DNA of 64,000 nt, taken from contig WION01000251.1 in NCBI GenBank assembly GCA_015039365.1, positions 1-64,000 of the forward strand. Reading direction: 5' to 3'. The position numbers and the translations under genes were made by a program. Positions 1 through 64,000 of the stretch are shown piece after piece (the first letter of the stretch is position 1; every line of letters starts with the position of its first letter). The notes under the pieces are model-generated. The model ran no database searches, was not told the origin of the DNA, and saw only the letters and a program-made list of their open reading frames with translations. This stretch comes from Amanita rubescens (lineage: Eukaryota; Basidiomycota; Agaricomycetes; Agaricales; Amanitaceae).

Positions 1-934
1 TTCTTGAATTCTCATGCCGGTAAAACCTGTTACATAAAGGAAGGAACAGTTGCAAAAATGAATGGAGGACGTATGTAAATGGTGCCGCGTTGCACTAAAA
101 TTGACCCAGATTGACCTCCTCAACGCTTCGTCCTGCAAGATCCACCGACGGATAAAGGTGCATGATCAAGAGAGAGCGTGACGCATTGAATTATCGCATC
201 GTGACGTGACCATGTCAGCAGAACACTCGCATTCGACTCGAGTCTCGGATCCTACGGGTGGCCTATAACAGCTAGCGGTTCTACGGAACTATCCATAATC
301 TTGGCAGCCATCAGCTCATCAGCGGTTGCCTCCGAATCGCTGCGTTGGGAGTTACTTAACGGTGGTTGCTAAATTTCTAGCATATCTTCGGTTCAGCAAT
401 GTATCTCCGAGAATCTGCACACTCGATGTTCTTCTGGGTTCAACGTGTAAACTTTAGAGGGCGCCCACTTCTAAATGTATCGTTACACTTTTCCCTTAGA
501 AACGAGATTCTAAGACCGGAAAGGCCCGCAGTGTATTCAATCTGCCAGAATGTAACGGACAAACATCAAGTCTGAAACACTCTGCTATCACTTTGTCCTG
601 CGAAACCCTGTGGCCGGCGCAATACGGTGCATTGAAGAAATGTGAATTCTCGATATCGAAATTGTACGTTGGGCGTCCTCTAACAGCGCATCTAAATTGA
701 CAATTCATACCCTTTCCATTCCAGCTCCCTTCGAACTGCGCTGTTACTACACCAACTTAGTGGTCCATATGGAACCATGTGGGAGGCATGAAAAATTAAT
801 GCCTTGGCATCTGGTAGTCATCAATCTTGTCATGGTTCCGAGTCCCTTATACCCGTTGCAGTCCATTCTGGCGATATAAAATGCCCTATGGGCTCTACGC
901 AGATTCTAAACAGGCTGGTCCTGCAAAAACGAAT
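1..934. other. Intergenic region upstream of the first small secreted protein gene
   Basis: I see no supportable gene. Short open frames exist on both strands but lack introns, a family match or a recognisable start. A TATA-like box (TATAAA, 875-880) and the leader CAGGCTGGTCCTGCAAAA (911-928) belong to the gene that begins at 935. Near 425-445 there is a weak copy of the GATGTTCTTC-type box found upstream of later members of the cluster. Confidence 0.6.
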
Positions 935-1310
935 ATGCGTCTTTCTCTTATTTCCATCCTTCTTATCAGCTTCTCCGCCGTATCCGCTCTACCTGTGCCC
1001 ACTAGTGATCATACTCATCCAAGTAATCCGGGCGTCGATGAAAAGATTGTATGTGCATACCGCTATTACACCGCGCATGCTATTAACGCCAATTTTTTAT
1101 AGAAAGAAGAAACTACCCTGCATCCTGCTCAACCTAAGGTTCAGAACCCAATTAGCGGGGAAAGCTCCACCGCCAAAGTAAACAAAGAAACCACAGAACT
1201 CCAGTCGGCCATCCCTGTAGTATGTACATACTTTTATTATGCGCTCTATCAACACCAACGGATTTCATCGTCAGGATCATCATCATTTGCCTGGCTGGTG
1301 GGAAGGGTGA
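935..1310 (+). CDS. Small secreted protein, cluster member 1
   Basis: Predicted exons 935-1048, 1103-1219 and 1275-1310 join in phase 0 to give 88 aa. Residues 1-19 are a classic signal peptide (MRLSLISILL start, hydrophobic core, cleavage after SALP-type Ala). The mature part is short and polar, with His, Thr and Pro, and has no cysteine pattern I can name. Introns start GTATGT and end TATAG or TCAG. The signal-peptide exon, its leader and the intron position match four more genes downstream, so this is a tandem family of likely extracellular proteins. Its function is not recognised. The last 12-codon exon is the weakest part of the model. The gene might instead splice to the family-like C-terminal segment at 1549-1743. 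Confidence 0.6.
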
Positions 1311-1448
1311 TGTTTACTAGCACACGTCATGAAGACCGTGAATACGGATGTAGTATGTGTAATAAATATTTTTTCTTCGTTTCCAGGTGTAGCTGAATGC
1401 CATTGCGCATGCAATACTTACTTATTTGATATATGAGTACGTTGAGTT

Positions 1449-1964
1449 ATATATTATTCTAGTATGCGTTCCCCACCGTGTGATATCGAACTGCAGAAGT
1501 TAGAAACATGTCACGTAACCTCGCCGATGTTGCTTTTGATCCCCCCAGAGTCTTTGTTTTCAAGGTAGGTTCGGGGAGAATCACTTTTACGACAACAGGT
1601 TGCGTACGGTTGCTGGAACTGTCCTGATCGAGCCCACCACTGTCATGCACCCTCATGAAATTGACCGCCTCGAGGAGGAAAAAAAATTGGTGGGCAAGTT
1701 CGGCGATTACATCGTTTATTTCCCCCCTCCGAGCGAAGTGTGAATCACCCTGGCTCGGGCACGAAAGAGGAAGATTTGAATGTATGTCTAACGCAGCGTG
1801 TGTCGTCCCCTTGAATGTATAATGAGAAGGATGCGCAGCGCCGTAGCCAAATACTGTTGCACGTGTTATACTGAGATATATATTATACGCATTCCCTGGG
1901 GGGTGATATCGATTTGCAAACCCGAAGATACGCAAGTGTAACTTCGCCGACGTTGCTTTTTCTT
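1449..1964. repeat. Partial direct duplication (about 1449-1539 and 1871-1964)
   Basis: Two diverged copies of about 90 bp share a TATATATTAT start, a GATATCGA core and a GTAACYTCGCCGAYGTTGCTTTT end. They bracket the orphan C-terminal segment at 1549-1743. This looks like local duplication debris from growth of the secreted-protein cluster. Confidence 0.5.
1549..1743 (+). pseudogene. Orphan C-terminal exon of the secreted-protein family
   Basis: An open segment of 64 codons plus TGA follows a CCCCCAG acceptor. Its end (VLIEP near the middle, then KLVGKFGDYIVYFPP) aligns by eye with the C-termini of cluster members 3 and 4, which read DIERIP...GERYIVSIP and LIERIP...DARYIVYSP. No signal-peptide exon lies directly before it in phase. 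It is either a decayed copy that lost its 5' exon or the true last exon of the gene at 935. I prefer the remnant reading because a stop-terminated third exon at 1275 already closes that gene. Confidence 0.45.
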
Positions 1965-2781
1965 AATTTCGTGATAAAAGGATTGCCATGATTGTTATTG
2001 CGCAGCAATCAACTGACCCGCTGGTGAAGATCCACTTCGAATCCGTTCCAGATTGGCTTTGTAACCTCAGCAACCGATGCTGTCCAAATTTCTCCCCCAT
2101 TTCTTTAATTCTCATACTAAAGGGAATAGGGAAAGATTAATGGGGTCCTGAGGCCTAAGAGGTGGAGAAAGCCGGCAGGCGCTTTGCCTTAGTGGTCAAA
2201 TTTCAATCTCAAATGGAGAACATCCATCATGATCGTGATTGGGTTCGTGGAGTCCAGCATGGCAGCCCCCAGCCTGTGCAATCGCCAGGCGAGCAGACAA
2301 GTAAGAAGTCCGATTCCTTTCTATGAGACTCTACGAGCTGGCTGCTGCTGGCAATATAGCGAATCAAGAAGTGACTGGAGGCAGTAGTAGGATCTCCGCT
2401 TGAAAGTAGGAAAAATATATCCAAAAACAGTTGGCCTAAAAATATCCTGGTCAGCCGATCCACCCGTTCTTCTACCATCCTTGGGGCCAGCACCGGTACC
2501 AGTTCATCGACATACACGTCTGCGCCGCTCGAATATCCACTACCAGAATAATTTTCAAGCAGTACATATTTGCTGACGCACTCGACTACACTCACCACCC
2601 CATACAGGCACCATCAAGCTCCCAGCACCACACCACGGGCCGGCTGGTCTCTACGGGACCATACATGATGCGTGATGACACAGGAGGTATGGCCGTCACA
2701 CCCGCGAAAGTCGATGGTGCTGATATTTAAACACTCGCGTTACTGCACAGGTCCCAAGTAGGCTGGTCCTCGAAACCGAAC
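1744..2781. other. Intergenic region of the secreted-protein cluster
   Basis: No supportable gene. A 123-codon open frame on the minus strand (2227-2598) has no family match or intron logic. A TATTTAAA-like box near 2730 and the leader TAGGCTGGTCCTCGAAA, just upstream of 2782, belong to the next gene. Confidence 0.5.
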
Positions 2782-3168
2782 ATGCGTCTGTCTTATATTG
2801 CCATCCTCTTTATCGCATTCTCTACCGCCTCCGCTTTACCCATGCCTATTCCTGAGTCTGATACCGACACGGTATGTACCTTATTGTTATTGTCATTGAT
2901 GACAGTGGTTGATTTTCTTTGGGAACACAAGGCGGCTTGCAAACATGTGCTCTCCCAGTTTCTCACTCCAGCCCAAATCACGGAGGTCGAAAGTGCCGCG
3001 AAACCCGGTCACAATAGCGTAACGATTCCTATGAGCCAGAGTGGGGTTGACGTCGAGGTATTCCTGGAAGGTACCCCCTCAGCAGTGATCGAGGCGCGCA
3101 AACAGCAACTCGGGAAATCATTGCAGTTTAGTTCATGCCGGTTGCTCATTTTCAAACATAGGCCATAA
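2782..3168 (+). CDS. Small secreted protein, cluster member 2
   Basis: Two exons, 2782-2871 and 2932-3168, give 108 aa. The 60-nt intron (GTATGT...CACAAG) is a multiple of three with no stop, so unspliced RNA would also encode a 128-aa protein. Residues 1-19 form a signal peptide (MRLSYIAILFIAFSTASA) and the mature protein starts LPMPIPES. The second exon encodes a soluble domain of about 80 aa, with VTIPMS and VDVEVFLEG strands, that is only loosely like members 3 and 4. There is one Cys after the junction and one near the end. Probably secreted; function not recognised. Start chosen because the leader box ends 23 nt upstream, as in the other members. Confidence 0.65.
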   Translation: MRLSYIAILFIAFSTASALPMPIPESDTDTVCTLLLLSLMTVVDFLWEHKAACKHVLSQFLTPAQITEVESAAKPGHNSVTIPMSQSGVDVEVFLEGTPSAVIEARKQQLGKSLQFSSCRLLIFKHRP

Positions 3169-4058
3169 TGCCTAGCACCCGTCAGCCTCTTGATGTATAG
3201 TTGAACATCGTAGCTGACTTGTGTGACCGGATAGGGTACATATGGTATATGTCTTCTACCAAATTTACTGTACTGGCAATGTCAACGAATAGTAGGCAGG
3301 GAGCATGTCCTTTCCGTGCCAACTTAGTTCGGTCCACAAGAGAGGTTAGTTGCAAGAGAAGCTAGACAGCTCGCCATGGAAAATGAGATAAAATGTGACA
3401 ACTGGCCAGAATGGTTCTAGGAGGCTCATACGCTTATAGTACTAACATCTGTGTATTAGGTCAGCCACGGAGACTAGCTCATGGGTCCTTGAACACATAG
3501 TAGCTCATGATCGGGTGCGTTGGAATTTCGGCGTAATCATCCACTCACTTTCTTTGTCAGGGATGCGCAACTGCTAATTCAACGACATACTACCTTCTAA
3601 TTCTGCCATACGGCGTATGGTCCCCGCTGACTTGATGTTCTTCGGGTTTCAGGGTACCCTGGCACAGCAGCGCACCGCGTGTGCATTCAAGCGATGATCA
3701 TATTTGTCAATCCATCGATTAGAAGCAATAAAGCGCAAGACCAGAAATGAAACACTTTGAAATTTCGTCTCCTGACTCCAAAATACTACCGATTGCAAAG
3801 CTGCACTGGCTCTATGTACATCCAGATTCCACGCACCACTGTCAGGTTGAGAAAGCATACTATCACTCAAGTTTCCTATACAGAACCGTGCAAGATCCGG
3901 GAGGCACTGTGGCGAGGCACGAGATCGTTGCATAGTAGCCATCAACCTTTTGCTCTTACACTCGTTACTCGTACTAGCGGTCGAGGGGCCGTTAAATACC
4001 TGACCATCCCCTACACAGATTCCCAACAGAAACAGGCTGGCCCTGCGAAACAGATAGT
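3169..4058. other. Intergenic/promoter region with a shared upstream box
   Basis: No supportable gene. It contains a 23-bp box at 3633-3655 (TGATGTTCTTCGGGTTTCAG plus GGT) that recurs upstream of members 4 and 5. A TTAAATA box lies near 3993, and the leader CAGGCTGGCCCTGCGAAA begins at 4033. Open frames at 3649-4191 overlap these elements and have no signal peptide or family match. Confidence 0.5.
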
Positions 4059-4646
4059 ATGCGCCCTTCTTTTATCGCCTTCCTCTTTATTGCCTTCTCC
4101 GCCGTATGTGCATTGCCTGTGCCCACCAGCGAAGATCATCACTCGAACTTGGTATGAGCATATTCTCACCGCGCACTCCATGCGCTGTTAACGGTCAATT
4201 TTCTATTGCGACAGTTTGCGCACGAAAATCCCCGTTCCCCTAGCCAAGGCTCTTTAACACCTGCGGTGTTAGCTAAACGAATAGACGAGCCATTGGACCG
4301 GCAGAGATATCTAGACATTTTCAGGAAAGGCCTACACGAAGGCAAAGCAAAACACACAGTATATGGATTCAAGGTTGCCATTCCCACCGAAGCCGGACAA
4401 ATGCCTCTTGACATTGAGCGGATTCCCATGCACCGGGTCGTCTTGGGTTCCACTTCCGAAGACCGGGAGATCAAGCCGATGTCTGAAGACGAATTTGACC
4501 GTTGGCTCGACCGTTTAGACAAGGAAGAACAATTAAATGGTTGGTGGATAGGGCACGATGGCGAGCGTTACATCGTTTCAATCCCGTACTACAAAGCTGG
4601 CAGTGCCAGCCAACCACAGCATCACCTGACAAATACGAAGGGTTAA
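4059..4646 (+). CDS. Small secreted protein, cluster member 3
   Basis: Exons 4059-4151 and 4215-4646 join in phase 0 to give 174 aa, the longest member. The signal peptide is MRPSFIAFLFIAFSAVCA, with the mature start near LPVPTSED. The second exon encodes a globular domain: helical DRQRYLDIFRKGL, then GFKVAIP and LDIERIP strands, an acidic DEDEFDRWLDRLDKEE-like helix, and a closing NGWWIGHDGERYIVSIP strand pair. The WW...ARYIV/ERYIV end is shared with member 4, so this is the family core. No catalytic motif is visible. Probably extracellular and possibly effector-like by analogy with tandem small secreted proteins of fungi, which is an inference only. Confidence 0.7.
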
Positions 4647-5929
4647 TGAATACTACTTATGTATAACACTTACAGGTTCAGAGTTGTATGTGCGTTGGCG
4701 ATGTTCATTGGTGTTCAGGGTGCGGCCCTACGATGATTTTGAGCATATCGTTGTCTATTGGTTTTCCTTTGGATGCGTCGAATTGATGAGGGAAACAGTA
4801 AAGTCAGACATAGTCTTTGTTAAGTAATAGATAATAGCGCATTGACAAGGATGAGATATGATGGTCAGTGAACTCATGTGCTGGCAGTAGCGCGTGGAAT
4901 GCGTTGTCCCTGGGCGCGAAATCGAATAACAATGTCAGGGGACTAGTAAGGACCGGTCTACGTCTCGAGTGTTCATGCTAAGGAGGAAGGGCAGACGGCA
5001 CAGTTGCTAGAGGGTTGATTGTACTATTTATAGAAACAGAAGTCTCACGTGGAAATGCCATTACGTCATACTACTAATCGTTCACTTCAGTCTCAAGCGC
5101 TAGCGAAGCCAAATGGACGATCCCAAGTTCCCAACCAGTGCCATGTAGCAAGGCTCTGCGCCCAGTCCTTTGCAATATCAAGTGGTTGGGATCATGTCTT
5201 GCATCCGAATCGATGATCACAAGCGTGGCCCAACTTGGACGGGACGAAACGGACAGCAAGCGGCAGTGATCTCCACGAAACCATTCAAGGATGGCGAAAG
5301 ATGTCACGATATGGTGTAAGATGAGCGACAAATCGCAATGTTGACGTCGGGTAGCCCAGGCCGTAAATCGTTGCCTCCGAATATGTATCTGGCGCATCGC
5401 TCGACAATGTTGTTGAAATTTCTAGCGTCGTTTTACACTCTACTTCTGTCCGGCATGTGAAATTGCTTCAACGGTGTATACACTCTCATTTTATCAGGTA
5501 TAGAGCTAGAGTATCCCACTGTTTCATTATCAGCGTGCAATCTTCTTCGTTGCCATTCCTCCACGTGTCATATGCTCCTACCTGATGTTCATCGGGTTTC
5601 AGGGTGCTTTTGGAATGTTTCTTTTTAATGTTTACCGAGTCTGACACAGCCTGACACAGCCCGCATTGAAGCGATATCTATCATCGATATTATACGCTTC
5701 GTTATGGATTCCCGCCATCAGATGAGTGCATCATAATTCTACCATCCAAATGACCCACATGGAACTGGAAGCATACATGATAGGCATGATGCAAGATTGT
5801 TGCGACTTGCCTCGCAGCCATCAATTCCAACTCTTACCCTCATACCCGTAGCGGTGAGATGGTTCCTTTAAATACCCATACCGTCCTCTACTACACCAAT
5901 TCCAAGCAGGCTGGTCCTGAGAAACAGAT
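4647..5929. other. Intergenic/promoter region with shared boxes
   Basis: No supportable gene. Diverged copies of the GATGTTC...TTCAGGGT box occur at 4699-4721 and 5583-5605. A TTTAAATACC box near 5866 and the leader CAGGCTGGTCCTGAGAAA (from 5907) precede the next gene. The minus-strand open frame 5074-5397 has no support. Confidence 0.5.
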
Positions 5930-6473
5930 ATGCGCCTTTCTTTCATCGCCACCCTCTTTATCGCCTTCTTCACCGTATGCGCTTTGCCCATGCCTGCCGG
6001 CGATCAGGCTCCCAGTCATTCCCCTGTACGTACATATTTTCACCTCACCGGCGACCGCGCACACTCTTTTAACGGTCAAACTTTTGTTGTAACAGTCTAC
6101 CCTAGCCCATATCCCCCCTGCAAAGGCGGAAACCTTGACAGCAGAAGTGATGACTAAAGTATTACACGATTCTACAAAGCAGGCCTTTTATTCGAAGCTG
6201 TACCTCAATGGCGATAAAAAACCCACCGGATTTGGGTTCAGGGTTGCCGTAACAATCGAAAAAGAGTCGTTTTTGATTGAGCGCATTCCGCACGACAAGT
6301 TGCAGAATCCTTCCACATTCATGTCTAAGCTCGTTCTTCTCCAGAGTGTAGGACAATTAAATGTTTGGTGGAATGAGTTTGACGCTCGTTATATCGTTTA
6401 TTCCCCTGTTGGAGGTGGCGAAAAAGGGGCGGGTGCACCGGCCGCTGGGAGTGCCAGCGAGCCACGGAATTAA
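5930..6473 (+). CDS. Small secreted protein, cluster member 4
   Basis: Exons 5930-6025 and 6096-6473 join in phase 0 to give 157 aa. The signal peptide is MRLSFIATLFIAFFTVCA, with the mature start LPMPAGDQ. The domain matches member 3 in order: a helical start (DSTKQAFYSKLYL), GFGFRVAV, SFLIERIPHDKLQ, then LNVWWNEFDARYIVYSP. It has a Gly/Ala/Pro-rich tail instead of a further strand. Intron 6026-6095 is GTACGT...GTAACAG. Probably secreted; function not recognised. The 5' structure, TATA-like box and leader are nearly the same as in its neighbours, consistent with tandem duplication and shared regulation. Confidence 0.7.
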
Positions 6474-7296
6474 AAAATGCAAGGAGTCAATAATTGGTGC
6501 CGAAGGTTCATTTATCCGTCGACCTGTATGCGTGACGCTGATGTTCTTTAGTTTTCAGGGTATGGGGCTACGTCATTGTTTTGATTTTGAATCGTTAGCT
6601 ACACACACCATGATCTATGAAAGTCTATTACGCACCGACGTGATAATGAAGTTGTCTACCTCTTGCCTGCCCCTACGCCGATTCTAACAGGCCCAATCCA
6701 TATATATGCATCTTTCTATCATTGCCATCTAATGGGCCTGGTAAGCATGATGCAAGATGATGCAGCTCATATTGTTATTTGCGCCACACGCTATCATGAC
6801 GCCGACGGTTGATTTTCTCAGCCTCCCCCGAATCTGATATCACGCCAAGAATGTGTAAAAGATGCCAAGAGAAACGGAGGCCTCGACGGCTCGTTGCTAT
6901 TGTCGTTGTAATCAGCCCGAGGCGGTGTAAAAGAAAACGTACGAGATGGCCGACAGGCTGGCACAGTGGCAACGGCATGAGTCAGCCGAAAGTGCATCAT
7001 TGAAGCTGTGTACATTTCGTCTGTGAAAAATCTGTATGAGTACGACTTGGCTGCTGCTTGCAGTATATGCAGCGCACTGAATAAATCTCTTACATGGTCT
7101 AATGCACTCGGAGTTGAAACAGTATAGTGGTAGCAGGTTCAACGCGTGCCAGGTTGCTGCCTTAAGATGCCATCAATCAAGTTATTTAAGATCCCCATAG
7201 CAGTCGATCATGCCTTCAATACATAAGTAAGAAGCCGAACGATAAATGCTTGTGCTCAGCACAAATCTCTTCCAGGCTGGTCCTGCAAAAACTAAA
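6474..7296. other. Intergenic region with a decayed family copy
   Basis: It holds a copy of the upstream box at 6539-6561 and the signal-exon remnant at 6706-6732. Nothing else is supportable. Several overlapping short frames at 6775-7142 run on both strands without family similarity. Confidence 0.5.
6706..6732 (+). pseudogene. Remnant of a signal-peptide exon of the secreted-protein family
   Basis: ATG followed by HLSIIAI and then TAA matches the first eight residues of cluster members (MRLSFIAI-type). It is preceded at 6688 by CAGGCCCAATCC, a decayed form of the CAGGCTGGTCCTGC leader at the same spacing from the ATG. Together these mark a sixth, dead copy. Confidence 0.6.
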
Positions 7297-7760
7297 ATGC
7301 GTCTTGCTTTCATTTCCATCCTCTTTATTGTCTTCTCCACCGCATATGCCTTGCCCTCAGGATGGAGTCGATTCAAGGAGTCAGTTCTCCCAGGTCATTC
7401 AAATCCCTACGTATATCCATATTTCTGTTGTGCCCATGTACATTCATTGCTAACGCCGTAAATGGTTGATTTTAGGAAAAAGAACCTCCCCCCCTTCCTG
7501 CCTGCGGCGATGGCCAGACGCCTTGCGATCCTAAGGAATTCAAACAAGTTGCAAATCTGTATACAAATAAGGCTGGGAAGCGCTTTGACCGTGATACAGT
7601 TATGCTCCAATTCAATGGCGGGAAGCTGATGATCGAACACTTATTCCTGCCGGCGGAAAAGGAGAACTTGCGCAAAATGTACAAGGGAAAGGTATCAAAA
7701 AACCTACGATTATTCGCCAATGGGCAAGGGGAGGATGTATATGTCGTTCATTATTATTGA
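7297..7760 (+). CDS. Small secreted protein, cluster member 5
   Basis: Exons 7297-7410 and 7476-7760 join in phase 0 to give 132 aa. The intron starts GTATAT and ends TTTTAG, with a GCTAACG branch-like site. The signal peptide is MRLAFISILFIVFSTAYA. The second exon differs from members 3 and 4: CGDGQTPCDPKEFKQVANL at the start (two Cys) and MLQFNGGKLMIEHLFLPAE, ending VYVVHYY. So the signal exon is conserved while the mature domain is diverged or exchanged. Function not recognised. An earlier donor at GTCATT would break the frame, which is why GTATAT was chosen. Confidence 0.65.
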
Positions 7761-8011
7761 AATTAGCAAGCGTAGTAGAAATTCTTAGGATAGTACATAA
7801 TGGTAATACCTGTTAGTCCACAATTATTATGCGTCCGCCATGGCTAGCCCGTGAAGAAATGGGAGCCTATTCGCGAGAGAATAAGCGGGAGTCTATATCA
7901 TGCAATTATTTAAAGATCGACTTGTACTGCATTACGCATGACATACCGATAACCGAACGAAGAAGTCGAAAAAAATGAGTGTTATTCGTAGTAAGCCAGT
8001 ACACAAGGGCT

Positions 8012-8727
8012 TCAGCTAAGAATGACTTCAACCTCATCGACACCCCCGGGCCCTTTTCCCGTCGTCATCTTCATCTCCGAGGTAAACACATCAGCGCCCG
8101 ATGCCAATGAATCAATAAGCATTGCCAGTTTTGTAGTGTTCATATTCGGCTCCTGTTACCAAAAATCGCATCAGACACAGGCCGTACTAAACGTTGCATC
8201 TGAACACTCACCTTTTGAATATGTTCCAGATCATCTTTGAAACCCTCTGCAACTGACGCCATCCAAAATTTTCGAAATCGCTCCCGCAGTTCTTGAGTTT
8301 TCATACCAGTGGGATCTTCATCTGTTGAAGGAAGAAAAGACGGTATTGTTACAGGAGGTGGAGAGGGAGAGGGAGAGGGACGTGTAGTGCGAATATTTTG
8401 CTTTACGGTGGATGAGGCGCGTAACTCGCCTTGGGGAGGCCCGGAGTGGTTATGATGATTCTTAGTGGCTTGTTGTGCAACGACTGGACTCTCTACATCT
8501 GTACCCGAGTCCGAGTCCGAGTCCGATTCTGAATCCGAATCAGACGAAGATGAGCTCGAGGAAGCCTCAACGGCAACCTCTGCAGTTTTTGGTGCGGGCT
8601 GCTTCTGTTCCTCTGCCTCAGAAGAAGTGGAATCTGAAGACGAAGAAGACGAAGAAAGAGAGGCCGCGCGACGCTTTCTCTTGCGATTTCGTTTTCTGGT
8701 AGAAGTCGCGGTTTTGGCAGCGGGCAT
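8012..8727 (-). CDS. RSA3: Ribosome assembly protein 3 (RSA3)-like
   Basis: Exons 8212-8727 and 8012-8152 (minus) give 218 aa. The N-terminus is basic (RKRNRKRKRR), followed by long Ser-rich and Ser/Asp/Glu-rich tracts at about residues 20-90. The C-terminal module reads LRERFRKFWMASVAEGFKDD, then LEHIQK, then (after the intron) MLIDSLASGADVFTSE. That is the RSA3 signature of an F...F...F.DDL..I+KE region followed by LIDSL..GA..F. Yeast Rsa3 acts in the nucleolus in early 60S subunit assembly with DEAD-box factors. The start was set at MPAAKTATST because fungal RSA3 proteins begin just before the basic block; an upstream in-frame ATG at 8814 would add 29 residues. Confidence 0.8.
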
Positions 8728-8840
8728 GATTAGCACAGCCACATCTGAAGTAGCAGAAGAATCGTATTCGTACACATCCGAGTAACAATACACTGCCATC
8801 ATTGTAGCTATCAAATGAAACCATAGTCGATAATAAGCCT

Positions 8841-11062
8841 AACGAATAGTCACAGTGAGAACGGGAATTTTTGCCAAGAAAAATACGACCTAGAGCTTGT
8901 CAGTACAGTAGATTATCATAAGAGGCGCTACTTTTCAGCAAGAGAAGCACACCTGAATCCTCTCCTACGTTATATGATTCCAATGTTTCATCATCATCCA
9001 TATCATCTCCACGGAAACGCAATCGCTGCTGATAAGGCGGTATATCCTGTTCGCTTTGAATCATAGCCTTCAACGTTCCTACAGTAGCACTCAGGTTTAT
9101 TTTGATCCCTATTGTCCAGCCCGTCCAAGTGATAACAAAAATACGGATAAGAGGTTCCGATTGCGCCTTGGACTGGGAACAGTTGCAAATGTGCTGAGAT
9201 GTTTCTCCTTCTGCCTCAATCCACAGACAAGTGATAAATTGCCGCATGTGAGGCCACACCACTGCGTCAACCTCCACAAGCTCATCATTATCATCAATTT
9301 TTGCATGAAATCTGAGTTGCGCCTCGGGTGGACAATTGAAACGCTGCCTGGCAACCTCTTCGATGCCCTATAGTATTGAAGATTTGTTGAGAACCAAAAC
9401 CAAAAAACTTGGATTCACACGTACAGAGAGCGATTCTCCCTTGATTACTGCTACTGGGTTGCGCTCTCCATGGCGAAGAAGCAGAACATTTGGGTTCGGA
9501 GAATATGCGGGCGATCTAGGAGGACCATTACTAGGACTGGTAGTATCTTGTTGTTGGGGATAGGGATAGTGGGTGAAGAAGGGATATGATGAGGGAGTTG
9601 GCGGCGATTGGGTAGACTGATTAGATGAGGCGTGCGAAGGGAGGGGCGACGGTCGGGCAGGAGACGAAGCGTCGTTGGGCGTTGACGGGGTTGGTGGCTG
9701 CGAAGATGAATGTTGGAAAAACCTGCGTATGTCCACTTTTGGTTTCGAAGGTGTCGCCGCGGCAGGAATTGAGGTGGACGAGGGCGATGGGTCTGCAGTA
9801 GAGCGGGAAGCCTCGCCGTTGACATGGGTATTGGGCAACGAACCGAAAGATTTGACGCCTTCGGACTTGACTTGAGGTGTAGAAGCAGGCGAGGGGGAAA
9901 TCGGGGCAGAAACGTCATCTATTGAACCAAACGTCACTGGAGCGCCTGCGAGGAAAAGGGTTGATACGGGTGAGAAAATGAAGAGATTAAAAACGTGCCT
10001 TGATTGACGGCCCCTACGCTGTTCCGTAGAACGCTGACGCCATCTTTCACTGGGACACGTGTGGGCTGGGGTTGGGTGCCAGAAGGTGGAGGCGACTCTG
10101 AACGAGAGGGCGCAGACCAGCTCTGAGGCGGTCCTTTGGACCAGGCAGACCTTGAAGGCTGCGCGTTGATCTTTGGTGCGGATCTGCTCATTCTGGCGGT
10201 AAAAAGGGGGACGTACAAAAACTGGATTCACGGGCGGAGGGTTGTGAATAAAACCTTTGTACGATACAGAAGACGAGCTGAGCCTTACAAACAAATACAA
10301 CAACGTTCGAACTAAGTATAGCTATTAGTAACAGTACACTGTAACTATCAAAACATGTACACTTGACCCTAATGAATAGTCACAGTGAGAACGTAAATTT
10401 TTTCTAAGGAAAAATACGACCTGGAGCCTACTTGGACTCCTCGGAGCCCGAGTCAGCCTCTTCCTCATGGTCAATATCATGGGAGGCACCATTCTTCAGC
10501 AAGAGAACCACACCTGAATCCTCTCCTACGTTGTATGACTCTAATGTTTCGTCATCATCCATATCATCTTTATGGAAACGCAATCGCTGTTGATCAGGCG
10601 GTATGCGCTTTTTGCTTTGAATCATAGCCTTCAACGTTCCGACAGTGGCGCCGGGATTTATCCTGATTCCTATCGTCCAGCCTATCCAAGTGATAACGAA
10701 AATACGGATAAGCGGTTCCGATTGCGCCTTGGAATGAGAACAATTGCAAGTGGGCCGGTGCGTCGCTCCTTCTGCCTCGATCCAGAGAGAAGTGATGGTT
10801 TTCAGCATGTGCGGCCACACTGCTGCATTAACCTCCACAAGTTCATTATCATCAATTTTTGCATGAAATCTGAGTTGCGCCTCGGGAAGATAATTGAAAC
10901 GCTGCCTGGCAACCTCCTCGATGCCCTATAGTATTCAAGATTCGTTGAGAATCAAAACCAGCACCATTGGAATTTTACACGTACAGAGAACGATTCCCCC
11001 TTGATTACTGCCACTGGTATGTGCTCCCCATGACGAAGAAACAGAACATTTGGGTTCGGTTG
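8841..11062. repeat. Tandem segmental duplication (about 8841-9500 and 10368-11062)
   Basis: Two direct copies of about 660-690 bp carry the ubiquitin-fold coding block, the intron between them and the 3' flank (AATAGTCACAGTGAGAACG near 8845 and 10375). The copies differ by point changes and by a deletion of about 40 bp that removes the acidic C-terminal tail in the left copy. The 5' parts of the two genes are unrelated. Confidence 0.85.
8900..10191 (-). CDS. Chimeric protein: eIF4G-like N-terminus plus ubiquitin-fold domain
   Basis: Exons 9999-10191, 9945-9425 and 9367-8900 (minus) give 393 aa. Residues 1 to about 215 look like the disordered N-terminus of basidiomycete eIF4G: SAWSKGPP, VPVKDGVSV, VTFGSIDD, APISPSPAS, KSEGVKSFGS, KPKVDIRRFFQ. 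From about residue 220 the protein changes to the block shared with the neighbour gene: NVLLLRHGE, GIEEVARQRF, and then a ubiquitin-like fold (VGTLKAMIQ, IPPYQQRLRF, DDDETLESYNVGEDSGVLLLL). Intron 1 uses a GC donor (CAAG|GCACGT) and is the only junction that keeps the frame. An apparent in-frame TAG at 9371-9373 lies inside intron 2 (GTACGT...TATAG). The C-terminal tail is truncated relative to the paralog. Function unknown; the MIF4G domain of eIF4G is absent. Confidence 0.6.
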
Positions 11063-11116
11063 AGGAGCAATAGCAGAGGTAGATCGTTTCATCAATGATG
11101 TCGTGGAAAGAGACAT
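10428..11116 (-). CDS. Ubiquitin-fold domain protein, tandem paralog
   Basis: Exons 10985-11116 and 10428-10925 (minus) give 209 aa. The start MSLSTTSLMKRSTSAIAPQP is followed by NVLFLRHGE, GIEEVARQRF and a ubiquitin-like segment (VGTLKAMIQSK, IPPDQQRLRF, DDDETLESYNVGEDSGVVLLL). It ends in an acidic tail, HEEEADSGSEESK. Intron 10926-10984 sits at exactly the same place and phase as in the neighbour. There is no C-terminal Gly-Gly for conjugation, so it would act as a ubiquitin-like domain and not as a modifier. It may be the older gene because it has its own start and an untruncated tail. Role not recognised. Confidence 0.65.
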
Positions 11117-11491
11117 CTGGACTTGATAGACTGCGCTTTCACGTCTTACCTATAAATGAGCCTACTGCGAGGCGACTGGGATCGACCACGGTTAGTGCGG
11201 ACACGAGGAAGAAGAAAGGATTATGTCAGCTCCGTACTATGAATCGAACACTGGGCGGCGTGATCTGGTACTGTCACAACCATCTCTGATACCACTAAAA
11301 AGTCAAAGTCTTGTATCCATTTTACGGTAAGGCAAGATATAAAGTAAGTTCTCTTTCATTTCTAAATGTCACACAAATTTCCAACAGTTTCCGAAATATT
11401 ATTCATGTATAGCATACGCTTCCTCCAACAGACTCGTGGCAATTAAATATCTGTGGTATTGAAGTTCTAAGTGCACATATAATATTCAAAA
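11117..11491. other. Intergenic region
   Basis: The first half is the upstream region of the minus-strand gene starting at 11116. The second half is AT-rich and is the 3' flank of the gene ending at 11492. I see no further feature. Confidence 0.5.
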
Positions 11492-12135
11492 TCAGCCCAT
11501 GACCATACCAATGTCAACGGCAATCATAACTTGCCACCATTCTTCCTCCTTGTCTTCTTCGCACGAAGTTTTGTCTAAACTGATCAGAACGAACTGATCA
11601 AACGAGACAGGATACCTCGTCGGCAAGTCATCTTCAATATATGGGTTTTCGTCTTTCAACTCCTGCCAGTTAGTGTCAGTTTCTCCACGTGTGTATTACT
11701 ACTGCTGTATGAAACTTACATTTACGATGTCTGCGAAAAGTTTTGCAGCTTCAATGGCCAGTCCGGTGCGATCATGACATTTCTCTCCTGCACCGATTTC
11801 TTTAGTCCACGCTTTGCGTGGATACTCGGGCCACTTTGAATCCGTCAACACATGGCGCTTATTGTTTTCGACGACTAATTACTCACCGTGGCGGTAAGAA
11901 CGATCTTCCCTTCGCAAGTTATTTTTCTGTCAGCTTCCCCCAATATTTCTTGGAGTTCTGATCTGCTTTTGTCTATCAGCAGGAACATGGGAATACCCTC
12001 TTCACCGCACGGAGTCCTAAACAAGATCCTTTCTCTCGTCAGGCCGGAATTGGAATCAGTTAACCAGATGTTCAAGAATTGCTTGCTGTCTGGGTAATAA
12101 ATTCGCTGAGGCCTAAAGATTCTTTGTTTCGGCAT
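11492..12135 (-). CDS. Hypothetical protein, paralog A of a local pair
   Basis: Exons 11887-12135, 11720-11833 and 11492-11662 (minus) give 177 aa. I do not recognise the family. It starts MPKQRIFRPQ and continues with a mixed strand/helix region (ILFRTPCGEEGIPMFLLIDK, ELQEILGEADRKI), KCHDRTGLAIEAAKLFADIV, and a C-terminal YPVSFDQFVLISLDK...WWQVMIAVD block. That last block matches the gene at 13114-13745 (YPDLGHPVPFERMLLASMD...TWQAVYALD). Both genes have two introns at equivalent places. Intron 1 was taken as 53 nt (acceptor TTCAAAG with a TTGAC branch-like site), because the nearer AG would give a 29-nt intron. No signal peptide or membrane segment is seen. Confidence 0.6.
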
Positions 12136-13113
12136 AGTTCAAGCAGCGGAATGAAACAGGTGTTGTGGCATTTTTATACGTGGTTAGTACTGTGTTGTAA
12201 TGTGCTGTGTCGGCGGAAACTAACGTAAGACACCAAGACATCATATGGATCACGAAATGCACTTCTGGGCCTGGATATGACAGCTCGCTCGATCACAGTT
12301 TCCGATATAATTGGCGGCTTAGCGTAGTCCACCACCATGTGGTACATTTGCAGGGCTGCTCGAGGATAGCGTTCCATGGTTTGCAAATCGCAAGGGTTGC
12401 GACCTCGAATTCCAGGGTCCCCCGGGAGTCCGCGAGGATATCGGTATAGGGTCGATGAAAGTTGGAAAATAGGTGACGACAACTTTAGCTAACGTTTAAC
12501 ACCGCGTGTGTTGTAGCTATTAATTTGGTCTAGGAGGGCGTCCATGTGAACGACGAAGGCGCTAGACAGATGCTGGCCCGCCCAAGGCTGAGTAACGTGC
12601 GCTGAAGTACGTCCCGAAATCAGAGCAGATGTGGCAGTCCTACTTGCAATGATAAGCGTACGCTCAGTTATCTGCTTAAACTCCGACACAGAAGTTGACG
12701 CTCACACTGTGCACCCGCCTAAAACACACCGCGGACCCGCCCTGTGTGCCTTCATCTCGGCTACACAGACAAGTCTTTGTTTGTCCGTTACGTTGCCTAG
12801 CAGCGCTTACGCTTTAGCGATGTCTCTCTGGGCAGATGGGCAGATCGTTGCCGGATACTAACAGATCGCTTCAAAAGGTAAGGTCCCATAAGCGCTGATT
12901 ATACGATTCCGACCAGGTTTCCGACTCGGTCGCTTCTGACAAACTGATAAATGTTGTAAATATGCGACCCGTGACTATAATCGTATAACCTAAAACATAA
13001 TACAAGGGAAACTGAAGTAGGTGACTGGGGGATAACAAAGGTTTACACAGCAATGCGTGTTTGCGTACTCAGGTTCCTCCATATCCCATCCAAGACAACC
13101 ACTAGACACTTGC
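12136..13113. other. Intergenic region with weak open frames
   Basis: Two minus-strand open frames, 12174-12482 (102 codons) and 12489-12689 (66 codons), stand end to end. They could be pieces of a gene, but I find no joining intron, family motif or conserved partner. A plus-strand frame at 12631-12861 is equally unsupported. No RNA gene was recognised. Confidence 0.4.
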
Positions 13114-13745
13114 TCAATCCAGAGCATACACGGCTTGCCAGGTCCTCTTAGTCTCCTCCTCCATACAATCCATGCTAGCGAGAAGCATGCGCTCGAACGG
13201 GACAGGGTGTCCCAAATCAGGATATTCACTAAAGGATGGGGCCATTGGGCCGAACTCGTTTCGTATACCCTGTAAAGGTATGAGCATTTCTCGTTTTGAT
13301 CATTTAATAGAGGAGTGCTAACGTCGTAATAATCTTTGACGAGTTTTGCGCAACGCAGGGCAAGCTCTCCGCGAGTAATGTTATTCGCCTCAATTTCTAT
13401 TTCGATATCCAAAGGCGATTTTGCCTTGTATTCCTCTGTCGGCTGCCCGTGCGCTCGTCAGTACAAGGAACCAGGAAAACTTCTGGAGCATACGGAAACA
13501 TAGAGCCTCATCTTCATTAAGTTCATTTCTTTGGCCATATCTTGTAGTATTTTTTCGCCTGCCCCTTCCAACATACTGCTCAAGCTTTGTTGGTTTTCCA
13601 ATATTTTGTGCACGTGTATCCCATTCTCGTTGTTGAAGGTGATCCTTTTTACGACCTTTAGGGTACCATTATTCCAAACCCTAGTGACCGCATCGTCATC
13701 CGGGCAACAGACGCGTTGATCAATGCGCTTCATTCGAGTCATCAT
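13114..13745 (-). CDS. Hypothetical protein, paralog B of a local pair
   Basis: Exons 13494-13745, 13323-13442 and 13114-13269 (minus) give 175 aa. Intron 1 has a textbook TACTGAC branch site before CGGGCAG. Intron 2 runs GTTAGC...TTTACAG. The middle exon encodes ITRGELALRCAKLVKDYYD, the counterpart of TGLAIEAAKLFADIV in the gene at 11492. The last exon encodes GPMAPSFSEYPDLGHPVPFE, then RMLLASMD. Overall similarity is low but collinear, and exon lengths are close (252/120/156 against 249/114/171). Family unknown; probably cytosolic or nuclear since no targeting signal is visible. Start could be M1, M2 or M5 (MKRIDQ). Confidence 0.6.
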
Positions 13746-14446
13746 CGAAATGCTGAAGGGTGGTGAAGAAACTCGGAGCGGTCGCTCTCTTTATAGCGGG
13801 GATCCACTGGAGGGGAAAATGGCCGGTTGCGCTGTTTACTGAATATAGTTTTACAGGAGCCACTCCAGTTATTGAACCAGCTCATGATCAAATACAGGTC
13901 ATGGCCATATTCGGTTTCGAATGCTACAGCCGCTGTGTTCACTCGATGACTGACTCGGAGTCCGATCGAACACATAGGCGGATCACACGATACTTTCCTT
14001 GCTGGATTCACAACGGAGATGACATAGTAGGTGTTCCCTACTTTGCTGTGAGGTGTAGTCAAAGCTGTACACGCGGAACGGGGGGAGGACGCGCCGAAGG
14101 TTGGTGGACCAAGGTCGACTTTGAAAGAACAAAGCATATTCATTGTTCGTCGGTCTGCATTTCCGGAAGGTGTTTTCAACATTCTTGACTCGGAACTCTC
14201 TCGACACAGCAAGATAAATATGGCATTGCTAGATGATTAACATTTTTGTAAACGGGCGACAAAACGAAAGAGAGAATGGAAAAGTTTTTGTCTACTTGCG
14301 GGCCAGCCAGCCAAGCAGTTTCGCCAATTAGACAACTATTAGGGAATCATTATTCTAGAAATGATATCAAGAAACGGGGTAAATAAAATGATTGTCATCA
14401 CGTCGTTATATCTTCATTGCCTTATGCCCTTTGCCCAGGCATTGCT
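13746..14446. other. Intergenic region
   Basis: Overlapping open frames on both strands (13742-14212 minus, 13760-14188 plus) have no family motifs and overlap the promoter of the gene starting at 13745. I call no gene. The right part (14230-14446) is the 3' flank of the SH3/RA gene. Confidence 0.45.
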
Positions 14447-17400
14447 TTAATGCACACCAATACCCAATGCCTCGTCCAATAGCTAAGAGTCCTCGTATTA
14501 GCACGTGACTCGGAGAATGAAAATACGACATACCTTATCAAAATCCTCTAACAGCTTGAAGCCGCTGACGTAGATATCCCTTACGCGAGGATGCAGACTT
14601 TCGAGGTTTATAGGCCTTCCAAACAGAATCTCATCGGCGGGTTCGACAGGCGGTAAAGATGTTGGATTATACGTTTGTGATGCGCTTTGCCCTTGTAATG
14701 TCATAAGCGCTGCCCTGCATTCAATCACCGCCATCATATGTTCGATTCCAAAATCATCTTTTATAATGGGGCGCCTCGCCGGTTGCAATTGCGATTTAGA
14801 CCGGGAGGGGTGATGGTTGTGCTGGTACTGCCCCTGACGAGACGATGCTTGTGACCTGCTAAAAGGGTTTGGCAACGGGCTGGCGCTAAATGTGGGCGTA
14901 TTCTTCCCCGTCGATGGTTCCGAAACCACAGAGGCGATTGAAGGGTTACGTCTTGAAGTGGGTCCGGGAGACGCTTTGCCCGTGGGGGTAGTCGCTCCTG
15001 AAGAGGCGACAGTGGTATTGTTGCCAGTCGGAGTGGCTGTTCCAGGTCTGCCGCTAATTCCATGCATCCGCTCGTCGCTCATGTAACTCAAAGCAGAGCC
15101 AGCTCTGGCATGAGTTGGTTTGTGTTGAGGAGCAGTAGACCCAGGAGTCGCTGGCCTATCCGTGTCCGAATACTCCGAAGGAGACATAGAGCGCAACGAG
15201 TCAGCCGCTGACATGCTGCGTGCCGCCAAGCTATTCATCCCGCTGTCCATGCTCATCAGAGACCTCATATCCGCGCTCCCGCTGGCATTGTGTCCAGCCG
15301 CGGCCCTAGCCTTTTTCTCCCTCTCCCTCTCCTTAATCTTCCCATTCCTAATCTTGTGGAGCACCCGGTCCAACTTTTCACTATCCACCGTACTTCTGTT
15401 CTTCCCAACAACGCCAGCCAAAACATCCTGCCTGCCATGCTCCCTCCACTCTTCCGCAACGATATCGCTGATATCATAAGACTCTCCATCAGGCTCAACA
15501 TAGGAATAACGCAACCGATCCGACGAATCGAAACGCCCACTTCTAAGAACGGCGTTATTCGGAAGCAATACATCCATCCCGCGCACCGAATTGGTTTGCG
15601 CAGAGAGAATCGCGCGCTGGTTTGCCCGCATCACAGCACGCTGGGCGGCAATAATCTCCTGGCGGGACGGCGGTGTCCTCGACTTGCCCGACACAACTTC
15701 CTCGCCAGCATCGGACCCGGCGCTAGACGCAGTAGAGTCACGCTGATGATGTAATTGTTGTAACGCGATCTCATCCAGAGGCGCTGACATCCGATGTCTG
15801 GAAGTCGAATTGCGATACGACGTGGCGCGGCGTAGAATAAAAATGGGATCGTCCGGGGATACGTCCTCTGGATTACCCAGTAAGTGTGTCGCGTCGATAG
15901 AACGGCGCTTGGAATTGGGCGCCAGGCTCTTGTACGCAGGCGGACGGAGATACGCATCAATAACTTTGCTTGATGGTGGCAGTTCCCTCTCTAAAATAAA
16001 ATGATAAGCATCGCCCTGGCACTGAAATCACATGCGGACATACCTGGTCCATGTCCAATGTCGATATGCAAACCATACCGCACTCTGGACGAACTTCTCC
16101 TCTTGACCAGTTTATCCTCAACCTCATCCCCTCCATCCACAACCCCCTCCAAGATCCCAAACCTCTCCAACCCTAGCTCAATCACCTCTGCCACCGTCAC
16201 ATTCTTCGGGAACATAAACACCTTGCGTCTGAACGACGCTGAAGGGCTTGTAGGGCCTGGAGAAGTCACGGAGAGCGTATCTTTGGGAACGATAGCCTCC
16301 GTAAAAGGATGGAACACCATATCGTCCGGAAGATCGTTGGGATGGATAACCAACTGCAGAGCAAACCGAAGACTGGGAGAGCTAAACCTCTCCGGGGTGA
16401 CGTTGGCCATGATGGCCGCGATACCGAGGTACCGTCCGTCCTTGCTGAACATCGAAGCAATGTCGTTCCCCGCAGACGAGGAGGAGGTGATGGACACGTC
16501 TCCCTCCCCGCCAACCTCGTCTTGAGACAACTCCGCAATGAGGGTGTGCTCCTCCATCTCATCATCGTCACCAAACAACCGATACCGCAAACTGCCACCA
16601 TCACTGCTCTCCCCGTCACCTCCAGACCAACCACCACCACTAGCCAACAACCCACCAATACTCGTCGCACCCGCACTATCCCGCTCGCCGCTCGTCGTCC
16701 TATTCAAATAAAACTTGACCGCCGAATCATCCGTAAAATCATTCATAGGCAGCTTCCTAATCGCAGGGTGCATCGACAAATTGCTCGCAACGCTGCTGAT
16801 GCTGAGAATACTGCTCCGCTTGACTCTAGGAGGGAGATTCTCAGCGGCGTCCATGGCTTCGTCTTGGAGCGCTTGAAGAACGAGAGACTCAAACACGACG
16901 AGAGGCTTTTCGTGTGATCGGAGAATGGCAGAGGCGCCCCCCTCGACGCGCTTGACGGTGAGGTAATACTCGCTTCCCCCGCTAGCTCCACCACCACCAC
17001 CACCACCTGTTGCTGCAGGTGCTGCGACGCTCTCCAATGCACCCCCTATACCCATCCCACCACTTCCCTCACCACCGCCGCTACCACCACCACCGCTCGC
17101 CTCAGGCAACCTAAACCGCTGAATCGCCTGCTTCACCAACTCCGCCGCCGTCGTACTCGAACTAAGCAACACCGTCTTAAACGTCGCCTCCGTCTGCAAA
17201 TTACGCCCCGCAAAGACTCGCATAACGCTTAGATCAGGGAGACCCTGTCCCCCACCGGGTTGGCCGTCGATACCTGCCATACCGGGAATGAGGATGAGCG
17301 AGCCGGGCCGTGGACGCGCGGTGGGTGTGGACGTGGACGTCGGAGGGGGAGCTAGATTAGGATGTGTGGAGTTGGCGTTGGTAGTAGTGGGGTTGGCGTT

Positions 17401-19650
17401 GTGAGCTAAGCTGGCTGCATTGGATCCGGTAACCGCGGGCGGGGTTACAGCGGGGCCGGGTGAACCGCGGAATGTTGAGCTGGATACGAGAGCCGAAGCG
17501 GATTGGAGTCCGTAAGAGGGTTGTGTTTCGGGCCCAGAGGACGGGGACCGGTTGAGGTACTGTTGGTAGAGAGCTTGCTGCTGTTGATCACGTTGGCGGA
17601 GTTGGGTGGCGTGACTCGAGATTGCGGTGGGTCGTTCAGGAGTCGAATACTGTAATTGCGATTGCTGCTGCTGTTGATACTGCTGCTGGGGAGAAGGAGA
17701 TTGAGCTTGAGATTGTGGGGACAGCCGTTGTTGAGGTGGTTGTTGTTGCTGGATGACGATGTCTACAGATCCGGATATCGATCCGGTGTTCCGGTGCCCG
17801 AATCCGTGCCCACTGCGACTCGACTCTTCCGAGAGACGACTGCTGGAGTCTTTCTCGGTGCTGTCCTGGGAAATGAAGGACCCGAGGGAACCAATCGATC
17901 CGCCGCGTTCCACCTTGTTTTTGTCCTTGTCCTTGTCTCTCTTGCTGAATATCCGGAAGATCCCGCCCTTCTTTTTGGTGCTACTCCCGCTTTCCTCGCT
18001 GTCTGTATCCCTGGACTTGTCCTTATCTTTGGACGAGGGGTCTTTTCTTAGTTTGCCACTAGAAGCATGAGAACTTGAACTAGAAACGGGGCTAGCGGCC
18101 CTCGCCGAAGCGTCCTTGGTGGAGGAGGACTTGGAGCGTTTTTTAGCCTCCTCGGCAGCAGCGGCATCCTCCTCTGCACGTCGTTTCGCACGAAGAACCA
18201 CTTCTTCCTGTTGCTGCTGCTGGTGTCTCTCCCTCTCCAGGTTCGCGTTCGTGAGGAAGGGGTTATTGCTACCGAGAGAGAGAGGACCCACAGCGCCTTC
18301 ATCTCCGCGCGCGACGGAAGGAGTCATGGAAACTTTGCGCGTCTCTTGCGCTTCTAAGGGATCCATCAGCTTCATCCTTTCCCGAGAGGAAGAATGATGC
18401 AAAATATGTTGCTCTGGTGGTGATTGCTGCAGTATTTGCAAAGTAGGCTGTGGAGATACACCACCGGGATGGAATGCAGCGGGAACCGGAGTACCGCGAT
18501 ACTGTTGTTGCTGGTGGAGCTGTCTTGCTCTTGCATGGGCCTGCATCTCCTCGAGAGTCATGTTCGGATTCCACTGCCCTGCATCTTCCATTGACGTATC
18601 TGGGCTTCTTGAAACGCCAAGTGCCTCCACAGCAGCCATCTCCCGTTCTCGCTCTTCATCCGCCAGAGCTGGGTCTTCACCAATGTACGGCACGTCATCC
18701 CATTCCAAACCATCGTCTTCTTCCTCATCTTCATTCCAGACTGCAGGGAGGTACCGATGAACGGGGAAAGAAGAGTTGAACTGGACAGATTTGGACTTGG
18801 TCAGGCGGGACCGTGACCGGTTGAAGTCGTTTGAGTCTGGGGATGGTGTCTTATTATTGTCTCTCTCGCCAGCGGGAGAGCGTGAGTTTTCTTCTTCCCG
18901 CTCATGCTCAGTCGCCGATGCTAACTGCACATTTTGTTCATCAGGATCGTGTAACGCCGGAAGAAAACGAATAGGTCTACTCACATCGACATTCCGGTGT
19001 TTGTTGAGCCTCGCGAGACGCTCAAAGGGCGTTTCGATGTTCTCCGCAGGGATATAGCCTACTTCTTGTGTTTTGAGCACTTTGACGAGCCACCAGTAGC
19101 TGTTGCTGTCGTCCATGAGAATGAGACTGTCCCCCTTGACGACATTGGCCTGGCCCTCCACGGTTGCTGCGAAACTATGCAGGGAGTAGACGAGGTCAAA
19201 ATTGATGGACTCGTCCGGGATTGAGAGCTCGGAAGACAAGTCGTCTTCGTACATGGCTTCGTCGCGGTCTTCCCCGTCCGAGTCGTGATCCATGATGGAG
19301 TACCCCTCCTCGTCCTCTGCTCCGGAGTAAGGGTCATAATGACCAGCGGCAGCGTCGGCGTGGGCTTGCATTTGTGTCTGGGAAGAATCTGGAGAAATTT
19401 GTTCCCGCAAGTCGAAAGTGTCTTGTCTGTATGGCCTGTGTTGATCTCTTCCTTGCATAAACGAACGACTAGTTTTTTGCTGAAATTGAAGATTAGTGAA
19501 AATGAGGGACTCGAAGACGTCTTGGCCGTGAGTTGGCAGGAGCTTTGTTTGGCAACCGCCTTGAAGACAAACAATGGAATGGGCAGTGCGTGGCTGCATC
19601 ATTGCAGATTCCTCGGCTAATAATTGATTTCTTATTTCTAGGACACTCAT
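14447..19650 (-). CDS. SH3 and Ras-association domain scaffold protein (Tea4/Bud14-like)
   Basis: Exons 16044-19650, 14534-15990 and 14447-14482 (minus) join in frame to give up to 1699 aa. An SH3 domain lies at about residues 152-212 (YSLHSFAATVEGQANVVKGD, YWWLVKV, EVGYIPAENIE). Long Ser/Gln/Pro-rich disordered stretches follow (about 380-790). A Ras-association-like fold starts near 800 (MRVFAGRN, FKTVLLSSSTTAAELVKQAI, YYLTVKRVEGG). A second RA-like fold spans intron 1 (KVFMFPKNVTVAEVIELGLE ... DDPIFILRRAT). The short last exon encodes LLDEALGIGVH. SH3 proteins of this type (Tea4, Bud14) link microtubule ends or PP1 to formins and Cdc42 polarity sites; the role here is inferred. The start may be the Met at 19458 if an intron (GTTTGT...TTTCAG) removes the first segment. 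Confidence 0.75.
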
Positions 19651-20544
19651 GTACTTCTATTCTTGCATATCCGGATCTCTCAGAGATGCGGGGAGGCGTA
19701 CGGATCATAGTATTCACCCGTAACGACCTTCAAGCGTGTTTTACGCAGGAGTTACCACGCGATGTGGCTGTGCTGCCATCATTTAAACACGTTTCCTTCT
19801 TCATTTGAACTTTCCTGGCACTTACGTGCTTCGACAGGAGCACAGGCCCGTACATGGAATCACCAAAGATAACGAGATTAACATTTAGTGATCGCGAATA
19901 CCTTATCCCTTCGGTATTCCACCTGACCGCACCTCCATTGGCTGTTGATTATTATCACCGCAATTATGGATGACATGATGACATGGCACGTACATAAGTA
20001 TTCTTATCGCCACTTGAAACACAGCTTCTGATCAATCTGTCACCGCAGACTCACTGCTTGTTCCTTCCCCTCACCTCCCCCACGTGCTTCACGGATGGAT
20101 CACCGCTCAGCGCTCACCCTTCGAACAGGAATATCTGTCTCAAAAAAGCCTGTGATAAGGCTATTGGACGGCACACGCCACCATCTGCCCAAACGGGCCA
20201 TAACTTTCTCGAAACGGATTTCATCAGCTTAGGTCTAACGAAAGGCCGACTTTATAAATGCACGGTGATCGTGGGAGGATCGGTAACAACAGTAAGCAAC
20301 TCCGTAATGGTATGGAACGCCCATATACTTATACCTGGCTACCGAAGTAATCCTACCCCACCATACACTCCTCCTCTCCATATACCTCTCAACTTGTGGG
20401 GGCCAGGAGCTGAGTCCCGGCATTTGACAACTACAATCTACCTGTCACTTTGACAAGCTTACCAATTACCAATCACATCCGTATCTCTCGTCTACGACGC
20501 TCCTTCCTTCCCTTCCCTTCCCTTCAAATCCTCAAAACAACAAT
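19651..20544. other. Divergent intergenic region
   Basis: This is the promoter region between the minus-strand SH3/RA gene and the plus-strand gene at 20545. A CT-rich tract (CTTCCTTCCCTTCCCTTCCC, near 20502-20525), common just upstream of fungal start codons, precedes the 20545 ATG. I see no gene. Confidence 0.5.
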
Positions 20545-21078
20545 ATGTTCAGAATACTCCGAGTCGAACCACAGGTAAGTTTCGTTTACCTCGCATTAAA
20601 CTTCGAATTGCATTCTTCCCACTGTATGAAACGCACACTCACTCGTTACCCAGGGTAACTTTCGTAAAACCGGAACTCCACCTGTCTGGCTCGAATCTGG
20701 TCAATACACCTTTACCAAAGCCGTACGTCCCATCGTTGCTGTTATGCTGTTGTCACCATAGCCTAACCTTTGGACCTTTCTGCTCTTTCGATTTTCTCAC
20801 CAAAAAACCAGAACAAATCCAAATCCCTCGAAACAGATGGATTCAACGCAGTATCCCGAGGTCGTCCGGTTCGTACTTTCCATTCTCCCCGGACAATCTC
20901 GGTCGTCTGACATTCGGGGTTTGATTTGGAATGACAGGCGGACATGCTCGACGACGATAATGTGGCGTGGAGCAAGCCAATCAAGCCGAAGAAGCCAAAG
21001 CAGGAAGTTAGGGCGAACCGGAAACGGTATGCCTTCCTGAGGTGGAGATGGGCGGGAACAAAGACAAACAGCGTTTGA
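20545..21078 (+). CDS. Small basic hypothetical protein (98 aa)
   Basis: Four exons, 20545-20574, 20654-20722, 20812-20868 and 20938-21078, are all in phase 0. The protein starts MFRILRVEPQ and continues NFRKTGTPPVWLESGQYTFT. The middle is acidic (ADMLDDDNVAWSKP), then Lys/Arg-rich (IKPKKPKQEVRANRKRYAFL), ending RWRWAGTKTNSV. Small size, several introns and a basic C-terminus suggest a conserved housekeeping protein, perhaps ribosomal or nucleic-acid associated, but I do not recognise it. All donors are GT and all acceptors CAG. The CT-rich tract just before the ATG supports this start. Confidence 0.6.
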
Positions 21079-21243
21079 TTAACAAATTTGTATTTTTAAC
21101 TTCCTTTTTTCTTCTTCTATGGTGTCGAATGTGTGTACTTATAACTAGACCCGGGTTGCGCGTGCCCTCTAAATGTAGTTTACAAAAATGGTAGTCGCAT
21201 ATTGACTTGCCCTAAATTATTTTGTGAACGCGTGACTCACCTG

Positions 21244-21906
21244 ATGCACGGTATCTTCATGCCTCCGGACAGATTCAAGTTGAACTTGGAATCATACGCT
21301 TACAAACCGCTCGGTTCAGAACGCACATTGAAGACAAATGCTGTTATTCAAGAAGAGTGCGATCCTGTACTGCTATGGGCGAGAGGCGTAAAAGGAAACG
21401 ACGTTTATTACCCCCGCAGTGCAGACGAGCGCGCCAGTTTCAAACTGAAGAACGGAAAAGTGCGCTCATAATTTCCCAGTTTATCGAATGATATAGATTG
21501 ACCAAACTACGACCAGCGCATCCCGCAGCATCATTGGGACGTATATGATCATATCCTCGCCATCCCCGCCGGGAAAGTAACAACGTACAAAGAAGTATCA
21601 CTCGCCGTGGGCGGGTCTCCTCGTTCAGGTACGTCACATCCTTAACACATTCCATGTAACACGTTCGGACTCTTACTAAAACCAGTCGGCAACGCATTGA
21701 GAAATAACCCGTTCATCCCGTACATCCCATGTCACCGGGTTATCGCTTCAGACCTGACACTCGGCGGGTACTTTGGCGAGCAAGGCAAGCACCACAAAAC
21801 CGGTACTCGATATCACCAGAAAATAGGGATTTTGGAGATGGAGGGCGTCGCATTTACGGAGAACGGGAGACTGGCTTGTCCCACAGATGCCATGTGGAAG
21901 GTGTAG
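21244..21906 (+). CDS. MGT1: Methylated-DNA--protein-cysteine methyltransferase (O6-alkylguanine-DNA alkyltransferase)
   Basis: Exons 21244-21459, 21517-21628 and 21686-21906 give 182 aa. The protein repairs O6-alkylguanine by moving the alkyl group to its own active-site cysteine. The catalytic PCHRV motif is present (IPCHRVIASDLTLGGYFGE), preceded by the helix-turn-helix region AIPAGKVTTYKEVSLAVGGS, the pivot PRSVGNALRNNPFIPY, and a closing KIGILEMEGV. The N-terminal exon (DPVLLWARGVKGNDVYYPRS, FKLKNGK) is like other fungal members. The length fits the single-domain enzyme. Intron 1 (58 nt, GTGCGC...GACCAG with an ATTGACC branch-like site) is the join that keeps the family frame. The start is either 21244 or the Met at 21259. 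Confidence 0.85.
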
Positions 21907-22177
21907 TGCGTGGAAAATTACTTCTCACGGTGTATCGTAGTGACGTCACGCGGTGAATCTCTGAATTTGCCAAAATTGGACAACCACGTTCTCGGGGCAC
22001 GCGACCGGCGCGAAGCTGCCTTTTATGTCTAGCCTGCCTTGGACAATACAAAAGGCGTAAGCGCAATGTCCGTGCTAGAACTCATCTTGACCTTGTACTG
22101 AGCCTGTGCTGAATTTTCTATGACCTCCGACCGTCAAGAACAGAACACAATGCCGTTTCCTTACGACCCGAATGTGA

Positions 22178-24438
22178 ATGAGGGGATTTCTATGCCTCCG
22201 CTTGAGACCGAGACCAATATTGGACCGTCTGGTGAGTCCGCTTATACTCCATGACTCACTTGATTTAAATCGCTCCACAGGATTCGTACTCAACGTATCA
22301 CTTCCGAGTCCGCGTAAGTCATCCTTTCTCCTTGACGCAAATAGTCTTATTGTGAAATAGAGGCAGAAGAACCACCTTTACGATATCTGGGTTCCCTGGG
22401 AAGATCAGGCGCACTTGCCAGATCTCTCTCCCGCAACACCAGACCAGCTCTCCAGTCGCGAAGGCTCGGAATCTTTGAGTTCCCTGGCCATTAGCGGGGT
22501 AGAGCTTCGAGATTTACACAATCGTGATTCCGGGGAGACCAGCGGGCACAAGAGTCCGGAACAGCATCACACGCCAGATCTCGCGTTGAACACCAACTCT
22601 TCTTCCAAGGAAACCGCTCAGCAACGTGTATCCTTTGACAGCCCACCGTCTCCTGTAGCTCAAGATAAAAGAGGTACCGTCAACGTCCGTTCCCCGAAAG
22701 CACCTTCTCGTCAGATCAGAAAGAGCGATCCGCCGATTCCTTCTTCACCAATTTCACGCGCTTTGGGGTACATCGACCGACAGAAGAACTCTCCGAAGCG
22801 TCATGTGCGGGTGGGCTCGCAATCGGCTTCTCAACCTAGCTCGCGGGCGACGTCTCCTCTGAGGATTCTGCAACAATGGTCTTCGGGTTTTTATCGACAA
22901 CGGGGACCAGTTGAGGAGCCATTTGTCCTGGTCAATCCATATGCAGCTAGATCGCGGTCCAAATCCAAGCGTAGAACTCCTAAGCTATGTCGTACTTGCT
23001 TGACGAAACAACAACAGCAGGAACAACAGGAAACACAAGCGAGCGGAGGGGGCATGCACTCCACGTCCGCAATTATTGACGCGAAAAGTATCACGTCTTC
23101 CAATTTGCCATACGGCTGTACCCACATCGTTCCCTTCTCCACAATCTTCAAAGCGACGGATTCAGTTCGCTTCTTCGTGACAGACACCCTCCCACGTCAA
23201 TTCTACCTCAATTTCCTCCTTTGTCTCCCTGCACTGTACTTCTCCCGCGTCGCAAGGATATTCGAAGACGCGGAAGTGAGCAAACCCGATATTCAAAGGA
23301 TGGTCGAAACTGGAGGTGCCGACGATACAGGATTCTTTTCTCTGCCGTCGAGTGCGGAAGGAGCGCATATGGGATTTGGGGCCCGGGCTGAGAATCCTAG
23401 GGGACCGTCTATGTCGCCAGGAGCGGCGTCGGGGGTTATGTTATCCTCCCAAATTGGAGTTGCGCCTGCGTCGGCTCCGATCCACCATCACCAGCACCAT
23501 CATCATCAGCCCTTACCCTGTCCGGAAGATTGGGCGCCACCTCTTGTCTCGCCTGCGTTGATGCGGTTCAAGGCGTCGTGGGAGACTTTTATTGACTCAC
23601 TAATGAGGGAATGGAAGACGTTGAACCTAGTTTCAGCCTTGTTACTCTCGTAAGTGCTTCTATTTCGCACATTGACCCGCTCCAACTCGCATCAGTGCCA
23701 TCATGTCGCTGTTTCAAGCAAGCGACGCCTCTTCGGACCCTGTTATACGAAACGCAGCTTTCTTATCGCTCATTTGCGCCTTGATGAGCCTATGCTATGG
23801 ATGCATGTATATTATCCGATTCGGAACGATGAGAAGCATGTATAGAGCATCGATTTGGGCCGAAGTGAGCCTCGCGAACCTCTGAATAGTGCAGATACTG
23901 ACTCACTAATGTTTAGGAAGCACAGAAAATGAAGACTGCGCTTCTATGGAACGTATGGGTATTCCTGGCGATGCCCGCCGTATGGATGGCGTGGTCTATG
24001 ATTTGGTTCATCGTTGCTATCTTGTCATTTGTATGGAGAACGGGAGCGGTCAATGATCCTCAACTGTCTGCCCCGCTTAGCGTTCAAGTGTCGCTGATCC
24101 CCCGGATTGGCATCACGGCGACTTTCGTCCTTGGGTTGGTGTATTTCGTCTTGATCATACGGACACTACAGAGGTTCGGATCGATGCACGGAAGGACGGG
24201 ATGGGGAAATAGTGGTAATGCTGGTGTCGGAAAGGCCAATTACGATGCTGCAGAACGTGGACAGGTGCGTACCTCCGGTAGCGGAGGTGCTGTGTTGGAG
24301 ACAGAAAGAAGGGGCAGGGAGAGACAGAGACGTTCTGATTCTGGGTCAGATAGAGGACGAGGGAGGAAGGAGGAGAAAGTGGCTGGGCTTGGGCTTACGA
24401 ACCTGGAACGTCCAGAGCCATCGGATTTAGAGAAGTGA
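22178..24438 (+). CDS. Multi-span membrane protein with disordered N-terminal region
   Basis: The well-supported exons are 22361-23649, 23696-23864 and 23917-24438. In phase they give RQKNHLYDIWVPWEDQAHLP, a long Ser/Pro/Arg-rich region, and then membrane segments near FYLNFLLCLPALYFSRVA, TLNLVSALLLSAIMSLF, AAFLSLICALMSLCYGCMYI, LWNVWVFLAMPAVWMAWSMI and ITATFVLGLVYFVLIIRTL. A charged Arg-rich tail follows. The 5' end is uncertain. Exon 22281-22313 (YHFRVR end) fits in phase 0, which points to the ATG at 22178. The more protein-like N-terminus starting at 22120 (MTSDRQEQNTMPFPYD) is one nucleotide out of phase with it. Family not named; found widely in mushrooms as a hypothetical membrane protein, from memory only. 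Confidence 0.6.
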
Positions 24439-25002
24439 GAATCATTCATTTCCATTATCGGTCTGTTTTGTGTATCATTGGGATGGAGACAGACAAATTA
24501 TCACGATATTGTATCATACATATATTACATCTGTAGGTCATATTTATTACAGCATAAGGGAAGCTAATATGAAAGAATTCGGACTGGACCAGGTTCCACG
24601 TTGCCAAATGGGGAAGTCATCGAAATACGTACGACTGGACCTGAGAGCCTGGGGTCAGTCTGCCTCGTGATACTAGTCCCATGCGCTCTTGACCAGACGC
24701 CGCATCGACACGCACTTGTTTCGCTCTGCCCGCTCTCAAGTTTTGATCAACTTACGCATCACCTTAATCTCAGGTTGTCCCACGGTCACCTGACGCACCG
24801 TTATCTCTTGATCACAACTCGCAAATGCCCTCCAATACACCTCATATACTGGTAGCCACTGCCTGCTAATCCCAGGCTCAGACACATCATCCATTGCCTC
24901 TGTTTTGATTCTGGTACATACCCAGCCATCATTGCAAGTCTGGTGTGTGTTTCCTCCCCCACAATCAAACAATCTGATCTTGATCCTTGCACAACATCAG
25001 TC
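24439..25002 (+). promoter_or_regulatory. Upstream region of GTPase gene 1, shared with gene 3
   Basis: No gene is supportable. Two blocks are shared with the upstream region of GTPase gene 3 at a similar distance from the ATG: CTGGGGTCAGT...GCCTCGYG (near 24651-24670 and 52825-52845), and TGTCCCACGGTCACCTGACS followed by CACCGT (24776-24802 and 52955-52980). Conservation between the copies, while neighbouring bases differ, suggests promoter elements or recent duplication of the promoter. Confidence 0.55.
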
Positions 25003-28000
25003 ATGGCAGCTACCCCTGGTGCACCTTCTTTGAGTACTAATCTACATCACTCAGCACTGCTAATCCTTGACTGAAACATAGTATCAGATGCAGATGAGAC
25101 ACATGTTCAAATGCTCAGGGAACACTATCTATGCCCACACTTTCGCATCCTTGTCATTGGGAGGGCTAATGCAGGCAAGACAACCATACTTGAGAAGGTT
25201 TGTGGTGTAGAAAAGGGAACAAAGCCTATCATATATGACAAGGATGGTGAGTTACTCTGAGTTTTATGCTTCCTTTCACTGCTGAGTTTCTTGCAGGTAA
25301 TGAGCTTGAACAGTCTGTGATCCATTTGATGCCATCACTTGAAGTGAGCCAGATAATAATCCATGGATGTACCCATTCACATGAAATGATAACAGAGGGG
25401 CCTGCATGATATTGGGCATCAAATTACATACCCTGGAAGTAACTTTATCTTCCATGACTCTCAGGGTTTTGAATCTGGTTCAACTGAGGAATTGGAAATT
25501 GCTTGGAAGTTCATTGAAAAGAAGTCTGCAGAAACTGAGCTGAAAAACCAGCTGCATGCAATTTGGTATCTTGCTTTATCCCTGTACAGCACTGGTTGAC
25601 CTGGCTTCCCCTAGGTACTGTATACCCATGGACAGCCCTCGTCCAATTCTACCTGTGGAACTTGAATTCTTCAATAAAGGGACAGGGAGAGGTAAGTCCT
25701 AACAAATTCATATCTCATCTTTTAATTTGGAGAGATTGTTTACCCTTAATTTTAATTGGCTGGCCAACTTGCCACAAAATCTACTAGTACTGACTAGTAA
25801 ATATCTCCTTTACAGTTCCATTGGTGGTTGTATTCACTAAATTTGATGGTCAAATAGCCACTGAATATGTCAACTTGACTGATGCAGAGGATGAAGATAA
25901 GTGGGAGAGAGCCAGGGAAATTGCTGAAGTTACTTTTCAGAAAGTTTATCTTCCTAAAGTTTTGGATGCCAAATATCCTCCCAAGGTATATGTGCGATTG
26001 GAGGGTGAGAATGATGAGGATTTCTTCCTAAAAATGGGATTGATTTGCTTCATAGACATGGATTTAACAGAGAAGAATTGTGCTGAATTAACTCAGAAAA
26101 CTGCTGATGCAATAAATGATGACAGCATACATCAGCTGTTTGTTTCAACACAGATGAATAATCTTGACCTTTGTGTTAAATCTGCACTTCAGTGAGGGTT
26201 ACATTCAAAATGTCACTTATTGAACATTGACATTGTTTAGACATGTTCTGAAACATAAACATTGGACATGGGATGATGTCATTCTCATAGTCTTTTCCAA
26301 ATTTCCACATTTCTGGGTATGTATTTTCATCAAACTGCAGATTAGTGTAGGAAACTTCAAATGACAATAGGTGGACAGGGAGGTAGGTGGCCTTCATATG
26401 GAATCATAAATACTGCAACAAGTTCATCAGGAGGTAAGTAACATTCCAATGCCTTCATATGAAAACAAGATTAGTCATGCTTCAGATGGCAAATAAACAA
26501 CTGAGTGAAACAAAGGTTACTTGTCACCATATTCTCACTGGCAGGGCCCATCTGATGTTATGATATTGGCAATAATCAGTGGGTGAGTGACATTGAACTA
26601 GCAGAGATCTGATATGGATTGTCTCATGACAACAGTTTGTGAGTACTAATGTATCCTTTGTGATCTGAATTCTTGGCCCATAATTTACAGGCAGTGAGTG
26701 ACATGACTCAATTTTGATGTTTGGTAAATGATCCCATGATGATCATATAACAAATAGCAAGTGAGTTAAGCTATCATTGTAAGCAGACTTGATAATCCAG
26801 TCTCTTGTCGACAGGGAGTGAGTAATACAACAATGCTTCACAGCACATCTGACCTGCTTAAAAAAGAAAGTAAGCAACATTGATGTTTGTGTGGTTGATT
26901 AGACATAATTCAATGAACAACAGAAAGTTGGTGACATACTATTATCTGAGAGAGAGAGAGAGTCTCAACAAATTTCCTTGCATTAATCACAGGAAGCAAG
27001 TGACATTTCCTTTGTCCATACTTATAAACACCATCTTGTTAACAGACAGTAAATATTTCTCCTTTTCAAAGCCTCTTCACAAACTATTGCAAAAAAAATA
27101 GGATGTATGTGATTCTTTATGAGAAGTGAATTCACCTTGTGAAAAACTATGGCAAAAGAGAGTCAGTAGGATTCTTCTCTTTTTCCCAACTGATGGTGCC
27201 AATTCCATTCTAAAAGGAAGTGAGTGATTCTGGCCATTTTGCTAAGGAAGCTTTGAGCACATTCTTTTGTCCTACAGATTGTGAGTTTTACTGCAAATAT
27301 TGTGAAGAGCTGGGAAACTACACCTTTTTCTTTTCTATGACCAACAGCAAGTGAGTCCAGACACTGCACAGTTTGTGAAAGGCAGTCTCATCAGATCTAT
27401 TCTCAACAGCGAGTGAGTGACATTGTACATTCTATGAAAGGCTCTCTCTCTCTCACATCTTTTCCTATGACCCAACAGGGAGTGAGTGACATCTTGTGAA
27501 AGGTGGTCTCATCACATATTACCTGTGAACAACAGCAAGTGAGTGACATTGCGCATTTTGTGAAAGGCAGTCTTATTACATCTGTCCCTATGAACATTGA
27601 ACAGGGAGTGAGGCATATTGCATGTTTTGTGAAACCCATATGGATCACATTCATTACATCTTTCCTATGACCAACAGCAAGTAAGTGACATTGCACATTG
27701 TGAAAGGCAGCCTCATCACATATTTTCCCATGATCAGCAGGGAGTGAGTGACATTTCACTTCTTGTGAACAGCAGTCTCATCATATCTTTTCAAACAACC
27801 AATGGCAGCGAGTGAGCAACATTGCACATTTTGTGAAAGGCAGTTTCACCACATCTACTATTCCTATGAATTGAACAGCTTGTGATTATTGTACATTGTG
27901 TGAAAGGCAATCTCACCAAATCTTTCCCTATGACCAACAGCTTGTGAGTAGCATTGCACATTTTGTGAACACAGTTTCATCACATCTTTTCCTATGAACA

Positions 28001-30697
28001 ACAGCTTGTGAGTGACATTGCACATTTGTAAAAGGCAGTCTCATTACATCTTTTCCTGTAATCAACAGCAAGTTAGTGACATCACACATTTTGTGAGAGG
28101 AAGACTCATCAGACTTTTCCTATGACTAACAGCGAGTGAGTGGCACTGCACATTCTCTGAAAGGCACCATTCATTAGATCTTTTCCTATGACCAACAGGG
28201 AGTGAGTAACATTGCATGTTTTGTGAAAGGCAGTCTCATTACATCTTTTTCTACATATGACTGAACAACAGCTTGTGAGTGACATTGCACATTTTGTGAA
28301 AGACAGTCTAATTACATCTTCTCCTATGATCAATAGCTTGTAAGTGACATTGCACATTGTGAAAGGCAGCCTCATCACATCTTTTCTATGACCAAAAGCG
28401 AGTGAGTGACATTGTACATGCCTTGAAAGGCATTCTCATCACATCTTTTCCTATGACTGACAGCAAGTGAGTGATACTACATATTTTGCAAAAGGCAGTT
28501 TCATAACATCTTTCCTTATGACCAACAGCAAGTGAGCAACATTGCACATTTTGTGAAAGGCAGGCCTATCATATATTTTCCTATGACCAACAGCTTGTAG
28601 GTGACATTGCATGTTTGTAAAAGGCAGTCTCATGACTTCTTGTGATATGACCAACAGTCTGTGGGTGACATTGCACATTTTGTGAAAAGGCACTCTCATC
28701 ACATCTTTTGTATGACCAACAGCTTGTGAGGCATTGCACATTTTGTGAAATGTGGACTCATGACATTTTTATTATGATCAACAGGAAGTGAGCATCATTG
28801 CACATTTTGTGGCAGACAGACTCATCACACTTTTCTCATGACCAACTCAGCAAGTGAGCCACATTGCATATTTTGTGAAAGGCAATGATGAGATCTTTTC
28901 CTATGACCAACAGCATGTGAGCAACATTACACATTTTGTAAAAAGCAGTCTCTCAAGATCTTTTCCTATGAACTACAGGGAGTGAGTGACATTGTACATT
29001 TTCTGAAGGAGTCAATCTTTTCCTATGAGGCTATGACCAACAGCGAGTGAGTGGCTGCAAACTTTTGTGAAAGGCAATCAAGTCATTACATTCCTATCAT
29101 CTATCATCAACAGCTTGTGAGTTACATTGCACATTCTGTGAATGGCAGTCCCATTGCATCTTTTCCTTTGACCAACAGCGAGTGAGTGACAGTGCACCTT
29201 TTGGGAAAGGCTCACTGCATCTTTTCCCATGACCAACAGAGAGTGAGTGACATTGCACATTTTGTGAAAGGCAACCTTACCACATCTTTCCTATGGCCAA
29301 TAGCTTGTAAGTGACACTCCACATTTTGTGAAAGGCACTCTCATCATATCTTTTCCTATGACCAACAGGGAGTGAGTAACAATGCACATTCCATGAAAGA
29401 CAGTCCCATTACTTCTCCTATGACCAACAGCTTGTGAGTAACATTGCACATTTTGTGAAAGGCAGTCTCATCAGACCTTTTCCTATGACCAACAGCGAGT
29501 GGGTGATGTTGCACATTTTGTGAAAGGCAGTCTCATCGCATCACTTTTCCTATCACAAATAGTCTGTGAGTGACATTGCACATTTATTACATCTTCTTAT
29601 ATGACCAACAGCTTGTGAGTAACATTGAACATTTTATGAACAGCAGTCTCATCACATCTTTTCCTATGACCAACAGCAAGTGAGTGACATGCACATTTTG
29701 TGAAAGGCAGTTTCATCACATTATTTCCAACCACCAACAGGGAGTGAGTGACATTACACCTTTTTAAAGGCACTATCATCAGATCTTTTCCTACAACTAA
29801 CAGGTGGTGAGTGGCATTGCACATTTTGTGAATGGCAGTCTCATCCCATATTTTCTTATGACTAACAGTCTGTGAGTGACACTGCACATGTTATGAATAG
29901 TGGTCTTATCAGGTCTTTCCCTATGGCCAACAGCAAGTGAGTGACATCAAGCATTTTGTGAAAGGCAGTTTCATCAGATATTTTCCCTTTGACAAACAGC
30001 TTGTGAGTGATACCACAAATTCCCTGAGCCGAATCCCCACCATATGTACCCCAATTCATGAATGTTTGATATATCAGAGAGTGAGTACCTTGGCATATCT
30101 TTTCCATGTCCTCCTTTTACATCATTATCATCCTAGTTTGTAAGATTTCACTTCAGCTGCTCATTCATCTCACTTAAATCACTTTTTTTTTTTTTTTTTT
30201 TTTGATTTCCAGGTGAGTGATGCTGTTTATGTGGTTTTGATTTTCCCATCAGTTTGCATTCTAGTGTGTAGGTCTGGTGATGCATTGGAGGTTTTACTCT
30301 ATCTGATAACTAGCATGAACTTTTCTCCATGTTTGGAGACAAGCAAAGGAACTTTGCAATCCAGGTATTGTTCTTTTTTTGGGGGTGTAGTACACAACTG
30401 ATTCCATTCCAACAAGCCTATTGATTGCCAGGTCTTAATTTGTAAATTACTCCCTTTCATTTAATGTATTTATGCTTAAACTTTCAAGCAATGATTATCA
30501 TAGCCAAGCTATCCTTTTGGATCAGTGGACCATTTCTGCCATCAGTCACAGAAGCCTTCAATCAATACAAGCAAAAAGGCTATGTTCAGAAACTGAAGAA
30601 TGACATTACTTCTGACTTTATGCACTCTGGTCATCAAGAGTTGATCACACTGCTCTACAGGCAAGTGACTCACATTGATGGTAGGTACTTCATCTAG
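25003..30697 (+). CDS. GTPase gene 1 with a single-codon microexon array (intact)
   Basis: Conventional exons are 25003-25033, 25082-25246, 25297-25343, 25396-25565, 25615-25691, 25816-26191 and 26241-26316. They encode a P-loop GTPase domain with G1 GRANAGKTT, G3 HDSQGF and G4 TKFD, then LFVSTQMNNLDLCVKSALQ and VIFSKFPHFW-type residues. About 57 exons of 3 nt follow (26431-30080), all phase 0. Then come exons 30314-30364 (ELFSMFGDKQ), 30417-30441 (25 nt) and 30489-30697 (AKLSFW ... KGYVQKLKNDITSDF ... THIDG), ending in TAG. With every microexon included the product would be about 465 aa. The G domain resembles the large AIG1/septin-like GTPase family expanded in mushroom genomes, whose role is not established. 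I see no frameshift or stop in any exon. Confidence 0.75.
26431..30080 (+). repeat. Microexon array of GTPase gene 1: about 57 exons of 3 nt
   Basis: Each unit is an intron of about 50-66 nt plus one codon, AG|NNN|GTRAGT. Early, diverged units have codons TGG (26580), TTT (26636), GCA (26691), CAA (26758), GGA (26815), AAA (26867), AAA (26924), GAA (26993, GC donor), ACA (27046), GAT (27102), AGA (27159), GAA (27217) and ATT (27278). From about 27350 the units become similar to each other (GTGAGTGACATTGCACATTT ... CCTATGACCAACAG), and the codons are mostly CTT, CGA, GGA and CAA, with some TCT, AGA, GAA, CAT and GTG. I found no TAA, TAG or TGA codon in hand counting. The DNA is thus also a minisatellite-like tandem repeat of about 62-66 bp. 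Confidence 0.85.
30183..30218 (+). other. Zero-length exon / candidate recursive splice site in gene 1
   Basis: After a run of more than 20 T, the sequence TTTCCAG is directly followed by GTGAGT (junction 30212/30213). An acceptor fused to a donor is the hallmark of recursive splicing. The same AG|GT junction occurs at the same place, between the last microexon and the ELFSMFG-type exon, in genes 2 (near 32154), 3 (60945/60946) and 4 (near 63014). Confidence 0.55.
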
Positions 30698-31559
30698 TCA
30701 TGCACTACTTATAAACAATTTATTGCAGGGTGAAACACCCAGCATGATATTCAGGTGATTTATTGGCTACTTCTCTTTGCATTGACCTCATATTAATTTT
30801 TACCTACATACATAGATCACTTCTCATATGCCTTCCCTTGGCTACATGTATTCATGCATCAGTCTCAAAAAATCTTTGTAATGTAAACATACATACATAC
30901 ATATGGTTATGGATGTGAGTAAAAGGTGTCCATAGAATGGTAGCTACATAATGAAATACAGTATGAGCCATTATTGGCAATCACAGAAGCTCACAATAGG
31001 TGATGGCACTCCAATTTGTGCTGTATCTCTTGCATTAAGTCAAAGTGACAGGAGGAAGAGACATTCTGGAAGTAGAAAGTTTCTGGATGTATGCCTATGA
31101 TCTGGACCTCCAGTGCATGCAAAGGTTTCATGATAGAGATGAAATGGTTGTGACTGCCATATACAATCATATGCTTATATCTCATGCATTGTAACACCAA
31201 AGGAATAATAGTTTGACAGGATGACTTGTGCAGCAGTGGTACATACATATATACTACAGAAAATGAAGGACATCTGGATTACCTGTGTATAAGTTTATAG
31301 TGTAACTTTTGAACTTGAAATACATTGAATATATCAGCATAATTGGAGTTTACATTTCAATTTAAACAGTTAGTTACTTGTACAAAAACATCTGTACCCA
31401 GATGGGACCCTCATAAGCAAAAATGGCCATAGATAAAATCAGCGTAAAACTGAAACAAAAGACATATTTAAGAAAAATGAAAGTGAGGGATAATGGCATA
31501 CAAGGGGAAGGCATAACTGAAATAAAATGGCATTAATGCTGTTAGAAAGTTGCTGCAAA
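30698..31559. other. Region between the tail-to-tail GTPase genes 1 and 2
   Basis: No gene. The first 60 bases (CAGGGTGAA..CACCCAGCAT and on) match the 3' flank of gene 3 at 61468-61510, so the duplication continues past the stop codons. A short TACA microsatellite is at about 30886-30904. The rest is AT-rich. Confidence 0.5.
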
Positions 31560-34500
31560 TTAGTGTGATGCTACAGGGGTCATCCTATTGCAAATTTGAT
31601 GTGAATGGACCATAATATGAATAAATTTGTTATTGAACATACCAGCAATATTGGTGATCTGATGATACAAGAATGCAAGTAATTCTTCATGATTGGAAGG
31701 CAAAGACTCTGGAGTAATGCAAGCCTTTACTTTATCCACATAACCTGCTGTTCTGAACTCAACAAGGCCATCCCTTATAAAATGCTCAAACAGCTGTCTT
31801 CTTCTTCTCACTGGCCCCATCCAATATGATAATTTTGCAATGATGTTGATTGCTTTCAAATATCAGGGGGGAAAAGTAAATAAAATGACAAAAGATGCAT
31901 TACCAACTAAGATTTGATATGCAACAGGCTGGTGGCCCAAACATCAATTAACAGTCATGATATCACAAAAATGGGAATATGTCTTACAGTTGCTGAGAAC
32001 TCATTAAATGTTGGTACTCCAAATGATGAACAAAGTTCAGGCTGATGAGAAGAATTTTGCAGATATAAAATTTGGTCAATTGGTGGACATACAAGCTTAA
32101 TTTAAATTAGCATTGTTGTTGATATCTTGGCATACATACATCATCATTGCTTACCTAGAGGTGGAAGGAAAAGGCTATCAGAAAGGTGTCATAAATTTAT
32201 AAGTATTGTGTTACAATCTTATGATTGAATATTAGTAAAAGCATAGCACAGAAAGTTATAGGTTTTCTCACTTCCTGTAATATCCATGGCCAGATGTTTA
32301 ATTTGGAAAGAAAGTTCATTTTCACACACTTTCTACATCAGGTATAATGGGGCTCAAGAAAGCTCAGTACTCCACTTACTTTCTGTTGTAGTGAAAGAGG
32401 AAGTGCTTGAAGCTTGTCAGGATTGAGTCACTCACAAACTAATGGGCATAGGATGTTTGTGACAGCTGGGCTTGGAAAATACAATGTCACTCACAAACTA
32501 TTGACCATATGACAACATAAGATGTATCAAACTACCTGCAGAAACATGATGGAACCACTCACTTCCTTCAAGAGATGAAGCTGCTTGCTACATAAAAATG
32601 GCTCAGTGTGCTCACTTGCTATTAGTCAAGGGATGGATGGGATAAGATGGGAATGTTAGTGTGATAGTGGCACCTACCATCTATTGCATAAATGTTATAC
32701 ATGTAATGTTGTGCTAAACAAAAGGGATAATTTACTCACCAGCTTTGTGATGTGGTTTGAATGTAAGGGTTGTTATTTAAGAAAATCCACAGTACCACTT
32801 ACAGACTGTCATAAAATGTTGTGATATCCTTTGGTAGAAATGTGACTGACTCTCTGTTGGTGATGTGATGTAATGTGATAGACTGTTTTATCCTGTTCCA
32901 CTCACATCCTGATGTGAATATGTGATGAGAATGATGGGGAGAAGGAAATTTAGCATTGCGCACTCTCTGTTGACCATGTAACATGTTTTCAAGACTGACT
33001 GCATGGACAGAAACAAATTTACTTACTTCCTTTTGGTCATGAGACAATCAATAAGACTGATAGGAAAGCATGGAATGTAGGGTTACACACATCCTATTGA
33101 ATAAGGGATTGGATTGAATGTGATGATTCAACCAGGAAAACAAGGTAGTATTGTCACTCACAATCTGTTGGTCATGGAATATGATCATTGAGCTGCGATG
33201 TAGCCATCTCCAAAAAAAAAAAAAAAAAGAAATGTACTCACTATCTGTTGGTCACAAGATGTATGTATGTATGTGATTAGACCTTGTGGGAATGGGGTAC
33301 ATTATTTCTTACAATCTATTGATCATGACATGAGGTGTGATGAGGCCACCTAACAAAAAAGTGCAGGGTCACTCACACACTGTTGGTAATGGGAGGTGAT
33401 GAGATCACACAGAAAAAGACTGGGTCACTCACATACTGTTTGTGAAGGGATGTGATATGCATGATGCCACCTGAAAAGGAAGGTCACTTACAAACTGTGG
33501 GTGATAGGGCGATGAGATATGACAAGATGAGAAGGTGGCATGACTCACCCCCTATTGGACATGAAATATGTAAGATATGATAAGAGCATCTGAGGAAAAA
33601 GGCAGGGTTGCTCACGCCCTGTTAGCCATGCAGTGAGATGTACAGTAATATGACCATCTGAAAAAAAAACAGTGTGAGGTCACTCACAATCTGTGGTCAA
33701 ATGATGTGATCATTGAGCCATGAGGGACTACATGGAAAAAAATTGAGGGTCACACACCCCCTGTGTATTTTAGCATGTGATATGGCAGGAACATCACGAA
33801 AAACAGTGCAGGGCCACTCACATACTGTTATTGTTATTGATGATAAGTTATATAATGAGACCACTTGAGAAAGAAATATATGGGGACACTTACCAGTGGC
33901 TGTTAATTGTGGAATGATAAACCATGAGATTACTACTATGGAAAGAAAAAAATGCTCTGTCCCTCACATCCTGTTGGTTATGGAATACTAGGATGTGAAC
34001 ACTTAGAAAATGTTTATGGGGTTACTCACTGACTGTTATGATAAGATGTGTTTAGTGGCCACAAACAACTTGAAAGAAATGTATTGTCACTCACTCTCTG
34101 TTGTTGACATGTAACTTATCATGAGACCACTGGACAAGAAAAAACTTGGTGGATCACTGACTCGCTGTTAATTATTGGATAATGTGTGAGACAAAAAAGA
34201 AAAAAGAAGTAGGGTTACTTACTGGTTGTTCAGGCTTGTATGATACCATATGATGAGACCACCTGGGAAAATAATGCAGATTCACTCACATCCTATCATT
34301 GATAAGATAACCTGGGAAGGAAGATTTCAGGGGCATTCACCTCCTTTTGGTTTTGGGATGCATCAGACATGATGAGAATGCCCAAAGGGATGAATTTTGC
34401 AGTGTCACTCACAAACTGTATGTCATGGGATAAGACATAAAGGCCTGACAGGCTTGCACCAAATGTGGCACTTACAAACTGTTAGACACAGGATGGCATG

Positions 34501-37500
34501 ATATTTCTTAGAACAAAATTGTGATGAAAATATATAAAACCATATATTATAATGATAATATATCGTAGATATTTTCTTATCTTATCAGATTATCTTATCT
34601 TATCTGAAGATAAGATAGTATGATCTTATCTATCTCCATTAGTATAGATTAAGTAGATATAAATACGCTTGCGTCATAGTTACTAGATATGATTCCTTGT
34701 GAATCATATATCGTCATTCTACAGCAATCTGTCAAGAATGAACTCTATAATATCTGTCATACAGCAATATGTCAGATATGACAGAACCCTATAATTTCTG
34801 TCAATCATTATGACTAGGAATAGATCATATGATACGTTATGACTCACATATTGTCATATGATGAGTCAATATGACGATAGCTGTGTAATACAATACACAC
34901 CTTATCATCCAATAGGATAAGGTCCGTAGATAGCATAGTTTACACTTATTTGTATCTCAGACAATATATAAGGAGGGACAATTCGTTGTATCCTCCTAAC
35001 TTCTTACTCTCATCCCTACATCTTATAGTTGAGCCTCTAGCTCCTATAAAGTCCCCACACACTCCTACCTTCACAGTAAGTCGGTTCCTTACTCAGTCAC
35101 ATGCGCTGCGCTGCTGCATTGGTCTCCATGACGGGAGAAACCAACTTCGTCAAATTGCAATGGAACTTACATCCTATGATGGTCTGATGAGATTGACTGT
35201 TCAGTGACAGAAATTATTGAAATTATTCACTCTCTTTGAAATGACATGTGTTGAGTCAGTTAGGCCAATGATACACAATGTAAGTCACCTCCTGTTCACC
35301 ATGCAATGAAACTGTCATGCATAGGAGCCATGGTGCTGGTACTCACTCTCTGCCAGTCATGCAATAATGAGATAGTCATACAAATAACTATGCAGCAATA
35401 CTCACTTTCTGTAAATAAAATGAGTGGAAACAACTGTACAGAAATGGTTGAAATGAACATACAGCCTGTTTTTCATGGTATAATATTTGAAGAGACTGCT
35501 TAGCAACACAAATATATTATTGCTCACCATCTGTTGGTTATACGTATCATTTTCTGGAAACTGTCAGCAGTAAAATGTCACACATACAACCTATTAGTCA
35601 TGGAGCAATGATACATAAGGACATTTTCCCTCAAGAGTGTGGTGTCACTCACACCCTGTGTGGCATGAGTTGTATTAATGACTGCTGGGCCAAAATAGTG
35701 TTGTCACATACTGACTGTTGGACTTGTGAAATGTGATTGGTCCTTTTATGTACTAAACTCACCTCCTGTTTATCAAATGATGAGACTTCATGTATATATT
35801 TTACATAAGGTGGGCATTGTCACTCACTTCCTATTTCTTTATGGTTAGACTTGCTAGCCATGAGTGCATGGTATCACTCACAAACTGTTTGTATCACTGA
35901 GATCAGCATTTATCAAAGCCAGGAACATTTCACTATCACTTGCCCACTATCATTGAAACAATTAGTGGTACCTGGAAAAGCATTTGTTATATCACTCACA
36001 TTGTTACAAACGTACGTCATGGCCTATCTTTTTTTTTATCTTATCACTTCCGTTATCTCTCCTACGTCACTGTTTGCATATGCGTTCCTTCTAGAACATT
36101 CATCGTTTATCATATGCTATTCCGTTTATCACATGCATGTCGATTATCACATGTAAACCGTTTCATTATCACATGCATTCTTACTTACTATATTTGCGTA
36201 TATACCTTGTACTATATAAACTACGCAAATATACGACTAGACCTCAGTCTAGTTTTAACAGTCAAAATCTGTCTCGTTATCGTTTAAGCTCCCTTGAGGA
36301 CTTATCCGATAACACTCTTATTCTTTGAACGTTCTTAAGTGCCGGAATTCCCTCGAGGAACCTACGGTACCTGATAAGCTTGACTTATCAGTAAACGAAC
36401 AAACGTAACAATAAAACTAGACTCCTCTCCGAGCACGATAGCTTTAACGCTCTCACCTCCCATCATTCACCATTGCTCCACGACAATCTAAAAGTACCCC
36501 TCCGAATAACGCCAAACGAAACCCCCTTAACCATCTCTATTATCTCGACGAACATTCCATTCATTGGGATAAATGAGAAAACGGCTGGTGTTACACCGCT
36601 TCAGGAAAACCCGTACCAGGTCACCAGTTTTGGGTAAAACAAAAACTTGGAAGACCACCAAATCAGTCCTTCCCATTTGAAGGAGGATTATACCTAAACG
36701 AACGCAAACTTGCCTTCCACGAAGGCAGTAAACGTTGGTACGCCACCGAATCGGAAACAGGAGAAGAACCGTACTTTATTAGAGACGAATATTTCGAAGG
36801 AGAACCCTTCGTAGGAGGAAAAGAGGAGTTATCACAAACCGCGCTACAACGTTGGAAGAAAGCGAATGAACCAGAGACCCTAACCACTAGTCAAGAAACT
36901 CCCGTCACCTCACCACACATTCATTACAGAGAAAGCGCCGAACCGTCAGGAGAGTCCGATAAAGAAGACAATAAAGATTCCCTCTCTGAACAAGAGAAAG
37001 AAGAAGAATCCCAGGATAAACTTGAATACGCACCTGGAACCGAAGACGTTGTTATACCCACAGTTGAACAACGAGTTGAAGACGAAACCTCAGCTCAACT
37101 TATCGCTTCCTTATCCCTTGTAACCGAATCAAAACTCGAAGCTACACGACCCGCACCATTACCCCCTGTTACTTTCCCATATTTGTTTACCCCACCAATC
37201 AATCCATTTCCCTCCAGGAAAGGAAAAGAACGAGATATGAGTGGATCAGGACCCCGGACTGAACCAAGGTCAGATCTACCGAAGATCAAACCTCCTAAAC
37301 CGTTCGAAGGAGATCGAAAATATCTCAATCCGTTCATAGCGAAAGCCGAATTATTCATGAAAATGAATAAAATGACGGATGCCCAAGATAAGATACAGTT
37401 CATTATGTATCATATTGACGGCAACGCTCAACAATGGCGCGACAACAAAATAACTGAATACGACGCCGAAACGACAAAATACGCAGACTATAACACTTTT

Positions 37501-40500
37501 ATTAAAGAACTGAAAGAAGATTGGGGACAAGTAGACGAAGTAGGACTAGCCATGCACAGATTACTCACATGGAGAAAACTCCCGAAGCAATCAATTAATC
37601 AATATATCGCACGCGTCGATCGAGATATCAATTTAGCCAAAATCACTGATGATACGACGAAATGTCATCTCCTAGTTTTGGGATTGCCAAACACCTTACG
37701 AGAAAAACTACGACTAGGAGGTGCCCCGACAACCTATAAATCATTACGAACTTGTATCCTTGACATAGAAATGGCGAACACATTATTCTCCACTTTTGGC
37801 CAAGTCAAAGAATTTGATGATAAAATGGAAGTCGATGAGGCTGTATTAGAATTAAATCGACAAGCACGACGGATGCAAATTGCGGAAACCTCCACGGATT
37901 GGGTAAAAACCGCTGTATGTTATGGATGCGGAAATACAGGACACTTAATATCCGACTGCCCTAATCCCAAGAAGAAACGACAAAACCTTGGGAACTCACG
38001 AGGAAGGGCAGCGCCGAAAGGACGATTTCGAGGAAAACCACGCGGACGAAACAATAACCGCAATAAAGGGAAAGGAAAAGGAAAAAGAATCAGAGCGTTG
38101 GATGCGGATAGCGGTGAAGATGACAGTGGATCGTCAAGTGAAGAATCCGACAGTGAAAACGACGAAGACCAGAGAATCGCCGTCATACGAGAAATGGCGA
38201 AAACATTACCACGCAGCGCCCGCCGAAAACTGAACAAAAAGGGTTTTTAGAACGAGACGATGATGAATCAGTGTCCGTCGTCTCCGAAGACGAACAATTA
38301 TGTATAAATGGTGTAACAGTATCCTCTATATCCAGGAATAAAATCACCATTCCCATTACCAAATGTTTGAATCTGAAAACCGCTGAAACCAAAGCCCTTA
38401 TCGACTCAGGCGCGCAAGGAAAATTCGTCGATAGCTCACTTGTCAATTGGAACGAAATCACTCGCTTAAAGAAACCCATCCCAGTGCGAAATGTGGACGG
38501 AACGAATAACAAGTCTGGAGATATACGATATAAAATCCAGATAAGCTATAACATCGAAGACAACCGGTTTAAAGACTGGTTTTATGTCACACGACTAGGC
38601 GATCAACAACTGATACTAGGATTACCTTGGCTCCGAGAAATCAACCCCAGAATAGATTGGTCTGAAGGAACAGTTAGATTCCCCGACGGAAGGAAGATCG
38701 ATCCGGAAGAAGAAACTACGTTTGATTACGACGAAGAAACCGAAATGTACCTTCGGTATATCCAAAAAGAAGAAGAATTGAACGCAGATGAGGACGAAGA
38801 TCTCGAGACTGATCACCTTTGGATCCAAGCGAAAACATCAGCGTCTCAAGCGCTCGCACATGAACACGAAGATAAATCTACGAAAGTAGAATTACCCCCT
38901 GAATATGACAAATGGAGAAAAGTTTTTGATAAACAGACGTCAGAACGATTTCCCATCTCACGACAATGGGACCATGCGATAGATCTGAAAGAAGGGTTTA
39001 AACCCAAAGTGGCGAAGAATTATCCGTTATCAATCCACGAGGAACAGCTAATGAATAAATGGGTCGACGAACAGCTCAAAAAAGGATATATTCGACCATC
39101 ACAATCCCCGCAGGCATCTCCTTTCTTTTACGTTGCAAAGAAAGAAAAAGGAGAGTTGAGACCCTGCCAAGATTACCGATACATCAATAGCTGGACGAAA
39201 CGGAATGCCTATCCCCTTCCTTTAGTATCCGACTTATTATTAAAACTAAGAAAAGCGAAATACTTCTCCAAATTAGACCTCCGATGGGGTTACAATAATG
39301 TGCGAATAAAGAAAGGCGACGAATGGAAGGCCGCATTCACAACGAACCGTGGTCTCTTCGAGCCTACCGTAATGCTCTTTGGATTATGCAATTCACCGTC
39401 AACATTTCAAACGATGATGAACGAATACTTCCGTGACATGATAGCCGAAGGATGGCTAGTCATCTACATTGACGACATGTTGATATATGGAGCGAACGAG
39501 GAAGAAACGAGGGAGCGCACTAAGCAAGTCTTGCAACGGCTGAAAGAAAACGATCTGTTCCTGAAACTGGAAAAATGTAAATTTGTCGCCAAGGAAGTCG
39601 AATTCCTTGGGATGATCGTCAAAGAAGGAAAGATCATGATGGACCCCGTAAAACTCACTGGAATCAGCAAATGGCCTGAACCGAAAACTGTTAAACAAAT
39701 ACAGTCATTTCTAGGGTTCGCGAATTTTTACAGGAAATTTATAGGAAACTACGCCGAAATAGTGGCTCCGCTCACGGAACTTACGAAGAAAACAGTTCCC
39801 TTCCGATGGGATGCAGAGTGTCAAAAAGCATTTGACACGTTAAAGAAAAAATTCCTAGAAGAACCAGTTCTAGTTATGCCAGATCCGACGAAACCGTTTT
39901 TATTAGAGACTGATGCGTCAAACTGGGTGGTAGGAGCCGTCCTGAAACAACAGGGATCTGATGGAGAACTGCACCCATGCGGATTTATCAGTCATCGGTT
40001 AAGCGATACCGAACAAAGATATCAAGTATACGATCGCGAGTTATTAGCAATAAAGAAAGCGTTTGAAACCTGGAGACACCTTCTAAAAGGAAGCCCACAC
40101 ACGATTATGATCCACTGTGATCATAAGAATTTATCATATTACAAACATCCGCAAAAGATGACCGCCAGACAGTCACGCTGGTGGCAAGAAATCACGGAGT
40201 TTGATATCAAGTTAGAACACGTCCCTGGATCAAAACTTATTCAGGCAGACGCTTTATCGAGACGCCCTGACCATATTAACGAAGAAGAAGCAAAAGCAAA
40301 AGAAATCCCGCAAACCATGATCACTGATGACATGGTTATCGCCGCGATCAATGTATCTTGGGCAGATAAAATCACTGAATTATTGCCACAAGACAAATTC
40401 GCTAAAGTTGTAATCGACGGTCTTAAACACGGAAAACTACCCCTCAGATCAAAGTTTAATGACTGGAAGAACGACGACAACATCATTCGTTATCAAGGAC

Positions 40501-43500
40501 GCGTTTATGTTCCTCAAAACGAAGAATTACGAAACGAAATAATCAAATCACATCATGACCCCGTAGTTATGGGTCACCCTGGACGATTAAAGACACTAGA
40601 GCTTATCCGCCGCAACTATTATTGGCCTGGAATGACGACGACCATATCTAAATGGGTCGAAGGCTGTGCCTTATGTCAACAAATGAAGGTTAATACACAC
40701 CCGATCACACCGGGTTTGATGCCTATTAAATCCCATGCCACACGCCCATTCGAACAAGTTTCGATGGACTTCATCACAGATCTGCCAATTATCGACGGTT
40801 TTGATTCTGTTTTGACCGTGGTCGATCAAGGCTTAACAAAGGGCGTAATATTCATACCATGCAAAAAATCTTTTACCGCTATGGATACCGCCAATTCTTA
40901 CATTAACGACGTTTACAAACATTACGGATTACCGACAATCCTCATCTCCGATAGAGGACCACAATTTACCTCCAAAGTTTTCAAAGAAATCTGCAAAATC
41001 TTCGGAATTGATCATAGAAAGTCAACCGCCTTTCATCCGCAAACTGACGGAGAATCAGAACGACTCAATCAGGAGCTAGAAACCTACCTCCGGTTATACT
41101 GCGTTGATCATCCAAAACAGTGGAAAGATCATCTGCCATTAGCAGAATTCGCGCACAATCAACGGATACATCAATCTACCAAAATGACGCCGTTTGAAAT
41201 CATGTTTGGAATAGAGCCTGTGGCTATCCCCACAGCATTCCCGCGAATCAACGTACCCGCCGCTGAAGACCGCTTCAAGGTCTTAACACAAATACGAGAT
41301 GAAGCTCTCGCCGCACACGAATTAGCTAGACAGCTAATGACTCAACGAGTCAAAGGGAAATCTCCCGCATTCAAAGAAGGAGATTTAGTATGGCTAGACT
41401 CACGAAACCTGAAAACAGGACAAATAAGAAAGTTCTTACCTAGACAAGAAGGACCGTTCAAGATCGAGAAGATCTTAGGACCTGCCATCACCGTTAAACT
41501 TGAACTTCCCCCAAGATGGAAGATTCACCCCGTTTTTCATGTTTCACTCCTTACTCCTTATCATGAGAATGAAACACATGGTCCAAACTTTACTAGACCA
41601 ACCCCAGACCTTATAGATAACAAAGAAGAATACGAAATCGAGACAATTGTCTCGCACTGAAGAAAAGGAAACCAATGGCAATTTTTAGTCAAATGGAAAG
41701 GCTATCCGACATCTGACAATTCATGGGAAACCGAGGAAAACCTGGAACACTCTGAGGAGACCTTAAACGAATATAAGGAACAACATGGAATCACAGCAAT
41801 TATCCCCACTACTCGTAAACCACGAAAACGCCATTCTTGAAACCATGTCCTCCCCCATTAACAACCTGTCCGCCGCTGCCACTCCAGCCGCTTCAACGGT
41901 CGTTGAGGAAACCGTCCCTCCGACCCCTTCTAGAGAGGAATCGCCTGCACCATTGCCAATTCCTCCTCCCAACTGTATGTTACATTATACATCCATCGGT
42001 ACAGAATGGTTCCCTATGATTCCTTCTGACGAGGAATTCATACCCCGAAATGAAGACTCTTTATCTTCCGATTCGTCCTATACCTTTCCATCATCAAACA
42101 CTTCTACGATAGAAGAACTAATGCGAAACATCACAGATATGGGGAACGCTATTCTCCCTGATACCCCTGTACCACCTGAAATGCAGGAAATGGTAGCTCA
42201 AGTATTCGCCACCAGAGACCAAATGGTCATCACCTACGCACGCGGACCACGTCCCGACACCACCCCTGAGGATATCCGGATCATGCGAGAAGGACTAATC
42301 ATGTTCAATGCCACCGCCTTTACCCTAGGAGTTCCTCCTATCGATGAAGAACTCGTCAACGACTACCTCGAAAGAGCAAGAACCATAGCTGCCACCAATG
42401 CTGCAACCACCGCTGCCATCTCTGCCGCCGCCAATGCTGTTGCCGCCGAAATTGACACCGTCACTATCGCTGTCACTGCCGAAGATGAGATCAACGAAAG
42501 ACTCGTCAACCCCATCTCGATTCCTATCGTCTTCCCAGAAGATATCCCGTCGCCAAGACCCCTTTACACCCCATTAGATTTAATGAGGGAAACCCACGCT
42601 CAATCTATGAGCCCAATACCTAGACTCCCTGCCGAAGGACCTATTCCTAGGTTTTTATTTCAGCACGCTTCTGTCAACGACGACAATTTCAATGTACCCG
42701 CACCTGATATTCCCGCTATAAACGTCATCTTGACACACTACACCATCCCTTCCTTCATCGATCCAATTATTCGACGAGCCTTTTATCGAATCTGGACGTT
42801 GTTCACGTCCTGGACCTTTGCCAATAACTATCTGTTCATCTTAAATAGATATGTTCGCCCCGATCTAATGGCCCTCGTTAATGTCATCATTAATCTCACC
42901 CGCCGGTTCCGAGAACCGCAACGCAACCGCTGGATCACCTTGATGATCTGGAACAATATTCATTGGTTTTGTGACTTACGAGGAGACGTATACCTCGAAG
43001 AAGCAGTCCGTCTTACCACTGCCGGACACCGACATCATTTTATCCAACCAACACGACAACCAGCTTTAGACACCGGAATGGCCTGGATGCACGGACGCCC
43101 TGTATTTCCCCGCACTCCCGTCAATGCTACGTTCGAACGTATTCGAACCCTTAGCGACCGTCTCAACCCAATGATGACTCCTGATGGTTGGGATGTAACT
43201 ATACTACGACAACTACAAACGACGATTAACAATCTCGTATGGAGGCACGATCGTAACCCTAACAGACCTAATGCCAGTAACGAATACCAAGACGCCGCCG
43301 TCATCGCACTTCAAACAGGACATACAATTGAAGGACGCGATGTCCCTATCCCTGAAAATCCAACACGTCGCACTATCTTTCACCTGCACGGACCTGACCC
43401 CTCAGCTGAACGATTGGTATCATTCGAACCGAATAACTTAGCCTTCGAGGGAGAAGATATCCCTGGAACTCAAGGCTGTTACATGTGCGGAGCCCCACAT

Positions 43501-46500
43501 CACACTACCGAGCACCATCAACGACGAGAAATATGCCGAGGACCAATACATGAGGAAACCCCACCTCCTACTTATCCAGACGCTATTACACAATCGTCGC
43601 TGCCCATGCCGTTTGAACAAATCCCTGAACGACGAATTTCTACCGCTTCACCCGCTACTACTATTGATTCCGCCCAACTCGAACAAGGCGAACCTTCCCC
43701 GCTTATTGAAAGAAGACGACGAGGAACAAATACTCGCCCTCCGGACAACCGCTTCACCACTACTACCACCGGACCCCCACCGTCACAACGAAACCTTGGA
43801 AATCGCCGAGGCCAATCGACACGAGGACAGTCACGTCCTGTCGCCACTATGACTGCCTCCAATACACGAGAAGAGCGATCGACTCTTCAAGAACGTCTTA
43901 CCAATAACCGCCGCCGCCGCCGTCATCCTTGGCAAGGAAATGAAGACTCTTACACCTATGACAGCGACGCCGAACACAATCGTGACACGTAGTCACAAAT
44001 TATTTCAATATTCGGTGAATATTGGACTTCGTATGTAGGAGAAGGGCTATGTTACAAACGTACGTCATGGCCTATCTTTTTTTTATCTTATCACTTCCGT
44101 TATCTCTCCTACGTCACTGTTTGCATATGCGTTCCTTCTAGAACATTCATCGTTTATCATATGCTATTCCGTTTATCACATGCATGTCGATTATCACATG
44201 TAAACCGTTTCATTATCACATGCATTCTTACTTACTATATTTGCGTATATACCTTGTACTATATAAACTACGCAAATATACGACTAGACCTCAGTCTAGT
44301 TTTAACAGTCAAAATCTGTCTCGTTATCGTTTAAGCTCCCTTGAGGACTTATCCGATAACACTCTTATTCTTTGAACGTTCTTAAGTGCCGGAATTCCCT
44401 CGAGGAACCTACGGTACCTGATAAGCTTGACTTATCAGTAAACGAACAAATGTAACACACATCAATCTCATTCACCTGGTTGATATAACATTAGTTATGT
44501 CACAATTTGTTCAACTTCACAAGTGAATGCACAGTGGTATGCACCCACATTTGTAGATCTCCCAAACTATCTAGGTCAGTGCTTCTACATCCATGTGAAT
44601 GCATTTGAAAAAATACCCAGTAGTGTGGAAACTTGGCAAGGACAATGATGAAAACAGCATCCAGAGATATTCCCGTTTCACCAAAGACATGCCTGGCTGC
44701 TCAAAAATTTAATTTATATTTTAGTGTGACACTTACTTAAGTCCAGCTTTAACACAAAGATCAAGATTATTCCTCTGGGTTGCAACAAATAATTCTCGAA
44801 GACTGGCATCATCAATTGCATCAGCAGTTTTCTCAGTCAGTTCAGGACAATCATTTTCTGGCATGTCCATGTCTATCAAAGTATTTGACTCTATTTTTAA
44901 GCAGGAATGTTCATAGTACTCCTCACCTTCCAAACGTACATATGCTTTGGGAGGATTTGGAGTATTGAGGACTTTAGGAAGATAAATTCTCTGAAAAATC
45001 ATATCAGCACTCTCCCTGGCCATGTCCCACTTAGTTATATCATTTTCTATGATACCCAAGGTTTCAGATTCTTGAATGACTTGCCCATCAAATTTGGTGA
45101 ATATGGCCACCAATGGAACTATAGGTGTAGTGCTTATGTATCAGGACAGTGTACTTGGTTAAAAAGATGACAGGACTTGCCTTTCCCAGTCCCTTTATTA
45201 AAGAATTCAAGTTCTGTGGGTAGAAGAGGGTGAGGACTGTCCATGGGTATACAGTACCTACAAAACCTGAATTGGTGACTTGCAGAGTACAAATGCATCA
45301 AGTATACCAAATTGCATGTAACTGATCTTTCAACAGAGCTGCAGCAGACCTCTTCTCAATGAAATTCCAAACAGCTTCTAACTCTTCTGTTGCCCCACAT
45401 TCAAAGCCCTGAGAGTCATGGAAGATGAAGTTGCTCCCTTCATATGTAATCTGATGCTCAATATCATGTATGCCTCTCTTACAATTTAATGCACATCAGT
45501 GAACATTCCATATTCAATTATTTTCCTCACCTCAATTGATGGTATCACATGTGTCCCATCAGGTGTCATTTCTTCACCTAAAAGCTAGGCATGAGCACGG
45601 GTAACCCGTGGGTAGGCCGGACCATACCCCGACCCGTACCCGTAGAAACCCGTACCCGTCAACCCGCGGGTTGTTCCCTTACGGGTTATGCGGGTACGGG
45701 TACGGGTACGGGTAGTATACTGTTATGTGTAGACTGATGTTGCAATTGTCAGTAGTGCTATCATACGCTGCTTATAATACTATTGTATCCCACCCGTTTT
45801 CCATCTCTATGTGCTTATCCCCCTCAACATCCTGCATACCGGAAACTGTTTTTATGTCAGCACTTTTTATAAGGCCAAGGCGGCTCCAGACGCCCAAGCA
45901 TATCAACGCTCGGGAGCTTTGTGCACTCAGACGACTGCGCACGTGGGAAATGACGAGGCGGCCGCGACTGAACAGTCGTTCTACCTCAATTGATGTAGCT
46001 GTGAATCCAGTGAAGTTAGTAAACGAGAAATTTATTAAGAAAAGAAACATACCCGGAATTGCCAAGTAATCGAGAGCCATGCGAGAAAGGCGAGGGTATG
46101 AGCTGCGTCGCTCGTACCACCATGATATTGCGTCCTTGACATCTTCTACATCACTGTCAAGGTAGCGTTTGAGCTCGTTGGAAGCCTGGATGTTAGGCAA
46201 GGGTGCGAGGGACGGTAGCGCATCAAACCGGTTCACGCGCTCAGTTAGAGATGTCTGGATAGTCAATATCAGTTTACTAAGGGATTGAAATAACGTGGAA
46301 TGCGACATACCTTGTCCTTCTGCTTAGATCCTTGCTCTTTCTCTCCTACGAGCCCCTCCTCAGGCTGTACGACATCCAAATTTAGGTAGTCTCGTTCATA
46401 TTCTTGCTCGACTAATTCACGAGCTGTATCAATCCAATCCTGCTGCCATCCGGCTGACTTGAAGTACGAGAGCTTATAGCGTGGGTGTAAAACTATTTTT

Positions 46501-49482
46501 TGTTAGATTCTCGAGCCTTGATGAACTTTGAATACAGCACTTACCCATCGCGATACGATAGATTTCGACGTCATCCGTTTTGGAATAGTAGCGGTCAAGG
46601 GTTCTTTTTCCAACCTTGATTGCGACACGAATGGCGTCCGGAGTCTTGGTATTGTCTTGGTATTTTGTGAACTCTTCATTGATTAGGTCCATAGCAGGGA
46701 TCACAGTCGGCAAGTTTGGCGTTGCACGGGAAAAGTAGGTGGTCGCATCTTTCAAGATCTGTTGTTGAAGGCGTTCATCCCATACACGTAGGGGTGAGCG
46801 CCCGGTGAGAAGTGCGGGATTGACAGAATATGCGTGGGATGAGGGGTAGCGAGCAAGGTGAGCGCCGAGGAGTTAAAGAGACATTAGATAAGCGATAGTG
46901 CACAGACCAGCGTTTGAACTCACCCCAAGCACGTTGTGGAGTTCCTTGGCCAGGTCCCACTCGTTTGAGTCCATCTCATATTTCCGTAAGTCATTCTTTC
47001 TGTTAGAAGTCATCTTATCTATTGCCTCGCGATATTTTAGTGCAAAATGCAACAAATCAAAAGTTGAATTCCAGCGCGTAGCAACGTCACGCGGCATCAA
47101 GCGGTAATCAAGTCCACAGTCGGCGACGCACTGCTTCCATTCGGGGCCAAGCTTCGTAGTGGAGTTAACGATCTTGTACGCTAGCTTGCGGAGCTGGAAA
47201 GAGAACGGTAAGTACTTGATACAGTTCCGGCTGCGAGTACTGGGCCTCACCTTCACCAGAATCTGTTGGACAGGCTTTGATGTTGTCGTCAAAGCTTCCT
47301 GCTCCTCCCTGCTGAGAAAAGCGCGCTCGTCAACCCAGTCGGATTTCTCTGGATTTCCCAAGTCGGCCTCTGCTTCGGATTCAATATCTTCATCTTCGTC
47401 TTCGTCTTCATCCACCACCTCATCTTCGTCATCATCTTCCTCTGTCTCATCGATATCAATCGCAGTGGGCGCAGTGTCTGGTTCATCAAACTGCTTCACT
47501 ATGGATTTGGCAATCAAATTCACCACATGCAGAAAGCATCGCGATCGATCAAGGGGCGAATAATCAGGCAATAGGCGTTCAAGTTTGGCAACCATAACAT
47601 CATTGTTGGTCGCATTATCGCACGTTATCGAGAGGATCTAAATTCCAGGAGATAAGTATTTGACTCATGTTCAATACCGGGATAGCACTAACTTTATCTG
47701 AGATACCAAAGGCATTCAAAACGCGAGCGAATACTCGAGCTAGGTTTAAACCGGTATGCGAAACAGCTACTTGGACGATGTCTAGTACCATTGAGAGTGG
47801 CCTCCCGTTATGTACAAGATGTACAGTGATGGCGACATAAGCTCGATGATTCGGCGACGTCCAAGCATCGGTTGCGAAGCTCAAACGACCTTCATACTTC
47901 TTCAGCAGCCAGGTAAGCCAACTACATCTTGCCGAAGGAGACAAAAACTGACCTGTAACATTGCTGCTATCCGTTGTCGAGTTCGAGCGAAGATTAAACG
48001 GACGTCACGGGAAACTGTCCATGGGGAGGGCAAATAGTAATGCGGACGACCCGTCTTCATCAAGAACTTGAGTCCGCGATCACTGACAATTGAAAAGGGA
48101 CGAAAACTCTCGGCGACCCAACGTACAATCTCGGCCCTTCAAGTATCCAGTTATACACTAGTAATGTAACCAAAACACCGGAGTTCTCACCTCGTCTCAG
48201 CCTTGGAGAGCTGTACGTTGGAGTACGTTTCTTTTCCCTGGCCAGTACGTTCAAAGTGGGACGTGATGGTCCCATCACGAACCCCTGCTATGACTTCTCG
48301 GGCTTCTTTCAATCCATTGGCGTCAAATGCTGCATCAACAACATTTGATTTCCAGCAACGTCTAGCATGCTTCCCGAGATTTCCAGTGGCCTTTGCGTCA
48401 CCTTTATCGAGGTAGCGTCGTATCCGTTTGTTACAACCTTTGTTAGCACAGACGAAATCATGAAATGGGCGCCTGTCGACTCCGCTGTCGTCATAGCCTA
48501 TCTCAGGCTCCGGTAGGTAGAATGCATATACAGGCGAAGTCCAGTGCCGTCGCAGGCGATCTATCAAGGTATGTCATCAAAGTTATGCCACTGGAACGTC
48601 ATAAAACTAACTGAGCTTCGCCACATCGTCTTCCGGCTGTGTGGCCTCGTTTTCATCAGGTTCTACCAGGATCACTTCTGATGTACTGGGCTCAGCCCCG
48701 GGTGAGGCAGGGCGGGCGTCAGAAGAAGGGGTAGGTGGATTGTCATGCTCTTGTGAGTCCGATTCGCTATCCTCATCCGACTTCTTTTTTTTAAAAACCT
48801 TCTTGATAGCCTTCGCCGTCTTCTCGCCGAGCTCAGCAGCTTTACGCTTGAAGCTTGGCTTGATAGTGCGGCCAGAGCGAGAGGTTGCATCAGTTGTGTT
48901 TGCCATTGAGGTAATCACGACGATGCACACATTTCTTGTGTTTTCTCAAGCTGGGTACTAGTGGTACTGTACAGTTTATGTAATTGTGTGCTACCAGGTA
49001 CAGTGAGGCTGCCTAATAATTTGCGCGGAGGCCATGTTGGCGCCGCGTGATCTACTATTACTATTTGTGAGCCTCGTGCCTGCGGGTTGCGGGCGGGTTG
49101 CGGGTCACAGTGACTGTGACCCGGACCCGCACCCGTCGTGACCCGTACCCGTGACCCGCCATGGGTATGGTGACCCGTGCTCATGCCTACTAAAAGCATG
49201 TAGGATGGAAAGTATATTGTAATCTTGTGCCAACTTACCATTCTTATCATATATGGTTGGCTTTGTCCCCTTTGCTACATGACAAACCTTCTCAAGAATT
49301 GTAGTCTTGCCTGCATTAGCCCTTCCTATCACAAGAATGCGAAAATGGGGGCATTTATATTGCTTCCTGAGCACAGCAGCTTCTTTCACATCTAATGTAT
49401 CATAATGTACAAATTGAATATTTGTCTAATCAACAAGCATCTTTGACATACCAGATGTGGGGGTATTAGCAACATTTGCCAT
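31560..49482 (-). CDS. GTPase gene 2 with microexon array, split by three transposon insertions
   Basis: Minus strand. Exons 49452-49482, 49239-49391, 45531-45577, 45308-45477, 45181-45257, 44737-45118 and 44617-44692 have nearly the same sizes and phases as gene 1. They read on without stops: GRANAGKTT, HDSQGF, TKFDGQ, LFVATQRNNLDLCVKAGLK, and IIVLAKFPHYW. About 49 microexons follow (35946 down to 32272), then exons 31988-32041 (PELCSSFGVPTF), a 25-nt exon, and 31560-31852 (INIIAKLSYW ... AGYVDKVKACITPESLPSNH). The hAT element (45586-49189) lies in the intron between exons 2 and 3. The gypsy element (36002-44457) and a solo LTR (34522-35152) lie in introns of the array region. Because all insertions are intronic the gene may still be spliced, but one array codon is TAA (34219-34221). 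Confidence 0.7.
32272..35946 (-). repeat. Microexon array of GTPase gene 2: about 49 exons, diverged introns
   Basis: Read on the minus strand, the order begins TGG (35944-35946, GC donor), TTT (35882-35884), GAA, GAG, TCA, GGT, GTT, ATG, GCT, AAA, AGA, GAG, AGA, GAT. After the solo LTR it continues to AAA and GAA (32272-32274). Unlike gene 1, neighbouring intron bodies are not alike, yet AG|NNN|GTRAGT is kept at almost every site. One site holds six bases (CCACTG, 33894-33899) and one holds TAA (34219-34221). Confidence 0.8.
34522..35152. mobile_element. Solo LTR (631 bp) with 5-bp target duplication
   Basis: It begins TGATGAAAATATATAAAACC and ends CCAACTTCGTCA, with TG...CA-type termini, flanked on both sides by AATTG (34517-34521 and 35153-35157). 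Inside are AT-rich hairpin-forming repeats (TTATCTTATCTGAAGATAAG), a TATA-like ATATATAAGG near 34966 and a CT-rich stretch after it, as expected of an LTR promoter. There is no internal coding region, so it is most likely a solo LTR left by recombination. It interrupts the microexon array of gene 2. Confidence 0.7.
36002..36410 (+). repeat. 5' LTR of the gypsy element
   Basis: It contains a TATA box (CTATATAAA, about 36212-36220). The likely transcript start is about 30 nt downstream, near AGTCTAGTTTTA (36246-36257). A short hairpin ACTAGAC..GTCTAGT surrounds that start. Confidence 0.85.
36412..36423 (+). other. Primer-binding site, complementary to the element's own transcript start
   Basis: TAAAACTAGACT lies two bases after the 5' LTR and is the exact reverse complement of AGTCTAGTTTTA at 36246-36257 inside the LTR. 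This arrangement is known from Tf1/sushi-type chromoviruses, which self-prime with the 5' end of their own RNA and not with a tRNA. Confidence 0.65.
36577..38250 (+). CDS. gag: Gypsy gag polyprotein (zinc-knuckle capsid)
   Basis: An open frame runs from 36577 to TAG at 38248-38250. The first in-frame ATG is only at 37237 (MSGSGPRTEPRSDLPKI). The upstream part of the frame (GHQFWVKQKLGRPP ... KRWYATESETGEEPYFIRDE) also looks like protein and is preceded by TGA (36574-36576). So gag either starts at the later ATG, uses a non-AUG start, or carries a nonsense change. The core has the Ty3-gag capsid region (KIKPPKPFEGDRKYLNPFIA, HIDGNAQQWRDN, LTWRKLPKQSINQYI) and a CCHC knuckle, CYGCGNTGHLISDC, followed by a basic tail. 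Confidence 0.75.
   Translation, partial: ENGWCYTASGKPVPGHQFWVKQKLGRPPNQSFPFEGGLYLNERKLAFHEGSKRWYATESETGEEPYFIRDEYFEGEPFVGGKEELSQTALQRWKKANEPETLTTSQETPVTSPHIHYRESAEPSGESDKEDNKDSLSEQEKEEESQDKLEYAPGTEDVVIPTVEQRVEDETSAQLIASLSLVTESKLEATRPAPLPPVTFPYLFTPPINPFPSRKGKERDMSGSGPRTEPRSDLPKIKPPKPFEGDRKYLNPFIAKAELFMKMNKMTDAQDKIQFIMYHIDGNAQQWRDNKITEYDAETTKYADYNTFIKELKEDWGQVDEVGLAMHRLLTWRKLPKQSINQYIARVDRDINLAKITDDTTKCHLLVLGLPNTLREKLRLGGAPTTYKSLRTCILDIEMANTLFSTFGQVKEFDDKMEVDEAVLELNRQARRMQIAETSTDWVKTAVCYGCGNTGHLISDCPNPKKKRQNLGNSRGRAAPKGRFRGKPRGRNNNRNKGKGKGKRIRALDADSGEDDSGSSSEESDSENDEDQRIAVIREMAKTLPRSARRKLNKKGF
38271..41660 (+). CDS. pol: Gypsy pol polyprotein
   Basis: Pol is in the -1 frame relative to gag and open from before the gag stop. 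The aspartic protease has IDSGAQGKFVD. Reverse transcriptase shows LDLRWGYNNVRI, FGLCNSPSTFQ and YIDD (VIYIDDMLIYG). RNase H has ETDASNWVVGAVL and the DREL region. Integrase shows an HHCC zinc finger (HPGRLK, CALCQQM) and a DD35E core (MDFITDLP, SDRGPQFTS, HPQTDGESERLNQELE). The frame ends at TGA 41658-41660 just before a chromodomain that continues in the same frame (WQFLVKWKGYP, SWETEENL) to a stop near 41838. The TGA is therefore a premature stop inside the C-terminal module, one base from CGA. Confidence 0.85.
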   Translation: MSVVSEDEQLCINGVTVSSISRNKITIPITKCLNLKTAETKALIDSGAQGKFVDSSLVNWNEITRLKKPIPVRNVDGTNNKSGDIRYKIQISYNIEDNRFKDWFYVTRLGDQQLILGLPWLREINPRIDWSEGTVRFPDGRKIDPEEETTFDYDEETEMYLRYIQKEEELNADEDEDLETDHLWIQAKTSASQALAHEHEDKSTKVELPPEYDKWRKVFDKQTSERFPISRQWDHAIDLKEGFKPKVAKNYPLSIHEEQLMNKWVDEQLKKGYIRPSQSPQASPFFYVAKKEKGELRPCQDYRYINSWTKRNAYPLPLVSDLLLKLRKAKYFSKLDLRWGYNNVRIKKGDEWKAAFTTNRGLFEPTVMLFGLCNSPSTFQTMMNEYFRDMIAEGWLVIYIDDMLIYGANEEETRERTKQVLQRLKENDLFLKLEKCKFVAKEVEFLGMIVKEGKIMMDPVKLTGISKWPEPKTVKQIQSFLGFANFYRKFIGNYAEIVAPLTELTKKTVPFRWDAECQKAFDTLKKKFLEEPVLVMPDPTKPFLLETDASNWVVGAVLKQQGSDGELHPCGFISHRLSDTEQRYQVYDRELLAIKKAFETWRHLLKGSPHTIMIHCDHKNLSYYKHPQKMTARQSRWWQEITEFDIKLEHVPGSKLIQADALSRRPDHINEEEAKAKEIPQTMITDDMVIAAINVSWADKITELLPQDKFAKVVIDGLKHGKLPLRSKFNDWKNDDNIIRYQGRVYVPQNEELRNEIIKSHHDPVVMGHPGRLKTLELIRRNYYWPGMTTTISKWVEGCALCQQMKVNTHPITPGLMPIKSHATRPFEQVSMDFITDLPIIDGFDSVLTVVDQGLTKGVIFIPCKKSFTAMDTANSYINDVYKHYGLPTILISDRGPQFTSKVFKEICKIFGIDHRKSTAFHPQTDGESERLNQELETYLRLYCVDHPKQWKDHLPLAEFAHNQRIHQSTKMTPFEIMFGIEPVAIPTAFPRINVPAAEDRFKVLTQIRDEALAAHELARQLMTQRVKGKSPAFKEGDLVWLDSRNLKTGQIRKFLPRQEGPFKIEKILGPAITVKLELPPRWKIHPVFHVSLLTPYHENETHGPNFTRPTPDLIDNKEEYEIETIVSH
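41785..43992 (+). CDS. Third ORF of the gypsy element, unknown function (735 aa)
   Basis: A long ATG-initiated frame overlaps the chromodomain end of pol in another frame and runs almost to the purine tract. The protein is rich in Pro, Thr and Ala at the N-terminus. It has a helical centre (RVRPDLMALVNVIINLTRR-like, RNRWITLMIWNNIHWFC) and a Cys/His cluster CYMCGAPHHTTEHHQ near residue 570, which could bind zinc. An Arg-rich C-terminus follows (NNRRRRRHPW). There is no transmembrane or envelope-like motif. I do not recognise it. Its length and lack of stops in a young element suggest it is functional. Confidence 0.7.
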   Translation: MESQQLSPLLVNHENAILETMSSPINNLSAAATPAASTVVEETVPPTPSREESPAPLPIPPPNCMLHYTSIGTEWFPMIPSDEEFIPRNEDSLSSDSSYTFPSSNTSTIEELMRNITDMGNAILPDTPVPPEMQEMVAQVFATRDQMVITYARGPRPDTTPEDIRIMREGLIMFNATAFTLGVPPIDEELVNDYLERARTIAATNAATTAAISAAANAVAAEIDTVTIAVTAEDEINERLVNPISIPIVFPEDIPSPRPLYTPLDLMRETHAQSMSPIPRLPAEGPIPRFLFQHASVNDDNFNVPAPDIPAINVILTHYTIPSFIDPIIRRAFYRIWTLFTSWTFANNYLFILNRYVRPDLMALVNVIINLTRRFREPQRNRWITLMIWNNIHWFCDLRGDVYLEEAVRLTTAGHRHHFIQPTRQPALDTGMAWMHGRPVFPRTPVNATFERIRTLSDRLNPMMTPDGWDVTILRQLQTTINNLVWRHDRNPNRPNASNEYQDAAVIALQTGHTIEGRDVPIPENPTRRTIFHLHGPDPSAERLVSFEPNNLAFEGEDIPGTQGCYMCGAPHHTTEHHQRREICRGPIHEETPPPTYPDAITQSSLPMPFEQIPERRISTASPATTIDSAQLEQGEPSPLIERRRRGTNTRPPDNRFTTTTTGPPPSQRNLGNRRGQSTRGQSRPVATMTASNTREERSTLQERLTNNRRRRRHPWQGNEDSYTYDSDAEHNRDT
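44050..44457 (+). repeat. 3' LTR of the gypsy element
   Basis: It is nearly identical to the 5' LTR (one indel in a T-run, one substitution near the end). It is preceded by the purine tract AGGAGAAGGGCT at about 44037-44048 and followed by the CACAT target duplication. Confidence 0.9.
45586..49189 (-). mobile_element. Autonomous hAT transposon (3604 bp) with 8-bp target duplication
   Basis: Terminal inverted repeats TAGGCATGAGCACGGGT are at 45586 and, inverted, at the right end. They are flanked by CTAAAAGC on both sides (45578-45585 and 49190-49197), as expected for the hAT superfamily. Subterminal ACGGGT/ACCCGT repeats lie at both ends and probably bind the transposase. The element carries one intact ten-exon transposase gene on the minus strand. 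It sits in the second intron of GTPase gene 2, in the same transcriptional direction as that gene. Confidence 0.9.
45772..48906 (-). CDS. hAT transposase (BED zinc finger, DDE core, hAT dimerisation domain)
   Basis: Ten predicted exons on minus: 48906-48612, 48560-48191, 48136-47953, 47899-47693, 47637-47251, 47193-46924, 46758-46545, 46492-46311, 46254-46053 and 45998-45772. They join without a stop to 845 aa. A basic, acidic-linked N-terminus is followed by a BED-like finger (FVCANKGCNKRIRRYL ... NLGKHARRCW). The transposase core includes RLSFATDAWTSPNHRAYVAI and LSITCDNATNNDVMV, with HVVNLIAKSI, and an acidic insertion follows. Then come MPRDVATRWNSTFDLLHFAL, LHPRYKLSYF and the C-terminal dimerisation region (ISWWYERRSSYPRLSRMALD, TSIEVERLFSRGRLVISHVR). 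All motifs are present, so the element is probably competent. Confidence 0.85.
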
Positions 49483-52400
49483 GACTACTCGTAGTGATAA
49501 TAAGGAAAAGGTGGTCTAGTACGATTGGGGCAGGTCTTGTGGCACACAAGGTAACGGAGTGTGTCAAGCTCGCGAGACTTGGGTAAAAGGATGATGCTCA
49601 AGAGATTGAATGTGTGAAGATTCAGCGACTGAGAGTTGGCAGAACGAGACAAGCAGATGGTATACCAGGCTGGAGAGATGGGTGTGCGAAGGAAAGGATG
49701 CAGCACACGGACAGGGAAGTTGTGGATTGTACGCGGACCCCAAGAACTTCTGCTGCTCGCTTCTGAGCATTACATTTTCGGACAAACTTCTTGTGCTTGC
49801 CCCATTCGGATATCGAACATCCCATCATGGCGTCTTTAGAGTTGTCACTAGGGGAACTTCAAAGGCCAAGTCAACTTGATAGCGTACTTGGAACTGTTGG
49901 GTAACAAATGCATACGGAACGCATATCGTGGTCGTGTCACCCTAAATGCTCGAGTATGGGTCGCATTGACACCCACCGCAGCCACAGATCCTGGCGCGCA
50001 GCGCGGAAGTTATGAACATCTTCACGAGAACACGAGCTACTGCTAGAGCTCATGTGTTACGACGTTTGCCGTTGTGATTGCCCTCTCGTTTGTAGAGCCA
50101 TCAACCCACCTTCAAGACGAACAGTGCAAAGCGCAGGATACCACGGAGCCCTCATCCACGTACTTCATTTCCTTATCGCACAGATTTGCCTGGTCAACCA
50201 TAATTCCCAGACGCAGATACGGATCGTCGCAGTGTACCGATGGAGTGAGCGTTCCCTTCTCCCTATCGTGGCAGAGATTTAATATATGCATACACCGACG
50301 GTCGAACCTCAGATTGTTCAACTGTGGCGGAGAACACGAAATCGGGAATTTGAAGGCAAAGCGTCGGAGACGAAATTTGAAAATTCAAAATTCCGCCAAA
50401 TTCCGCACAGCGGCCGAAGCTGACACAAGTCCATCGTTTGCCTAGCTGTGCGACCAAAATCTGCACCCTCCCTTCCACGCCGTCTGAGCTGTATCAAGCG
50501 GACCGAATGTCTTCATATTTCGGGCGGCTTGAATCGATTAATGGGAGTTGAAGTTCTTAAGCTACATGGGGAGGCGAAAGCGGATCTTCTGGGATCAGTG
50601 CGTAACCTTCTACCTGGCCTGCTCGAGAAGTTACCAGCATCCTGCAGAACACGATCCTTCACGCCATCGTCATCGTCGTCTGGCTACTGCACTCCTCATT
50701 CCCCTGTCCCTCTTTACCTTACGTTCTTCCGTGACGACATGAGCGCTATCGTTGCCCATCCAACGTTCTATTCGACGTGTGTCTGCTGAGCTAGGAAACC
50801 CATGGAAAAAGAACTTGATGGTGCTTGACGGCTGCATATGAGGTCCTACTGCGACTAGCTGGCGGCCGCACGGCAGGTTTTGAAGACGAACTAACCCCCG
50901 GAGCTGTCCTATTCTCCCCTATGATCGTATAGAATGACTACCCGACGTGCACGTCTACGCATGATATATGATTGCTTTTGCTATGTTACGCCTATAATAC
51001 GTGGTGACCATAGCATATACGCTCTTTGTTCGTTTCCGTCATCCGCTCACTTTGCATACTTATTGCATTTAACAAGTCTATGGCATTGGCGTGACAACGT
51101 GTAATAATAATGATACTGCCACTGCAATTCACAGAAAAAATGTTCTTTACATTTGACGGTAACACGAATTGGGCAGGGTAACGCGACTGCATAGGACTCG
51201 CAATCATGTACAACGGAGTCGCAAGCTCCCTGCATGAGATATGTTATTGTCTGAAACAATACATCGCTATTAAAACATACCTCGTAGATTTCTACCGTCC
51301 AAACTCGAGATGAAGCTCCTCGAGCCCAACGATGCCAACCACCACCAACTTCTTGTCCATTTCTAATGCGCGCACTCTCCCAGAACCGTAGACCGAGTCG
51401 TTTCCGGCTGCGGAACCTTTGAACCAATGGCATATAAATCTTGATCGTCACATGAGTAACTTGACGCAGGGACTCATCAACACGTTCGCCAGAGAAATCC
51501 TTGCGAACTGGACAATAACGCAGATCGAGTCAAGGAAGGCTCGGAAATGCTGTCCACGATACTGTATAACGTCTGGATTAAGTGTTTGAAATATTGCCCC
51601 TGCTTTTAGAACACACCTCGTCGACTTCTGCTGCACATCCGCCAGCAAGACCAAGATAAGACCATCCTCCAAAGCTTCTCCTCCTTGATTCCTGCCCCAA
51701 ACCTTAAATCGAACCCTCAGGTTGCCCAGTACAGGCTCTTCGTGCAGCTACATCCGCCGTTCCAAACGGTAAAAGACGTGTGCCACGTTAGCGTCCCTGG
51801 CGGGTTTGGTCTGTTCCCGTTTCCTTCCTGGGAGTTTGAAGGAGATACGTCTTGAGTACAAATTTTGACGCTCGCGATGCGTAGTACGCTATCTCCAACT
51901 GTGGAGGGAACAATAACCTCTTGACAATTTGAGCTCGATCGGTGCGCTGAAGAGAAGACTGGATAGGGATAATCGGGTTCCGAAGCCCTGTCGTGCGCGT
52001 TGCCAAGACGAGCAGTGCAGATAAGAGGGTCTTGTTTCCACCTCCTGTTTTCTTCCCCTATCGACGCGCACGGCGGTAGTAGATGTGCATGTCGAAGGGA
52101 AGTGAACTGCTTGGGCCACTCGTGGTAGCAATGGATCCGATCCTCCGCACATAATGCCCAGGAACGCATTTCCTCGCATCGGCGCGTGCCATCTGTCTTC
52201 AAACCATAGACGAGAAGGTGTGGATATCAATGGACCGCATAGCAGTCCTCGCGCAAAGTGCTTATCCACATGAGTGAGGAAGCGAAGCAGAGACGGAGGG
52301 AAGGACTGGGCATTTTGGCGAGGATACGCTAGCCATGAGGATAGACCGTTTTATGATTAGTTGCGGACCGAAGGGAGGATTGTCCATTGGTAGCAGTGCA

Positions 52401-53223
52401 GCAGGACTCTGGGGGTAGTGGTGTTCATTTCAGAAGTCCATTGCTCGTGAAAGTAGCGAGCGGAGGAAAAGGCAAGATTGATTGGATAGGGGATAAGGAT
52501 GACCCGACACGGCGGACAGCGGGCGGAGTAGGCGGAAATAGGATGGAAAGAGGCCCAAAAGGTTTTCATAGTGAACATGCGTTGGGCCGGCCTACTTGGA
52601 TAAGACGCGAACACGGGCGCAAGGAGGAGGGGCAGATGTATGTGTATCGTTGTACCTCAATCTCACTTTGTAAGCGACTCGGCGCCCGTCCGTATTGTTG
52701 TGTCACTAGCCCTGAGTTCGTAGTTTCGAGTAGACCTAGAATGGCTGATGATACCCACTGCGTTGCCGAATGGAGAAGCTGTCCAATACAATGTATGACG
52801 GGTGCCTGAGAGCAACCCGGTTCCTGGGGTCAGTGGTGCCTCGCGAACGTATAAGTAGTCCTGCGTACTCTCAAGCCTTTGACCAGAGACACACAGTTCG
52901 ATTTCTGAGTCGCTTGCCGTCCACCTCAATCATTCTTGACCAAACGCCTGCGCCTGTCCCACGGTCACCTGACCCACCGTATCCTCGAGTCTTGGCACAT
53001 ACTACTAGTAGCAGTAGGTCAACCACATCATCCGATAACTCGCATGTTGTATATCTTAATCCAGAGTCCAGCCTACACATCATCCACTGCCTCCATATTG
53101 ATTCACCCACCCGGTTATCAACTTATCATTCCTTTTTTCTACTATTATCTCTTGTGTGTATTCCTTTCCACCACCCCTGGTGCTCCTGGGCCCTTATCAG
53201 ACCTCTCCTTGCTCCTAGCAGCC
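49483..53223. other. Region between divergent GTPase genes 2 and 3
   Basis: GC content is closer to the left part of the window than to the GTPase genes. Open frames on the minus strand (51047-51451, 51448-51672, 51717-52202) are adjacent and could be a decayed gene, but I find no domain and no intron set that joins them. Frames at 49610-50789 are equally unsupported. The last 400 bases are the gene 3 promoter, with blocks shared with gene 1 (CTGGGGTCAGT near 52827; TGTCCCACGGTCACCTGAC at 52955). Confidence 0.45.
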
Positions 53224-54631
53224 ATGGCAGCTACAACTAGTGAACCTTCAAGTTCTTTGAGTAGGTTAATTTATGTCTCATCCTTGACACATACTAGTCA
53301 CAGTACCAGATGCAGCCACAGATGAGACACCTATTCAAGTGCTCAGGGAACGCTATCTATGCCCACACTTTCGCATCCTTGTCATTGGGAGGGCCAATGC
53401 AGGCAAGACAACCATTCTTGAGAAGATATGTGGTGTAGCAAAGGAGACAAAACCTATCATATATGACAAGGATGGTGAATTGCTCTGAGTTTTGTTTCTT
53501 TTAAGTGTTGAATTTCTTGCAGGTAATCAGCTTGAGCAGTCTGTGATTCATTTGATGCCATCACTTGAGGCAAGTCAGATAATGATGTATGGCCCATGTA
53601 CCCATTCACATGCAATGATTATAATAGAGAGGCCTACATGACATTGAGCATCAAGTTACATACCCTGGAAGTAACTTTATCTTCCATGACTCTCAGGGTT
53701 TTGAATCTGGTTCAACTGAGGAATTGGAGATTGTTTGGAAATTCATTGGAAAGAGGTCTGCAGAAACTGAGCTGAAAAACCAGCTGCATGCAATTTGGTA
53801 TCCTGCTTTATCACTTTATGCTACTACCGGCTGATCTGGCTTCCTCTAGGTACTGTATACCCATGGACAGCCCTCGTCCCATTTTACCTGCAGAACTTGA
53901 ATTCTTCAATAAAGGGACAGGCAGAGGTAAGTCTTAATGAATTTGTATCTTGCCTTGTAACTTGTTGGTCTTGGGGAGATTGTTTACCCTTCACTATTGT
54001 TACCTCCTTTCCATTACCCAACCTGCCACAAATCTGCTAGTACTGACTAGGAAATACAAACAGTTCCTTTAGTGGTTATATTCACTAAATTTGATGGTCA
54101 AATAGCCACTGAATTTGTCCACTTGACTGATGTAAAGGATGAAGATAAGTGGGAGAGAGCCAGGGAAATTGCTGAAATCACTTTTCAAAAAGTTTATCTT
54201 CCTAAAGTTATGGGTGCCAAATATCCTCCCAAGGCATATGTGAAATTGGAAGGTGAGAATGACAAGAATTTCTTCCTGAAAAAATGGGAGTAATGTTATT
54301 TCATAGACATGGATTTAGCAGAGAAGAATTGTGCTGAAGTAACTCAGCAAACTGCTGATGCAATAGATAATGACAGCATACATCAGCTGTTTATTTCAAC
54401 ACAGATGAACAATCTTGACCTTTGTGTTAAATCTGCACTTCAGTGAGGGCTACATTCAAAATGTCACTTACTGCCATTGATATTATTCAGACATGTTCTG
54501 AACCATACAGAATTGACATGGGGTGATGTCATTATCATAGTTTTTTCAAAATTTCCACATTTCTGGGTATGCATTTTGTTGAACTACATGTTGGCTAAGA
54601 AGAAAAATTACTGGAAATAGGTGGATAGGGG

Positions 54632-55762
54632 TAGGCAATGGCGCAGATACTTTTACAGATACTGTCCACTGTATCTGTATCTGTCCCTTCAAGGGTAAGT
54701 ATCTGTGCAGTCACAGATAATCCATGGATAATCCACAGATACATCCACAGATTACCCAAGGGTTTATAGCCATTCAGCAAGTTTGTACCTAGACTAGTAG
54801 TAAGCTATGTCGTAGTAGTTTAAGTGTTCAGACAGTATTTAGTTAACTCTATCTCAACCTACACATCATCTAAATGTGCCACTGCTTCTACATCTTCATT
54901 TCTTACAATGACCATAAGCTCAAACATACTGGAAGTGCATGTGTTGACTTAACTGAAAGCCAACTATGGGTTAGGGAAAGCACAAGATGCCCACAGCTGA
55001 AAAGCCTGCTGTTTCACACCCTTCAGACAGAATAATAAAGTAGTTATTTATACCCATGACAACCCTTATGTCAATCATGGGTCTGGGCCAGGACCACTGC
55101 ACATGGCATCCTGTTAACATCCTGGAGAAGGACAGAAATTATATCAGTACCTATGGCATGAATGCCATCCATCTGTGATAGCTCAAGGATGAGAAGATGG
55201 TTAGCACTATCAATGGTTTTAACCTTGAGACTGAGCCAGATGACAAAGCTGAGATTCATCTTCAGCAGTTATTGGAAGACAAGAATTTTGAATGGTGTAC
55301 TATGGCATGATCACCACCACTTCCCTTGCAAATGATGCACATGAGATTGGCTGTATCATTCATAGCTTAAGACACTTTTGCAAAATTCTGGTGGTGGAAC
55401 CATGGAATTTGGTTCAAGATTCAGAAAACTAACAATGCTGGAAGATGTGCAGCTGGTAGATCTTTGAGAAGCTATCCCTCAGCTTAACAGCTTCAACAAG
55501 AAAACAATGCTTCTGTCATGCATGCACTTGTGCAGCTACAGCCAGGCTCAGGTCACCCAGGCCATATATAGGCACCCTACTAACAAAGCTAGGAAATGTG
55601 AAGAGAGTTAGCAGTTAGGGTGATCTCTGTGCTTTTAGCATGAGATTTGAGGTTAACAGATAGTCACAGATTACAGATACCTCTGACCAGTATCTGTATC
55701 TGTCCTGTCAAGGGTACTTATCTGCAATCTGTACAGATTACCTGTATCTGTGCCATTGCCTA
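54632..55762. mobile_element. Non-autonomous hAT-like element (1131 bp)
   Basis: Imperfect inverted ends TAGGCAATGGCGCAGATAC and TAGGCAATGGCACAGATAC are flanked by the 8-bp duplication GATAGGGG (54624-54631 and 55763-55770). Many subterminal CAGATAC/GTATCTG motifs are present. No transposase frame is visible, only short frames of up to 83 codons. The termini start like those of the 3.6-kb hAT element (TAGGCA) but are otherwise different, so it belongs to another hAT family. Confidence 0.8.
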
Positions 55763-55820
55763 GATAGGGGGGTAGGTGGCCTTCATATGGAATGATAAAT
55801 ACATGCAAAACATTCACCAG

Positions 55821-58800
55821 GAGGTAAGTAACACTCCACTGATGGCATCCATGAATACAAGACTGGTCATGCTTCAGATGACCAATAAACAACTCAGTGA
55901 AACACAGGTCAGTTGTCACCATTTTTGGTGGCAGGATCTGATGTTATTGATATCAGTGGGTAAGTGACATTGAACTAGCACAGACTCTTCAATATACATT
56001 GTCTCACTGATGACAACAGTTTGTGAGTAATGTACCCTTTTGTGATCAGGAGTATTGTACCATAGTTTACAAAGGAAGTGAGTGACATCACCCAATTTTG
56101 TTTCTGGCAAATTATCCTATGGTCCATCATATGACCAACAGCAAGTGAGTTGATCTATCATTGTGATCAGACTTGTCAACCCAGTTTCTTGTGGACAGGG
56201 AGTGGGTAATACAACACTGCCTCACACCACATCTGACCTGCTCAAAGAAAGTAAGCAACATTTGGCATGTTTGTTGAAGTTTATCAGACATGACTCGATG
56301 AACAATAGAAAGTTGGTGACATATTGTTACATATCTGAACAAGAGCCTCAGCAAACTTCATTGGATTAATAACAGGAAGTAAGTGGTATTTCCTTTCTGT
56401 CTACTTATAATCATTACATCTTGTTTCAAAACAACAGACAGTTAGTAAATATTTCTCATTTTCAAAGCCTCTTCAGCAAGCTATTGCAAAACAAATAGGA
56501 TGTATGTGATATATGTTTGTCAAATGTGAATTCACCATACAAACTACTATAAAAGAGAGTGAGTGGCATTGATTTCTTGTTTCCAAATTTATTGTGTTAA
56601 TTCCATTCTAAAAGGAAGTGAGTGATGCTGACCACTCTGCTGCAAGACAGTTTCAACACATTCTTTGTTTTACAGACTGTGAGTGATATTGCAACTTTTG
56701 TGAAAAGTAGTGAAATCACATCTGTTCAAATAAATGTAGAAGGTTAGCAGCATAACATGCTGGTCCAGTGGTTCAAAAGATGACCTTCTCAAAAATTTGT
56801 GTATGTCCCACAGTATGTGAGTAATTGTGAACATTTCTGAAAAGCTGGCCTATGTATTTTTTCTGCCATTACTGACAGGATGTGAGCAACATTGAAGGTT
56901 TTTGTGGAAAGCAGTTTCACCACATCTTTTCCTGACCAACAGGGAGTGAGTGACATTGTACATTTGGTGAATTGAAGGCAGTCTCATCACATCCTTTCCT
57001 ATGACCAACAGCGAGTGAGTGACATTACATACTTTTGAGAAAGGCAGTCTCATTTCATCTTTCTTATGATTGACAGCGAGTGAGTAACATTGCACATTTT
57101 TGGTAAGGCGGCCTTGTCACTTCTTTGCCTGTCACCAACAGGGAGTGAGTGACAATGCACTTTGTGAAAGCCTTTCTCATTGGGTCTTTTCATATGGCCA
57201 ACAGAAAGTGAGTAACATTAGACATTTTGTGAAAGGCAGTCTCATCACACCTTTTCCTATGACCAACAGGGAGTGAGTGACGTTGAACATTGTATAGAGT
57301 AGCCCCATAACATCTTTCCTATGACAAACAGGAAGTAAGTGATGTACATTTTGTGAAAAGTAGTCTCATCACATCATTCCTATGACCAACACAGGCTGTG
57401 AGTGATATTGAACATTGTTTGAAGCAGTCTCATCACATCTTTTCCTATGACCAACAGGAAGTAAGTGATGTACATTTTGTGACCAGCAGTTTTTTCATAT
57501 GAGTAACAGTTTGTGAGTGAAATTGCACTTCTTATGAAATGCATCTCATCATACATTTTCATATGACCAACAGCTTGTGAGCAACATTGCACATTTTTGA
57601 AAAGCGTTCTTATCACATATTTTCCTATGACAAACAGGAAGTGAGTGACATTGCACATTTTATGAAAGGCTATTCATCACTTTTTTTTCTACAACCAACA
57701 GGGAGTGAGTAACATTGTGCATTTTGTGAAAGACAGCCTCACCACATTTTTCCCTATGACAACAGGGAGTAAGTGATATTGCAAATTTGTGAAAGGCAAC
57801 CTCACCACATTTTTCCTTATGACCAACACCAACAGCTTGTGAGTGATATTGCACATTTTGTCAACAGCAGTCTTATCACATCTTTTCCTATGACCAACAG
57901 GAAGTGAGGGGCAAAGGCTTGCACATTTTGTGAAAGGCAATCTCACCTGTGATCACATTATTTTCTATGACCAACAGGCTGTGAGAGAAATTGTACATTT
58001 TGTGAAAGGCAGTTTCATCACATCTTTTCCTATGACCAACAGGAAGTAAGTGAGATTGTACATTTTGTGAATGCAATCCACCACACCTTTTCCTATGACC
58101 AACAGAATGTAAGCAACGTTGCAAAACTTGTGAAAAGCAGCTTCATCACATTTGTTCCTACAATCAATAGCTTGTGAGTGACATTGCACATTTTATGAAA
58201 GATAGTGTCATAACTCTCACAACATCATTCTCATGACCAACAGCATGTGAGCAACATTGCACATTTTGTGAGAGGCAGTAGGCTTAACACATCTTTTGCT
58301 ATAACCAACAGCTTGTGAGTAATATACCAATTTTGGGAAAAACAGTCTCATCACATTTTTTCCTATGACCAATATGACTCAGGGAGTAAGTGATATTGCA
58401 AATTTTGTGAAAGACAATCTTATCACATCTTTCCTATTATCAACAGCTTGTGAGTGGCATTGCATATTTTTGGAAAAACAGTCTTATCACATCATCAACA
58501 GGGAGTGAGTGATATTATAGATTTGTGAAAAAAAGTCTCTTCATACAACCAACAGCGAGCAAGTGACATTGGACATTTTGTGAAACACAGTCTCACATCA
58601 TTTCCTATGTAACTAACAGAAAGTGAGTGACATTGCATATTTTGTAGCCCCACCACATCTTTTCTGATAACCAACAGGCTGTAAGTGGCTTTGCAAAGTT
58701 TGTGAAAAATAGTTTTGTGAGTGGCATTGCACATGTTGTGAAAGGTTGATCATCACATCTTGACCAACAGGGGGTGAGTGACTCCATTGCACATTTTGTG

Positions 58801-60804
58801 AAAAACAGTCTCATCACATCTTTTCCCTTTGGCCAACAGCAAGTGAGTGATATCATTGCTCATCTTTTGAAAGGAGGTCTCATGACTCTCATCACATCAT
58901 TTTCCTATCACCAACAGGGAGTAAGTGATGTTGACACATACATTTTGTGAAGGGCAGTCTCATCACAACTTTTCCTATGACCAACAGCTGGTGAGGGATA
59001 TTACTCATTTTGTGGAGGGCAATCTTGTCACATGTTTTCCTATCACCAACAGGGTGTGAGTAACATTGCACATCTTATGAAAGGCAGTCCCATCACATGT
59101 TTTCCTATGACTGACAGCGAGTGAGTGACATTGACAATTTTGTGAAAAACAATTACATCTTCCCCTATGTATGACCAACAGATGGTAAGTGAAATACCAT
59201 GTTTTGTGAAAGGTAGTCTCATCACATCTTTTCCTATGACCAACAGCGAGTGTGTGCCATTTCACTTTTATGAAGGCAGTCTCATTGCATCTTTTCATAT
59301 GACCACAGGGAGTGAGCAATTGTTGTGCATCTTGTGAACAGCATTCTCATCACATCATTTTCTATGGCCAACAGGCAGTGAGCAACAGTGTACATTTTGT
59401 GAAAGGCAGCCTCATCATATCTTTTGCTATGACCAACAGTTTGTGAGTGACTTTGCACATCTTGTGAAAGGCAGTTGGATCACATCTTTTCCTATGCCAA
59501 CAGCGAGTGAGTGACATTGCATATTTCATGAAAGGCAGGTATCATCTCATGTCTTCCTATATGACCAATAGTTTGTCAGTGACTTTGCATATTTGTGAAA
59601 TGCAGTGTGATCACATCTTTTCCTGACCAACAGCTTGTGAGTGACATTCCACATCTTGAAAGGCACTGTGATCACATCTTTTCTGTGCCTGACAGAATGT
59701 GAGTGACATTGCATATTTTGTGAAACCCAGTCTCATCACATCTTTTCCTATGACCAACAGGGAGTGAGTAACATCACACATTTTGTGAAAGGTAATCTCA
59801 TTACATCTTTTCTAATGACCAACAGGAGGTGAGTGATGCTGCACATTTTGTGAAAGGCAGTCTCATTGTATGTCTTCTTATGGCCAACAGCTTGTGAGTG
59901 AGATTGCACATCTTGTAAAAGGAAGTCTCATCACATCTTATTATGACCAATAGGGAGTAAGTGAGATTGCACATCTTGTGAGAAACAGCCTCATTGCATT
60001 TTTCCTATGACCAACAGGGAGTGAGTGGAATTGCACATTTTGTGAAAGGCAGTCTCAGAATCACATCTTTTCCTGTGACCAACAGAAAGTGAGTGGCCTT
60101 GCACACTTTGTTAGTAGCCTAATCATACATCTTCTATGACCAACAGGAAGTGAGTGAGATTGCACATTCAGTGAAATACAGTCTTGTCCATCTACCAACA
60201 GGGAGTAAGTGACATTGCAAATTTGTGAAAGGCAGTCTCATCACATCTTTAATTCCTATGACTAATAGTTTGTGAGTGACATGGCACACTTTGTGAAAGA
60301 CAGTGTCATCTCATCTTTTCTTATGACCAACAGCAAGTGAGTGACATTTGCACATGTTATCAAAGGCAGTCTCAGCACACCTTTTCCTATGACCAACAGC
60401 GAGTGAGTGACATTGCATAGATGTGCAAGGCAGTCCCAGGCCTATCATATATTTTCCTATTATAAACAGCTTGTGAGTGACATGCACATTTTGTGAAAGA
60501 CAGTCTCATCACATGTTTTCTATGACCAACAGCTTGTGAGTGACATGGCACATTTTATGAAAGGCAATCTGATCACATGTTTTCATATGACCAACAGGAA
60601 GTAAGTGACATTGACTTTTTCTGAACTGCAGTCTCATTATTCATATATCTTTTCCTATGACCAACAGGGAGTGAGTGACATTGCACATTTTGTGAAAGGC
60701 AGTCTCATCACATGTTTTCCTTTGACTAACAGCTTGTGAGTAATATCACAAAATGAATGTTCAAGTTTGATATATCATCACATCCTATAATGATATGCCA
60801 GAAA
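55821..60804 (+). repeat. Microexon array of GTPase gene 3: about 77 exons of 3 nt
   Basis: It starts GAG (55821), TGG (55957), TTT (56020), GAA (56075), CAA, GGA, AAA, AAA, GAA, ACA, GAT, AGA, GAA, ACT (56676), AAG, TAT, GAT. It then enters a homogeneous tandem part (56940-60730) with GGA, CTT, CGA, GAA, CAA, TTT, GCT, AAA and others. I found no stop codon. One unit near 58710-58726 shows four bases (TTTT) and a preceding intron of about 40 nt, so it is probably a fused, dead unit. One donor is GC (CGA|GCAAGT, near 58560). The last microexon is AAA (60802-60804), followed by the AG|GT zero-length site at 60945/60946. Confidence 0.85.
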
Positions 60805-61435
60805 GTAAGCATGTTGCCACATCTTTTCCATGTCTTCCATTGCACTATTATGTATTATCATAGATTGTAAGATTTCATTGCAGCTGACCCACTTCCACCT
60901 CATTTGGTCATTTGTTTCACCCATATCACTTTCCTTTATTTCCAGGTGAGTAATACTGGTTCATGAGATATTTATTTCACATCATTTTGCATGCTAGTGT
61001 GTAGGTTGATGGTACATTGATGTTTTACTCTATCTCATAACTATGCACATAGGATGAACTCTTCTCCATGTTTGGAGACAAGCAAAGGCACTTTGCTATC
61101 ATGGTATTTTTGTTTATTTTCTAGATAGTACACAACTGATGCCATTGCAATAAGCTTGCTGATTGCCAAGTCTTAGTTTGTAAATTATTCCTATTCATTT
61201 ACCTTATTTATGCTTAAACTTTCAAGCAATCATCATTATTGTCAAGATATCCTTTTGGATCAATAAACCATTTCTGCCATCAGTCACAGAAGCCTTAGAT
61301 CAATACAAGCAAAAAGGCTATGTTCAGAAGCTGAAGAGTGACATTACTCCTGACTTTATGCACTCTGGTCATCAAGATTTGGTCACCTTACTCTATATGC
61401 AGGTGACCCGCATTGATGGTCAGTACTTTGTCTAG

Positions 61436-62497
61436 CCAGTGTTATGATTCTTATGAACAATTTATGGCAGGGTGAAGCACCCAGCATGATATTCAGGTGA
61501 TTTATTAGTTGTATTGCCTTGCATTGAGGTCATATTTATTTGTACATAGAATGCTACTCATATGCCTTCCTTTGGTTATTTACTCATCTGTCTCAAATTG
61601 TCTTTGTAATGTAGCCATACATATGTGTAAGGTTGGGTGGGCAATAGATTCCTATGGAGTCATTGTGCAGTACTGTGCACTGGCTCACCAAGACAGTTTT
61701 ACTAATGAATATTTTGGTCTGTGATTTGCTGCCATACAAGAGGTATAGAAATTATCACAAAAATCTGGTTCTGTTGTGCAAACAGGACTTTATCAACCAC
61801 ATAGTCACTAATATTCCTGCTTGAAAAGCAACTCTGACTAATATATGCATAGCCACCCCTTATATCTTCTAAGGATGTTGGGAAGTCATGGACAGAGCAT
61901 ACATAACTTGGCAGATGGCCCTTCAAGTTGTACACAACCTTTTAACACAAGGGCCCAGCAGCAACCCTGACTCATGTTCAGAGCCATTGGATCCTGTTTA
62001 ATTTAATTGGTTATGTGCACCACTCAGATAGAAATTGACAAGTTATCACTGTATTGTATCTTTTACCAGGTCTTATTTTTTCACCATAAAGAAATAAGGT
62101 GATATTTTGAAAGGCCAAAGTTGGTTTCATTTACCCATGCTACTATTCATTGTGTAGGCCTGTAGAGCTACCTAGCCAACATTGTGCTCAAACACAATTC
62201 ACATGTTGACTTAAATGGCACCAGTTACTTGCACAAAGGAAGTTTATCTGTGAATGAAACATTGATAAGAAAAATCAGCCTCAGAGGGAATCTGTATAAA
62301 ACTGAAGTGCATTCAAGTAGAAGATGGTTGAGGTACTGGTACACAAGTAAGAGAATAAGGCATTGATGGGAGCAACTAGCATAATTTGTTGATACATGTG
62401 CCATGTTATATGATTTATCCTATCCCAAATTTTAGATACATGCACTAGGGATAAGCATTAAATTGTTAATGAGGGACATACCAACAAGGTTATCAAG
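61436..62497. other. Region between the tail-to-tail GTPase genes 3 and 4
   Basis: The start (to about 61630) is similar to the 3' flank of gene 1. No gene is supportable. Short frames (61509-61724, 61702-61935, 62184-62366) have no family match. Confidence 0.5.
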
Positions 62498-64000
62498 TCA
62501 GATGTGGGCAATCAAATTGTACAAGAATGCAGATAATTCTTGATGATTGGAGGGCAAAGTCTCAGGAGTAATGCAAGTTTTCACTTTATCCACATAACCT
62601 CCTTTTTTGAATTGATAAAGAGCATCCCTGACCAATTGCTGAAATGTCTTGATTTCTTGAGATGATCCCTTAGTTGGCTTCAACCAAAATGACAGTTTTG
62701 CAATGATATTGTTTGCTTTAAAAATATTGGCTAAAGAAGTATGGAAATTAGAGGGGATGATTTACCAACTAAGATTTGATATGCAATATACTGGCAAAAC
62801 AAATCTCAGTTGACCTAAGAATATAAAAAGGTATTAAACACTCACAGTTGCTGGGGCTGAGAACTCCAATAATGGTGGTGCTCCAAACAATGACAGAAGT
62901 TCAGGCTGACAGTAAGAAAAGTAAAACTATCAAGATCGACTTTGTAGCCAACATACTATCTGAATGAATATTAGTATTCATAGTTATTGATGCATGGTGG
63001 GTGATGATCAGTACCTAGGAAGACCCATGGAGAAATGTTATGAAGCACTGAGAGTATTCTCTTACAATCTGTAAGTATTGGTAATAATATGAGAAAAACA
63101 TGGCAGGAAAATGAGATGTTTACTCACTTCCTGTTAAAACCACCATGTCAGTATGTTATATTAGGGAAGAAATTTCAATACTATATACTCTCTGTATTCA
63201 TAAGCAAACATATCTTACAAATGAAAGGCTCAATACCACTGACTTTCTATTGTGCAGCATACAGGAAATGCTTTTAGATGGCCAAGTTGACTAAGGCTTG
63301 ACTCACAAGCTAAACATAATAGGTAAAGATTTTGAAATGCATGGGGATAAAGAGTGGAGTGTCACTCACAAACTATTATAATATTTTGATGATATGAGAT
63401 GTGCTAGACTGGCCTCCAGAATGTGCAATGTTGCTTACTTCCTAGGGGTCATGCAGTCAGCATGTGGTAAAATTACTTCATTTATGAGCTTACTTGCTAG
63501 CAATCAAGGGATGGGTTGAGGTGAGGCTGCTAAATCATAAAGGCACTCACTCTCTGTCATTAACAATACAATATTGATCATCCAGCATCCAGAAAGTGCA
63601 TGCTGCTCACAAACTGTATGTGGCATGAGATGAGATAAGATAATCTGAAAGAAATGTACTGGCACTTACATCCTGTTGAATACATCAGATGGAGAGCAAT
63701 ACATTCTGATATACATATATAAAATATGACTGACTCTCTGTTTGTGATGGGCATTGAAAACCATGGAATTATGAAATTGCTTGCAAGGTGATATTTCACT
63801 CACTTCCTGTTGGTTGTGGGATGGGAGGATAAGATTATGACAATATGATTTTTGCAAAGAAAACTCTGAGTCACTAACCTTCTGATAGTCATGGAACAAG
63901 TGTGATGGGATTTCTTGGAAAAAGCAAAGTTAGTGCCACTCACCTGCTGTTGTTGTGGGATTGGCAGTAGTGAGACAACCTGGGACCAAAAGTGGAGGGT
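62498..64000 (-). CDS. GTPase gene 4, 3' part only (microexons and C-terminal exons)
   Basis: The minus-strand gene runs off the right edge, so the G domain is not seen. Visible parts are 15 microexons (63946 down to 63066), an AG|GT junction near 63014, and exon 62846-62905 (PELLSLFGAPPLLEF). A 25-nt exon follows (ending AYQILV), then exon 62498-62715 (NNIIAKLSFW ... KGGYVDKVKTCITPETLPSN ... LYNLIAHI, stop). It is closest to gene 2, as gene 1 is to gene 3, so the tail-to-tail pair was duplicated as a unit. Confidence 0.7.
63066..63946 (-). repeat. Microexon array of GTPase gene 4 (15 visible sites)
   Basis: In transcript order: CAG (63944-63946), AAG, GAA, AGA, GAT, TTT, AGA, CAA, GAA, TTT, CTT, AAA, AGA, GAA, ATT (63066-63068). 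All are three bases between a CAG/TAG acceptor and a GTRAGT, GTCAGT, GTTAGT or GTATAT donor. No stop codon. Intron bodies are diverged, as in gene 2. Confidence 0.75.

Follow-up and report, generated by a model that had tools for sequence, protein, structure and literature searches.

Genes and arrays in the window

The window (the whole 64-kb stretch of DNA analysed here) contains four genes, G1, G2, G3 and G4, that carry arrays of predicted three-base exons. Their parts are given below by position and strand; slashes within motifs mark splice junctions.

25003..26316, + strand: G1 N-terminal GTPase part, eight ordinary exons, all GT-AG, open frame from M to FPHFW
25003-25033, 25082-25246, 25297-25343 and 25396-25565, + strand: G1 exons 1-4
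25615-25691, 25816-26004, 26056-26191 and 26241-26316, + strand: G1 exons 5-8
26371..26382, + strand: G1 12-nt exon VDRE, acceptor AG, donor GTAGGT (P0002 reads FPHLWVDR)
26431..26433, + strand: first G1 one-codon exon GAG (E), CAG/GAG/GTAAGT
26486..26515, + strand: G1 30-nt exon MANKQLSETK, AG-GT (MANKQLSEAQ in P0021, VTNEQLSETK in P0002)
26580..30139, + strand: 57 consecutive G1 one-codon exons, WFAQGKKETDREIQRGQGQGRLLLQRGLLRQQLSLEQHGRLRRLGLRSLQGVSQLRF, without a stop and without a codon ending in C
30211..30214 (cut 30212/30213), + strand: G1 zero-length exon AG/GT, resembling a recursive splice site
30265..30267, + strand: last G1 one-codon exon TGT (C), TAG/TGT/GTAGGT, the same codon as in G2 (P0019 reads ..DEVCD)
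30314..30699, + strand: G1 C-terminal exons 30314-30364, 30417-30441 and 30489 to the stop, frame HELFSMFG..HIDGRYFI
53304..54566, + strand: G2 GTPase exons, interrupted at 54253-54306 by a previously unmarked GT-AG intron like the one in G1
55768..60948, + strand: G2 array, 75/79 called exons of three bases, no stop; first codon GAG at 55821, TGT next at 60998
61053..61418, + strand: G2 C-terminal exons DELFSMFGDKQ..
44617..45475, - strand: G3 GTPase exons
32272..35946, - strand: G3 array after an LTR element, two chains of 11 and 33 three-base exons, separated by an insertion
31643..32041, - strand: G3 C-terminal exons PELCSSFG..
62957..63946, - strand: 3' end of the G4 array, which runs past the window end and is whole in locus L009
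62498..62905, - strand: G4 C-terminal exons PELLSLFG..

The full G1 model comprises 72 predicted exons and 71 introns, with 59 exons of three bases, and reads as one 464-codon open frame from 25003. All of its introns are GT-AG or GC-AG, a single donor being GC and the others GT. The array zone begins after the FPHFW exon (to 26316) and ends before the HELFSMFG exon (from 30314). One-codon exons start at 26431, at 57 positions from 26580 to 30137 and at 30265, and the pieces of other lengths within the zone are the 12-nt exon, the 30-nt exon and the zero-length AG/GT, which sits within one 125-nt interval. Among the 62 array-zone introns, 54 measure 50-67 nt (range 46-75); the remaining nine introns of the gene are 47-52 nt long, apart from one of 124. 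The intron at 26005-26055 was placed by comparison with P0001 and the relatives' QLEDMDLPEKNC. A comparison of the N-terminal part with the Pfam domain MMR_HSR1, made with a protein still containing the translation of this intron, gave an E value of 6.2e-4 and 20.3 bits, below the cut-off of 21.9, and the same domain is assigned in the database to some related proteins.

Arrays were called by dynamic-programming chaining of acceptor and donor sites with the exon length left free between 0 and 15 nt, using splice-site matrices that were hand-seeded and then trained on the window's own four arrays. The chain so obtained in G1 contained 58/61 exons of exactly 3 nt (57/59 in a first run), and comparison with proteins, which identified the 30-nt exon (via P0021) and the last codon TGT, raised the count of one-codon exons to 59. 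A first-pass annotation had described an array of about 57 single-codon exons in one GTPase gene, with three bases between alternating acceptors and donors, gaps of the size of the window's other introns and phase 0 throughout. The array is real, with a count of 59. It is also a family trait, and three further arrays in the window had been missed.

The same chaining applied to the fetched loci after dinucleotide shuffling returned one chain of 4 units, 0 of them of 3 nt, and the reversed sequence of those loci returned 145 units, 28 of 3 nt. Their antisense strand yielded 57 units, 52 of 3 nt, which are arrays of neighbouring genes (L009, L012, L024). Two strict units in succession were found genome-wide in 1,383 + 1,162 matches, compared with 0 + 0 for the reversed pattern.

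Three calls were revised for the other window genes. G2 had looked like a pseudogene, but the intron at 54253-54306 accounts for the stop in its GTPase exon and for the seeming frameshift there. A single chain for G3 ran through a retrotransposon, where its exons were meaningless, and was split in two. In both G3 and G4, the TTG first taken for a one-codon exon close to the C-terminus is really the end of a 25-nt exon.

Codon content and proteins of related fungi

We counted codons in 23 chains, which remained from 27 after removal of four (L009 plus strand, L012 minus, L016 second and L024 minus). Exon lengths were tallied in 22 of these, with L014 left out: 885 of the 985 exons were exactly 3 nt long, 58 were other multiples of three, counting zero, and the remaining 42 were not multiples of three, some of these being misparsed longer exons. 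The 934 three-base exons of the 23 chains, a set that includes 49 codons of L014 and is separate from G1, G3 and L035-L037, contained one stop, compared with expectations of 61.7 given positional composition and 43.8 given uniformity. Among the chains outside this set, all six that were counted had 0 stops, and one codon ended in C, in G3. The third base was C in 0/934 array codons, compared with 66/386 in the ordinary G1 codons of the corrected model, and the ratio of NAG to NAA codons was 27:297 in arrays versus 35:40 in ordinary G1 codons. Codons ending in AG are thus rare, as if second AG acceptors were avoided, and codon choice appears to fit splicing, which suggests that splice-site rules may limit the amino acids an array region can encode. 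The branch motif YTRAY was not enriched in array introns (28.4% vs 42.2% in shuffles); TRAY was mildly enriched (75.7% vs 64.5% in shuffles), with its A often only 8 nt from the exon.

Individual arrays departed from this pattern. In L014, 16 exons measure 1, 2 or 4 nt; exons of 2 and 4 nt occur in L037, a single 4-nt exon in L035 and one TGA among the array codons of L015. Included in a transcript, such units would break or end the frame, so some copies may be decaying or may leave bad units out. Adjacent identical codons were not in excess over permutations in 17/18 chains, the exception being L029 (P 0.01). The helical hydrophobic moment of the encoded peptide stood out in L010, where 0/300 shuffles reached it, and marginally in L024 (P 0.047), with nothing unusual in the other 16 of 18 chains.

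The spliced G1 model, still containing residues of intron 26005-26055, was used as a protein query and returned proteins from short JGI contigs with frames open across the whole gene. P0012, P0013, P0022 and P0031 span the gene, and P0002, P0019 and P0021 are partial. The contigs are presumably transcripts (cDNA) of relatives, because their frames cross the positions of ordinary A. rubescens introns. The start of the G1 array, VDRE-E-MANKQLSETK-W-F-A-Q-G-K-K-E-T-D-R-E-I, aligns with P0021 VGRD-E-MANKQLSEAQ-WFEHGKKDTDKQI, so that agreement runs from the 12-nt exon through GAG and the 30-nt exon into the first one-codon exons, and is looser with P0002 beyond. Past the conserved start, P0002 runs on into a Q/R/G/L-rich stretch resembling that of G1. 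At the position of the G1 AG/GT site, P0019 has no residue between the two flanking ones. The amplified Q/R/G/L-rich middle of the G1 array region found no transcript counterpart at E <= 10 in the search with the model containing the intron residues, and a query for transcripts of the L025-type array returned none at E <= 10.

We then considered peptides made from three-base exons alone. Of 21 such array-only peptides compared with 12 JGI proteins, 13 matched at E <= 0.01 and nine had a better E-value than the best of 2,100 shuffles; 71 of these control shuffles also reached E <= 0.01, and weak matches therefore mean little. The strongest evidence that one-codon exons would make protein comes from the alignment of L035 (contig C1) with P0022, its likely ortholog, whose GTPase exon is 89% identical over 65 residues. 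P0022 reads without interruption on a JGI contig of 1.5 kb, and the 48 one-codon exons of L035, FESADNAAAKERQYYDDGVHA-GYGYYGGEKISEKERDKRKDFVEREIL, match its middle, FESADDAAGKEREYYDDGIHSGGYGYYGGKKISEKERDHRRDFVEREIL, in order, with one gap and 40/49 identical columns. The score was 214; the best of 2,000 shuffles reached 61, and none of eight shifted-triplet controls exceeded 35. The lone gap adjoins the A. rubescens 4-nt exon, which had been omitted from the peptide. L036 aligned with P0019 at a score of 130 (shuffles at most 61), with gaps.

The linker encoded by the array region changes fast, as follows from a comparison of P0012 and P0013: they are 99% identical in their GTPase parts and 94% identical past the linker, against 66% immediately ahead of the linker and 45% inside it. 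In the structural model of P0012, pLDDT falls below 50 across residues 294-358, which account for 65 of the 80 lying between FPHYW and LPELF, while most of the GTPase part and of the C-terminal helices is modelled with confidence. Foldseek placed GM4951 and Irga6/IIGP1 (immunity-related GTPases) best, with E from 2e-5 and TM-scores of only 0.30-0.43, and dynamin-like and G-alpha chains close behind.

The array family and the divergence of its codons and introns

The 75.7 Mb genome holds GTPase-exon matches of which 150 were scored among 421 candidates, haplotype copies included, in a search that used the G1 protein still containing residues of intron 26005-26055; a rough extrapolation puts the number of one-codon exons in the assembly near 11,000. 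Twenty loci (L010-L029) were chosen by hand downstream of such matches. All 20 had runs of at least six three-base exons, and 16/20 had at least 30 in one run. A zero-length AG/GT site was called in G1, G2, L035 and L036 and at the array 3' end in 15/20 of L010-L029, and none was called in G4, whose complete array (L009) has 45/48 called exons of three bases. L009 is the window gene G4, L012 is an allele of G2, and L016/L017 and L025/L026 are allele-like pairs; because such pairs and window genes recur among the loci, the array units are not all independent.

At positions with matching calls in L025 and L026, which are allele-like copies, differences occurred at 0/141 codon bases, 0/188 bases of GT and AG and 109/2,434 bases of intron interior, with 83 gap columns in intron interiors and 0 in codons, GT and AG. 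This sparing of codons holds for the L025/L026 pair and is not general. L021 and L022 differed at 12/141 codon and 224/2,252 intron bases, L019 and L020 at 6/78 and 89/1,348, and G2 and its allele L012 hardly at all (0/186 and 5/3,074). Among the amplified paralogues G1, G2, L011 and L019, codons at aligned positions diverge more than introns (0.38-0.49 vs 0.15-0.24) and GT and AG are nearly constant.

Within young arrays, introns and codons are uncoupled: introns are almost identical and codons varied. In L037, 41/47 consensus-length introns equal the consensus and 6/2,914 intron bases differ, whereas 34/132 codon bases depart from the codon consensus. A test of eight extra codon states versus five intron variants gave P ~2e-8 in this array, and the same test in L010 gave 7e-4, with both P values counting distinct states as single events. 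In L010, units paired by near-identical introns (distance 0.04 or less) differ in the upstream codon by 0.535 per base, compared with 0.576 for all pairs, and 13 identical introns are flanked by six different codons on either side. Introns homogenise and codons do not, a puzzle for repeat evolution that could reflect either fast homogenisation combined with selection for varied codons, or conversion tracts confined to introns, or diversification targeted to codons. It is possible, although we regard it as doubtful, that these arrays are a one-codon cassette system in which the intron is copied and kept uniform, the three-base exon is specifically diversified and the GTPase linker is rewritten codon by codon; were this true, gain or loss of whole units would never cost the frame.

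Proposed splicing codon by codon, alternative readings and known systems

Our preferred reading, to which we assign a probability of roughly 0.9, is that G1 carries 59 one-codon segments bounded by AG and by GT or GC, that these are predicted exons, and that the ordinary spliceosome joins them codon by codon. Its basis is the exact 3-nt length, the 464-codon frame, the paucity of stops across the family and the codon conservation of one allele-like pair. Residue-by-residue agreement of paralogue exon strings with relatives' uninterrupted proteins further argues for it, and on these sequence comparisons it is very likely that dozens of consecutive one-codon exons would make real protein. We infer that the JGI proteins derive from spliced RNA and that the G1 copy is expressed and spliced likewise. 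Assembly of the transcript codon by codon, as the first-pass annotation had proposed, is strongly supported by the matches of paralogue exon peptides to uninterrupted proteins on short JGI contigs.

The opposite reading treats the array as an intronic minisatellite, with splice-like motifs that are part of the repeat and 26317-30313 removed as one intron. The middle of the G1 array is indeed a clear tandem repeat with a period of about 65, and the annotated A. rubescens protein P0029 skips the array region. In addition, the 120 proteins listed included 95 annotated homologs, 50 of them with an FPHxW-like motif, and 46/50 of these end within 45 residues of it. Annotation pipelines, however, are expected to overlook 3-nt exons, stops are nearly missing from array codons, one-codon strings match relatives' proteins in arrays such as L022, whose introns are mutually dissimilar, and divergence between allele-like copies falls on introns and spares codons, AG and GT. 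On the protein matches and the codon sparing in allele-like copies we reject a pure minisatellite, and we hold this reading to be highly improbable. Another reading, in which one-codon exons are real in old diverged arrays and the recently amplified middle of G1-like arrays is skipped or decaying, so that only the conserved codons at both ends reach protein, agrees with the concentration of protein support for G1 at the first codons, with the absence of a match for its array region at E <= 10 and with the frame-breaking exons of L014 and L037. It seems improbable nonetheless, in view of all 59 G1 codons standing in frame without a stop, the entry of P0002 into a stretch like that of G1, and the hydrophobic moment of the amplified L010 peptide that 300 shuffles failed to reach.

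Two other readings accept the exons and differ on their use or origin. The array could generate isoforms, each transcript carrying a different in-frame subset of codons. That any subset of units remains in frame, as had been claimed earlier, is true as arithmetic, the unit being a whole phase-0 codon, and the drop in identity between P0012 and P0013 from 99% (GTPase) and 94% (after the linker) to 45% within the linker would be in keeping with it. Their identity of only 66% just before the array fits different genes instead, and the codon order and number of L035 match P0022 almost fully, as constitutive inclusion predicts, which makes isoform generation unlikely in our judgement. Alternatively, introner-like introns may have been inserted between all codons of a formerly continuous exon. 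The identical introns between different codons in L037 and L010 speak for such insertion, but dozens of phase-0 insertions at every third base are hard to explain, and a former ordinary exon is at odds with the frequency of codons ending in C noted above (66/386 vs 0/934). A single protein query of the genome for the array peptide in continuous form found none, a result that shows nothing without a positive control. We consider this origin to have little probability.

How one-codon splicing would work can be sketched from the intron properties. Introns mostly of 50-67 nt with strong GTRAGT donors suggest that splicing proceeds by intron definition, the likely mechanism. The introns would be removed in sequence, since a 3-nt exon can hardly be shared by two assembled spliceosomes, and each step would add one codon upstream and expose the next donor; at the AG/GT near the array 3' end, such a step would add no codon. 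The array would then provide a length-tunable, fast-changing and mostly disordered linker from the GTPase to the C-terminal helices, tunable because each unit is one codon plus one intron, whose gain or loss keeps the frame. Exon size would here be pushed to a limit over dozens of successive exons, and the steric question of how the spliceosome acts repeatedly on introns 3 nt apart becomes testable. The same reading implies that a large GTPase gene family is shortened in current annotation, perhaps in other mushrooms too because of the early ends of the 46/50 annotated FPHxW-type homologs.

The following comparisons draw on excerpts of the cited papers. The titles and abstract openings of the open-licence literature that we consulted describe no arrays of consecutive one-codon exons. 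Closest in form are the micro-exon genes (MEGs) of schistosomes and tapeworms, characterised in the excerpt by at least seven exons per gene and by micro-exons shorter than 70 nt and divisible by three (PMC7653826). The predicted G1 model has 72 exons, 62 of them of micro-exon size (59 of 3 nt, plus 12, 30 and 51 nt), and these 62 stand in a row from 26371 to 30364; by the criteria as printed there, we therefore file it as an extreme micro-exon gene, with the uncoupling of codons and introns as the part that may be a new kind. In MEGs, skipping of micro-exons varies the protein, and in G1 any such skipping would keep the frame. G1 shares with MEGs the runs of tiny exons divisible by three and the difficulty posed to gene finding (PMC7653826, as excerpted), and differs in having 59 exons of exactly 3 nt, in belonging to a fungal GTPase family and in its introns of about 60 nt. 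The bicycle/megacycle genes of aphids, among which a megacycle gene has >100 microexons, are likewise a fast-evolving family of very many small exons; the part of that paper drawn on does not describe one-codon exons for them, and they belong to another kingdom and protein family (PMC9168663).

Isolated tiny microexons indicate, as far as the excerpts go, that exons so short can be spliced in: 1-nt and 3-nt microexons in the plant genes APC11 and VPS55 (PMC8831610), another case in Drosophila homothorax (PMC7392893) and two 3-nt exons inferred in a fungus, in the lipS genes of Dactylellina haptotyla (PMC5639578). These number one or two per gene in the texts as excerpted, whereas G1 has dozens consecutively. 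Recursive splicing at zero-nucleotide AG/GU sites, described in the excerpt for introns of tens to hundreds of kilobases (PMC13149111), also removes an intron stepwise; the G1 AG/GT has the same form and the 3-nt unit the same layout with one codon kept, but the predicted G1 steps are of about 60 nt and leave coding sequence behind. Fungal introner-like elements are, according to the excerpt, near-identical introns spread among unrelated genes (PMC4457414). The arrays resemble them in their many near-identical intron copies and appear to differ in that these stand one after another within a single gene family. A 29-base intron core has 600 exact matches in the genome, the first 100 of which were listed, and some of these places were linked to a GTPase gene.

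Further arrays of the family in the same genome

Arrays of predicted one-codon exons were also called at two further loci fetched from this genome. At L037 (C13:580101-585300), 41 of the 47 introns of consensus length were identical, and the array, whose codons are for the most part CAA, CTA and CGA, also contains 2-nt and 4-nt exons; it is the youngest-looking of the arrays seen. The array at L014 (C749:1-6800), with 68 exons called, includes ten of 2 nt, three of 1 nt and three of 4 nt, and is probably decaying. A genome-wide pattern search additionally placed strict unit pairs (two successive AG-NNN-GT-type units) at G000:C3:127059-135641, where they are scattered across 8.6 kb; within this span, 132482-132676 matched a C-terminal exon. 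This run may perhaps represent two arrays.

The G1 locus

Comparison of 24430-31640 did not recover an allele of G1 on contig C1, which does carry copies of G2, G3 and G4. Sequence 5' of the G1 coding part had no long match elsewhere, and 31000-31640, on the 3' side, matched C1 only partially.

Insertions and other frames

An LTR retrotransposon (36002-44457) lies inside G3, separating the GTPase exons from the array; its ends, near 36002-36410 and 44050-44457, are almost identical to each other, and its frames appeared gypsy-like by eye. The G3 array is itself broken mid-way into two chains by an unrelated-looking insertion (34530-35150). In G2, about 1.1 kb of foreign-looking sequence (54640-55765) separates the FPHFW exon from the array. 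Other frames in the window were as follows.

45772-48573, minus strand, DNA transposase-like frames adjoining the 5' end of G3
8900-9367 and 10428-10925, minus strand, two mutually similar frames

The first we take to resemble a DNA transposase; the latter two each presumably contain a ubiquitin-like stretch.
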